The translations under genes and the position numbers were made by a program. DNA of 32,421 nucleotides, taken from the IMG/VR virus record IMGVR_UViG_3300005265_000063, positions 1 through 32,421 of that record, one strand, 5' to 3'. This document shows positions 1 through 32,421 of the stretch, piece after piece. The notes under the pieces are model-generated. The model saw nothing but the letters and a program-made list of their open reading frames with translations, made no database searches and had not been told where the DNA came from. This DNA is from a virus. Position 1 is the first letter of the stretch. Each line of letters starts with the position of its first letter.

Positions 1-104
1 CGGGCAGGCCTTCCTAACCTCTAGAAGTTTCTCATAAATGTTCTTTGAATTTTTCTTAGCGTTATTCTTTGGCATGACCTCCTCCATCTAATTTTTGGCA
101 CTCC
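1..104. repeat. terminal direct repeat, left copy (circular closure)
   Basis: Bases 1-104 are identical to 32318-32421. The repeat lies inside genes: it holds the 5' end of the ERF gene (the 25 codons at 75-1) and the 3' end of the Cas4-like gene. Both reading frames continue correctly if the ends are joined. This is what an assembly overlap of a circular or circularly permuted genome looks like. A genuine 104-bp terminal repeat is possible but would cut through two genes. Confidence 0.9.
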
Positions 105-859
105 TCAAAGACCTCACAAAACCGGGGATCACACCGCCGGCCACTCCAAGACTCCACTTCATTGCATTTTGGAGCGTAGCCGTCCTTAAGGGCCTTGAGA
201 AGGGCCTCTCGTTTTCGTTGAAGATAACTTTTCACCTCATTATCGTCTAACCTTGGGATTTCAATCAAATTCAAGTTGCGCTCAATACCTCGTTTGCTGG
301 CTATCCACAAATGGGCACCCTCCTTGCAAATGGCCACAAGGGTGAGTTTGGTGATTGGAAAACCATATTGCTCAAACAGGATGCGGTACGCATTAAGCTG
401 CATCGTTACATCAAATAAGTCCTCGCCAGCCTTGGCCTTGGCAATCTTGAACGAACCCCAAAATTTCCATTCAACCAGCTCGTAGAAACCTGGGTTGTTC
501 TCATCCTCACTCAACATATCGGGAATGCCAGAGACAATGTCGTTCCTTAGTGGTTCCTCTGCGAGGATGTTGTCACAAAATATCTCCGCAGCCAATCGAT
601 TATGCGAAAGAGAACCGATGGCCGCAAACGCCTCATGGTCTGGATCCACGGTGTAATCGGTTAAGATTTTTAGGGCTGCCAGGCGAGTGCCTTCCAGTAG
701 CTGTGTTACAGATGGTCTTCCAGTCCATGGGCGCTCTGTGGCAACCAGTTTTAGATAAGAGAGTGGAACACACCGCTTCTGTAATCGACACCCTCCCCGC
801 TTTAGGCAATCTTCGATCTTGACCTTCTCACCGTCTGGGCATCTAAAATATGTCTTCAT
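62..859 (-). CDS. Cas4/RecB-like PD-(D/E)XK exonuclease with two cysteine clusters
   Basis: 265 aa. The nuclease core is visible as H86, then D114 in GIPDML, E130-x-K132 in ELVEWK, and Q154-x3-Y158 in QLNAY, the order used by RecB/Cas4-type nucleases that resect DNA ends. Four cysteines near the N-terminus (C7, C18, C24, C30) and four near the C-terminus (C232, C243, C248, C254) suggest one or two metal or Fe-S centres; Cas4 proteins normally use one plus three. The ATG at 859 was chosen because GGAGG lies 7 nt upstream; an upstream ATG at 886 lacks this. Its stop overlaps the start of the ERF annealing protein across the circular junction, a classic phage exonuclease/annealase pair. It probably supplies 3' overhangs for that partner. 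Confidence 0.8.
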   Translation of the reverse strand: MKTYFRCPDGEKVKIEDCLKRGGCRLQKRCVPLSYLKLVATERPWTGRPSVTQLLEGTRLAALKILTDYTVDPDHEAFAAIGSLSHNRLAAEIFCDNILAEEPLRNDIVSGIPDMLSEDENNPGFYELVEWKFWGSFKIAKAKAGEDLFDVTMQLNAYRILFEQYGFPITKLTLVAICKEGAHLWIASKRGIERNLNLIEIPRLDDNEVKSYLQRKREALLKALKDGYAPKCNEVESWSGRRCDPRFCEVFEECQKLDGGGHAKE

Positions 860-1391
860 TGGATTTCCTCCTGTACCATTCATCAACTTCTTCCTGGGTC
901 ATAACTTTTCCAAACACAATGCGTTTGCCGTCAAAGCCCAAGGGAAAGAAACCAATGCGTCTGGTTTTGTTAAAGACCTTCTGTGCAAACTGCCGTTCTT
1001 CTAGAGACAGGGCAATCGACGATGAGCCCATTTGGGAGATTTGGTGACCACGCTTAACGAATTTTAGCAAAATCTCATATTCCTTGCTATCCCTGGGCGG
1101 CAACAGCTGATCCAATTCTTGCCAGGTGCCAATGCGTTCAATTTCATGTTTTGGTGGACGCCGGAATGTGTCAAGCTGGCCGGTGTAGTGGATTTCCACA
1201 ACTCGCCTCAGCTCGCTAGGTGAGGGGAGATGGGTCTTCTCCATGGTCCACCACTCCAGGGCATCGGAGAGAACCTCTTTGGGAAATTGGGCCACGGCCT
1301 CAAAGTACTTTTCGATTCGTTTGGATGAGACCTTGCCGGGAAAGTAATCCAGGAATGGACGAAAGATTTTGATGAAATCATGTTTTTCCAT
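843..1391 (-). CDS. probable replication accessory protein (helicase-loader-like)
   Basis: 182 aa. The N-terminal 60 residues (KIFRPFLDYFPG, then a Y-F-x-A-x2-FP pattern and LPSPSEL) resemble the short helical region of phage replication proteins that load or regulate a replicative helicase. The remainder is unassigned. The ATG at 1391 follows GAGGAG with 7 nt spacing; a longer frame from 1418 lacks a site. It overlaps the replication-type gene upstream by 14 nt and the nuclease gene downstream by 17 nt. The functional call is family-level pattern memory only. Confidence 0.5.
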   Translation of the reverse strand: MEKHDFIKIFRPFLDYFPGKVSSKRIEKYFEAVAQFPKEVLSDALEWWTMEKTHLPSPSELRRVVEIHYTGQLDTFRRPPKHEIERIGTWQELDQLLPPRDSKEYEILLKFVKRGHQISQMGSSSIALSLEERQFAQKVFNKTRRIGFFPLGFDGKRIVFGKVMTQEEVDEWYRRKSNEDIF

Positions 1392-1791
1392 TGGCAAACT
1401 CCTCAAAGGCTTTTTCATTGTCCTTCAAATAGTCCTCAGCATGGAAATTCTCTAGCAGAAACCTGTCCAGTCCATTCTTGCGGCTAAGAAATTGATCCAG
1501 CGTCCATTTGTGTGTCCAGTAGTACTGGACACCGAACAGGACGGTGGCATAATTTTCAATTGCAGTCTTGATTTCCTCAAGTGAGTATAACTTCAAGGCC
1601 GCATTGATATGCCGAGCCATCTTCTCAAAGTTTCGGTGAGTGATAATTCGTTTGGAGTTCCAGAACTGGAAAATCTCCTTGGCAGCCGAGTTGTCCTTTC
1701 TGTGTGGTTTGGATTTACCATTGAGGTGGTTTAAAATGTAGCTCACATCGTTCAGGATTCGTTTGAGTCTTCTGGTGACCTCCTCGTCCAT
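1378..1791 (-). CDS. probable phage replication/primosome protein
   Basis: 137 aa. The C-terminal half has a Tyr-Trp-x-His-x-Trp-x-Leu-x2-Phe-Leu-x-Arg-x-Asn pattern (about residues 92-106) followed by GLDRFLLENF. This is the tail found on many phage DnaD-like or helicase-loader proteins. The N-terminal third is basic and could bind DNA. The ATG follows an AGGAGGAGG site. It sits directly before another replication-type protein and, beyond that, the exonuclease/annealase pair, so a role in replication or recombination is likely. Confidence 0.5.
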   Translation of the reverse strand: MDEEVTRRLKRILNDVSYILNHLNGKSKPHRKDNSAAKEIFQFWNSKRIITHRNFEKMARHINAALKLYSLEEIKTAIENYATVLFGVQYYWTHKWTLDQFLSRKNGLDRFLLENFHAEDYLKDNEKAFEEFANGKT

Positions 1792-1940
1792 GCCTCCTCC
1801 TTAGCACATTTTTCTAGATTTGTCAAGTCACTTTGAGGTGACAATTTCCAATCCGCTCTAAGTGGTGCCTCCCAGAGCCAGACTGCTAGTGCCGGCTTGG
1901 TGCTCCAAAAGTAGGCGTCAATGAGGAGATGGATTCTCAT
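1752..1940 (-). CDS. small hypothetical protein (uncertain)
   Basis: 62 aa, starting at an ATG placed 5 nt after GGAGG, which is the main support. It overlaps the preceding small gene by 23 nt and the next gene by 40 nt. The N-terminal half is rich in aromatic residues (AYFWSTKPALAVWLW), the C-terminal half is polar. No family is recognised. The overlaps are longer than usual here, so it could be a chance frame over an intergenic region carrying regulatory repeats. Confidence 0.35.
   Translation of the reverse strand: MRIHLLIDAYFWSTKPALAVWLWEAPLRADWKLSPQSDLTNLEKCAKEEAWTRRSPEDSNES
1798..1844 (-). promoter_or_regulatory. promoter/operator-like element, copy 1
   Basis: On the minus strand TTGACA (1826-1821) is followed after 17 nt by TAAGGA, preceded by TGTGC. 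A close match with the same boxes occurs at 17366-17395. Next to it, plus-strand GTCAC (1827-1831) and GTGAC (1838-1842) form a short dyad. The second box overlaps the ribosome-binding site of the gene starting at 1791, which argues against an ordinary promoter; it could be an operator or a translational control element. Confidence 0.3.
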
Positions 1941-2076
1941 CCTTTCCTCCGTATAACTTGACCAAATTCTCGATATACTGCTTGAGCAGTTCGCTTGGAT
2001 CAATTTTGTACAAATTGCAGAGGTGCAAAAATGTAGCCCAAACCCGATCCTCTAACGAAATGGTTAGATTAGTCAT
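1918..2076 (-). CDS. small ribbon-helix-helix-like protein
   Basis: 52 aa. Residues 1-10 (MTNLTISLED) look like the beta strand of ribbon-helix-helix DNA-binding proteins, followed by two predicted helices, the second ending in LLKQYIENLVKLYGG. The ATG at 2076 lies 5 nt after GGAGG. The upstream frame extension to 2127 has no such site and overlaps the previous gene. It would be a candidate regulator of the dyad-bearing gap just downstream, by position only. Confidence 0.55.
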   Translation of the reverse strand: MTNLTISLEDRVWATFLHLCNLYKIDPSELLKQYIENLVKLYGGKDENPSPH

Positions 2077-2077
2077 C

Positions 2078-2716
2078 TTAACCTCCTGCCTTGATGTATG
2101 CCTCCATATTAAAACCCATACCCTCATGATCTAGAGGTATGGATAAATTAGCAAGTGGCTCAAACGAGTCGTAGTACTGGCCACAGTGTGGGAGTTTCGC
2201 TTCATACTCAACAATGAGTTTTTCAAGGCAGAATGGCCTGAAGCCTCGAATGTATGTGAGTCCCCTGATCTTCACTGGTTTGCTTAACAGAACCAACTCG
2301 CCTCCAACCATGGCTTTGTGATCCTTTGTTATTCTTTCTGCAACCTCTTCAAGACGTGTGAATGGAGAAAGACCGCAACAGGCAGAAATTGTGTATCGGC
2401 CACAGAGCTTGTCAACCGTTTCATTCATGGGCGTCCAGACGATGTCTAATCGATCGGCTAACAGGTCCTTTAGACCTTTGGCAAATAATGTGGAGATTTT
2501 AAACCAGCCAAAGATTTTGCAGCTAGCTTTTCGTGAGCGGGCAAGGAGTACAATATCACCCCAGCGCATTTGCCGAAGGACATGTGGGGCCACTCGTCTG
2601 GAGACACCTAACCGCCGTGCCTCCTTGATAAACTTGGAGGTGGAGTAATACTCCTTACCCAGGAAGTGAATCCAACAGCGGCCTACGCGCTGGTACGCTT
2701 GTTTGAGTGCGTCCAT
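2078..2716 (-). CDS. hypothetical protein
   Basis: 212 aa, not recognised. Residues about 23-70 (YYSTSKFIKEARRLGVSRRV onward to MRWGDIVLLA) look like a compact helical segment followed by strands, and several cysteines are scattered in the middle (C67, C106, C115-C116). The second of two adjacent ATGs was chosen because it has a 5-nt spacing to GGAGG; the first would have only 2 nt. Translation is probably coupled to the membrane protein upstream, whose stop overlaps the start. Confidence 0.6.
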   Translation of the reverse strand: MDALKQAYQRVGRCWIHFLGKEYYSTSKFIKEARRLGVSRRVAPHVLRQMRWGDIVLLARSRKASCKIFGWFKISTLFAKGLKDLLADRLDIVWTPMNETVDKLCGRYTISACCGLSPFTRLEEVAERITKDHKAMVGGELVLLSKPVKIRGLTYIRGFRPFCLEKLIVEYEAKLPHCGQYYDSFEPLANLSIPLDHEGMGFNMEAYIKAGG

Positions 2717-3225
2717 CATTTCCTCCCAACCTGGATTATTACCTTTTTGTCCCGAACTACCACTTTGCCTTTAATGAGCACGGGCAGCTCAGGAATGTCT
2801 TTCATTTGAACCACAACTTTGCCGTTGATCAGCATGTATCCGTATTTGCCTCGTTTAATCTCCTTGGGCTTAAAGTAGAATGTGATTACCCTGCCTTCAA
2901 ACAACTCCGGTTGATGTGCAAATGCTAGAGCATCCAGAGTGGCCAAATATCGCTTTGTGGCCTTAGACCAGGCCTTGTAGGAAACATACGAGAGCGGCTG
3001 AACCCAGCCCAGAATTCGGTTGATTGTGTCCAGAGTGGAATTAATAGACCTGAGAACATCATTGTTGTCCTTGACACTGCCCCAGTCCTCGGCGTCTACA
3101 GCGGCGAAATTGGAGAAGACGCACAATTGGCAGCTCTCCTCCAGGATAAACAAAGAGAAGGTGATTAGGCCCATAACGGAGAGCACCAAAAATGCCCAGG
3201 ACAGCGGTGATCGATTTCGCCACAT
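2716..3225 (-). CDS. single-pass membrane protein, unknown function
   Basis: 169 aa. One strong transmembrane segment at about residues 8-28 (LSWAFLVLSVMGLITFSLFI) follows a basic start, so the body should be extracytoplasmic if it is an N-terminal anchor. Two cysteines (C32, C35) sit just past the membrane. The last 60 residues alternate basic and hydrophobic positions and look like a beta domain. GAGGAG lies 8 nt before the ATG. It could be a cell-envelope or superinfection factor, but nothing in the sequence decides this. Confidence 0.6.
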   Translation of the reverse strand: MWRNRSPLSWAFLVLSVMGLITFSLFILEESCQLCVFSNFAAVDAEDWGSVKDNNDVLRSINSTLDTINRILGWVQPLSYVSYKAWSKATKRYLATLDALAFAHQPELFEGRVITFYFKPKEIKRGKYGYMLINGKVVVQMKDIPELPVLIKGKVVVRDKKVIIQVGRK

Positions 3226-3440
3226 TACCGAATCTCCTCTGGATTTTTGATCGTGTTGGCCACAACCTGGAAAAACTTATCAATTTCCTCCTTGGTGCGA
3301 AAGTAGAAGCTCACCTGAATATTCCCAACTTCAACGCTTACAGCGAAAAACTCAGGCCGGTGGAAATGTTTGCATTCCACAGCGGCCTCCTTTTCTGGTT
3401 CAGGTCCAAACTGGACAACGATGGATACATTTTCTCTCAT
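3225..3440 (-). CDS. small hypothetical protein
   Basis: 71 aa with GGAGG 5 nt before the ATG. The pattern is strand-strand-strand-helix (VSIVVQFG, FFAVSVEVG, IQVSFYFR, then KEEIDKFFQVVANTI). A neighbouring small gene (3452-3625) also opens with a V-V-Q-F strand, so the two may be distant relatives. No function recognised. Confidence 0.6.
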   Translation of the reverse strand: MRENVSIVVQFGPEPEKEAAVECKHFHRPEFFAVSVEVGNIQVSFYFRTKEEIDKFFQVVANTIKNPEEIR

Positions 3441-3451
3441 TTTGTCCTCCT

Positions 3452-3625
3452 TTACTTGGATTCTTTAAGCCGCACCTTGATGGTTGGCTTCTTCTTAATG
3501 CCAATGAAGGAAAACACCTGGGCAGCCTCTTTTTCGGCTTTTTCCAAGGCTTCCTTCTTATTTGCGGCTTCTATTTCAAACTGAACAACTAAACCGTAAC
3601 AATTTGCATTGACCTCAAACAGCAT
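3452..3625 (-). CDS. small hypothetical protein (57 aa)
   Basis: 57 aa, below the usual 60-codon cutoff. It starts MLFEVNANCYGLVVQFEIEA and has GGAGG 5 nt before the ATG. A helix rich in Lys, Glu and Ala (ANKKEALEKAEKEAAQ) follows the first strands, and the end is basic (KKKPTIKVRLKESK). It fills the otherwise empty gap between its neighbours and overlaps the previous gene by 37 nt. The site, orientation and codon pattern match the surrounding real genes. Confidence 0.6.
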   Translation of the reverse strand: MLFEVNANCYGLVVQFEIEAANKKEALEKAEKEAAQVFSFIGIKKKPTIKVRLKESK

Positions 3626-3912
3626 TTGTTCCTCCTAGTCTTTTTGGTCTTCAATCTTCTCTTGACTTCTTTAAGCTCCATGAGCCGTCCCCATCGGTCG
3701 GGCTCATGGGAATGCTTCCTGAGATATTCCATACGTTCCTCTATGTATCGGCAGACCTCTCCAAGCTGTTCGGTGGACTGCTCAATTTTAGCCGAGTGAC
3801 ATAGCTTTTTCAAAACTCTTGAGATTGGGATTCCAGAAGCCTGCCTGAGAGCGTAGAGGATCTTCATCTCCTCATCCGTTAAGGCTGAGCATGGCCATGG
3901 GTATTTGGTCAT
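3589..3912 (-). CDS. small basic helical protein, possibly DNA-binding
   Basis: 107 aa with GGAGG 7 nt before the ATG. The N-terminal half (TDEEMKILYALRQASGIPIS RVLK region) reads as helix-turn-helix-like, and the rest is a charged helix ending in a basic stretch (RLKTKKTRRNK). Its start overlaps the end of the previous gene by 4 nt. A small regulator is possible. No family recognised. Confidence 0.55.
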   Translation of the reverse strand: MTKYPWPCSALTDEEMKILYALRQASGIPISRVLKKLCHSAKIEQSTEQLGEVCRYIEERMEYLRKHSHEPDRWGRLMELKEVKRRLKTKKTRRNKCCLRSMQIVTV

Positions 3913-4121
3913 GGCTTCTCCTCCTTAATTCGTTTGTCCATTAAGATTATTCTCAATTTTTCATTGAAGGCTTTGTGGCAGTAGTCGAATAACTGAACGG
4001 CTGCATCTAACAACCGCCGTTTGCGCAGCTCCGTTATGAGTTCGTCCTCGTTTTCTGGTGTGTAGGAGAAGACATAAAGCTCTAACAACCTCTCATCTGA
4101 TATATTTTCCAAGGAATTCAT
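3909..4121 (-). CDS. small hypothetical protein
   Basis: 70 aa, entirely helical by composition and acidic in the first half (SDERLLELYVF, ENEDELITELRKRR). GGAGG is 7 nt upstream of the ATG (GGAGGAAAAGCC). It overlaps both neighbours by 4 nt, which suggests translational coupling. No function recognised. Confidence 0.6.
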   Translation of the reverse strand: MNSLENISDERLLELYVFSYTPENEDELITELRKRRLLDAAVQLFDYCHKAFNEKLRIILMDKRIKEEKP

Positions 4122-4393
4122 GGCTTTTCCTCCTCAAGTTCTGCGGCGTTCCATGCCGCTGCAACTTTCTGGGCATCCTCGGCATCGGTGGTGAAAATTG
4201 CGGCAACGTCCTGTCCTGAGATTGGTTCCAGCAGTTGGAATACATCAACGATGTCAGCAATGTCCTCTAGGAAATCCCTAAAGCCCTTCAAAGGCAGCTT
4301 AACTGCTCCGGCATTGGTGCCGCCGTACTCAAAATGAATCGTAACCAGCTCCTTTACAACGGCCAATCTAAACTTTGTCTGGAATAGGTTCAT
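4118..4393 (-). CDS. small hypothetical protein
   Basis: 91 aa. The start at 4393 has GGAGG 6 nt upstream; the frame is open further upstream but inside the previous gene. It shows beta strands (LAVVKELVTIHFEYGG) followed by an acidic helix (FRDFLEDIADIVDVFQLL) and an acidic C-terminus. Overlaps its upstream neighbour by 26 nt. No family recognised. Confidence 0.55.
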   Translation of the reverse strand: MNLFQTKFRLAVVKELVTIHFEYGGTNAGAVKLPLKGFRDFLEDIADIVDVFQLLEPISGQDVAAIFTTDAEDAQKVAAAWNAAELEEEKP

Positions 4394-4628
4394 CCTCATC
4401 CTCCTCGGATGAATCCACCGCTGCCAAGATGCCATCAACAATGGCATTCACGGTGGCGTCGTTCCACCGATACAACTTTGCATCTTTGATGAGATTTAGA
4501 AAGGCATTATCTGGCGTAATGCAGTTGTGCACGGTGCCTAGGAAATTCTCCACAGCAATTTCTCTGACGTCCGGCCTGGTAGCAAATTCCTTGATTTGCT
4601 CAAGGGACAATGGTTTAAGCCGATACAT
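4368..4628 (-). CDS. small acidic hypothetical protein
   Basis: 86 aa, start chosen at 4628 with GGAGG 5 nt upstream. The C-terminus is strongly acidic (DSSEEDEDEPIPDKV). The remainder looks helical. It lies in the run of small early genes after SSB. No function recognised. Confidence 0.55.
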   Translation of the reverse strand: MYRLKPLSLEQIKEFATRPDVREIAVENFLGTVHNCITPDNAFLNLIKDAKLYRWNDATVNAIVDGILAAVDSSEEDEDEPIPDKV

Positions 4629-4674
4629 CGAAACCTCCTTTGGCCCCGGAGGGCTACTCCAGGGCCTGGATTTC

Positions 4675-5001
4675 TTAGCGAACAACTTTGATGATGTTGT
4701 AGACTACCCTGCCTCTGTAGAATTTCTTATCAGCAATGGCCTTGAGAGTGTCACCGGGCTTGATGTTCCTTAATGCCTGAACCTGGTGAGGACGAAAGGC
4801 AGTAACCACAACATCCTTTTCATACTGAATGCCGTTTAACTGGCGCTGCTCAGTGATGATGATCCTCACATACTGCTTGCCGGATTTGGTGAGATATACG
4901 CCGGCTTTCTTCACGGTTGCGGTTAGGAGAACATCCTTGGAAAAGGCAGCTGCTGGAATAAGCAGGGCAACGATTAAGAAGAACACCGATAGTTTCTTCA
5001 A
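4675..5001 (-). CDS. secreted OB-fold-like protein with signal peptide
   Basis: 108 aa from a TTG start with GGAGGTG 7 nt upstream. The N-terminus is a signal peptide: KK, a hydrophobic core (LSVFFLIVALLIPAAA) and a likely cleavage after AFS (residue 21). The mature part, about 87 residues, is a run of beta strands (LLTATVKKAGVYL, QYVRIIITEQR, KDVVVTAF, DTLKAIADKKF, VYNIIKVV) that reads like a small OB fold, the same fold class as SSB encoded directly upstream. Export of such a protein by a phage is unusual. The fold assignment is inference. Confidence 0.6.
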   Translation of the reverse strand: MKKLSVFFLIVALLIPAAAFSKDVLLTATVKKAGVYLTKSGKQYVRIIITEQRQLNGIQYEKDVVVTAFRPHQVQALRNIKPGDTLKAIADKKFYRGRVVYNIIKVVR

Positions 5002-5026
5002 TCTTCTTCACCTCCTTTCTGTGGAA

Positions 5027-5374
5027 TTAAAATGGAGCCTCCTCGGCCTCCTGAGTTTCCCTCTTGCTGCCTAAAAATTGAATTCGATTAGCAATAACTT
5101 CTACTCGAGATCTTTTCTCTCCGTCTTCGGTCTCCCAGCTAGATTGTGCTAATGAACCTTGAACAGCAATCTGCCTGCCCTTTTCAAGGAATTCATTGCA
5201 GGTCTCGGCCAATTTGCCAAAACAAACAATGCGGAACCAGTGGGTGCGTTCCTCACCACTAGAACGAATATCGGAGACGGCCACATTGAGATTGCAAACA
5301 GCGGTGCCATTTGGGGTATAACGCAACTCAGGATCGGTGCCTAGCCTGCCAACTAACACCACGGAATTGATCAT
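5027..5374 (-). CDS. ssb: single-stranded DNA-binding protein
   Basis: 115 aa. The OB-fold hallmarks are clear: MINSVVLVGRLGTDPELRYT, then an H-W-F-x-I-V-x-FG strand, EFLEKGRQIAVQGSL and a closing strand ending FLG. The tail is short and acidic and ends EEAPF, close to the DDDIPF-type tip by which bacterial SSB recruits repair proteins. At 115 aa it is shorter than cellular SSB (about 160-180 aa) because the linker is nearly absent. A GGAGGTG site precedes the ATG. It should coat phage ssDNA during replication and work with the ERF/exonuclease pair. Confidence 0.95.
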   Translation of the reverse strand: MINSVVLVGRLGTDPELRYTPNGTAVCNLNVAVSDIRSSGEERTHWFRIVCFGKLAETCNEFLEKGRQIAVQGSLAQSSWETEDGEKRSRVEVIANRIQFLGSKRETQEAEEAPF

Positions 5375-5406
5375 GGCTTATCACCTCCTTTCAATTTGAG
5401 TCAACT

Positions 5407-5592
5407 TCAATCTTCTTTGACATAGAAGACCAGCAACACTAAATCGCCAGCATAACCAGGCTGAGGATTTGGGTCAATGGCCAATTTGGCATCAACTACT
5501 CTAACTTCAGGGTGTGTAGCAACCCAGTGATTAAACAAAGACTCCGTTTTGGTGGGAGGAGAATAGAAAATCTTTAATTTTAGCCCTTGCAT
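5407..5592 (-). CDS. small hypothetical protein
   Basis: 61 aa with a GGAGGTG site 7 nt before the ATG. Two beta segments (LKLKIFYSPP and DLVLLVFYVKED) flank a helix (ESLFNHWVATH). It lies just upstream of SSB in the transcript. Not recognised. Confidence 0.55.
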   Translation of the reverse strand: MQGLKLKIFYSPPTKTESLFNHWVATHPEVRVVDAKLAIDPNPQPGYAGDLVLLVFYVKED

Positions 5593-5693
5593 CCGTATTC
5601 ACCTCCTTTCAATTTGGCATAACTCAAAATTGCGCCGCAGTGTACAAAGTCTGAGCCGAAAGGCTTGGCCGTTAGGCCAACTTGACTTTTCAT
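5580..5693 (-). CDS. very short ORF, uncertain
   Basis: 37 aa (MKSQVGLTAKPFGSDFVHCG onward). Its ATG overlaps, as ATGA, the stop of a 10-codon ORF at 5722-5690 that does have GGAGG 6 nt upstream, so translation could be coupled. The same frame stays open to a GTG at 5768 with no ribosome site. Its last codons cover the ribosome-binding site of the next gene. It may be only a spacer. Confidence 0.25.
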   Translation of the reverse strand: MKSQVGLTAKPFGSDFVHCGAILSYAKLKGGEYGCKG

Positions 5694-5813
5694 AAGAATT
5701 TTGTTAGACAGAGGATAGCCATAAGTGACCTCCTCTCTGGTACCGGTGGGTGTGGCGTCTGCCGGCACCTAACCAGCCAGGCGGGCACTACCGTCCACCC
5801 ACCGGATTCTTCC

Positions 5814-6113
5814 TTATTTTAAGCCTAGCTTTTTGTCCAATTTGTTCAGGTCCCTTACCCACTTCCTGATCAAATGTTTTGGATAAGGTTTGCCATCAAT
5901 CATGCAGTTAGGCCGGCCCAGGTAACTCCACTCAACTAACCAATTCAAGTAAGTGGGTGAAAAGCCGAGGTCTTGGGCGGCCTTTACCGTCTCAGCCCAG
6001 GTAACCTTCTTGGCCTTAGCTGGTGCTATGGGCAATGCCGAGATAAGAAGAAAGAAGATCATAGAAAATATAAGGCCAGAAATTAAAATGGAGGAAAAAT
6101 CTTGGAGTCGCAT
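5814..6113 (-). CDS. secreted or membrane-anchored small protein
   Basis: 99 aa with GGAGGTG 6 nt before the chosen ATG. A hydrophobic stretch at about residues 9-31 (ILISGLIFSMIFFLLISALP) followed by APAKA looks like a signal peptide with possible cleavage near residue 34. The mature region has several aromatic residues (YLNWLVEWSYLG) and a basic helical C-terminus. It is the second exported small protein of the early region. Function unknown. Confidence 0.6.
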   Translation of the reverse strand: MRLQDFSSILISGLIFSMIFFLLISALPIAPAKAKKVTWAETVKAAQDLGFSPTYLNWLVEWSYLGRPNCMIDGKPYPKHLIRKWVRDLNKLDKKLGLK

Positions 6114-6115
6114 CG

Positions 6116-6319
6116 CTAACACCTCCTAGAATTAGAGATTTCACGACAGAACAACTGCTTTTTCTTCTGAGACCAGCATCGCCAAAGGTAGGAGCGTTGA
6201 TGAGAGTTAAGGCAAACACCCTCGGTCTTGAGAAGAAATGCGAAATATTTTAAATCCTGGATAGTGTTGCACTCAGCCAGGTGATTCTTAAAGTTTTCAA
6301 ATTCTTTAGCCGTGTTCAT
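6116..6319 (-). CDS. small hypothetical protein
   Basis: 67 aa with GGAGG 5 nt before the ATG. Helical N-terminus and a basic, cysteine-containing end. A 21-nt stretch at its 3' end (6136-6156) recurs almost unchanged at 6466-6487 ahead of the first gene of the operon. Not recognised. Confidence 0.55.
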   Translation of the reverse strand: MNTAKEFENFKNHLAECNTIQDLKYFAFLLKTEGVCLNSHQRSYLWRCWSQKKKQLFCREISNSRRC

Positions 6320-6447
6320 CTTGACCTCCTTTTGATTTTCACAAAGATAACTGAATACCCTGCAGCGTCAACCAGAGACCAGGGTACTGGAGGCTTAATA
6401 TAAAACGCATGATAAGGTTTGGGACGATAGAGCAAAATTCTCACCAT
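6316..6447 (-). CDS. small hypothetical protein, first gene of the early run (43 aa)
   Basis: 43 aa, below a 60-codon cutoff, starting MVRILLYRPKPYHAFYIKPP. A GGAGG site lies 6 nt upstream, and the stop overlaps the next ATG as ATGA, the coupling seen throughout this genome. The C-terminus is basic (KIKRRSR). It is the first supported gene after the terminator near 6.66 kb, so it probably opens the main transcript. Confidence 0.6.
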   Translation of the reverse strand: MVRILLYRPKPYHAFYIKPPVPWSLVDAAGYSVIFVKIKRRSR

Positions 6448-6640
6448 AGCAGCCTCCTTTCAGTTAGATTTCACGACCAGAACAACTTTTGGTTCAGTTC
6501 TATGACCAAATAGCGGGTTTAGACCCAAACCAATGGAAAATTGAGTTAAGACTTCGGTAGCCAAAGTGTAGGGAGGACGGAGGAGGGTGGTGGGTGGGAA
6601 TGAAACACATCTGCTTATGAAGAATTCATAAGGAGATGTG
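6448..6640 (-). promoter_or_regulatory. intergenic region upstream of the main operon
   Basis: This gap separates a strong terminator from the first early gene, so the main minus-strand promoter should lie here. I see no convincing -35/-10 pair. It contains one copy of a three-copy 19-bp element (6491-6523), the short palindrome GGGTTTAGACCC (6516-6527), a four-tract G-rich run on the plus strand (about 6570-6598), and a near-duplicate of the 3' end of the following gene at 6466-6487. Confidence 0.4.
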
Positions 6641-6643
6641 TGA

Positions 6644-6690
6644 CCTTATTTAAAAAGGCCAAAAAAAAAAGAATTTTTTTGGGCCTGCCC
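6644..6690 (-). terminator. Rho-independent terminator after the 6710-7447 gene
   Basis: Read on the minus strand, a 7-bp stem with a UUCG tetraloop closed by C-G (CTGCC-TTCG-GGCAG core) is followed by a second hairpin, GGCC plus seven A pairing with seven T plus GGCC, and then TTTTT. It begins about 20 nt after the stop of the 6710-7447 gene and should insulate that gene from the early operon. Confidence 0.7.
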
Positions 6691-6709
6691 GAAGGCAGAC
6701 CCGAAAGGC

Positions 6710-7447
6710 TTAGAAGAAGCGAAGCTGCCTCTGAGAGCGAGGCTTGAACCAAGCCCTCAAAACGGCAACTCTGAGAAGCCAAATATAAATAAACTCTTGA
6801 GTTCGAGAACGAGACTTTTGAGCAGGAAGACGAGCTGGTAAACTGCCGAGCTTGTGCCACCCGAATGGAGAGCCGACTGTAACTTTAACTTCCTCAGCTT
6901 CAATGCAACCATCAGGATCAACACTTGCAACAGGCTCAACTGAACTGGTGGCTTCAACCAACCCAATTTCGGTAGCAAGTTGCTGGAAGTAATTGAGAGC
7001 TCTGGAGACTCCTCTCTTCCTTATCCACCTACAAAACGTGACAACCATTTCGTAGGTAGAATCCAGAATTGCGAAATAATCAGCGAGGTAAACAGCTGCC
7101 CTTAATGAGCAGCCGGCTAACCGAGCAACAAACTCAGGTCGCAGGTAAGAAACGCAGCTGTCAGCGCTCTTTCGGAGATGAGGGACTAAGAAGCTGCCAT
7201 CAGGAGCTTGAGAACCTTCTTCAAAAATCATTCTATCAAAATCGTGCAGCTTTGGAGGCCTAAAGGCGTCAGGAGACCATTGGAAAGCCTCCTGAAGAGA
7301 ATCAAACCCAGGACGAGAAAACAACCCAGCTTCCCAACCATCAGATGGAACTACGGAACCAGGATGATGTGAACACACTGCCTCACTGCCGCCGTTAGCG
7401 GAGTGAGCGAAACCTTTACTTTGCCTTAGATTTTCTTGGTTTTTCAT
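6710..7447 (-). CDS. hypothetical protein with unusual composition
   Basis: 245 aa, not recognised. It has a GGAGGTG site 4 nt before its ATG and a strong terminator right after its stop, which supports expression. Residues about 100-165 look like a real helical domain (RPEFVARLAGCSLRAAVYLA, then a helix with CRWIRKRG). The C-terminal 50 residues are basic and low in acidic residues. Compared with other genes here it is rich in Ser, Arg, Phe and Leu and poor in Lys, because the coding strand is pyrimidine-rich. A 31-bp inverted copy of its translation start lies at 7879-7909. It could be a recently acquired gene, or a fortuitous frame opposite a plus-strand RNA. Confidence 0.5.
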   Translation of the reverse strand: MKNQENLRQSKGFAHSANGGSEAVCSHHPGSVVPSDGWEAGLFSRPGFDSLQEAFQWSPDAFRPPKLHDFDRMIFEEGSQAPDGSFLVPHLRKSADSCVSYLRPEFVARLAGCSLRAAVYLADYFAILDSTYEMVVTFCRWIRKRGVSRALNYFQQLATEIGLVEATSSVEPVASVDPDGCIEAEEVKVTVGSPFGWHKLGSLPARLPAQKSRSRTQEFIYIWLLRVAVLRAWFKPRSQRQLRFF

Positions 7448-7468
7448 CTGGCACCTCCTAAAAGTTTT
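7438..7468 (-). repeat. 31-bp inverted repeat, left arm (start region of the 6710-7447 gene)
   Basis: Perfect inverted copy of 7879-7909. It contains the ribosome-binding site, the ATG and the first three to four codons of the gene starting at 7447. Weaker similarity continues for about 18 nt into the coding region. Confidence 0.9.
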
Positions 7469-7666
7469 TCACCCTCACTAGACAGAGCAAGCCGAATGAC
7501 AACCAAATCCTGGGCAGAGGGCGTGAGGAGGGCAGGGATAGAGTTAGGTGGACTAATTAAGGCAAGGGCAATTGACTGGTTGGCATGAGGCTTGTCCCCG
7601 CTTAGAAGGCGTTAGAAGGTGGTTGAGAAATGTAACCACTTTTATGACCTTAGAATTGGAATTTTT

Positions 7667-7703
7667 GAATACAAACCTGGGATTTGGTCATCAACCTAAA
7701 CCA
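7667..7703 (+). repeat. three-copy element, copy B
   Basis: Contains AAACCTGGGATTTGGTCAT followed by AAC and AACC spaced as in the copies at 24934-24969 (same strand) and 6491-6523 (opposite strand). The 19-bp core differs at three or four positions from the others. Confidence 0.65.
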
Positions 7704-7718
7704 CAGAAGCGACGAAGC

Positions 7719-7748
7719 CGACAGGGAAACTGGCGACAGGGAAACTGC
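7719..7748 (+). repeat. 15-bp tandem repeat, pair 1
   Basis: Two adjacent copies of CGACAGGGAAACTG followed by G or C. The core GGAAACTG resembles the GGCAAACTG of the second pair about 35 bp further on. Iteron-like in layout. Confidence 0.85.
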
Positions 7749-7780
7749 TTGGGAGGGGCCCTCTGGGAAGGAGACCAAGC

Positions 7781-7810
7781 AGGCAAACTGTCGGCAGGCA
7801 AACTGTCGGC
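7781..7810 (+). repeat. 15-bp tandem repeat, pair 2
   Basis: Two exact adjacent copies of AGGCAAACTGTCGGC. With pair 1 this gives four spaced copies of a G-G-A/C-A-A-A-C-T-G core within 92 bp, a typical layout for repeated protein-binding sites. Confidence 0.85.
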
Positions 7811-7878
7811 GAAGGCGAAAAGTGATGACACATTCCTCAAGCAGCTTCTTAGGCCTTCTTAGCGGGTGCTTTGTTTCG

Positions 7879-7909
7879 AAAACTTTTAGGAGGTGCCAGA
7901 TGAAAAACC
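7879..7909 (+). repeat. 31-bp inverted repeat, right arm
   Basis: Perfect inverted copy of 7438-7468. It places a GGAGGTG site and an ATG on the plus strand at 7900, but this frame stops after seven codons (MKNLRKS). It is either a duplicated gene start or an arm of an invertible or structured segment. Confidence 0.9.
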
Positions 7910-8014
7910 TTAGAAAATCTTAGGCAAAAGGAGCGAACGGAGCGGCCACACGGAGGCGGCAGCAGGAGGGGTAAGGCGGTGGGGGGAGGTGAACATCCAA
8001 CCTGATTTAATCAA

Positions 8015-8289
8015 ATGGCATCATTAGGGCAAGGCGCCAGGAAGAAAAACCCTGGAAGAAGCACCAAGCCAAAGATGATTTGCAAGCCGCAGGCCACCGA
8101 CGGAGATAGCACAACGCACGCACGCAGGGCCTCCGGCCGACTGGGCAGGGCAACTGACCAGGTGGCCAAGGCTTGCTTACCTTATGGCACATGAAACAGA
8201 ACCACCGAACAGGACGACGGCGCAAACAGCGGGCAATTCGGAACCACAAAACTAAGGCAAGGGCAGGGACAACCAACACAAAAAAATGA
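8015..8289 (+). other. chain of short basic plus-strand ORFs (doubtful)
   Basis: ATG at 8015 opens a 59-codon ORF (MASLGQGARKKNPGR...) that ends in TGA overlapping, as ATGA, a 32-codon ORF (8191-8289; MKQNHRTGRRRKQRAIRNHK). That ORF in turn ends in ATGA with a nine-codon ORF. The products are very basic. There is no ribosome-binding site at the usual distance from the first ATG, and a thymine-poor strand has few stop codons by chance. Recorded as an alternative to an RNA or origin reading. Confidence 0.15.
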
Positions 8290-8696
8290 GGCAAAGGCAA
8301 CCACCTACCAAATAGAAGATGTGCTGGAGACTGCCGAAGGCAGGCGAAGCACGACCACTTTGAAACCAAGGACAAGGCGAGTGCAACGCACGAGACTTGA
8401 CCGGGCAATACGCACAGGAGAAGGAAACCTAGGGAGACGGAACCACAGGACAGGAAAGACAGGGAAGGAGAAGGCAGACCAGAGCACCCAGAAAAACCAG
8501 ACAGGACGTGGGAAATCAAGGACAGGAGAGAAGAACCAACGAACGTGAGATGTGATATTTGATTAAGCCCTCGCCTCTTTTCCCAAAATTTTAAATTAAA
8601 TGCATTTTCTGGCTTCTAGCGTTTTCTTGCCGGAAGCGCCGCAGACGCCAAATCGATGGCCATGGCGGTTTTGAAGCCAGTTTTTCGTTTGCAGAA

Positions 8697-8772
8697 AGCC
8701 CATTTTTAAGCCCAATTTAAGCCCTAATTAGGCCCTATTTGCTTACAATTACGGTTTTTAGGGCCCAATTTA
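8697..8772. repeat. AT-rich 11-bp iteron-like repeats
   Basis: Four tandem units, AGCCCATTTTTA, AGCCCAATTTA, AGCCCTAATTA and GGCCCTATTTG, occupy 8697-8741, and a fifth, GGCCCAATTTA, lies at 8762-8772. They sit in the most AT-rich stretch of the island (about 8555-8805) just past the thymine-poor part. This layout resembles an initiator-binding array beside a DNA-unwinding element. Confidence 0.6.
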
Positions 8773-8805
8773 ATTGCAATTTGCTATTTGAAACGTCAAT
8801 TAAGG

Positions 8806-9315
8806 CTATTTGTGGCCTGGAACCAAGCCCGTTTTGACTAATTTGCCACCAGCGGCTTGCAAAATCCAAACAAATGCATCTGGTGTTATCTTCCACGGCT
8901 CAATTTTATCCCAGGCAAAGGCCAGTTTTAGTGGCGTTATGCAGCCCTCGGAGCAAAAATATTGGCCCTTTCTCTCTTTGCGCCATTTAACAAACAGGCC
9001 AAAACCGGCTAGGTAATCAAATTTCGCACCCGTCTTAACCAATTTCAGGAAAAAGGCATCAATTAAGTCCTTAGCCGCATCACTTACTTCCAGGCCCCAA
9101 ATCTCATATCGATCCCCTGGTTTGTAGCCTGCAAGCAGTTTGCGATATTTCCAGGTGCACCTAAGCAGCTCCTTAGGCGAATCAGGCCAGACCTCAATGG
9201 CGTGGTCTGGATCGTAGACATAGGCGATATGGGAGTAATGCCCTTGGGTTTCCCATTTGATTACTTTGGCTAATAAATCCGTGCCCTGGTAGGCAAGATA
9301 ATGCACAAAGGCCAT
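8806..9315 (-). CDS. permuted NlpC/P60-like (YiiX/papain-fold) hydrolase
   Basis: 169 aa. A histidine in GHYSHIAYVYD and a cysteine in QYFCSEGCI are the conserved pair of circularly permuted papain-like enzymes of the YiiX/YebB group, which act on peptide or amide bonds. HAIEVWP after the histidine also fits. It starts at an ATG (9315) with only a weak upstream GGTGG; a TTG at 9333 is possible. It is the last gene of the late transcript. A lysis or entry role in the cell wall is plausible but not shown. Confidence 0.65.
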   Translation of the reverse strand: MAFVHYLAYQGTDLLAKVIKWETQGHYSHIAYVYDPDHAIEVWPDSPKELLRCTWKYRKLLAGYKPGDRYEIWGLEVSDAAKDLIDAFFLKLVKTGAKFDYLAGFGLFVKWRKERKGQYFCSEGCITPLKLAFAWDKIEPWKITPDAFVWILQAAGGKLVKTGLVPGHK

Positions 9316-9380
9316 GTCACACCACCATGACAATTTGTAGTTTGCATAAGTGCCAGAGATTATGGGTAAACCTGGCTAAT

Positions 9381-9403
9381 GACGCACAAATTTGCAAAAT
9401 AAG
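9381..9403 (+). repeat. 23-bp inverted repeat, copy 1
   Basis: GACGCACAAATTTGC and the next eight bases are repeated exactly, in inverted orientation, at 21548-21570. It lies in a 186-bp gap (9316-9501) without a gene. Together the copies bracket the capsid and virion genes. No long imperfect extension is seen on either side. Confidence 0.9.
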
Positions 9404-9501
9404 GCAGGGACTGTTGCTGCCAGGTATCCAAATACTCATTTTGCGTGAACCCACCCAAAACTAGGCATTCCGTTTGTGTCCATTTGTGTTAGTTCAAGGG
9501 C

Positions 9502-9915
9502 TCAGAAGTCATCCAGGCTGCCCTTAGGGCCAATTCTGAAGCCCTGTTCATCAAAACGGCCCATGGTAAACGTAGGCCGAACCATGAGCGTGTTGCTAGT
9601 TGGGCCACCTTTCTGGGCCTGGCTTAGCTGCTCAGTTTTGAGTACGGAGATTAATGACTCAGCCTGAGTGAGGAAATCAAAGGCCTCACCAACGCTGTTT
9701 GCCCGAAGGACGAGGTAAATGGCATAATTGGCCTCAGCCATCTTAACGGTCTCAGATGGATTGGAAATGGGTACACTTAGCACACCACGCAATTGGTCAT
9801 TGACCCAATCGTAAGCAGCCTCCCGTTCAGTGGAGAAATCAGCAGCTCCACCAAGATAGCTGTCAATGTCAGCGTAAAGCCGTTTGAGAAAATTGTCATC
9901 GCTGTAAGTTGACAT
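9502..9915 (-). CDS. probable head-completion/connector protein
   Basis: 137 aa, GGAGG 3-4 nt before the ATG. The N-terminal part (DDNFLKRLYADIDSYLGGAADF) followed by an acidic helix and a long helical middle resembles head-tail connector or adaptor proteins that bind below the portal. The C-terminal 35 residues are Gly/Pro rich and probably extended. It ends the series of virion-type genes. The call rests on pattern and position, not on a certain family match. Confidence 0.4.
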   Translation of the reverse strand: MSTYSDDNFLKRLYADIDSYLGGAADFSTEREAAYDWVNDQLRGVLSVPISNPSETVKMAEANYAIYLVLRANSVGEAFDFLTQAESLISVLKTEQLSQAQKGGPTSNTLMVRPTFTMGRFDEQGFRIGPKGSLDDF

Positions 9916-9923
9916 GGTTCCTC

Positions 9924-10466
9924 CTAGTGCCCAAAACCAATAATTCTAAGCGGGGGTCTCCTTCGAGTTCTCCTAACAGGCCTAATCGGTCTAGGCCTTG
10001 GCCTTGGACGTGGTCTACGTCGTGGCCCAAATGAGTAATGCTGCCGGAAGTAACGGAGAAGGCCTTCACCTAAAACCCGATCCACTCCAGTTAGCTCCGA
10101 AATTACCTTTTCAGCCTGCTGCAGTGCCAGGTTGAATAGTGGCCGGCTTGGATAAAACACATGCGCTCCATGAACCATGAGCGTGGGTGCAAGAATTGAG
10201 AGAAACCTCAAGGCATCATCATGCGGAGAGGCCGTAAACACAAGATAGCGTTCAGCATCGCTCATTGAGGCATCGTTTGAGTCAACCCTAATCACAACGC
10301 CCTCAGTTGCGGTATAACTGAATTTGTAAAAACCACCACCTAACTCAGTCACATCTGGTGGTGTGCCAGCAGAGCTGCCGTCGGCGACCTTAAGAAACAC
10401 ATCGATGGATGGAGATAAGCCTTCTGCTGGAGCGCCATCTTTGGTGAAATAGCAGACGTAGTCCAC
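9924..10466 (-). CDS. virion-associated protein with Arg-Pro C-terminal tail
   Basis: 180 aa from a GTG start with a weak site. Residues 1-75 form a beta-rich domain (DGAPAEGLSPSIDVFLKVAD, FYKFSYTATEGVVIRVD) like the small Ig-like or accessory domains of phage tail and baseplate proteins. The last 30 residues are a striking Arg-Pro alternation (RRRPRPRPRPRPIRP), which could bind DNA or a charged surface. Position among structural genes supports a virion role. Confidence 0.5.
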   Translation of the reverse strand: MDYVCYFTKDGAPAEGLSPSIDVFLKVADGSSAGTPPDVTELGGGFYKFSYTATEGVVIRVDSNDASMSDAERYLVFTASPHDDALRFLSILAPTLMVHGAHVFYPSRPLFNLALQQAEKVISELTGVDRVLGEGLLRYFRQHYSFGPRRRPRPRPRPRPIRPVRRTRRRPPLRIIGFGH

Positions 10467-10467
10467 G

Positions 10468-11058
10468 TTAAACCGTGACCTTGATTGTGTATTCTACCTT
10501 CAAAATCTCATTGTTGTTGACCGTTACACCAGTTGAGAGGACATCCCTGGCAATGCAGTGGGAATACCATCCAGCACCCATGGCATAAATTCCAATTTCG
10601 TTGATGGTAATGCTGCTACCGGATTTGTTTTCAAATAGCCGTGAGATCTTGAAGCTAGCATCCGAACCAGACACAGACGGATCCTGGCACATCGTGCCAT
10701 AATGCAGCAGTTCAGAGGCACCATCTCCATGAACAACTTGACTTTGTAGTTTGTAATCGGTTGGAGAAACTGCATTTGTACCGGTCCCCACAACTACACC
10801 CAACTGGTATGCCTCAACGACGCCACCAGAAAATGATTCAACGGACTCACCGCCCCGGCTTGCTGCCTGAAGTTGTCGATCGTTATAACTGGCACTGCGG
10901 TCATTTCCGTCAATGTCTTTCAGGGTGAAGTTAGACTGAGCCGCTTGCCTGAACAGAAGGCCAATTAGGCCCTTCACAAAGCTGTGAGCCTTGCCGCTTA
11001 CGACCTTTCTAACCTTACCATCTCTAAGTACCTCGATTTTGTAAGTTGCAGTGAGCAT
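10468..11058 (-). CDS. putative virion protein, paralogue of 11058-11621
   Basis: 196 aa. It aligns along its whole length with its upstream neighbour: a SFVKGLIGLLFRQ-type helix near residue 30, KDIDGN(D)R, a GVVVGTGT turn, DYKL, HGDGASELLHYG, a F-x-I-x-R segment, INEIGIYAMG, RDV and a C-terminal Y-x-IKVTV. The start overlaps the upstream stop (TAATG). The pair most likely arose by tandem duplication of a tail-tip, fibre or neck component. Function is inferred from position only. Confidence 0.55.
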   Translation of the reverse strand: MLTATYKIEVLRDGKVRKVVSGKAHSFVKGLIGLLFRQAAQSNFTLKDIDGNDRSASYNDRQLQAASRGGESVESFSGGVVEAYQLGVVVGTGTNAVSPTDYKLQSQVVHGDGASELLHYGTMCQDPSVSGSDASFKISRLFENKSGSSITINEIGIYAMGAGWYSHCIARDVLSTGVTVNNNEILKVEYTIKVTV

Positions 11059-11621
11059 TATGCTGTAACCTTAATCCTGTAATTTAGCGTAAGGGTTTGC
11101 CCGTTGGGTACTGAGATACCACCAGAGACAACATCCCGAATAGCCAAGAAATATTTGCTACCTGAATCATATGCCATGACAGCTAGGCCAATTTCATGGA
11201 CAGTAATGTCTCCACCACTTCCATTGGAGAAATCTCGTGTAATGGTGAAGTAACATGTTGTAGCGTCACAAGTTGGATCGCCAAATGTCACTGCGCCATA
11301 CTGCAGCTGACCGCCGCCAGAACCGTGGTTGATTAATGACTCCATCTTGTAATCGCTAATGGTTGGAGATGTCGTTCCAGTGCCAACCAAGATTCCGTAA
11401 CTGGTGTTCCCACTGGGAGCATTAGCCTTAAAGGTGTAGGTGTAGGGGCGAGGCGTTCTGGAAGTTCCATTCGTATCCTTTACTGAGGTTTCAGTCTGGC
11501 CAAATTGGACAAAAAGCAACTCGAGGAATTGCCGTACAAAGCTCTTGCACTCTATGGTCTTTTTTCGGGTAATTCTGCCTCGCTTATCCTTGACAATTAA
11601 ATCTGCGAAAACTCTTATCAT
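11058..11621 (-). CDS. putative virion protein, paralogue of 10468-11058
   Basis: 187 aa. Shares SFVRQFLELLFVQ, KDTNGTSR, GILVGTGT, DYKMESLINHG, LQYGAV, F-x-ITRDF, VHEIGLAVM and a C-terminal YRIKV with its downstream neighbour. The glycine-rich beta character (about residues 60-160) fits a structural protein. The ribosome site is weak (AGGA next to the ATG), which may lower its yield or reflect coupling to the gene upstream. Confidence 0.55.
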   Translation of the reverse strand: MIRVFADLIVKDKRGRITRKKTIECKSFVRQFLELLFVQFGQTETSVKDTNGTSRTPRPYTYTFKANAPSGNTSYGILVGTGTTSPTISDYKMESLINHGSGGGQLQYGAVTFGDPTCDATTCYFTITRDFSNGSGGDITVHEIGLAVMAYDSGSKYFLAIRDVVSGGISVPNGQTLTLNYRIKVTA

Positions 11622-11623
11622 TC

Positions 11624-12163
11624 CTAACTCACCGAATACTCGTATTCACTGGTTATGTTAGCCTCCTCGGTGTGGCTCTTATCAGGTTCCTTGTGATCCT
11701 CAGTGTGCTCCGTGGAGATGTTGCCATCCTGTTTCTTAAACCAGTCTGCATTTGGGCCATCTGGAGAACCATAAGAAGTTGCGACACTGGCTTCCTTGGC
11801 CTGTTCTACAGCTAGAGCCATAGCCTGTTGAGAATGGAACAAACCCAATTCTACAGAGTAGGTGTATTGTGTGCCCTTAGATGCGCCAGGTTCGTCCCAA
11901 ACCCAGGCCCAAAATGGAAGTTTTCCTGGGCCAGCTGAACAGAGTACCTTGCCTTCATCAGCGGGTGGCAATTTAACAATTCGTGTGTTGCCTTCTTCAT
12001 CCTCACCGAAGACAACCAGGTCTCCTCGGTTCATATTGCTAACAAGGAAACCTAGGTTGTAAATGCCCTTACCCTGCCAGTCCTTGTCAGCGTCAATTAC
12101 CAGGCCTGACAAAGTACCGGCTGCTGCTCCTCCACGGCTTTGGGCAAGTGGAATGAAACTCAT
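11624..12163 (-). CDS. putative virion/fibre protein, shares C-terminal domain with 12213-12542
   Basis: 179 aa. The first 95 residues resemble a fibre-type opening (LSGLVIDADKDWQGKGIYNL) in which a feature is placed on a grid of parameters, as in many phage tail fibres. The C-terminal 75 residues match the next gene upstream in the transcript: A-M-A-L, S-YGSPDGPNADWFKKQD, STEHTEDH and a closing SEYEYSVS. GGAG is 5 nt before the ATG. A TTGACA-17-TATCAA pair lies just upstream but too close to the start to serve it. Confidence 0.5.
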   Translation of the reverse strand: MSFIPLAQSRGGAAAGTLSGLVIDADKDWQGKGIYNLGFLVSNMNRGDLVVFGEDEEGNTRIVKLPPADEGKVLCSAGPGKLPFWAWVWDEPGASKGTQYTYSVELGLFHSQQAMALAVEQAKEASVATSYGSPDGPNADWFKKQDGNISTEHTEDHKEPDKSHTEEANITSEYEYSVS

Positions 12164-12212
12164 CTTGACTCCTTGATAACAGATTGAGATTTTTGTGTCA
12201 ATGGTTTCTGCA

Positions 12213-12542
12213 TTAGCTCACTGAATGATCATACTCGCTGTTGATACTGGCCTCCTTGCTGCTACTTTGATTGATGGTCTGGTGGCTTTCGGTATGTTCG
12301 GTAGCGATGCTTGCATCTTGCTTCTTAAACCAACTCGCATTTGGGCCATCTGGCGTACCATAAGCAGTGGCCATTGCCAACTCGTGCGCTGAATGCTTGC
12401 TGAGGGCCATGGTTTGAACTTCATAGGCAGATTTAATTTCACAGGGGCCAAGTCCTTCAGCAGTCTTAACGCCCAAACAGGAGCAGGATAATGATGAACC
12501 AATGAATGGAACCGCAACATGAGAGATTGCAAGAAAGCCCAT
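12213..12542 (-). CDS. putative virion protein, short paralogue of the 11624-12163 C-terminus
   Basis: 109 aa. The last 65 residues match the C-terminal part of the downstream gene (YGTPDGPNASWFKKQDASIA, TEHTESH, SEYDHSVS). The first 40 residues are hydrophobic and cysteine-containing (C20, C22, C34) and differ. An overlapping frame (12218-12580) lacks this similarity and is rejected. The ribosome site is weak (AGGAT). It may be an anchor-bearing version of the same domain. Confidence 0.55.
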   Translation of the reverse strand: MGFLAISHVAVPFIGSSLSCSCLGVKTAEGLGPCEIKSAYEVQTMALSKHSAHELAMATAYGTPDGPNASWFKKQDASIATEHTESHQTINQSSSKEASINSEYDHSVS

Positions 12543-12545
12543 ATC

Positions 12546-12941
12546 CTAAGTTCCATAAATGAATGTGACACCCTCACCATTCACAGTGACGTCAAGGTAA
12601 ATTTTGGAGAGGTCATCAATATCAATTCGAACACTTTCGCCCTTTTCCAATGGAATGCCCCTCCGTGTGGCTTCTGCTGCAACCACGGTATTGCTTCCAA
12701 CAACAACTATTCCGGTGTTGGTTTTCATTGCACAAATACACACCCACTTACACGGTGTGGAAGATGCAACTAGTTTTTCCCTTGTTCCAGCCGATGATAC
12801 CGTCTTACGACCGTCACCAACGCCGGTGGTTTCAAAAGTGGATGTGATAGCATCGATCGAGTCCTTTAAATCTGAGAGGGTAGTATCAAGTTTGCTTAAG
12901 ATGTCGTATGTCAGCTGTTCTGTGAGCAGAGTATCTGGCAA
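12546..12941 (-). CDS. putative virion surface/fibre-associated protein
   Basis: 131 aa from a TTG start with GGAGG 6 nt upstream. The N-terminal 40 residues are a helix (LTYDILSKLDTTLSDLKDSI), the rest a beta domain: SSAGTREKLVASSTPCKWV, NTGIVVVGSNTVVA, RRGIPLEKGESVRIDIDDL and a closing VNGEGVTFIYG. I recognise this strand order from small capsid- or tail-associated proteins encoded with phage structural genes. The family is unnamed to me. Confidence 0.55.
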   Translation of the reverse strand: MPDTLLTEQLTYDILSKLDTTLSDLKDSIDAITSTFETTGVGDGRKTVSSAGTREKLVASSTPCKWVCICAMKTNTGIVVVGSNTVVAAEATRRGIPLEKGESVRIDIDDLSKIYLDVTVNGEGVTFIYGT

Positions 12942-12944
12942 CTG

Positions 12945-13190
12945 TTACCTCCAGGGTGGACCAAGGGTAAAACCTGGCCATGTTGTTATGCCTGCTAAGA
13001 AGCGGCCTCTACCACGACCAAAGAATCTACCACCTCCAGGCGGAAGGCCTCGTCCTAACCCTCGATACGGGTTGCCCCATGGGCCACGAGTGTACATGTT
13101 ATTGCGACCAGGCCCTGGATTGCAAAATCCAAGACCACGGCCAGTCATTGGCCCTTGACCAAGCGGGCCAGTTCCATCAAATCCTGGCAT
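12945..13190 (-). CDS. DUF5320-like glycine/proline/arginine-rich protein
   Basis: 81 aa. It opens MPGFDGTGPLGQGPMTGRGL GFC, the signature of the DUF5320 group, small proteins seen in anaerobic bacteria and archaea often near Fe-S or Mo-cofactor genes. It continues with Gly-Arg repeats (RGLGRGLPPGGGRFFGRGRG). One cysteine (C23). GGAGG is 5 nt before the ATG and the spacing to both neighbours is tight, so it is a genuine member of the virion operon. Its job is unknown; host mimicry or a structural role are guesses. Confidence 0.65.
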   Translation of the reverse strand: MPGFDGTGPLGQGPMTGRGLGFCNPGPGRNNMYTRGPWGNPYRGLGRGLPPGGGRFFGRGRGRFLAGITTWPGFTLGPPWR

Positions 13191-13199
13191 GTTAGCCTC

Positions 13200-14108
13200 C
13201 TATGATCCTAAATCACAAAGCAGCTCAACCTTACCAATCTCAGCCTGCCCACCACTGCCGCCGCCTGTGTCATCCACTACAAGACGGATGTAAACCTCAA
13301 GGCGGTCACCTGGTGCTAAATCTGTGGAGGTAATTGGGGCAGTAAATGTAGTCCAAGTTGTGGTCACATCCGTTGCATCCCAGCTGCCGATTATGTTACT
13401 ACCTACACCGCCCTCACCATCGGACTCATAAACCTGCCCAGACAGAGTAGTTGAAACTTCAGCCTCATCGCTTTCTTTGGCTGTAAGTCTCAGTTTTACC
13501 GTACCACCTGCAACGTATTCAGGCGGCAAGACAAACTCAAAGAAGCATGTGTCTGTTTTGGTGTTGTTATTAGCTCCCTCTGTCTCGAGCTTGATCGTTC
13601 CTGTGCCCCAACCACCAACCTTGATGGCGAAGTTGCCAGAGCCTGCAGTAGCTGATAGAGAAGTGCCATCGGCATTTTTGATGATTTGGAGTGGGATGCC
13701 GTATGTGGCCAAGCCGCTGCTAACCGTGCCAACTAACACGGTTCCGCTGGCATCTGGAATGGTCACGGTTCTATCTGCGGTTGGATCGGTTACAGATACG
13801 GTGGTTTCATAGTCATCAGCAGTGCTGCCTTCAAACATGATGGAGTCGTCAAACAGGGCATCATCGATGTAAGCCGTGCCATCCAGGTACAAATTTCTAA
13901 ACTCTTTGCTGCTAGAGCCTAAATCAACGGAGTTATCGGCGGTAGGCTGAATACGGGTTCCAACCGCTGTGATGCCTTTGATCAAGACGTTGCCTCGAAA
14001 ATATTTTTCCCAAGCCTGTGGATGAACAGCCGTGGTCATCACAATCAAAAACACAATTGCTGCAATAAGAATGCCGTCTATCGCAGCAAAAACACGGAAG
14101 TTCTTCAT
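13200..14108 (-). CDS. membrane-anchored tail-fibre-like protein
   Basis: 302 aa. Residues 10-29 are a transmembrane or signal-anchor segment (DGILIAAIVFLIVMTTAV). Residues about 50-90 contain a tail-fibre repeat (PTADNSVDLGSSSKEFRNLY LDGT), a motif that recurs in phage fibre shafts, followed by DRTVTIPDASGTV. The C-terminal 150 residues are a beta-sandwich-like domain (LRLTAKESDEAEVSTTLSG onward) of carbohydrate-binding character. GGAGG precedes the ATG by 5 nt. A fibre with a membrane anchor is unusual: it may be displayed on infected cells or on a lipid-containing particle, or the segment may be cleaved. Confidence 0.65.
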   Translation of the reverse strand: MKNFRVFAAIDGILIAAIVFLIVMTTAVHPQAWEKYFRGNVLIKGITAVGTRIQPTADNSVDLGSSSKEFRNLYLDGTAYIDDALFDDSIMFEGSTADDYETTVSVTDPTADRTVTIPDASGTVLVGTVSSGLATYGIPLQIIKNADGTSLSATAGSGNFAIKVGGWGTGTIKLETEGANNNTKTDTCFFEFVLPPEYVAGGTVKLRLTAKESDEAEVSTTLSGQVYESDGEGGVGSNIIGSWDATDVTTTWTTFTAPITSTDLAPGDRLEVYIRLVVDDTGGGSGGQAEIGKVELLCDLGS

Positions 14109-14109
14109 G

Positions 14110-14469
14110 CTAGCCTCCTGTTAACTCCTTAATTTTCATCTCAATGAAGTTCACAATGGACTTGCGTGGATGTCCATCTGCCTTCTCCGCATCAAGAAAT
14201 TTATGCAAACTGACCAGGTCAATCTCCTCGTTCAACAGCTCCTTGGCAGCGGTGACCGACATGGACTTGATGTCTGGAAGTTTCTCTATTTCCAAACCCT
14301 CTGGTTCGGGCTCTGCTTCCTTGCCGGTCTTCTCAATGGCCTTGTGGCGAAGCAGAGTGGCGATAGTCTGCTCATCAAAGAAGTCATCGGAGACAACAGC
14401 CCCCGGCTCTAGCTGAAACATTCTTGTTCCTTGCCCATGTTTAATGGGCATCAGCACCCGATATGGCAT
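14110..14469 (-). CDS. hypothetical virion-region protein
   Basis: 119 aa, directly downstream of the capsid gene. The N-terminus (YRVLMPIKHGQGTRMFQLEP GAVVS) is beta-type, with a helix after FFDEQTIATLLRHKAIEKTG. The middle is acidic and proline-containing, and the last 50 residues form a small helical domain (SVTAAKELLNEEIDLVSLHK). It has the length and position of small head-completion proteins, which often follow the capsid gene. GGAGG is 5 nt upstream. Confidence 0.45.
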   Translation of the reverse strand: MPYRVLMPIKHGQGTRMFQLEPGAVVSDDFFDEQTIATLLRHKAIEKTGKEAEPEPEGLEIEKLPDIKSMSVTAAKELLNEEIDLVSLHKFLDAEKADGHPRKSIVNFIEMKIKELTGG

Positions 14470-14480
14470 AAGCGCCTCCC

Positions 14481-15419
14481 TTAAGCAAGCACATCAATGA
14501 TCAGGTAACCGGCATCAGCGCAAACCAGCTTCTCAGTCCGAATGGACTCCTGTACCCGAATCACATCAGATTTTCTAGACCGGTCTTCATAGGTCTCAAC
14601 GATTGTGCCCTGGGCCTGGAATGCATAGGCAAAAGACAGGGTGCGGAGAGCAGGTCTTGGATTGATATGGCCAACCCAGACATAATCACTCCAGACTCGG
14701 CTAATGGACTCGGAGGCACCTAGCATGGCTGTGTTCTGCCTTGCACCAGGAAAGTAGGCATTGAGGCCCCAAAGCCGTACTGGGAATCCATCCTCAGTTA
14801 ACTGCCTGCTATCTGGCTCCTTCATCAGGGAACGAATTGCAGGGTGCCGGCGAATAGTGCGCCATACGTTTACAGGAATGATTATGGAGTTTGGCTCAAC
14901 TCCGTCTAGTGCCACCTGCTCTCTAGCAGTCTCCACATCGGCCTCAGGATCGGAGTTGACAAAATCCGACCACTGGCTGGTGCCTGAGAGGGTGGTTTTG
15001 TGGCTGGATGAGTAGTTGTCAGCGTCTGTGAACAAATCGGCTACCCGTTTCTCCTTATTGAGCAGCAAAATCTCAAGGAGAATCTCCTGAGTAGTCCTGG
15101 CCAGATCAAGGTACTTCCGAAACTTCTTGAACTCACGCCAGTCAATTGGTTTCTCCAAGGTGTGCTCTTCGCAGTGGTAGGTGTCAACTTCCAGCGACCA
15201 GTCTACCTGAGTTGCCCTGGCTCCATAGGCCCGGCGGTCATCATAAGCGCCCTGGAGATTGGCCTTGGTGAACTTGAAATAAGCCCCATCCTCATTCTCC
15301 TCACCCACTTCCACGATTGGGCAGATTTTGTCTGCTACTAGGCCCGTTTGTGGATAGGCCAAGGAGAGTTTAGTTAAGACCGGGTGAATCTTTGCCTCAT
15401 CAGATTTTGCTATAAACAT
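14481..15419 (-). CDS. major capsid protein
   Basis: 312 aa. The order protease/scaffold, cement protein, this gene is the standard head cassette. The N-terminal region (HPVLTKLSLAYPQTGLVADK, ICPIVEV, then YFKFTKANLQGAYDDRRAYG) and the end (PALRTLSFAYAFQAQG, VIRVQESIRTEKLVCADAGY) match the HK97-fold capsid group in which an E-loop precedes a long spine helix (here about residues 100-130). GGAGG lies 5 nt before the ATG. Confidence 0.8.
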   Translation of the reverse strand: MFIAKSDEAKIHPVLTKLSLAYPQTGLVADKICPIVEVGEENEDGAYFKFTKANLQGAYDDRRAYGARATQVDWSLEVDTYHCEEHTLEKPIDWREFKKFRKYLDLARTTQEILLEILLLNKEKRVADLFTDADNYSSSHKTTLSGTSQWSDFVNSDPEADVETAREQVALDGVEPNSIIIPVNVWRTIRRHPAIRSLMKEPDSRQLTEDGFPVRLWGLNAYFPGARQNTAMLGASESISRVWSDYVWVGHINPRPALRTLSFAYAFQAQGTIVETYEDRSRKSDVIRVQESIRTEKLVCADAGYLIIDVLA

Positions 15420-15429
15420 TCTCTCCTCC

Positions 15430-15852
15430 TTATGACCAAGCTGGGTGTTGAATTCTTCTCACAATGAGTGCCTTGAAATACTCACCATCCGCTGCAGCCT
15501 CTAGCGCCTCACATGCAATCATCTTGCCATCGGCTAGGGACGTTAGCTTTTTCATGTTGCCATTTTTCTCCTCAGTTGCGTTGTAAATACACTGACAAAG
15601 GTCACCACGAGAGATGCTGCCCTGAGCACGAACCCAGGAAACTCCAGCAATTCTCACCCGAACTGCCTCACCATCATCCGCATCCATTTGCGCTACGCCC
15701 ACGATTACGGTTCCAGCAGAATCACCGCTTTCTAATGGCTTGACCTGATTATCTGCTGTGCCTGCCTTAACACCCATGTATTTCTTGATGTCGCCCTCAG
15801 CAATAAAGGTTGCGTCAATGCCCGTTAATTCAATTGCCGGTGTTAGTGCCAT
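15430..15852 (-). CDS. capsid cement/decoration protein (DUF2190-like)
   Basis: 140 aa. All-beta: YMGVKAGTADNQVKPLESGD, a G-x-A-Q-M-D turn, VRVRIAGVSWVRAQGSISRG, and a final KALIVRRI. This is the pattern of DUF2190 head-decoration proteins, encoded between the protease and the capsid gene as here. Translation is coupled to the protease gene (TGATG) with its own GGAGG site 6 nt upstream. Confidence 0.75.
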   Translation of the reverse strand: MALTPAIELTGIDATFIAEGDIKKYMGVKAGTADNQVKPLESGDSAGTVIVGVAQMDADDGEAVRVRIAGVSWVRAQGSISRGDLCQCIYNATEEKNGNMKKLTSLADGKMIACEALEAAADGEYFKALIVRRIQHPAWS

Positions 15853-16412
15853 CACTTACCTCCTTTTTGAAGATAAAGTTCCTTAAATGCCTGTTCATAG
15901 GAAATTTTCTTCTCCTCAGCGTACTTCATGATCTTGCGGTCAAGTTCAAACGCTTCTGGGTCTACATCCTTTGGCACTTCAGGCAAATCATCTTCCTTCA
16001 GCCTTCCAAGTGGAACCACCAATTTGCCTTCCTGTGCAGCCTTGGCGATGTTCATCATCACCTCGGTGAACTTCTCATACGGAGTTTTCTCCTCCTCCTC
16101 AGAGAACTTAACCGGTTTCTGCCAATCAAGCAGCACTAGCAAGTCCTTAAGACCACCTTCATCAATGATGGCAGCTGAAAAACCAGTCTCACTTTTAAGC
16201 CTTTCACAGAAGTAGTCTATGTCCTTCAAGTGGGCCGCACGCTTCTCTGCTTCACGCTCTTTCCTAAGGCGTTCGGTCTCCTCCCTGAGCTTTTTGATCT
16301 CCTCATCCCGTTTCTTAAGCTCCTCAGCAAACTCAATTTTGCCCTCAGGTTTTCCATCGTCTTTCTGTTTTTGCTCATCCCTTACATCCTTCTTCGCATC
16401 TTTGTCTTCCAT
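15852..16412 (-). CDS. internal-start scaffold protein (nested in the protease gene)
   Basis: 186 aa. Within the protease-scaffold gene an ATG at 16412 is preceded by GGAGG with 7 nt spacing, as strong as any site in this genome. It would release the scaffold domain alone: an acidic-basic coiled coil (KKRDEEIKKLREETERLRK) and the C-terminal helical part. In phage Mu the scaffold gpZ is made the same way from inside the protease gene, so the arrangement is credible. Confidence 0.65.
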   Translation of the reverse strand: MEDKDAKKDVRDEQKQKDDGKPEGKIEFAEELKKRDEEIKKLREETERLRKEREAEKRAAHLKDIDYFCERLKSETGFSAAIIDEGGLKDLLVLLDWQKPVKFSEEEEKTPYEKFTEVMMNIAKAAQEGKLVVPLGRLKEDDLPEVPKDVDPEAFELDRKIMKYAEEKKISYEQAFKELYLQKGGK

Positions 16413-17129
16413 CCTTATTCCTCCTATCCACAAGGATTCCTGCCCAGTGTCATCATACCTCGCTAAGACCTCCCGTAGGGATTTGATGCGAGGAATGTCT
16501 GCACCAAGCAGGGCTATTCTCCTTAACACCTTGCCCAAGTTCTTGCCCTCGTGCATAAAGGCTGGATAAATCTCAGCGGAGATGTATTTGTAGGCCTTCT
16601 TCTTAATGGCCTCGGCTACCAGGCGTGGGACATCAGCAATATCTGCAATGAGTTTTTTGCCTTTGCGCTTAAGGGACTCAACCCAGCCCGCTGCCGGAAG
16701 TCCAGCCTTCTTGAGCAAGTCCTGTTCCTCACCATGACCAAGGGCAACTAGTGGCGGGTCAACAACTCGGCTATTGAAGTTTTTGATTATCTCATCCAGG
16801 TCTTTCTCTGTCCAGTCCTTGGTTGCATCTTGGCCAATCTCAAAAATCTCAACATCGGTGATCCTCTCCAGTTCAGCAAACTCATCAAAGTGCGTTAGAA
16901 ACAAAGGACATCCATTCTTCAAGGCGTGGGGACAGCAGTAGGCAGCAGAGATGTCTGTTAAGTCATCTGATACTGGACACTCTGGTGCGTGCTCACACAG
17001 ACTTTTTGGCCAGGGAAATTCAGGATAAAGCTCGGTTTCTGGAATGGGATATGGATAGAATTTTTCACCTTCCCTGAAAAAGAGTGGCCCCTTTTCCTTG
17101 ATGATAAACGGAAATCTTCGCTCCCTCAT
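15852..17129 (-). CDS. prohead protease-scaffold protein (Mu gpI-like)
   Basis: 425 aa. Residues about 92-200 carry the Mu-type protease pattern: D-V-E-I-F-E-I-G, W-T-E-K-D-L-D-E-I-I-K-N-F, P-P-L-V-A-L-G-H, A-A-G-W-V-E-S-L and YKYISAEIYP. The C-terminal 180 residues begin with a long charged coiled coil (about 250-300) typical of internal scaffolds. A leading segment with five cysteines (C45, C51, C65, C66, C74) is not usual for the family and might bind metal. The start at 17129 overlaps the upstream stop as TGATG. A second in-frame start at 16412 probably makes free scaffold. Confidence 0.8.
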   Translation of the reverse strand: MRERRFPFIIKEKGPLFFREGEKFYPYPIPETELYPEFPWPKSLCEHAPECPVSDDLTDISAAYCCPHALKNGCPLFLTHFDEFAELERITDVEIFEIGQDATKDWTEKDLDEIIKNFNSRVVDPPLVALGHGEEQDLLKKAGLPAAGWVESLKRKGKKLIADIADVPRLVAEAIKKKAYKYISAEIYPAFMHEGKNLGKVLRRIALLGADIPRIKSLREVLARYDDTGQESLWIGGIRMEDKDAKKDVRDEQKQKDDGKPEGKIEFAEELKKRDEEIKKLREETERLRKEREAEKRAAHLKDIDYFCERLKSETGFSAAIIDEGGLKDLLVLLDWQKPVKFSEEEEKTPYEKFTEVMMNIAKAAQEGKLVVPLGRLKEDDLPEVPKDVDPEAFELDRKIMKYAEEKKISYEQAFKELYLQKGGK

Positions 17130-17347
17130 CAGTACCACCCAACAGCAGGATTGAAATTGTCCCCTAAGGGCACGATGTTTTTGCTGTGAGCAACATTGCG
17201 TTCAGCATGTGCCCTTGGCTTTGGATACCGGGGAGGATACGGGTATCGATACGGGTAGCGATAGGGATACGGGTAAGGATACCTACGACGATAGGGCGGG
17301 TATGGATACGCCCGATACGGACTTTTCTGTGTTCGTTTTGCTGGCAT
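17129..17347 (-). CDS. Tyr-Pro-Arg repeat peptide
   Basis: 72 aa. After a basic start (MPAKRTQKSPYRAYPYPPYR) it is built from Y-P-Y-R/P units to about residue 44, then ends HAERNVAHSKNIVPLGDNFN. The DNA shows matching degenerate GGATAC/GGGTAT repeats (17222-17310). GGAGG precedes the ATG by 5 nt and the stop overlaps the protease start, so it is expressed. Such low-complexity, cationic, aromatic peptides can stick to DNA or membranes. Real function unknown. Confidence 0.55.
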   Translation of the reverse strand: MPAKRTQKSPYRAYPYPPYRRRYPYPYPYRYPYRYPYPPRYPKPRAHAERNVAHSKNIVPLGDNFNPAVGWY

Positions 17348-17365
17348 CTTGACCTCCTTTGTCCT

Positions 17366-17395
17366 TCCTTAGCACAACCTTGCTAATTTTGTCAA
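17366..17395 (-). promoter_or_regulatory. promoter/operator-like element, copy 2
   Basis: On the minus strand TTGACA (17395-17390), an 18-nt gap ending TTGTGC, and TAAGGA. It matches the element at 1798-1826, including ACTTGACAAA and TGTGCTAAGGA. It lies in an 86-bp gap ahead of the peptide-protease-cement-capsid block, which would suit a late promoter here, with GGAGG and ATG following about 15 nt later. Confidence 0.4.
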
Positions 17396-17433
17396 GTTTT
17401 TGTATCGGTTTTCCAGTTTCCTCATAGCCGATT

Positions 17434-17862
17434 TTACAACTTGCCTCCTGGGCCAGCGCCTCGCTTCAAGATGAACAGTGGTGAACCCTTTTCCTCTCTC
17501 GTTAGCGTGTACAGGCCCTTGAGCGTTTTGCCTTTGAGCAAAAACTTCTTAAAGTCGGCTTGGTCTACATAAACCGTGACATCACCACTGTCCAGGAGCC
17601 GGTAGTATGACGGCGTATCCTTGGTTGGGTTCCAGAAGGCCGTCTCGTCTCCTGGCGCTAAGTAGCTCTTGTCCTCACCTGGCTTGCCCCGTTTGAGTGC
17701 ATCTTTATCTGGACAGGGCTGTTCATAAGCGGTGGTCTGCTTAACCCGCATAATGTCATGATCCAGGGCAAAGTGCATTAGACCGCCCTGAACCTTCTTG
17801 TCAAAGAAGAGGTGATAAACAACCCGGCTAGGCTGAACAGGGGATAGTAAACGCCCTTCCAT
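17434..17862 (-). CDS. phosphoesterase-like second frame, possible -1 frameshift product
   Basis: 142 aa if started at the ATG at 17862; the frame is open to a TTG at 17886. There is no ribosome-binding site at either. It overlaps the end of the preceding gene by 85-109 nt in the -1 frame. The end (VTVYVDQADFKKFLLKGKTL, KGLYTLTREEKGSPLFILK) resembles the closing strands of a LigD-type phosphoesterase domain. The likely readings are a -1 frameshift extension of the upstream gene, a separate coupled gene, or a sequencing error in one gene. Confidence 0.55.
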   Translation of the reverse strand: MEGRLLSPVQPSRVVYHLFFDKKVQGGLMHFALDHDIMRVKQTTAYEQPCPDKDALKRGKPGEDKSYLAPGDETAFWNPTKDTPSYYRLLDSGDVTVYVDQADFKKFLLKGKTLKGLYTLTREEKGSPLFILKRGAGPGGKL

Positions 17863-18932
17863 TTCATCATCAAATGACAGCGACAATGTTCACCACAGAG
17901 CGTATGCCCTGACCTTGGATAGCACGGCAACTCTGAGAGTTTGTAAGGACTGTGCCGTGTGAGCCAACGGCAGTTTGGGCAGGTCTTCTCATCTCCTCTG
18001 CAAACCCAGTAGTATTTCGCAAAATCGGCCGCAATAGACAGCGCCGGGTAGTGGCTGCTTACCTCCTCAATTACCCTGGTCATCACTCCAGCATTGGGCG
18101 TGGGCAAGGCCTGCATATACTCCTCAGGTTCGGAAGCCTTGTGCATATCCTCCTGGGGTTCCAGAAACTTGATTGTGATGGTCTTGTTGGCAATGGCAGC
18201 AACCAGTTCATCCCTTAGCCGGTGAGCCTCTTTGCCTTTCTTCTTCCAGTACCGCAGCTTTGGCGGAATTTGTCTACGAATGTAGGCCGGTAGACATGAC
18301 TTGCCTTCGGGTGGGTACCATTTCTTCTCCACAGCCCGTTTGGTCAAGACATAGGGCATTGGGTCGCTAAAGAAGGACATCCACACGGTGAGACCTCGTC
18401 CAGTCTTTTCTGGCTCACCAGACTCCAGGCTCTTCTTCCTCCACACATTAGGTAGCTGGCGCACCACAATCCTGCCGGCCAAATTCTTGCCCCAAATCTG
18501 GTATTCGTGGAACGCCGGCTTTTGTGCCAAGAATTCCACCTGCCCTTTGTCCACGATGATCATTGCACCAGGCAGGTAACGGGTAGCACCAACGGTGCCG
18601 GGCGGAAACCATGCCTCCACATGTAGCCACTCGACTGGTTCTGGTGCCTTCTTCTCCGTGACAGTCTTGATGTGGGGATCCAGCAGCACATCAAAGGCCT
18701 TAGGCAACTGCTTTTCAATCATCTCCCTTGCCTCGGTCATGTTCTTGGGCACCTTGTCCAGGCGCTTGATCCAGTTCAGAGTCCAGCCGACTAATGTGTC
18801 CTTAGTGACCTGGAAGCGGAGATCACCGTGCACCGACTTGCCCCGAATATGGGCCTGCAGGACAAAGGCCCACTTCTTATTCTCATCGGGCAGATACATG
18901 TAAGGGTCAGCTGGCAACTCGTTAAACTGCAT
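17778..18932 (-). CDS. LigD 3'-phosphoesterase-like domain fused to MuF-type cysteine motif
   Basis: 384 aa. Residues 20-165 resemble the phosphoesterase module of bacterial LigD, which trims 3' ends before joining: WAFVLQAHIRGKSVHGDLRF has H28, H35 and D37 where LigD uses two histidines and an aspartate. HVEAWFPPGTVGATRYLPGA and a D-K-G strand follow. Residues 311-352 hold C-x6-C-x2-C, SPYKLSELP and C346-x3-C350-x-C352, the signature at the end of Mu gpF-like minor head proteins. Between them is a basic helical stretch. GAGGT lies 5 nt before the ATG. The MuF-like part suggests packaging with the head. Function as a DNA end processor is inference. Confidence 0.65.
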   Translation of the reverse strand: MQFNELPADPYMYLPDENKKWAFVLQAHIRGKSVHGDLRFQVTKDTLVGWTLNWIKRLDKVPKNMTEAREMIEKQLPKAFDVLLDPHIKTVTEKKAPEPVEWLHVEAWFPPGTVGATRYLPGAMIIVDKGQVEFLAQKPAFHEYQIWGKNLAGRIVVRQLPNVWRKKSLESGEPEKTGRGLTVWMSFFSDPMPYVLTKRAVEKKWYPPEGKSCLPAYIRRQIPPKLRYWKKKGKEAHRLRDELVAAIANKTITIKFLEPQEDMHKASEPEEYMQALPTPNAGVMTRVIEEVSSHYPALSIAADFAKYYWVCRGDEKTCPNCRWLTRHSPYKLSELPCYPRSGHTLCGEHCRCHLMMKWKGVYYPLFSLAGLFITSSLTRRFRAV

Positions 18933-19193
18933 TTAAGACCTCAGAATCTTATCCACCCGCTCCAAGATTAACCGGACATCTTCCCTGACTTGATCCCTTA
19001 CAGCACGGAAGTCCTCTCTTAGGGCACTTACCTCATTTCGTAGGCTTCTCATCTCGGCGGTGAAGACCTCCCGGTCAATCTTGCGCTTATCAACTTTGTC
19101 GATCTTTTGGTTAAGAAACCGAATAACGATGCCAAGAAACACGGCAGCAACTCCAATGGTTGCGCCAAACACTTCTGGAAGAACCGAGTGCAT
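18933..19193 (-). CDS. small membrane protein with coiled coil (holin-like candidate)
   Basis: 86 aa. One transmembrane segment at residues 5-26 (LPEVFGATIGVAAVFLGIVI), then a long charged coiled coil (KIDKVDKRKIDREVFTAEMR and a second heptad-rich stretch to the end). The second of two adjacent ATGs has the better spacing to GGAGG. N-terminal anchor plus soluble coiled coil fits a spanin, a holin partner or a membrane tether for the ligation-type neighbours. No family decides. Confidence 0.6.
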   Translation of the reverse strand: MHSVLPEVFGATIGVAAVFLGIVIRFLNQKIDKVDKRKIDREVFTAEMRSLRNEVSALREDFRAVRDQVREDVRLILERVDKILRS

Positions 19194-20344
19194 CATACCT
19201 CCATTTGAATGCTATCTGGAGCAATGAATGTCTGGATGCCTTTTGGGATTCGCACGACCACTGGTTCGGTATAGCGCTCAACCCACTTCACTCGATAGAG
19301 ATAAAGCGGCCAGGTCTCATCCCACCAACTCTTGCGCTCCTCGGTTGTGATGCAGTGGTTGTCAAACTCCTCCAGAAACCGCTCCTTATCAATCTCCTCT
19401 GGCCCACTTAGCATGATAACTCCGTAGCAGTAGTTGTCAGAGATTAAATACAGCGGCTCGCCTATGTGGCTGCTGAAATTGATACTCTTCACGATAGCCG
19501 TCTTTTCACCAGAATGAAGCAACAGGCCATGCGGTGGCACAAGATAAATGCCATAGTAGTCCTCAGCGGTCTTGATAATCTCCTTGCGCTTCCTATCCCA
19601 CTCAGCGATTTCCTCTTTTTTCTTCGGCGGCTCAGATTTCATAAGTGGCTTCGCCAGCCAGTAGAGTTCCCAGAATGAGGAACCATCTTTGCGCTCAGGA
19701 ATGACAAAGTAGACCGACCTTAGAGCATCCACTATTTTGGCAAAGTACTGCTTTACCTCATCCAAACTCCACTCGCCCCACTGTTTGCCCTCTTTAAGCC
19801 GAGGGTAAGCGCTGTTGGCTAGATACCTCAGATCGGCGATAAGTTGGCGCCAACGAGTAGCCGGGTTGGCTAAATCCTCATCCACGCCTTTGGTAATGAA
19901 CAGGTCTGGTTGCGTCTCTGCTGCCTTTTTGTAGACGTACAGGGACATATCATCATCCACCCGCCTTAGGCCTGGCAAAGTGGTGCCAGTGGCAAGAAGA
20001 TACTCTTTGAGACCACGCAAATCAATTGTGTAAGATGGAATGAGAAACCGAGTTAGACGTTTGCGTTTGAGGGCTGCTTCAAGACGCCTGCGAGAGGTAA
20101 TGACGAAATAGGTTGGCACCTTACGAATTGAGATAGTGTAATCTCCAATCTCTGCACGGGTCAGGTCGGCATCCTTCAGCAGATCAATGATTTCTTCCTC
20201 AATCTCATCAATGGTCTCCTCTATTTCCATTCGGCGGACTTTAGGGTGCCATTCCCTCAACTTGCGTTTCTGTTCTGTGAGTTCGTGCAACAACCGTTTG
20301 ACCCGTTTTGTGTCCAACTCAGAGAATGACGTTGTATCCATCAT
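19193..20344 (-). CDS. coiled-coil protein with PUA/ASCH-like C-terminal domain
   Basis: 383 aa. The first 110 residues are a charged helix followed by strands (EETIDEIEEEIIDLLKDADL, then a TISIRKVPTYFVI segment), slightly like phage Gp157-type proteins. The last 110 residues look like a PUA/ASCH beta-barrel: LLLHSGEKTAIVKS, HIGEPLYLISDNYCYGVIML, an H-C-I-T-T-E-E-R-K-S-W-W segment and VRIPKGIQTF. Such domains bind nucleic acid or modified nucleotides. It lies between the hydrolase and phosphoesterase genes, so a nucleic-acid guide role is plausible. GGAGG is 6 nt before the ATG. Confidence 0.55.
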   Translation of the reverse strand: MMDTTSFSELDTKRVKRLLHELTEQKRKLREWHPKVRRMEIEETIDEIEEEIIDLLKDADLTRAEIGDYTISIRKVPTYFVITSRRRLEAALKRKRLTRFLIPSYTIDLRGLKEYLLATGTTLPGLRRVDDDMSLYVYKKAAETQPDLFITKGVDEDLANPATRWRQLIADLRYLANSAYPRLKEGKQWGEWSLDEVKQYFAKIVDALRSVYFVIPERKDGSSFWELYWLAKPLMKSEPPKKKEEIAEWDRKRKEIIKTAEDYYGIYLVPPHGLLLHSGEKTAIVKSINFSSHIGEPLYLISDNYCYGVIMLSGPEEIDKERFLEEFDNHCITTEERKSWWDETWPLYLYRVKWVERYTEPVVVRIPKGIQTFIAPDSIQMEV

Positions 20345-21080
20345 AGGCTACCTCCACGTTTTTGTGGTACTCCCTTGCGGCTTCGGCAAGTTTTTCATCG
20401 CCCATCTTCAGTGGCTCAGTGCCAAGATGGGTAATGATAATCCTAAGTGACTCCTTAGCGTCCTTTGTCCAGTTTTTAAGTTGATCCACTAAGGACGCAT
20501 GCCCAATTGGGATTCCACCTTCCTTAGCCCGTCTCACTAATGGCTTGCTGAAGGATGACCCATCACAAATCCAGATGTCCAGGTCTTCAAAGAACTTCTT
20601 TCTGTCTCCGGTATGAAATCCGACAATATCAGTCGCAATTCCGACAAGAGCTCTTGCAGTTCCGACCTTGAACACCGACATTGGGCATTTGGTTGAGTGT
20701 AAGACTGGGAATGACCGGACACTGAAAGGGCCAATCTTGAGCTCCTCACCTGAGTACTTGAAGACTTCCCTCTCCACCGGGTACTTCTCCTTATCAAGGC
20801 GCTTGTGTGTTTCGGTTGACATAAACACCCGCCCCTTGACCTCGTTAATCTCCTGGCACACATGATCTGGATGGCAGTGTGAGATCAAGATGTCATTGCA
20901 CTCTGGTAAGGCGCCTCGATTTATCTCACCAAAATCGATGAGCACGGTATAACCATCTTGCCGCAGAAGAATAGCGGTGTGGTACCGATGCTGCTGGCTG
21001 TACTGCTCAATGTAGCCTCGAGTGCCCAAAAATGTTATGGAACACTCGGCGTAGCGCTGTGGCTCCTCAGGTAGAATCAT
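20319..21080 (-). CDS. metallo-beta-lactamase-fold hydrolase
   Basis: 253 aa. The metal motif H68-x-H70-x-D72-H73 is intact (ILISHCHPDHV), after the family's SITFLGTRG strand and a VLIDFGE loop. Further ligands are likely H in VLHSTKCP, D in GIATDIVGFHTGD and H in IIITHLGTEPL. The fold covers RNase Z, exonucleases and phosphodiesterases; there is no beta-CASP insertion evident. The ATG at 21080 overlaps the stop of the 50-aa gene as ATGA and follows GAGGG, which fixes the start. Placement between ligase and phosphoesterase genes favours a nucleic-acid substrate, by inference. Confidence 0.8.
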   Translation of the reverse strand: MILPEEPQRYAECSITFLGTRGYIEQYSQQHRYHTAILLRQDGYTVLIDFGEINRGALPECNDILISHCHPDHVCQEINEVKGRVFMSTETHKRLDKEKYPVEREVFKYSGEELKIGPFSVRSFPVLHSTKCPMSVFKVGTARALVGIATDIVGFHTGDRKKFFEDLDIWICDGSSFSKPLVRRAKEGGIPIGHASLVDQLKNWTKDAKESLRIIITHLGTEPLKMGDEKLAEAAREYHKNVEVAYDGYNVIL

Positions 21081-21229
21081 TTTCGCCCTCGACCAGTCTT
21101 TTGACATGGCACAATGCGCCACTTACCAAAACCAGTCTTACCGGTGGCTAAGAAGCAAGTCACCCTGCCGGTCTTGGGATTGGTCACTCTGTACACTCTG
21201 CCTGCTGTTGGATTCTTAGGAAGCGGCAT
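21077..21229 (-). CDS. small basic hypothetical protein (50 aa)
   Basis: 50 aa, beginning MPLPKNPTAGRVYRVTNPKT and ending KTGRGRK. It is strongly basic with a beta-hairpin-like pattern and two cysteines (C25, C42). GGAGGAG lies just before the ATG, and the stop is shared as ATGA with the start of the metallo-hydrolase. It overlaps the preceding gene by 46 nt. Short of the usual 60-codon cutoff, it is nevertheless well supported by both signals. It may bind DNA. Confidence 0.6.
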   Translation of the reverse strand: MPLPKNPTAGRVYRVTNPKTGRVTCFLATGKTGFGKWRIVPCQKTGRGRK

Positions 21230-21423
21230 GACTCCTCCTTGATAATTTGTCTAACCCAGGCGCCTAAGGCCATGTTGAGTCTCAACTTGTAATCCACCTT
21301 CTTAACTCTGTCCGAGCCGGCCTCTCTTAGCTCCATCTGAAGTATATCCATTGCCTGCTGGTGTTGCATAGCCAGCCTCCACATTAACCAAGTCGCATAG
21401 ACATCACTCAGATCGTCAAACAT
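21184..21423 (-). CDS. small helical hypothetical protein
   Basis: 79 aa, start at 21423 with GGAGG 6 nt upstream; a longer frame to 21609 has no site and would cover the promoter-like gap. All helical: VYATWLMWRLAMQHQQAMDI, LQMELREAG, then a basic helix (NMALGAWVRQIIKEESCRF). Not recognised. A coiled-coil adaptor is possible. Confidence 0.55.
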   Translation of the reverse strand: MFDDLSDVYATWLMWRLAMQHQQAMDILQMELREAGSDRVKKVDYKLRLNMALGAWVRQIIKEESCRFLRIQQQAECTE

Positions 21424-21547
21424 GCTTTGCCTCCTCGAGGTGGTTTGAGACTCAACCTTAAGGCAACTCGACACAAACGGAACGCCTGGTTCTAGGTGGG
21501 TCTGAGCGCAAATGGGTATTAAGATACTCCCTGGAACAGACACCCCT

Positions 21548-21570
21548 CTTATTTTGCAAATTTGTGCGTC
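21548..21570 (-). repeat. 23-bp inverted repeat, copy 2
   Basis: Exact inverted copy of 9381-9403. It lies in the gap between the ligase gene and its downstream neighbour. The two copies are 12.1 kb apart and enclose the metallo-hydrolase through connector genes. Confidence 0.9.
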
Positions 21571-21580
21571 GTTTTGACAA
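21551..21580 (-). promoter_or_regulatory. candidate minus-strand promoter upstream of the 21423 gene
   Basis: TTGTCA (21580-21575), 18 nt, then CAAAAT (21556-21551), four of six matches to the -10 consensus. It sits in the 186-bp gap between the ligase gene and the small gene starting at 21423. The -10 half overlaps the 23-bp repeat shared with 9381-9403, where no matching -35 exists. Confidence 0.35.
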
Positions 21581-21609
21581 TTCCCGTGATTGCTTTGGCA
21601 CTTATACAA

Positions 21610-23454
21610 CTAAACCTCCTTACTTGGGATTTCCTCACCACTTGCACCGGGCAAATAGTGCACCTTGCCGTCCTTGTCAATTATCTTGGCCTGGAAACAC
21701 CGTTTGGCAATGGCCCGTTTCTCAATGGCATCAATTGTGTCAACCGGCTTATCAGTCTTGCCCATAAACCTCGGTGCCCAGGCTGAGAAATCCCAGGCTT
21801 CTTCTCTCATGTCATAAATCACGTTGAAGGTTTCAGTTTCAATTACAATGTGGTCACCACGATGGCCCAACTCCTTCTCTGTGACCGCAAAAGTCTTGCC
21901 ACCGTAGGCCACTTCCATGCCATTGATTTTGCGAATAATTTTCTCTTTCACTCTCCGTTTGCCAGGTAAAATGGCCCACTTCAAATTGAACACACCCTTG
22001 GTCTTGGTCTCCACGGCCTCAAGCACAATGGCCACAAATTGCACGGAGTTATGGAACTTAATCCAGCTCTTAGGCCTCCTTCCCGTTAGGTCATAGGGTG
22101 CACTGGCCTGCTTGGCAACATTGCCCTCGGAACCTGGTAATTTGGCCAGCCGAATAGTTTCCTTCCTCAATTCCTCCCTTGTGCGGTTTAAATGATGTGG
22201 CAAAAGATTGAGCTTTAATTCTGTATCTGGAATCATCTCAGTGCGTTGAGGAAAGTTCATAGACTGTAACCGTTTCCAGCGCTCAGAGAATGGCAGTTTG
22301 TGAATATCACCTTCCTTGCCAAAATAGACCACATCAAACACTGAACCAATTAACGGGCTATCATCCACCTCCTTGGTGCGTAGGATGGATGCAGTGAACT
22401 CCCTTGGGAAGTGTTGGGATCCTCTCCAGGCCTCAATCTCCAAGTCAAGGCAGAACCGGTCAGGTCGCAGCCGTTTGAGTGCAGCGACAATGCTTGGAAC
22501 CTGCTTAGTAATCTCCTCACCATCCTCGGTGTAGATAATCACCTTGTTTCTGTCTCGCCAGGCAATGGCGTGGAAGCCATCAGCCTTCTTGGAGCTGTAA
22601 ACAGGGAACTGCTCATCATCCCAAAGGGAGATGAAGAAATCCAATGTCTGTGGCTGACCCGGCACGTAGCCTCTGCACGGCTTCTGTGGCAAGAAGAATT
22701 GGAAGAGGTGGATTTTGTCCTCCGTCATTGCCCGCCTTGCCTCCTCCTCAAGCCGCTGTGCGCCTTTCACCCGCAAACGAATTGCAAAGGAGAGCGGAGA
22801 GGAGGTGGCTCCGCTCTCCAGAAAGGAAGTGAAAAGGCCCTCTGCCATAGGGGTGACTTGGGCGTCGGGAATGCGCTCATATTTTAACCGATATAACGGC
22901 AGAAAGCTAGTGAATGGAGACCGGGCGCCTCGCTGTTCCCACAGGAAGTGAACTCGATCTGCCAATTCCCTTGGCAGCATCCTGTAAATGCGAAAATCGA
23001 TTATCCTTGCCATCTCCTCTGCATCAGGCAGCATGTGGAGGATGTCACAATCACCACGGGTCATACCTCGCTCCACTATGCCGCCTACTATCCAGGTTGT
23101 TGGAGTTGCAATCACAAAATCCTTAAGATGTGGCAAGAAGTCTGCCAGGGTAATTGGTGGGCCAATCTCCTTGCCTGAGCCTCGCACTGGTGCATAGGGA
23201 TAGCCAAACGTGACCTTTTCCGGTGTCTTAGGAATCACTTGAAGGAAGGCTGCAGCATCCTCATCCAGCGGAGTCTTGGCCTCCGGAAACTTTGCGCCCA
23301 ACTCAAGGAGCCTCCGTTTGATGAGGAGAAACTCATTGATCATCTGTTCATTTTGCTGGGTCGGGTGCTCTCGTTTCCAGGCCGCATACTCCTTGCGCAA
23401 TTTGGCTGCCCGGAGTTTGAGTCGTTCAATCTCCTTCATCTCCCCAAAGCCCAT
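21610..23454 (-). CDS. nucleotidyltransferase-like domain fused to ATP-dependent DNA ligase
   Basis: 614 aa. The C-terminal half is a DNA ligase: motif I K290-ADG (SSKKADGFHAIAW), a motif III-like LDLEIEAW at about 336-343, motif IV EGNVAK at 443-448, motif V SWIKFH near 463-468, then an OB-like domain opening FVAIVLEAVETKTKG. Residues about 120-140 (TTWIVGGIVERGMTRGDCDI) match the GG...GxTxGDxD signature of polymerase-beta-type nucleotidyltransferases; DCD supplies two acidic residues. A charged helix opens the protein. The start is uncertain (23454 or 23439). Lying directly after the portal genes, it probably seals genome ends late in infection or on entry. That role is inference. Confidence 0.8.
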   Translation of the reverse strand: MGFGEMKEIERLKLRAAKLRKEYAAWKREHPTQQNEQMINEFLLIKRRLLELGAKFPEAKTPLDEDAAAFLQVIPKTPEKVTFGYPYAPVRGSGKEIGPPITLADFLPHLKDFVIATPTTWIVGGIVERGMTRGDCDILHMLPDAEEMARIIDFRIYRMLPRELADRVHFLWEQRGARSPFTSFLPLYRLKYERIPDAQVTPMAEGLFTSFLESGATSSPLSFAIRLRVKGAQRLEEEARRAMTEDKIHLFQFFLPQKPCRGYVPGQPQTLDFFISLWDDEQFPVYSSKKADGFHAIAWRDRNKVIIYTEDGEEITKQVPSIVAALKRLRPDRFCLDLEIEAWRGSQHFPREFTASILRTKEVDDSPLIGSVFDVVYFGKEGDIHKLPFSERWKRLQSMNFPQRTEMIPDTELKLNLLPHHLNRTREELRKETIRLAKLPGSEGNVAKQASAPYDLTGRRPKSWIKFHNSVQFVAIVLEAVETKTKGVFNLKWAILPGKRRVKEKIIRKINGMEVAYGGKTFAVTEKELGHRGDHIVIETETFNVIYDMREEAWDFSAWAPRFMGKTDKPVDTIDAIEKRAIAKRCFQAKIIDKDGKVHYLPGASGEEIPSKEV

Positions 23455-23611
23455 GTGGCATAGGATCCTGGTCAAACACAATCTTAGCAACGCCGGAGAG
23501 TGGAATCAAGGTGCGCTTGCCCTCATTTATTGTGGTTACGAAGGTCTGGTCAATGAAGACATCGTTCTCCTCAAAATCCGTAATGTCACCATTGAGATAA
23601 CTTACTCGCAT
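23426..23611 (-). CDS. small hypothetical protein
   Basis: 61 aa with GGAGG 5 nt before the ATG. Beta-rich (MRVSYLNGDITDFEENDVFI, TLIPLSGVAKIVFDQ) with an acidic end. It follows the portal pieces immediately and overlaps the ligase start by 29 nt, so it probably couples ligase translation. Not recognised. Confidence 0.55.
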   Translation of the reverse strand: MRVSYLNGDITDFEENDVFIDQTFVTTINEGKRTLIPLSGVAKIVFDQDPMPHGLWGDEGD

Positions 23612-23620
23612 GTAGCCCTC

Positions 23621-24277
23621 CTAACCTGTCGATGCAATAAAGCGAATGACCCGATTTGGAATGGCTTCAATGGACTCATAACTCGGCGACCTAGCTCGAT
23701 GAGTCATAACGAAGAAGCCATCCTTATCTCGGCCAATGCTTACGCCTCTAAACCGTCCACTTTTTCGTGGAAAGGTAATTTCTCCTATCTCAAGCTGTGT
23801 TGCCCGCTTGTCTACCATCTTGTATTTACCAAACCGTATCTCCTCAGCAAATGGTGCCCAAGATTCTAGATCAGCAAAGACCCGTCGTGGCCTGCCTCGT
23901 TTTTTCCTCTTCTTCCTCTCTTGCTCCTTCCATGGAAACCTCAGGAGAATTTGTGGATAGCGGTCAGTGACAAAGTTGAAGTCCACAATGCGTTTGACTA
24001 ACTGCTGCTGAAGGACATCGGCAATGGCAATGCCATCGGCCTCAACCCGCTCTTGCCGTACCTGGCTGTGTGCCCTGGAAAGGGCATAAGAACCACGCCG
24101 GCCTTCCTCCACGGTCTGAGTTGCGCCTAAGATGGCCTTGCTGATCTCTGCATTGCAGAAATCAATTAAATCACGGTAGGAGGCTGGTGCCGATCTTGAG
24201 GCCTCCAGAAGACTCACACTGAGATGATCCGGTATGGCTACGGCGGTTTCTTTTTGAATGGACTCTAAGATTTCCAA
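23621..24277 (-). CDS. portal protein, C-terminal part (DUF935-like)
   Basis: 218 aa from a TTG without a ribosome-binding site. It matches the second half of Mu gp29-like portals: ESIQKETAVAIPDHLSVSLL, YRDLIDFCNAEISKAILGAT and a V-D-F-N-F-V-T-D-R-YP segment that lines up with the C-terminal wing. It overlaps the first portal frame by 13 nt in another frame, so expression would need frameshifting, coupling or correction of an error. The joining region lacks the NPYG-containing stretch expected between the halves. Confidence 0.65.
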   Translation of the reverse strand: MEILESIQKETAVAIPDHLSVSLLEASRSAPASYRDLIDFCNAEISKAILGATQTVEEGRRGSYALSRAHSQVRQERVEADGIAIADVLQQQLVKRIVDFNFVTDRYPQILLRFPWKEQERKKRKKRGRPRRVFADLESWAPFAEEIRFGKYKMVDKRATQLEIGEITFPRKSGRFRGVSIGRDKDGFFVMTHRARSPSYESIEAIPNRVIRFIASTG

Positions 24278-24894
24278 CAGGGCATCTTGTTCTGTGCATC
24301 GTAGGCGTAGTGGATTACCTTAGTCCATGGCACCTTTTTCAATGACACGCCTGCCTCTTTGAAGAAGATCTCACTTTCGGTGATGCCGTGGAACCGTTTG
24401 TCCTTAAACGCCCAATACTTTTGAGGATGGAAGACCAGCTCCTCAATGCCCCACTTGCCCTTGTATGGCCCAGTCTTAATTTCCTTCCACACAATTTCCA
24501 GGACGGCAAAGCCCTTGCCGACAGCATCCATCAACTGGAAAATGTCCTCACTGAAGATGCCCTTAGCATCATCAATGACGGTGAGGACAAAATCGGCAAT
24601 GTCCTTGTCCCTTTGCCTGTCACTGGCTGGCACTATCTCCCAGGGAATGCGGCTTACGGCTAGTTTCCTTGTTTGGTAAACGGAGTAAAGATGAGCATCC
24701 TTGGCCTCCATCTCATCGTAAATCTTAACGCCCTTCTTGCGCAGAACCTCATCGGGATTCTCATCAGCAACGCCAAGGATACTGCGAAAGCTCTTCTCTT
24801 CAACCTTCAGCCCTTGGAGTGGTGGCCGCTTAGCCTCCTGGTCTGCTCGTTTCTCTTCCGTGAAGAAATTTTTGATTCGTTCCCAAAGTTTCAT
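24265..24894 (-). CDS. portal protein, N-terminal part (DUF935-like)
   Basis: 209 aa. Opening KLWERIKNFF, then LYSVYQTRKLAVSRIPWEIV, a D-A-V-G-K-G-F-A-V-L-E-I-V-W segment, and FHPQKYWAFKDKRF: the order of Mu gp29-like (DUF935) portals through which DNA is packaged. The frame stops at 24265 after KVIHYAYDAQNKMP. Together the two frames give about 425 residues against roughly 500 for the family, and about 60-70 residues of the central region are absent. The ribosome site is weak, and a copy of the three-copy element lies directly upstream. Confidence 0.7.
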   Translation of the reverse strand: MKLWERIKNFFTEEKRADQEAKRPPLQGLKVEEKSFRSILGVADENPDEVLRKKGVKIYDEMEAKDAHLYSVYQTRKLAVSRIPWEIVPASDRQRDKDIADFVLTVIDDAKGIFSEDIFQLMDAVGKGFAVLEIVWKEIKTGPYKGKWGIEELVFHPQKYWAFKDKRFHGITESEIFFKEAGVSLKKVPWTKVIHYAYDAQNKMPCWKS

Positions 24895-24933
24895 TTTAGC
24901 TACCAACCTTTGCCCTGTTAAATCTCAAATCTT

Positions 24934-24969
24934 GATACAAACCCGCATTTTGGTCATCCAACTTAACCA
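24934..24969 (+). repeat. three-copy element, copy A
   Basis: AAACCCGCATTTTGGTCAT followed by CCAACTTAACC, in the 76-bp gap between the terminase and portal genes. The 19-bp core matches copy C (6491-6523, inverted) at 17 positions. A site next to the terminase gene could be a packaging or regulatory signal. Confidence 0.65.
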
Positions 24970-24970
24970 T

Positions 24971-26419
24971 TTAGTAATCCGAAAGCTCACGATAAGTCAC
25001 CCGCTTTCTGCCCGACGTTACTCCAGAGACAAAGTTGGCTGGTGTTCTCAGTAGAGCATGTAGTGCCAGGGCAGTGGCTACAAGGAAGTCATCGGAGGCG
25101 CCTTCTTCATCCGGCTTGTGCACCTTGAGCAAATCGCCTTTAACCTCCTGTTCCGCTTCCAAAAATTCCCTTTCAAATGTCAAGGCCTCTGGAGAATGAT
25201 CCTGAAAATAAATGAATCTGCCTCCATCAATTTCGGTTTTGAGATTGGTGAACACTCGATCCTTGGTTGTCGGGCATGTATAAATGCCTTCTACTCGATT
25301 TTTCCCCAACAGCGTTCTCAATTTTTCTGTGTTAGGATCGCCAGCGGCATTGGTTTCTGAGACAATCCTAACAAGGCCCTTTGCAATGTACTTTTGCAGA
25401 AATGGAATGAGGTAGGCAAATTGTTCATTGTAATCACCGCTAAGGGAAAGCAGATCCACAACCTTGGCCCTGTCGTCCTCTCTGGCAAGAATTACTACAG
25501 CCGTCTTGCTGCTTGCCTTGCCCCAGTCAATGCCAGCAAAGAGAGGGCCAGAAAATGTGCCACGAGTGCCTTTGCGCAGGCTAAGGAAATGATTGGCATC
25601 TACAAAGTGGCTAGCCATTAAGTGCCATTCCAGGAGGTAATTCATGCGAAAGTACGGGTTCTCCTCACCACCGGGCAGTCGTTTAATCTCGCCCTCCACA
25701 AATTTTCTGTATGTCTCTGAGTACTTTGCAGCCTCATGCCACGGTACAGCTTGGTGCAGCTCCCTGTTTTCTCTCAAATTGTACTCGATTTCATTTAAGA
25801 ATGCACAACGCTTTCTGCCAGGCGTACCAGAGTTGATAATCAACCCACCGGCATCGGCCACCATGGGCCTAAGGATTTTGTAGTAAGAGAACGATGAAAC
25901 CAATTGCGCCTCTTCCACGATGAGCAGCGATGCATCTGGGCCTTCATTACTCGCTGTCTCCGAACCAGAGAAGGCCTGCGCTAAGGAGAAATTGGAAAGC
26001 TCAAAAACCTCGGAATTGGATGCCTCAACCCTTAGGCCTAACTCCTCCAGGGCATCGTGAAATCGTCTAGTTCTGGCCTGGCGTCTTAGGCGTTTAAAGG
26101 GCAGGGCTGCAGTGTATCCTTTGGGCCCAGCTATGGCCACCGTGAATCCATCCCGATACTTCTTAAGCGCTGGGAAGTCATAAACCACATTGGTCTTGGC
26201 CAATTCTGGCAACAAGGCCATGAGGCTTAGCGTTAGGGCCTTAAGCGTCTCGGTTTTCCCGGTCTTCCTAGCCCACAGATTTGTAAATGTGCCAACCTCC
26301 TGAGTAAGCACCGCTGCAAGGAATTGAGCCACCCGCCTTTGTTGGTATGGCCGAAACCGAAAGCCATTAATCTTCTCAGAAAACGCAATTATCTTCTCAA
26401 TGAGAGCGTTTAGCGTCAC
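24971..26419 (-). CDS. terL: terminase large subunit
   Basis: 482 aa. The ATPase has a Walker A at W49-ARKTGKT-T56 and a Walker B at LLIVEEAQ (164-171), with a coupling SGTP at 198-200. The nuclease has D298 in FAGIDWGKASSKTA, E355 in IVSETN and D443/D444 in SDDFLVATALALHA. A GTG start at 26419 has GGAGG 6 nt upstream; a longer frame would overlap the small subunit by over 100 nt. It translocates DNA through the portal, in concert with the small subunit encoded just upstream (23-nt overlap). Confidence 0.9.
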   Translation of the reverse strand: MTLNALIEKIIAFSEKINGFRFRPYQQRRVAQFLAAVLTQEVGTFTNLWARKTGKTETLKALTLSLMALLPELAKTNVVYDFPALKKYRDGFTVAIAGPKGYTAALPFKRLRRQARTRRFHDALEELGLRVEASNSEVFELSNFSLAQAFSGSETASNEGPDASLLIVEEAQLVSSFSYYKILRPMVADAGGLIINSGTPGRKRCAFLNEIEYNLRENRELHQAVPWHEAAKYSETYRKFVEGEIKRLPGGEENPYFRMNYLLEWHLMASHFVDANHFLSLRKGTRGTFSGPLFAGIDWGKASSKTAVVILAREDDRAKVVDLLSLSGDYNEQFAYLIPFLQKYIAKGLVRIVSETNAAGDPNTEKLRTLLGKNRVEGIYTCPTTKDRVFTNLKTEIDGGRFIYFQDHSPEALTFEREFLEAEQEVKGDLLKVHKPDEEGASDDFLVATALALHALLRTPANFVSGVTSGRKRVTYRELSDY

Positions 26420-26789
26420 GAAGAACCTCCAGGACTCTGGTCTCTGTGTCCTTACGGTCTGGAATCTGCTTATGTTTTGGTGCCAATATCTGGATGAACC
26501 GGAAGGCAATTTCTAAGGCCTTAACTGCACCTTCTGCATGCTTAAACTCGGTCTTGGATAGGGCATCTAAGGCACGCCTCTGTACCTTACGCCAAATCCT
26601 GAGATTTTCTCTTCGCAGTTTCTCAGGGAGAGCAACTTCACCTTCCTTAAGGCCTAGACCATATTTTCTACGCCACTCGGAGATTGTAGCTGGCCTAGGA
26701 ATCCCCAACATCCTGGCTACTTCTGGATTGCTGTAACCTTGCCTTAGCAGTTCATCTGCCTTCTCAATTACCTCTCGTGGGTATGGCAT
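26397..26789 (-). CDS. terS: terminase small subunit (helix-turn-helix)
   Basis: 130 aa. Residues 8-40 form a clear helix-turn-helix (KADELLRQGYSNPEVARMLG, then ATISEWRRKYG), the DNA-recognition part of small terminases. The remainder is helical and would oligomerise. GGAGG is 5 nt before the ATG. The order small subunit-large subunit-portal is standard. Confidence 0.75.
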   Translation of the reverse strand: MPYPREVIEKADELLRQGYSNPEVARMLGIPRPATISEWRRKYGLGLKEGEVALPEKLRRENLRIWRKVQRRALDALSKTEFKHAEGAVKALEIAFRFIQILAPKHKQIPDRKDTETRVLEVLRDAKRSH

Positions 26790-27086
26790 CTAAGCCTCCA
26801 CAATTACCTTGGGATCTATGCCTTGAAGACTCCTTCCTGGCTTGAATTTCACCTTGACTCGCTCTGGCACTCTCAGTGGTTTGCCGGTTCTTGGATCCAT
26901 GCCTTCGTGCGGTGGAATCCTAGTGGGAACAAAGGTGCCAAAGCCAGCAATCCTCACCTTCTTACCAGCTCGGAGCTCGGCAATGATCTTGTCCACAAAG
27001 ATTGAGACAATTCGGTCGGCTGAGTTCTTGCTAATGGCAAAGAATGAAACGTATTTGACTAGGTCACTCTTGTTGACTGCTTCCAT
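26790..27086 (-). CDS. HU/IHF-type DNA-bending protein
   Basis: 98 aa, start at 27086 with GGAGG 5 nt upstream. The HU core is intact: NKSDLVKYVS, IIAELRAGKKVRIAGFGTFV, then the beta arm with R-T-G-K-P-L-R-V-P-E and VKFKPGRSL. It bends DNA, and next to the terminase genes it may help packaging or genome compaction. It is a bacterial-type protein, which argues for a bacterial host. Confidence 0.9.
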   Translation of the reverse strand: MEAVNKSDLVKYVSFFAISKNSADRIVSIFVDKIIAELRAGKKVRIAGFGTFVPTRIPPHEGMDPRTGKPLRVPERVKVKFKPGRSLQGIDPKVIVEA

Positions 27087-27462
27087 CTTTTCCTCCTTTA
27101 TCATAATCTTCAAAATCTTGCAAGTCAAATTCCTTAATGCGTGGTGCCCAGACCAGAAGTTTGCCACCACGTTTCTTTTTAACCTTCCTCCAGCCAATGA
27201 GTAGTAGCCTGCCACCACAACGCAACCACTCATAGGCCAGGGAATTGCTCAAGATGTTCTTCTCATGTTCTGCAAAGTTTTGGCCACAGGACTGCACCGC
27301 TACAATGCCATTTTCAGCCATGCAGAGAATATCCATAAAGTGGAAGGCATCAATTCGTTTGCCATAGGGGCCAGCATAAGGATTAAATCGTTCAACAATG
27401 TCACAAATCCAGCCCTGGTTTCTCAAATGCCTAAGAGTTCGTTGTGTTGGTGTTAAGCTCAT
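27064..27462 (-). CDS. conserved phage protein, possible PD-(D/E)XK-like nuclease
   Basis: 132 aa. SLTPTQRTLRHLRNQGWICD, IVERFNPYAGPYGKRIDAFH, FMDILCM and IVAVQSCG form the D...(x)-Q-x-K-like strand pattern of compact restriction-endonuclease-fold proteins, and WLRCGGRLLLIGWRK follows. I recognise the family as common in phages but not its function. GAGAGG lies upstream of the ATG at 27462 with 8-9 nt spacing. It is the first protein gene after the tRNA. Confidence 0.5.
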   Translation of the reverse strand: MSLTPTQRTLRHLRNQGWICDIVERFNPYAGPYGKRIDAFHFMDILCMAENGIVAVQSCGQNFAEHEKNILSNSLAYEWLRCGGRLLLIGWRKVKKKRGGKLLVWAPRIKEFDLQDFEDYDKGGKDGSSQQE

Positions 27463-27490
27463 AGCCACTTACCTCTCGTTGGGTGGAAAA

Positions 27491-27511
27491 GGGGCGCGGG
27501 GAAAGGGAGGG
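27491..27511 (+). other. G-quadruplex motif immediately 3' of tRNA-Gly
   Basis: GGGGCGCGGGGAAAGGGAGG and one more G give four runs of at least three G with loops of 3, 3 and 1. It is on the plus strand, the template for the minus transcripts, beginning four bases past the tRNA 3' end. It could slow polymerase or mark tRNA processing. Structure formation is not demonstrated. Confidence 0.6.
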
Positions 27512-27514
27512 TAA

Positions 27515-27587
27515 AGCGGAGAGCAGGACTTGAACCTGCACCTACCTGACTGGCAGTCAGGCGCTCTACCGATTAAGCTATCCCCGC
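27515..27587 (-). tRNA. tRNA-Gly (anticodon GCC)
   Basis: Full cloverleaf on the minus strand: acceptor GCGGGGA/TCTCCGC with one G-U pair, D-stem GCTT/GAGC, anticodon stem CCTGA/TCAGG around the loop CTGCCAG (anticodon GCC at positions 34-36), T-stem GCAGG/CCTGC with loop TTCAAGT. The discriminator is U73, usual for bacterial tRNA-Gly. CCA is not encoded (TTTA follows), so the host must add it. It is the only tRNA seen and lies between the RyR-type gene and the nuclease-like gene. Confidence 0.95.
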
Positions 27588-27595
27588 TCACTTAA

Positions 27596-27958
27596 TCACC
27601 ACATACAGTCTTTTGCAATTGACACCAACCGTAGAAACACCTCATCCTTTACCTTTTCCTTTGGATCCAGTTTGTCATAAGGCACCAGGTCTGGATGGAT
27701 CTTTCGTTCAGGATCATACTGCTTACCAAATTTCCAACCCATTTCCCTGTATTTTCTAGCCCAGGAATCATGGGCCTCTTCAAAACTGCCAAATCGGCGC
27801 TTTCCGGAACACAGGTCATCTACCACTTGAATGAACTGGTTCCGAAAACTCTCATCTCGCTGTTCCCATGGAGCTGGGATAACGGGACATTGCAACAAGA
27901 TGGCATGCAGTCTAGCCCCCTCATAACAAAATCTTGCTCGTCGTTCTTTCAAATCCAT
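27596..27958 (-). CDS. RyR-domain protein
   Basis: 120 aa. FRNQFIQVVDDLC, FGSFEEAHDSWARKYREMGW, K-x-G, and HPDLVPYDKLDPKEKVKDEV fit the short ryanodine-receptor-type (RyR) domain that occurs alone in phages and bacteria. Its role in phages is unknown; ligand binding has been proposed for the domain. GGAGG is 8 nt upstream of the ATG. Confidence 0.7.
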   Translation of the reverse strand: MDLKERRARFCYEGARLHAILLQCPVIPAPWEQRDESFRNQFIQVVDDLCSGKRRFGSFEEAHDSWARKYREMGWKFGKQYDPERKIHPDLVPYDKLDPKEKVKDEVFLRLVSIAKDCMW

Positions 27959-27982
27959 AACCTAATCCTCCTTCCAGGAAGT

Positions 27983-28234
27983 TCATTTTACAGGAATTCT
28001 CCTTACCTTCCAAAACACCATAACGCTCTCATACCACTTCGGTTCTTTGTTAGTTTCCGGACAGACTCCATCCAGGGCCAGTAAACACTCAGCAAGTTCT
28101 TCAAATGCCTTCCCGATTTTGTTCAGTTTGATCCTTGCATCCAGATCATCGGTTAATGCACCGGGATTACACCTTAACTGGCTGGCTAACGCCTTCATTC
28201 GCCAAATAACTTCCCTTCTATTCTTCCACCACAT
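27983..28234 (-). CDS. small hypothetical protein
   Basis: 83 aa, basic N-terminus and helical (REVIWRMKALASQLRCNPGA, KIGKAFEELAECLLALDG). GGAGG is 5 nt before the ATG. The 22 nt around its own upstream gap (28241-28262) recur with one change in the gap after it (27967-27988). Not recognised. Confidence 0.6.
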   Translation of the reverse strand: MWWKNRREVIWRMKALASQLRCNPGALTDDLDARIKLNKIGKAFEELAECLLALDGVCPETNKEPKWYESVMVFWKVRRIPVK

Positions 28235-28255
28235 CTCTGCCTCCTTCCAGGAAGC

Positions 28256-28732
28256 TCATTTCTTTGTCACGTCCTCGTGAGGAAATGGCCGCTCGTAGTT
28301 CCACTCCAGAAATGGATCCACGAAGACCATTCCTGTTCTAATTGGCCGCAACTTCACAAAGGCATTGTTAAGAATGGCATCTGCACGGGTCTTGATATGA
28401 CGGCCACCACCTGAGGCCCCAATTGTGTGGAATTCATCAATGCAAAACTCAACATGACTCGCACGATCTCCCTTGAATAAGAACGCCAGACACCCACAGT
28501 ATGGTGACTCCACCTTCCGGTCTCTAAACCGCCGGTACAGTCCGTCTGCGGTCAAGTCAGTCCAACGAGGTAGTAAGCCAACGCCTTTCAAAAGTTCCAC
28601 AATCAGGCCGCTGCAGTCAAAACCAACCATGGGGTCATCTCCGCCCCAGCAATATGGCACGCCTAGGAAGGCGAAGGCGTATCGTTTGGCAAGCTGCCGT
28701 TTCACTTCCATTCTGTCTTTGTGTGCTTTCAT
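28256..28732 (-). CDS. NlpC/P60 peptidase
   Basis: 158 aa. GVPYCWGGDDPMVGFDCSGL carries the catalytic C40 after the family's W-G-G, and ASHVEFCIDE supplies H93, with a third polar residue near H102. NlpC/P60 enzymes cut peptidoglycan stem peptides, so a lysin or entry function is likely; no separate wall-binding domain or signal peptide is present. The start overlaps the stop of the phosphoesterase as ATGA. A longer frame to 28894 runs inside that gene. Confidence 0.85.
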   Translation of the reverse strand: MKAHKDRMEVKRQLAKRYAFAFLGVPYCWGGDDPMVGFDCSGLIVELLKGVGLLPRWTDLTADGLYRRFRDRKVESPYCGCLAFLFKGDRASHVEFCIDEFHTIGASGGGRHIKTRADAILNNAFVKLRPIRTGMVFVDPFLEWNYERPFPHEDVTKK

Positions 28733-29400
28733 CGTTTTACCTCCCAGCGGTTGAGGAAAATGCGGTCGCCAACCAGGGCGAGGTAGGATCTTGAATCCAG
28801 GAAGTCTCCACTGTCCCCAATGTTTACACCCTGCTCCAGGTGCAGGATGGCCGGGTAGTGTGTATGGCCAATGATGAGCGTGGTAACATCCCAATTCCTC
28901 ATGGTCTTTTCCAGGTACACTGCGGCGCCGGCCCAGGTTAGAGCAACGCTCTTATGAAACTTCTCCCGATTCCTGTGTTTCCACTCACCGGGTGTCTTGA
29001 AAAAGAAGGGCGCAATCTTCTTAAGCAGCTTCCAGGGCACACTACGGCAAATGGGATCAAACTGGTGCCCGTGCATGAACATAAACGGTGGTAGGCAGAC
29101 TTGCCAGCCACAATGCACTCGATGGCCGGTGAGTTTGAGAATGGTTTTTCCTAGCTCTGGATCGTGATTGCCCTCAACAAAGAAGCACTCCTTGGCCTTG
29201 ATGATTCTGGTTAAGGCCGCTACCAGTTTCTTGCCCTGTTCATTAGCTAAGATTTCCTCGGGTGTGCACTTAACCGAATCCACAATATCACCATTGAAGA
29301 TGACCGCAGAGACATCCTTATTCTTGCTCACCCACTCTGCAAAGGAGAGAAACGACTGATCCGTGTACGGAATGTGTAAATCAGAGACCACAATCCTCAT
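28729..29400 (-). CDS. calcineurin-like metallophosphoesterase
   Basis: 223 aa. The metal motifs are present in order: D7-x-H9 (VSDLHIPY), GD at 37-38 (FNGDIVDS), GNHD at 77-80, a mid-protein H in FMFMHGHQFD and a final GHTHYP. It hydrolyses phosphomono- or diesters. Coupled by ATGA to the protease upstream and to the NlpC/P60 gene downstream. The start at 29400 follows GGAGGT. The substrate is not evident; nucleic acid or a nucleotide signal are both possible. Confidence 0.85.
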   Translation of the reverse strand: MRIVVSDLHIPYTDQSFLSFAEWVSKNKDVSAVIFNGDIVDSVKCTPEEILANEQGKKLVAALTRIIKAKECFFVEGNHDPELGKTILKLTGHRVHCGWQVCLPPFMFMHGHQFDPICRSVPWKLLKKIAPFFFKTPGEWKHRNREKFHKSVALTWAGAAVYLEKTMRNWDVTTLIIGHTHYPAILHLEQGVNIGDSGDFLDSRSYLALVGDRIFLNRWEVKR

Positions 29401-30380
29401 AGCAACCTCCAAGAGGATCCTGACCAACCGCCCTTAATCACATTCTCATTTTTCACCAAAATAACATCATCAAAAAGAGCAACAAAGCTGCCATAATTCA
29501 CCTGCAGCCTGGCTGAGGGATCCGTAACCTCCGTCTCATAGTGGCACCAAAATGAACACCCAGCGACCTTATCTCCAGCAGCCACTTCATGAATCGGGTG
29601 AAATAAGGTGAAGCCTTCTTGCTGAATGTACTTGGCCTTGCAAATCACTCCCACCTTCTCACTGCCCGCAAAGAGCAGGCCAATAATGGGTCGGTCAGGT
29701 GGAATGGAATTATCGGCATATCGATCCACATGCGCTAACGATGGGAAATACACGGCAAAATCCAAGTAATTAACCGGTTCACCTTGCGCCAAAAATCGGG
29801 TTGAGCTTCCAAACAGTCGTGCCAGGCCATTGAGCACAAAGAGAATGGCCTTGGAGATTGGGCAAACCTCTGTAATCGGCACCACCCGTTTGTGCCATGC
29901 ATACTCACCGCAGACCCGGCAGGGCCTTTGGTGATAAGGCCCAGGCTGGCAGATTCGTTTCTCCGTAATCTCATCTGGTCTTAGGGATGCATCTGGAGTG
30001 AGGACGTGGGCATTGGATGCAGCCAGGAGCTGCTCCTCCACACTGCACAGAAGCCCAAGGCTGCCTGCGGTGATGTCCACATGGCCAATACTCATCCCCA
30101 AAGGAATTGGTTCAAACGGCTTGGTTTTATCAACCTCAGTTTGCTCAGACTCTAGCGCAGTTACTTCACCAATTTCCACTACATCTACTCGAATGTTATC
30201 AATTTTCCTTGGAATGATATCCTTTGCCCGCAAGTGCTCCACTGGAATCTTCTTAGTAACATAAACTCGAATCCCCTTTTCTGCAATTGGGCGACCGTTC
30301 ACTAACACTGGCAAGAGGGTGTTTGAGACACCAATCACATTTCTCTTGCCTCTCATCATGGTGAAAATGTTTCGTTTCAT
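29397..30380 (-). CDS. Nal1-like trypsin-fold serine protease, ending just past the nucleophile
   Basis: 327 aa. The family opening is clear (NVIGVSNTLLPVLVNGR, IRVYVTKKIP, then IIPRKI and VVEIGEV). The triad reads H125 in LLAASNAHVLTP, D207 in VNYLDFAVYF and S320 in IKGGWSGSSW; the usual GDSG has W for D. The protein stops seven residues after S320, where most family members run on with a last beta strand set. A cysteine group (C144, C154, C157) may bind metal. No export signal, so it probably works in the cytoplasm, for example on host or capsid proteins; this is inference. Confidence 0.7.
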   Translation of the reverse strand: MKRNIFTMMRGKRNVIGVSNTLLPVLVNGRPIAEKGIRVYVTKKIPVEHLRAKDIIPRKIDNIRVDVVEIGEVTALESEQTEVDKTKPFEPIPLGMSIGHVDITAGSLGLLCSVEEQLLAASNAHVLTPDASLRPDEITEKRICQPGPYHQRPCRVCGEYAWHKRVVPITEVCPISKAILFVLNGLARLFGSSTRFLAQGEPVNYLDFAVYFPSLAHVDRYADNSIPPDRPIIGLLFAGSEKVGVICKAKYIQQEGFTLFHPIHEVAAGDKVAGCSFWCHYETEVTDPSARLQVNYGSFVALFDDVILVKNENVIKGGWSGSSWRLL

Positions 30381-30883
30381 GGCAGTTCAAACTCCTTTAG
30401 TTGATTTATGACCTCCTTCTCAGGCCCTTCAATCTTCACACCCAGGGATGTAATCGTAATCTTGCCATCCTTCACGGACAGCTGCTTTACAGTCATCCGC
30501 TCTGCCGCAGCCAATTCCAGCCAGTGTTTTTGCTCATCAGGCGGCAGCGGTGCGACAACCTGATGATGGGCAAAACGAAGATCCGGACGCCGATTCTCCC
30601 TTGGAAGCCGAGAGGCAACCCATTTGAGATTGCGCAGGTAACCATAATCGTAATCTGTCTCCTCGAGGGCCTGAGCGTACATCTCTCCATATTTGCGCTC
30701 ACCAAAGTTTAACCAGTCACCCAGAGACCAGGCAAGCCCACGATTAACCAGCTTAATGGCCTCACCTAACACCAGCCAATCGTGGATCTCCATGTCCTCT
30801 GGAATGTCAATGCCAACTGGTGTAATAACTGCGCCACGAATTACAACGGAATCTAGCGTTGTTATTGCATACTCTGGTTTCAT
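30377..30883 (-). CDS. LmbU/ParB-like DNA-binding protein
   Basis: 168 aa. WSLGDWLNFGERKYGEMYAQ, an LRNLKWVASRLPRENRR segment and HHQVVAPLPPDEQKHWLELA form the pattern of a widespread group of small helix-turn-helix regulators (LmbU-like) common in phages and actinobacteria. The C-terminal part is beta-rich. It overlaps the protease gene by 4 nt. A role in transcription control of the operon is plausible. Confidence 0.6.
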   Translation of the reverse strand: MKPEYAITTLDSVVIRGAVITPVGIDIPEDMEIHDWLVLGEAIKLVNRGLAWSLGDWLNFGERKYGEMYAQALEETDYDYGYLRNLKWVASRLPRENRRPDLRFAHHQVVAPLPPDEQKHWLELAAAERMTVKQLSVKDGKITITSLGVKIEGPEKEVINQLKEFELP

Positions 30884-31329
30884 TGTTCCCTTACCTCAAC
30901 GGCCTCTTCACTATCTAGCCAGCTCTTAACTGCGTTCACATATCGTTGAGCCACCTCATCCCAGGGTTTATCGGCAGTACAAAGTTCACAGAGAATAACA
31001 GAAATATCCTCTCGTCCTAATGTATACCATGCAGCCTTGATGTGGGAGAAGTAGTGGGCATATCGGCTAAACCGTTTGCTGCCGATTCGAAATGCTTGCT
31101 CCACTTGCTCTATTGATAGGCTCAAAAACTTTGACACGCTAAAGTAGTCGCCTGTCCGACTACTACGACCCCTTAGCGGTGCCGTGAAGACAAACTTTAG
31201 AAGCAAGGCATCATCCTCACGAAAATCGGGACCCCTTAGGGCAGTGACATAATTCCAAATATCCTCCTCTTGTAGTCCCCTTGACCGGAGCTCATCCAAG
31301 ATTTGCATCCAGGTTTTGTCTTTATTCAT
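30880..31329 (-). CDS. hypothetical protein
   Basis: 149 aa, GGAG 6 nt before the ATG. Mainly helical: WMQILDELRSRGLQEEDIWN, a FVFTAPLRGRSSRT segment with a basic turn, then FSRYAHYFSHIKAAWYTLGR and an acidic end. It overlaps the LmbU-like gene by 4 nt, so the two may act together. Not recognised. Confidence 0.6.
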   Translation of the reverse strand: MNKDKTWMQILDELRSRGLQEEDIWNYVTALRGPDFREDDALLLKFVFTAPLRGRSSRTGDYFSVSKFLSLSIEQVEQAFRIGSKRFSRYAHYFSHIKAAWYTLGREDISVILCELCTADKPWDEVAQRYVNAVKSWLDSEEAVEVREQ

Positions 31330-31330
31330 C

Positions 31331-31513
31331 TTAGTCTCCTGTCTTTAAATACTGAACCAGATAGTGGATGTCCTCTGGTGAAAGTGTCTGTTCCAACTGG
31401 TTGATGAATTTCTTAAGACAGCCTTCATCACTGAACCGAATGCAGGCCAGGATTCTAAGCCACAACTCATGCACATCACATTCCGAGTTGTTTTCTAAGT
31501 CGTTTGATTTCAT
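31331..31513 (-). CDS. small acidic hypothetical protein
   Basis: 60 aa. All helical and acidic (LRILACIRFSDEGCLKKFIN, QLEQTLSPEDIHYLVQYL). A GGAG lies 10 nt before the ATG; the start overlaps the previous gene by 38 nt, so a downstream GTG (codon 14) is an alternative. Not recognised. Confidence 0.5.
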   Translation of the reverse strand: MKSNDLENNSECDVHELWLRILACIRFSDEGCLKKFINQLEQTLSPEDIHYLVQYLKTGD

Positions 31514-31763
31514 CGATTAAACTCTCCTGAATTCGCCTACATGATTTTAACTCCATTGCTAATTCCCAAGCGTGCTCACCTTTAATTTCCAGAAACTCCC
31601 CTGCCATGTTCTTGGCGCAAATACTGCAAACATAGCAGGCACCCCAGGTGAACACGATGTAATAACACTTGGCGTTTTTAACCAATGCTGTTCCACAAAG
31701 AGCACATACACCGTGCTCTAGAGGGAACCTGATCTCATGGCCATAGGGTTCTCTAATTTCCAT
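31476..31763 (-). CDS. zinc-finger-like small protein
   Basis: 95 aa. C20-x2-C23 (GVCALCGTAL) and C45-x2-C48 (YVCSICAKN) form a four-cysteine zinc site; C33 and C43 are extra. The C-terminal half is a basic helix (KSCRRIQESLIDEIKRLRKQ) suited to DNA or protein contact. GGAGG is 8 nt before the ATG. It follows the ERF gene and may regulate it or the early genes. Confidence 0.6.
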   Translation of the reverse strand: MEIREPYGHEIRFPLEHGVCALCGTALVKNAKCYYIVFTWGACYVCSICAKNMAGEFLEIKGEHAWELAMELKSCRRIQESLIDEIKRLRKQLGM

Positions 31764-31777
31764 TGGTCATGCCTCCG

Positions 31778-32392
31778 TTATTTCAAATTTCGGTCATCTT
31801 TCTTATGTTGCAGGGCGTGAATAACCTGCTGTTTGTCAGTTGGCGGTAGTTTGTCGATTAGCTTCGCATGGCTCTGATACCATCTCTTAAGCTCCTCCAA
31901 CGATGTGATGGCATTTATCTCCTCAAGGAGTGCTGACACATCCACATCAGTTCGAATCTTCTCCTGGAAGGCATCTGGATCATCCTCATCGGTGGGAATG
32001 TTGAAGAATTTAAGAAGGAAATACTTCTCCGCATACGTGAGGGCCTTGCCAACACCCTTCTCTCCAGGATCCATACCTTGAGCATACCAAGGGCAAACAA
32101 TCTTCTCTTCTGGATTTTCAGCATTGACCCAAGTAAACGTCATGGACAGCTCGGTAAGGTGTTCCTTAGAGCCTTCGCCCTTTTTCCAGAATACATGATG
32201 CGCAATTTGAGGAATAAGCAGGAGATTCTGTTCATCCATTGCCTGGCGCAGGGCGCCGAGGATTTGGGATGAGGAAACGTATTTGAACTGGTAGCCTTTG
32301 TGTTCCTTGCGCAGATACGGGCAGGCCTTCCTAACCTCTAGAAGTTTCTCATAAATGTTCTTTGAATTTTTCTTAGCGTTATTCTTTGGCAT
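31778..32392 (-). CDS. ERF-family single-strand annealing protein
   Basis: 204 aa. The ERF pattern is clear: IYEKLLEVRKACPYLRK, Y-Q-F-K-Y-V-S-S-S-Q-I, then GMDPGEKGVGKALTYAEKY and FFNIPTDEDDPD. Such proteins anneal complementary ssDNA in phage recombination. The ATG at 32392 is preceded by GGAGG with 5 nt spacing; an ATG four codons upstream lacks it. Its 5' part is repeated at window position 75-1 because of the circular overlap, where it overlaps the 3' end of the Cas4-like nuclease gene by 14 nt. It should work with that nuclease and SSB. Confidence 0.85.
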   Translation of the reverse strand: MPKNNAKKNSKNIYEKLLEVRKACPYLRKEHKGYQFKYVSSSQILGALRQAMDEQNLLLIPQIAHHVFWKKGEGSKEHLTELSMTFTWVNAENPEEKIVCPWYAQGMDPGEKGVGKALTYAEKYFLLKFFNIPTDEDDPDAFQEKIRTDVDVSALLEEINAITSLEELKRWYQSHAKLIDKLPPTDKQQVIHALQHKKDDRNLK

Positions 32393-32421
32393 GACCTCCT
32401 CCATCTAATTTTTGGCACTCC
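32318..32421. repeat. terminal direct repeat, right copy
   Basis: Identical to 1-104. Shows the window to be one full circle plus 104 bases, so features at 62-104 also exist here as their 3' or 5' pieces. Confidence 0.9.

Follow-up and report, generated by a model that had tools for sequence, protein, structure and literature searches.

The virus examined here encodes, within its head-gene block, a set of enzymes that resembles the end-cleaning and sealing module of LigD and LigC although it is not LigD by membership, and comparison with related loci suggests that a virus-encoded DNA-repair kit is present inside the particle. We put at about even the probability that these genes, which are unfused in this genome, form a head-associated set for strand-break and base-excision repair of viral DNA, probably acting after delivery. 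The window (the whole stretch of DNA analysed, 32,421 nucleotides of the IMG/VR record IMGVR_UViG_3300005265_000063) holds a head block lying entirely on the minus strand in the order portal, nucleotidyltransferase (NTase)/ligase, 141-aa gene, metallo-beta-lactamase-fold (MBL) hydrolase, 383-aa gene, 87-aa gene, phosphoesterase (PE) with its cysteine motif, 150-aa gene, Mu-type protease and capsid (Table 1). All modules are separate genes and none is fused to the protease. The portal gene, intact in relative L001 (3264-4448), shows in the window a frame shift and the loss of a stretch matching residues 209-259 of the L001 portal (gap placed by BLASTP), so this genome may be defective or misassembled. 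Between the window and L001, PE differences at codon positions 1/2/3 were 0.31/0.24/0.64, a pattern indicating purifying selection.

Table 1. Features of the head block and its repair-like genes in the window.
Feature	Coordinates	Strand	Basis
Major capsid protein (context)	14481..15419	-	Position and conservation versus L001 13613-14551
Mu-type head maturation protease (context)	15852..17138	-	phrog_976 1.1e-39
PE2, 150-aa second PE-like module	17434..17886	-	PE versus PE2 profile comparison E 5e-5; PE profile matches it
MuF-like cysteine motif (CPNC...CGEHCRC), C-terminal to PE	17865..18029	-	Weak matches
LigD-type 3'-phosphoesterase (PE) domain	18165..18902	-	Foldseek, VIA, motif survey
87-aa membrane/coiled-coil ORF	18933..19196	-	No specific family
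383-aa protein	19193..20344	-	phrog_253 N-terminal; domain map C-terminal
MBL-fold hydrolase, YhfI/RNase-Z-like group	20319..21122	-	Lactamase_B_2 8.7e-6; phrog_392 7.2e-8; PDB 1zkp 1.1e-15
141-aa ORF	21184..21609	-	No family match
NTase/ATP-dependent DNA ligase/OB fusion	21610..23490	-	626 aa from TTG at 23490; 614 aa from 23454
NTase domain, Pol-beta palm type (G-G...D-x-D)	22825..23157	-	Family profile, NTP_transf_2, column check
Mu-type portal gene, broken in window	23621..24906	-	2 ORFs; Portal_Mu 8.7e-24 and 8.8e-31

The preliminary description had placed an NTase-ligase fusion between portal and protease, and our analyses agree. The ligase matched Pfam DNA_ligase_A_M (6.9e-14), its structure model gave a Foldseek value of 9.7e-20 and a VIA Z of about 26 against archaeal and human DNA ligases, and residues K290, E339, D374, E443 and K466 are all conserved. 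Its likeness is to DNA ligases, not RNA ligases. As a single-sequence query it retrieved no relatives; an alignment query found some. For the NTase the model is of low confidence (pLDDT about 30-65), so that the NTase fold was assigned from sequence profiles only. DNA polymerase beta was the sole relative of the NTase family profile in the PDB, at a weak E of 0.22, and Pfam NTP_transf_2 matched 7 of the 20 NTase members. Within the hG[GS]...DxD motif the DxD is invariant, and the third carboxylate, present in most relatives, is Arg in the window and L001.

A LigD-type phosphoesterase had also been proposed, and the fold bears this out. Neither Pfam (including LigD_N), NCBIfam nor PHROGs gave a LigD match for the window PE protein, so its identity came only through relatives and the structure model. 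Relative L008 exceeds the LigD_N cut-off (57.1 vs 31.1 bits), and the best match of the PE profile among PDB sequences was the right family, but at E 0.33. In the model, the first 256 residues of the PE protein adopt the LigD PE fold: the only significant Foldseek matches were four LigD PE structures (1.2e-7 to 3.3e-6), and VIA aligned 117/118 residues with the archaeal PE 3p4h at 1.8 A (Z 16.2; next unrelated structure, Z 5.1). The window protein keeps His28, His35, Asp37 and Arg39, the equivalents of LigD His42, His48, Asp50 and Arg52 (residue roles from PMC8656161), and the metal ligands and Arg are conserved in nearly all members. The phosphate-binding pair of LigD, His84 and Tyr88, gives way to Glu98 and Trp102 in the window; in a sequence alignment, as distinct from a superposition, LigD HPLDY aligns with QPxEW or EPVEW in the PE members. 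With this pair substituted, the protein may lack 3'-phosphatase activity or have it in altered form.

The PE protein also bears the MuF-like cysteine motif noted earlier. The motif itself is there, but its match to the family is weak (Pfam Phage_Mu_F, 0.18, below cut-off; phrog_595, 5.5e-4), and the L001 PE protein has no MuF match. The ORF of PE2, a module that the preliminary description had missed, and that of PE overlap in different frames; PE2 is degenerate at the catalytic residues and, in relatives, is fused behind the first PE.

The predicted MBL-fold hydrolase was found as described, matching PDB MBL hydrolases at about 1e-15. Its family adjoins the ligase-PE gene in L036 and is fused to PE in L008, a fusion that ties the MBL into the kit. 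The 383-aa protein had been called PUA/ASCH-like, a label for which we found no support: profile searches gave no ASCH match at this protein in the window, in its relatives or in PDB. The N-terminal half bears a weak likeness to Mu Gam instead (phrog_253, E 0.011 for the window protein and 1.7e-6 for the L004 homologue; 0.032 in profile-profile comparison with Gam, against a background of about 0.1), and its C-terminal domain is common to the ligase fusions of L008 and L020.

PE of this type was found at 34 loci, which form 23 clusters at 70% PE identity and 10 at 50%, and hence are not copies of one virus. Ligase and PE share a single ORF at 24 of the 34 loci; at 21 the same ORF ends in an XkdF head-maturation protease, and at 31 portal or capsid genes flank the kit on the same strand. 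The modules thus belong together and are tied to head genes, as had been claimed. The split arrangement holds for the window and a few relatives only, whereas the usual state across these uncultured tailed viruses is fused. Several polypeptides of relatives, as opposed to the window (L007, L011, L016, L032, etc.), combine unrelated enzyme domains and end in XkdF. The genes could have been gathered by chance in a late operon and have no joint function, which we consider highly improbable. The separate window genes and the lack of any link to repair for the 141-aa and 87-aa genes would fit such a gathering, but divergent viruses in large number have the same modules fused, and almost without exception in the head region. 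Chance was rejected on these fusions, which would otherwise need assembly artefacts in >20 contigs.

Fusion of the kit to the head protease suggests packaging, and such fusions are better evidence for head association than the weak MuF motif. A different explanation accepts the head association with no delivery: the kit would seal nicks and gaps in concatemers in the producing cell and keep the motor from stalling, the protease fusion serving as a procapsid tether. An enzyme docked at the procapsid would account just as well for the protease fusion and the place in the head operon. However, a procapsid-internal protease usually brings its fusion partner inside, and base-damage glycosylases are better suited to aged virion DNA than to fresh concatemers; we regard packaging-coupled repair as rather unlikely.

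Such glycosylases are among the domains added in relatives, namely uracil-DNA glycosylase (UDG; same polypeptide in L011, L025, L027, L029, L030, L032 and L035) and a pyrimidine-dimer-glycosylase-like domain (Pyr_excise; same polypeptide in L009 and L018), together with methyltransferases. No glycosylase was found in the window's own kit. Because of the UDG and pyrimidine-dimer-glycosylase-like domains in relatives, we favour base-excision and nick repair over the end joining or circularisation first proposed. In the latter, PE would trim and the NTase fill the two ends of the infecting genome for the ligase to join, and the Gam-like portion of the 383-aa protein would take the place of Ku. 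The module set does parallel LigD, Mu-Gam-like families are the best matches of the 383-aa N-terminus, above all for the L004 homologue, Mu Gam has been described as a Ku orthologue (PMC1378119), and in mycobacteriophages Omega and Corndog phage Ku works with host LigD (PMC7719229). Yet no Ku (PF02735) was found in any of the 30 viral records searched, many of them fragments, the single match being in the host MAG, and at E values up to 1 the LigD Prim-Pol (AEP, PF21686) matched 0 of 31 records. Moreover, the window protein matches Gam only weakly, the Gam-like family was found in only three records and the 383-aa protein is missing from most fused loci. Taken with the replaced phosphate ligands, these results make true NHEJ distinctly unlikely, and the claimed likeness to LigD is narrowed to the ligase, the PE fold and the PE metal ligands. 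Among 400 surveyed genomes of that MAG's phylum, 2 had matches, and the element is therefore rare there; a profile search of genome contigs with a narrower PE alignment gave 1 locus.

The kit might also be injected as a counter-defence, with the MBL degrading a signalling nucleotide as Apyc1 does and the NTase, ligase and PE repairing or modifying host-inflicted nucleic-acid cuts, RNA ends included. The MBL is weakly similar to Apyc1 (0.004), relatives carry 2'-5' RNA ligase/2H domains (L016, L027) and methyltransferases, L004 has NADAR and DprA-like domains, and polyvalent proteins have been interpreted in this way (PMC5512222). Against this, the constant core is ligase and PE, a DNA-repair pair, the ligase is of the DNA type, and PADLOC returned no match of interest; we see counter-defence as a long shot.

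In the repair model that we prefer, the enzymes would be made with the head proteins and enter the procapsid through the protease or other head-targeting parts, as the fusions suggest, and the head protease would then cut the modules apart. Lesions of the viral DNA would be repaired in the particle or on delivery. Damaged bases would be removed by the glycosylases of relatives, blocked 3' ends cleaned by the PE modules, and nucleotides perhaps added by the Pol-beta-like NTase; sealing would fall to the ATP-dependent ligase, of which the fold and active site were recognised and the activity is predicted. The presumed targets are nicks, gaps and perhaps the ends of the incoming genome.

DNA ligase D of bacteria and archaea has a Pol-PE-Lig arrangement and acts with Ku. 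Like LigD and the stand-alone archaeal PE (3p4h, 3p43), the viral kit has an ATP-dependent ligase domain and a PE fold with equivalents of the Mn-binding His/His/Asp and Arg52, fused in most relatives. Unlike LigD, it has a Pol-beta-type NTase in place of Prim-Pol, no Ku, Gln/Glu and Trp in place of His84 and Tyr88 in most viral members, extra PE-like copies, and a place in the head operon, often in fusion with the head protease. Omega, Corndog and Mu have a phage-borne end-binding protein that aids the incoming linear genome; there the phage supplies Ku or Gam and the host LigD, whereas here the virus supplies ligase and PE with no clear Ku.

Phages and conjugative elements have polyvalent proteins, which are multi-domain, encoded with the head genes and, by prediction, packaged and then injected (Iyer et al., 2017; PMC5512222). 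They share with the relatives, rather than the window, the joining of disparate enzyme domains and a virion domain in one polypeptide, but the viral kit has a DNA-repair pair as its constant core and a head protease as its virion domain. A text search of PMC5512222 for a DNA ligase, LigD PE or XkdF member found none, and the kit extends the polyvalent theme, as a new variant, to a DNA-repair core with a head protease. Other XkdF (S78_2) proteases join an enzyme in one ORF (PHROG 1530, methyltransferase; PHROG 14859, RNA ligase) but, as annotated, lack the LigD-like repair set. Among known phages, a clear PE occurs only in ANMV-1, a viral record whose host is probably an archaeon, where NTase, ligase, PE and PE2 form a single 866-aa protein directly after a portal-like gene (AJP62006.1, KP703175.1; 42% identity between its PE and that of the window). 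That protein is annotated only as an ATP-dependent DNA ligase, and the word "ligase" is nowhere in the text of the ANMV-1 description (PMC4372165). Literature searches, which covered subscription papers in part, turned up no account of a fusion of this kind.

Damage to virion DNA is usually thought to be mended by host or newly made enzymes. A ligase, an end cleaner and glycosylases co-translated with a head protease would mean that repair travels with the genome, and a single gene linking repair enzymes to a protein expected inside the head makes this testable. The findings also bring viral head proteins into the LigD phosphoesterase family and place LigD-like chemistry in a new setting, without Ku or Prim-Pol. 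We tentatively propose, at somewhat less than an even chance, that a widespread group of tailed viruses of bacteria and archaea carries in its heads a self-contained polyprotein for strand-break and base-excision repair, which is released by the head protease, delivered with the genome and mends damage from long dormancy before replication. Such travelling repair would bear on how viruses whose hosts are slow, hot or buried persist between infections.

On the minus strand of the 32,421-base window, a single virus record, genes were found in the transcription order terminase, Mu-type portal, 626-aa ORF, 141-aa ORF, 267-aa metallo-beta-lactamase (MBL)-fold hydrolase, 383-aa protein, 87-aa ORF, 384-aa ORF, 150-aa ORF, Mu-type head protease, and capsid gene, in agreement with the coordinates of the preliminary description. 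The portal gene, intact in the related locus L001, is split by a deletion of approximately 50 codons and a frame change, reflecting either a defective virus copy or a misassembled contig. The short proteins preceding the protease in the window and L001 share the C-terminal end NIVPxGxNxNxxVGWY.

Viral contigs and genomes scanned with alignments yielded 34 loci carrying a LigD-type 3'-phosphoesterase (PE), including the window and ANMV-1, which formed 31, 23, and 10 clusters at 90, 70, and 50% identity, respectively. A ligase was present within the same locus in 31 of the 34 and in the same ORF as the PE in 24. The XkdF head-maturation protease shared the ORF with the PE in 21. Portal or capsid genes were on the same strand in 31 loci, and only L004 had no head gene within reach. 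Because contig ends cut several stretches, these counts are lower bounds. Further domains in the long proteins included uracil-DNA glycosylase, pyrimidine-dimer-glycosylase-like with radical SAM, 2'-5' RNA-ligase-like, and two kinds of methyltransferases. In ANMV-1, nucleotidyltransferase (NTase), ligase, PE, and a second PE-like module (PE2) are joined in a single protein of 866 aa, encoded after a portal-like gene. The host of this virus is thought to be archaeal (PMC4372165), and L036 was found in a MAG labeled Dehalococcoides, with a second matching genome among 400 searched from the same phylum; hosts thus appear to include both domains of prokaryotes.

Coordinates of features in the window and in related loci
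Locus	Position	Feature
Window	27514-27588	tRNA-Gly (gcc) gene, upstream of the terminase genes
Window	23621-24906	Split portal gene
Window	20319-21122	MBL-fold protein
Window	19691-20344	N-terminal half of the 383-aa protein
Window	17434-17886	PE2 ORF, next after the PE ORF
Window	17778-17886	Overlap of PE/MuF and PE2 ORFs, about 109 bases, different frames
Window	about 17121-17346	Short pre-protease protein, Tyr/Pro/Arg-rich
L001	11398-11790	Short pre-protease protein, Gly-rich
L004	4994-5500	Gam-like part of the homologue of the 383-aa protein
L004	4790-7981	1063-aa protein: Gam-like, NADAR, DprA-like, C-terminal domain of the 383-aa protein
L009	3230-7954	Pyrimidine-dimer-glycosylase-like and radical SAM fused ahead of NTase-ligase-PE
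L018	2531-7690	Same fusion as L009
L016	8834-13186	2'-5' RNA-ligase-like (2H) domain in one polypeptide with repair modules
L027	7358-11125	As L016
L041	178-3617	Second element, on another contig of the L036 MAG: ligase and three consecutive PE modules

The 626-aa protein matched DNA_ligase_A_M (6.9e-14), its model aligned with DNA ligases at a Z of about 26, and a ligase profile from nine relatives matched PDB entries for DNA ligases of archaea and eukaryotes, with values as low as 1.5e-23. Catalytic lysine 290 was invariant in the alignment of nine, as were three acidic residues (E339, D374, E443) and one basic residue (K466) in later ligase motifs. The N-terminal domain showed the pattern G-G/S...D-x-D; DNA polymerase beta was the sole, weak PDB match (0.22) of its 20-member profile, and the Pfam nucleotidyltransferase family recognized seven of the 20 members. 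These matches are consistent with the NTase-ligase fusion proposed earlier. The third NTase carboxylate is kept in most relatives and is an arginine in the window and L001, so the window copy may be inactive.

No family library matched the window PE protein to LigD PE. Its AlphaFold model, confident across most of the first 250 residues, had significant Foldseek matches to four LigD PE structures only, and VIA-align paired it with 117 of the 118 residues in 3p4h at Z 16.2 and 1.8 A; the top six rows were all LigD PE, the first unrelated row having Z 5.1. Relative L008 cleared the curated LigD_N cut-off (57.1 vs. 31.1 bits), which provides a sequence bridge between the two families and, with the structural matches, confirms the phosphoesterase fold. 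In Pseudomonas aeruginosa LigD, the PE metal ligands and arginine are His42, His48, Asp50, and Arg52, and mutating either His84 or Tyr88 inactivates the PE (PMC8656161). As judged by sequence, the first four have equivalents in the window PE (His28, His35, Asp37, Arg39). By contrast, His84 and Tyr88, which bind the phosphate, appear replaced, with QPxEW or EPVEW where LigD has HPLDY, which we take to be the motif holding both, mapped by sequence alignment rather than superposed structures. Since mutation of either residue inactivates the P. aeruginosa PE, the viral chemistry may differ. The C-terminal cysteine motif reported for this protein is present, but its likeness to MuF is weak. PE2 (PE vs. 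PE2 profile comparison, 5e-5) is degenerate in the window, and corresponding copies in L008, L017, and L041 retain the H...HxD motif. The overlap of the two ORFs could reflect coupled translation, frameshifting, or mutation.

The LigD-like character proposed for the kit holds for its ligase and PE folds, but two PE residues are replaced and neither Prim-Pol nor Ku was found in the viral records searched. Many of these are fragments, so the absence of Ku is evidence of moderate weight. The kit would therefore act like the PE-ligase half of LigD, yet is not filed as LigD.

The window MBL protein grouped with YhfI-like and RNase-Z-like hydrolases. It is linked to the kit through L008, which encodes MBL-PE-PE-protease as a single ORF, and through L036, where the MBL gene adjoins the ligase-PE gene. 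Its weak similarity to the anti-Pycsar enzyme Apyc1 (0.004) suggests that it may hydrolyze a signaling nucleotide. The PUA/ASCH-like label of the 383-aa protein was unsupported; the best matches of its N-terminal half were Mu-Gam-like families (weak in the window at 0.011; 1.7e-6 for the L004 homologue), and comparing its profile directly with that of Mu Gam, a protein that has been described as orthologous to Ku, gave a weak result (0.032). Its C-terminal domain is joined to NTase-ligase in L008 and L020. With such a Gam-like partner, the end-joining role first suggested for the kit is possible, and mycobacteriophage Ku acting with host LigD provides a precedent (PMC7719229).

Polyvalent proteins (PMC5512222) are the closest concept, although a search of that text returned no ligase-PE or XkdF member, and fusion of repair modules to a head protease was undescribed in the open-licence literature searched. 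Methyltransferase or RNA ligase is joined to XkdF protease in known phage families (PHROG 1530 and 14859). From the observed folds, ligase active site, fusions, and position, we propose that the fused head protease would bring the repair modules into the procapsid and free them by cleavage, and that the kit would then work on viral DNA, within the particle or after delivery. The main competing explanation is packaging-coupled repair inside the producing cell. Glycosylases, 3'-end cleaning, and sealing would together form a base-excision and strand-break set, and repair of aged virion DNA would therefore be a better fit than pure end joining.

Follow-up and report, generated by a model that had tools for sequence, protein, structure and literature searches.

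A predicted LigD-type phosphoesterase fold with a putative MuF-type Zn-ribbon tail in a proposed repair cassette of a viral head operon

Why should a virus encode, between its portal and its head protease, a protein that resembles a DNA end-processing enzyme? The question is raised by an open reading frame (17778..18932, minus strand, ATG start) in a window of 32,421 bases, which is the whole of the linear IMG/VR record IMGVR_UViG_3300005265_000063. Its 384-residue product has an N-terminal LigD-phosphoesterase-like domain (PE1) and a C-terminal MuF-type Zn-ribbon; the plus strand is closed over the same interval. An initial annotation had read the protein as a LigD-type phosphoesterase joined to the end of a Mu gpF-like head protein. 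The residues behind that reading are all found as placed, on the minus strand, namely H28, H35, D37, C318, C321, C346, C350 and C352, together with the segment PPGTVGATRYLPG at residues 110-122 and SPYKLSELP at 328-336. The pattern is more than a chance resemblance because H28, H35, D37 and R39 are conserved, the LigD phosphoesterase profile and structure are matched, and the ribbon matches the head family phrog_595.

The phosphoesterase domain

The window protein gave no match to Pfam LigD_N (PF13298), and neither a PDB sequence search nor PF13298 returned anything with the window protein or with a first three-sequence profile. The link between PE1 and LigD was obtained through wider relatives, profile-profile alignment and structure rather than by direct searches. 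PF13298 directly matched 4 of the 29 viral relatives, and one phosphoesterase copy in locus L008, a sister domain, matched PDB entry 3p4h (E 2e-10). HHalign of the viral family profile with 30 archaeal LigD phosphoesterases gave a probability of 97.3 and an E value of 1.7e-11, so that profile comparison, negative on the window protein itself, was positive by way of the family. An AlphaFold2 model of the 384-residue protein had a mean pLDDT of 77.5, with values mostly above 90 in the phosphoesterase core (residues 20-192; 18357..18875, minus strand). The PE1 model matched 3p43 with a Foldseek E value of 3.5e-7 and a VIA-align Z score of 13.3 (123 aligned residues, rmsd 2.0), and 3p4h likewise with Z 13.3. 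With four further LigD phosphoesterase entries, six were matched at Z 9.6-13.3, and the next structure, an unrelated fold, scored 2.6. HHalign, Foldseek and VIA-align together firmly support the fold that had been proposed from sequence. Of the two domains foreseen for a predicted structure, the model contains the phosphoesterase core; ahead of the ribbon it has only helices at residues 284-302, with low pLDDT.

LigD depends on His42, His48 and Asp50 for manganese; two further residues, His84 and Tyr88, are essential as well (PMC8656161). The metal motif of PE1, H28-x6-H35-x-D37-x-R39 (18816..18851, minus strand), is equivalent to LigD H42/H48/D50/R52 by the residue roles given there, and it is strongly conserved among the viral homologues (H28 in 27/29; H35, D37 and R39 each in 29/29). 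The position of LigD His84, E98 in the window protein, is Q in 18, E in 9, H in 1 and I in 1 of the 29 viral homologues, and H in 30/30 archaeal LigD proteins. The position of Tyr88, W102 in the window protein, is W in every viral homologue and Y in all 30 archaeal LigD proteins. Three other residues, S33, E143 and R154, are near-invariant within the viral clade. In a tree whose cellular rows came from one archaeal genome's phylum, a branch with 100/100 support separated all the viral phosphoesterases from the archaeal LigD phosphoesterases, and no cellular-type LigD phosphoesterase was found in 50,697 phages. Since His84 and Tyr88 are replaced in essentially all viral relatives, the viral domain forms a distinct sister clade. 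These data suggest that PE1, by its modelled fold, is a divergent sister of the LigD 3'-phosphoesterase; with E98 and W102 in place of LigD H84 and Y88, it may have an altered phosphoesterase activity or none.

The ribbon tail and the proposed repair cassette in the head operon

The C-terminal part of the protein carries a Cys/His pattern predicted to form a Zn-ribbon, WVC-x3-D-x3-C-x2-C ... SPYKLSELP ... CGEHCRC (residues 302-356; 17865..18029, minus strand). The ribbon alone matched phrog_595 with an E value of 5.6e-5 and aligned to the end of the MuF profile PF04233 at 13 bits (E 0.18), below the Pfam cut-off of 29.6; no MuF match above the cut-off was found in the window. Compared by HHalign, the ribbon and nearby full-length MuF proteins matched weakly (probability 9-10, with a shuffle maximum of 1.2). 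A search of 50,697 phages with the ribbon gave weak matches only (best E 0.2), several of them on head-operon genes. Two of these weak matches show the same kind of pattern, WV-x3-D-x3-C-x2-C: psiM2 ORF11, whose gene is flanked by those for the portal and an XkdF protease, and a vir249 protein annotated 'head morphogenesis protein', encoded between portal and prohead protease. Judged by sequence, the tail is the putative C-terminal Zn-ribbon of MuF-type head proteins and only that. The MuF link made by the initial annotation stands for these roughly 55 residues and does not extend to the full domain, and because a full MuF domain is not recognizable we do not class the protein as MuF. Among relatives, L004 has PE1 followed by a similar ribbon type, the gene adjoining the ligase/phosphoesterase gene of the archaeal virus ANMV-1 ends in a MuF-type ribbon, the closest relative, L001, is without a ribbon, and L012, L060, L062 and L066 each have a separate MuF in addition to a giant protein.

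The gene lies in a head operon transcribed on the minus strand in the order terminase subunits, Mu-type portal, repair cassette, Mu-I-like protease, small head protein and major head protein. A terminase small-subunit-like HTH protein (26397..26789; PF06056) and the terminase large subunit (24971..26509) are followed by the portal (23621..24906), which a frameshift divides into two open reading frames, 24265-24906 and 23621-24277. The portal of L001 is intact, at 394 residues, and the split in the window points to a sequencing error or a defective virus. Beyond the cassette come the Mu-I-like head maturation protease (15852..17138; phrog_976, E 1.1e-39), a small head protein (15430..15855; phrog_673, annotated as head scaffolding) and the major head protein (14481..15419; phrog_1005, E 3.6e-61), all on the minus strand. 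Compared with the Mu reference order, the gene for the 384-residue protein is placed between portal and head protease, the slot normally held by MuF. Elsewhere in the window, an HU-like gene (26790-27233; PF00216) and an SSB-like gene (5027-5374) have a bacterial look and hint at a bacterial host, at odds with the nearest named relative, an archaeal virus.

The gene belongs to a wider repair cassette, which recurs in other viruses and which the initial annotation had overlooked. A 626-residue protein (21610..23490, minus strand) combines a pol-beta-type NTase-like N-terminal part with an ATP-dependent DNA ligase core (PF01068, E 6.9e-14); the NTase motif GG...GDCDI has apparently lost its third acidic residue, and the ligase motif reads K302ADGFH. 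It is followed by a metallo-beta-lactamase-fold (MBL) hydrolase with the motif HCHPDH (20319..21122, minus strand), a domain that in L015 and L017 is fused into giant proteins with other cassette parts. A 383-residue protein (19193..20344, minus strand) has an N-terminal part that is Gam-like on sequence evidence and an ASCH-fold C-terminal domain. Comparison of the Gam-like part with phrog_253 gave E values of 0.0081 in the window, 0.021 in L001 and 7.7e-6 in the L004 homologue; HHalign with Gam gave E 0.0014 at a probability of 18. The model of this protein has an ASCH fold (Z about 12), Gam was absent among the structural matches listed for it, which were taken up by ASCH folds, and a wider sequence search returned nothing beyond one known relative. 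A second, degenerate phosphoesterase-like module, PE2, is encoded by a 150-residue open reading frame (17434..17886, minus strand) that overlaps the 3' end of the 384-residue frame in another frame; PE2 modules are without the histidines, and in ANMV-1 and L006 PE2 and PE1 are in one chain with NTase and ligase. The overlap of 17778-17886, about 109 bases, follows 'KWKG' near a C run and may reflect a frameshift, two coupled genes or an overlapping gene start. Neither Ku (PF02735) nor the LigD polymerase domain (PF21686) was found in the window and nine related records, some of which are fragments. The cassette therefore does not reproduce the Ku/LigD pathway.

Related proteins in other viruses

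The relatives comprise 29 proteins from about 30 other virus loci, drawn from IMG/VR with three in genome contigs. In most of them the same phosphoesterase domain is embedded in a multi-domain protein of 500-1,900 residues. A DNA ligase is present in 23 of the 29, an XkdF prohead protease in 18, a uracil-DNA glycosylase (UDG) in 12, a methyltransferase in 8 and a pyrimidine-dimer glycosylase (Pyr_excise) in 3. Upstream of these genes lie portal, terminase and head-morphogenesis families, with 19 of the upstream genes forming one portal cluster, and downstream lie major head families, 24 of the 29 loci falling in one linked capsid-protein cluster. The C-terminal regions of L009, L050 and L051 resembled head proteases by eye only and had no PHROGs support; they were left out of the counts.

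Several of these loci carry additional features. In L009, a giant of 1,574 residues (3230-7954) carries, beside ligase and phosphoesterase, a DUF6884 and a radical-SAM region of RaSEA-like (archaeosine) type (TIGR01210, E 1.9e-37), which hints at DNA base modification within a ligase/phosphoesterase protein; the 1,719-residue giant of L050 (2531-7690) is similar by eye. L004 (4790-7981) encodes a 1,063-residue protein with a Gam-like part, a NADAR N-glycosidase domain (TIGR02464, above the cut-off), a DprA-like part and an ASCH-like C terminus. Some of the giant proteins (for example those of L012, L053 and L064) have K-x-N-G as ligase motif I in place of K-x-D-G, and in L001 (6940-8008) HNH-like and VRR-NUC-like open reading frames, recognized by eye, are inserted directly ahead of the phosphoesterase gene.

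Enzyme-protease fusions also occur in cultured phages. Rhizobium phages encode proteins annotated 'DNA methyltransferase/prohead protease', as in RHph_TM16 (MN988459, 92359-92685), where a DNA methyltransferase is fused to an XkdF prohead protease. In L054, the XkdF region at the C terminus gave matches to PHROGs annotated as DNA methyltransferase and RNA ligase (phrog_1530 and phrog_14859). Fusion of an enzyme to the head protease may be a general theme.

A proposed role and its place among known systems

The computed picture consists of PE1 with its LigD fold and Mn triad, the MuF-type ribbon, the NTase-ligase, MBL, Gam-like-ASCH and PE2 neighbors, and single-protein fusions that often end in a prohead protease. 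With a probability of about 0.5, the gene for the 384-residue protein is a component of a head-operon DNA-repair kit for the virus's own genome, a reading in which the protein would be loaded into the virion and PE1 would be active. The ribbon, or the fused protease in the relatives, would direct the repair proteins to the inside of the procapsid; there the head protease would cleave them apart, after which they would either stay with the DNA in the particle or follow it into the cell. The phosphoesterase domain would clean blocked 3' ends, the NTase would possibly fill gaps, the ligase would seal nicks or breaks and, in the relatives, glycosylases would excise damaged bases, such that the viral genome could be mended as infection begins, independently of the host's repair systems. 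The end-processing cargo suggested by the initial annotation fits this context (the portal-protease slot, the ligase, NTase and Gam-like neighbors, and homologues fused to prohead proteases); its carriage in the virion we infer. MuF and polyvalent effectors and the methyltransferase-XkdF fusions of cultured phages would, by analogy, support a head-delivered cargo. Weighing against the repair kit are the substitutions at the LigD H84 and Y88 positions, the apparent loss of an acidic residue from the NTase motif of the window, the negative searches for Ku and the LigD polymerase domain in the window and nine related records, the ribbonless L001, and the separate MuF of L012, L060, L062 and L066. 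More tentatively, a self-processing polyprotein of NTase, DNA ligase, glycosylases, LigD-like phosphoesterase with a re-wired active site and prohead protease might be carried in the capsid, injected with the genome and used for repair on entry in many uncultured tailed viruses, archaeal (ANMV-1) and probably bacterial.

The replaced catalytic residues allow the phosphoesterase to be a DNA-end-binding or structural head module, leaving the ligase half as the sole enzyme. LigD requires His and Tyr (PMC8656161) at two sites where 27/29 viral homologues have Q or E (position 98) and 29/29 have W (position 102), and PE2 modules without histidines fit such a role as well; yet the near-invariant Mn triad and Arg, with the new S33, E143 and R154, argue for an active site that was kept and re-tuned, and we regard a non-catalytic domain as somewhat unlikely. 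The enzymes might alternatively serve the producing cell, with ligase and phosphoesterase repairing nicks and blocked ends of the concatemer late, before or during packaging, the fusions coupling only expression and location and nothing being carried over. The late-gene position beside terminase and portal suits this idea, and ligation would be useful for packaging intact DNA; but a plain early gene would be enough for such a task, and the repeated covalent fusion to a prohead protease (18/29 relatives) is better explained by capsid loading, which makes repair confined to the producing cell unlikely.

That the cargo is injected for counter-defence is improbable. The enzymes would then undo damage inflicted by host immunity (breaks, 3'-phosphate ends and deaminated bases) or, through MBL, NTase, ASCH and NADAR, eliminate nucleotide signals, rather than repair ageing damage. 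Polyvalent proteins have mostly been interpreted in this way (PMC5512222), and L004 has NADAR and DprA-like domains; general DNA damage nevertheless fits better with a recurrent core of ligase and phosphoesterase, accompanied by UDG and pyrimidine-dimer glycosylase families. It is highly improbable, and already largely refuted, that the fusion of PE1 to the ribbon arose through chimeric assembly or reflects gene decay. The frameshift between PE1-ribbon and PE2, and that in the portal, would fit an artefact, but L004 also has PE1 and then the same ribbon type, PE1 is intact and deeply conserved, and we rejected the artefact reading on the recurrence of the cassette across about 30 independent contigs.

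Discussion of head-carried phage proteins has centred mostly on toxins and counter-defence, and some giant viruses probably pack repair enzymes with their genome. If the head-operon repair kit is real, some tailed viruses would pack DNA ligase, phosphoesterase and glycosylases, fused to a head protease, with their genomes. That many uncultured viruses keep a DNA-repair gene set among, or fused to, their capsid-building genes suggests that they may have their own repair tools in the particle. The finding accounts for a set of 'ATP-dependent DNA ligase' annotations within viral head operons, and the clade, in which two catalytic residues of the LigD phosphoesterase are replaced, is useful for studying the mechanism of that enzyme. 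We found no description of viral LigD phosphoesterases or ligase-prohead-protease fusions in the open-access papers searched; a prior description elsewhere is possible.

The LigD 3'-phosphoesterase (PF13298; 3p43, 3p4h, 3n9b and 5dmp) shares with the viral domain its fold (Z 10.7-13.3), the equivalents of Gln40, His42, His48, Asp50 and Arg52, and a DNA ligase, which in the viruses is in the adjoining gene or, in relatives, fused. The viral domain differs in having Gln/Glu for His84 and Trp for Tyr88, extra insertions and a 100/100 clade of its own, and it is encoded in a viral head operon without a polymerase domain or Ku. Like the MuF/SPP1 gp7-type proteins (PF04233), the 384-residue protein has a C-terminal ribbon (W-V-x-D-x-C-x2-C ... 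C-R-C), occupies the portal-protease gene slot and follows the theme of extra domains on a head protein; unlike them, it has a recognizable match to the terminal ribbon only, below the Pfam cut-off, and the remainder is a phosphoesterase fold. Polyvalent and MuF proteins are considered head-delivered effectors. The polyvalent proteins of Iyer et al. 2017 (PMC5512222) likewise combine several domains in a large chain encoded next to packaging genes, and their predicted fate is to accompany the DNA into the host. Their cargo differs from the DNA-repair set found here, often fused to an XkdF protease; neither LigD phosphoesterase nor DNA ligases or DNA glycosylases are named as cargo in that paper.

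ANMV-1 AJP62006, an 866-residue 'ATP-dependent DNA ligase' adjoining the portal, has NTase, ligase, PE1 (42% identity over the phosphoesterase) and PE2, as in the window, but in a single fused gene whose ribbon partner is a Cys-rich 1,166-residue protein; the ANMV-1 paper leaves the ligase unmentioned and the phosphoesterase undescribed. In the mycobacteriophages Corndog and Omega (PMC4351075), as proposed here, NHEJ-type proteins act on viral DNA ends; there the phage contributes Ku and is believed to rely on the LigD of its host, whereas in the present case the virus itself encodes the LigD-like parts and searches of the window and nine related records for Ku were negative.
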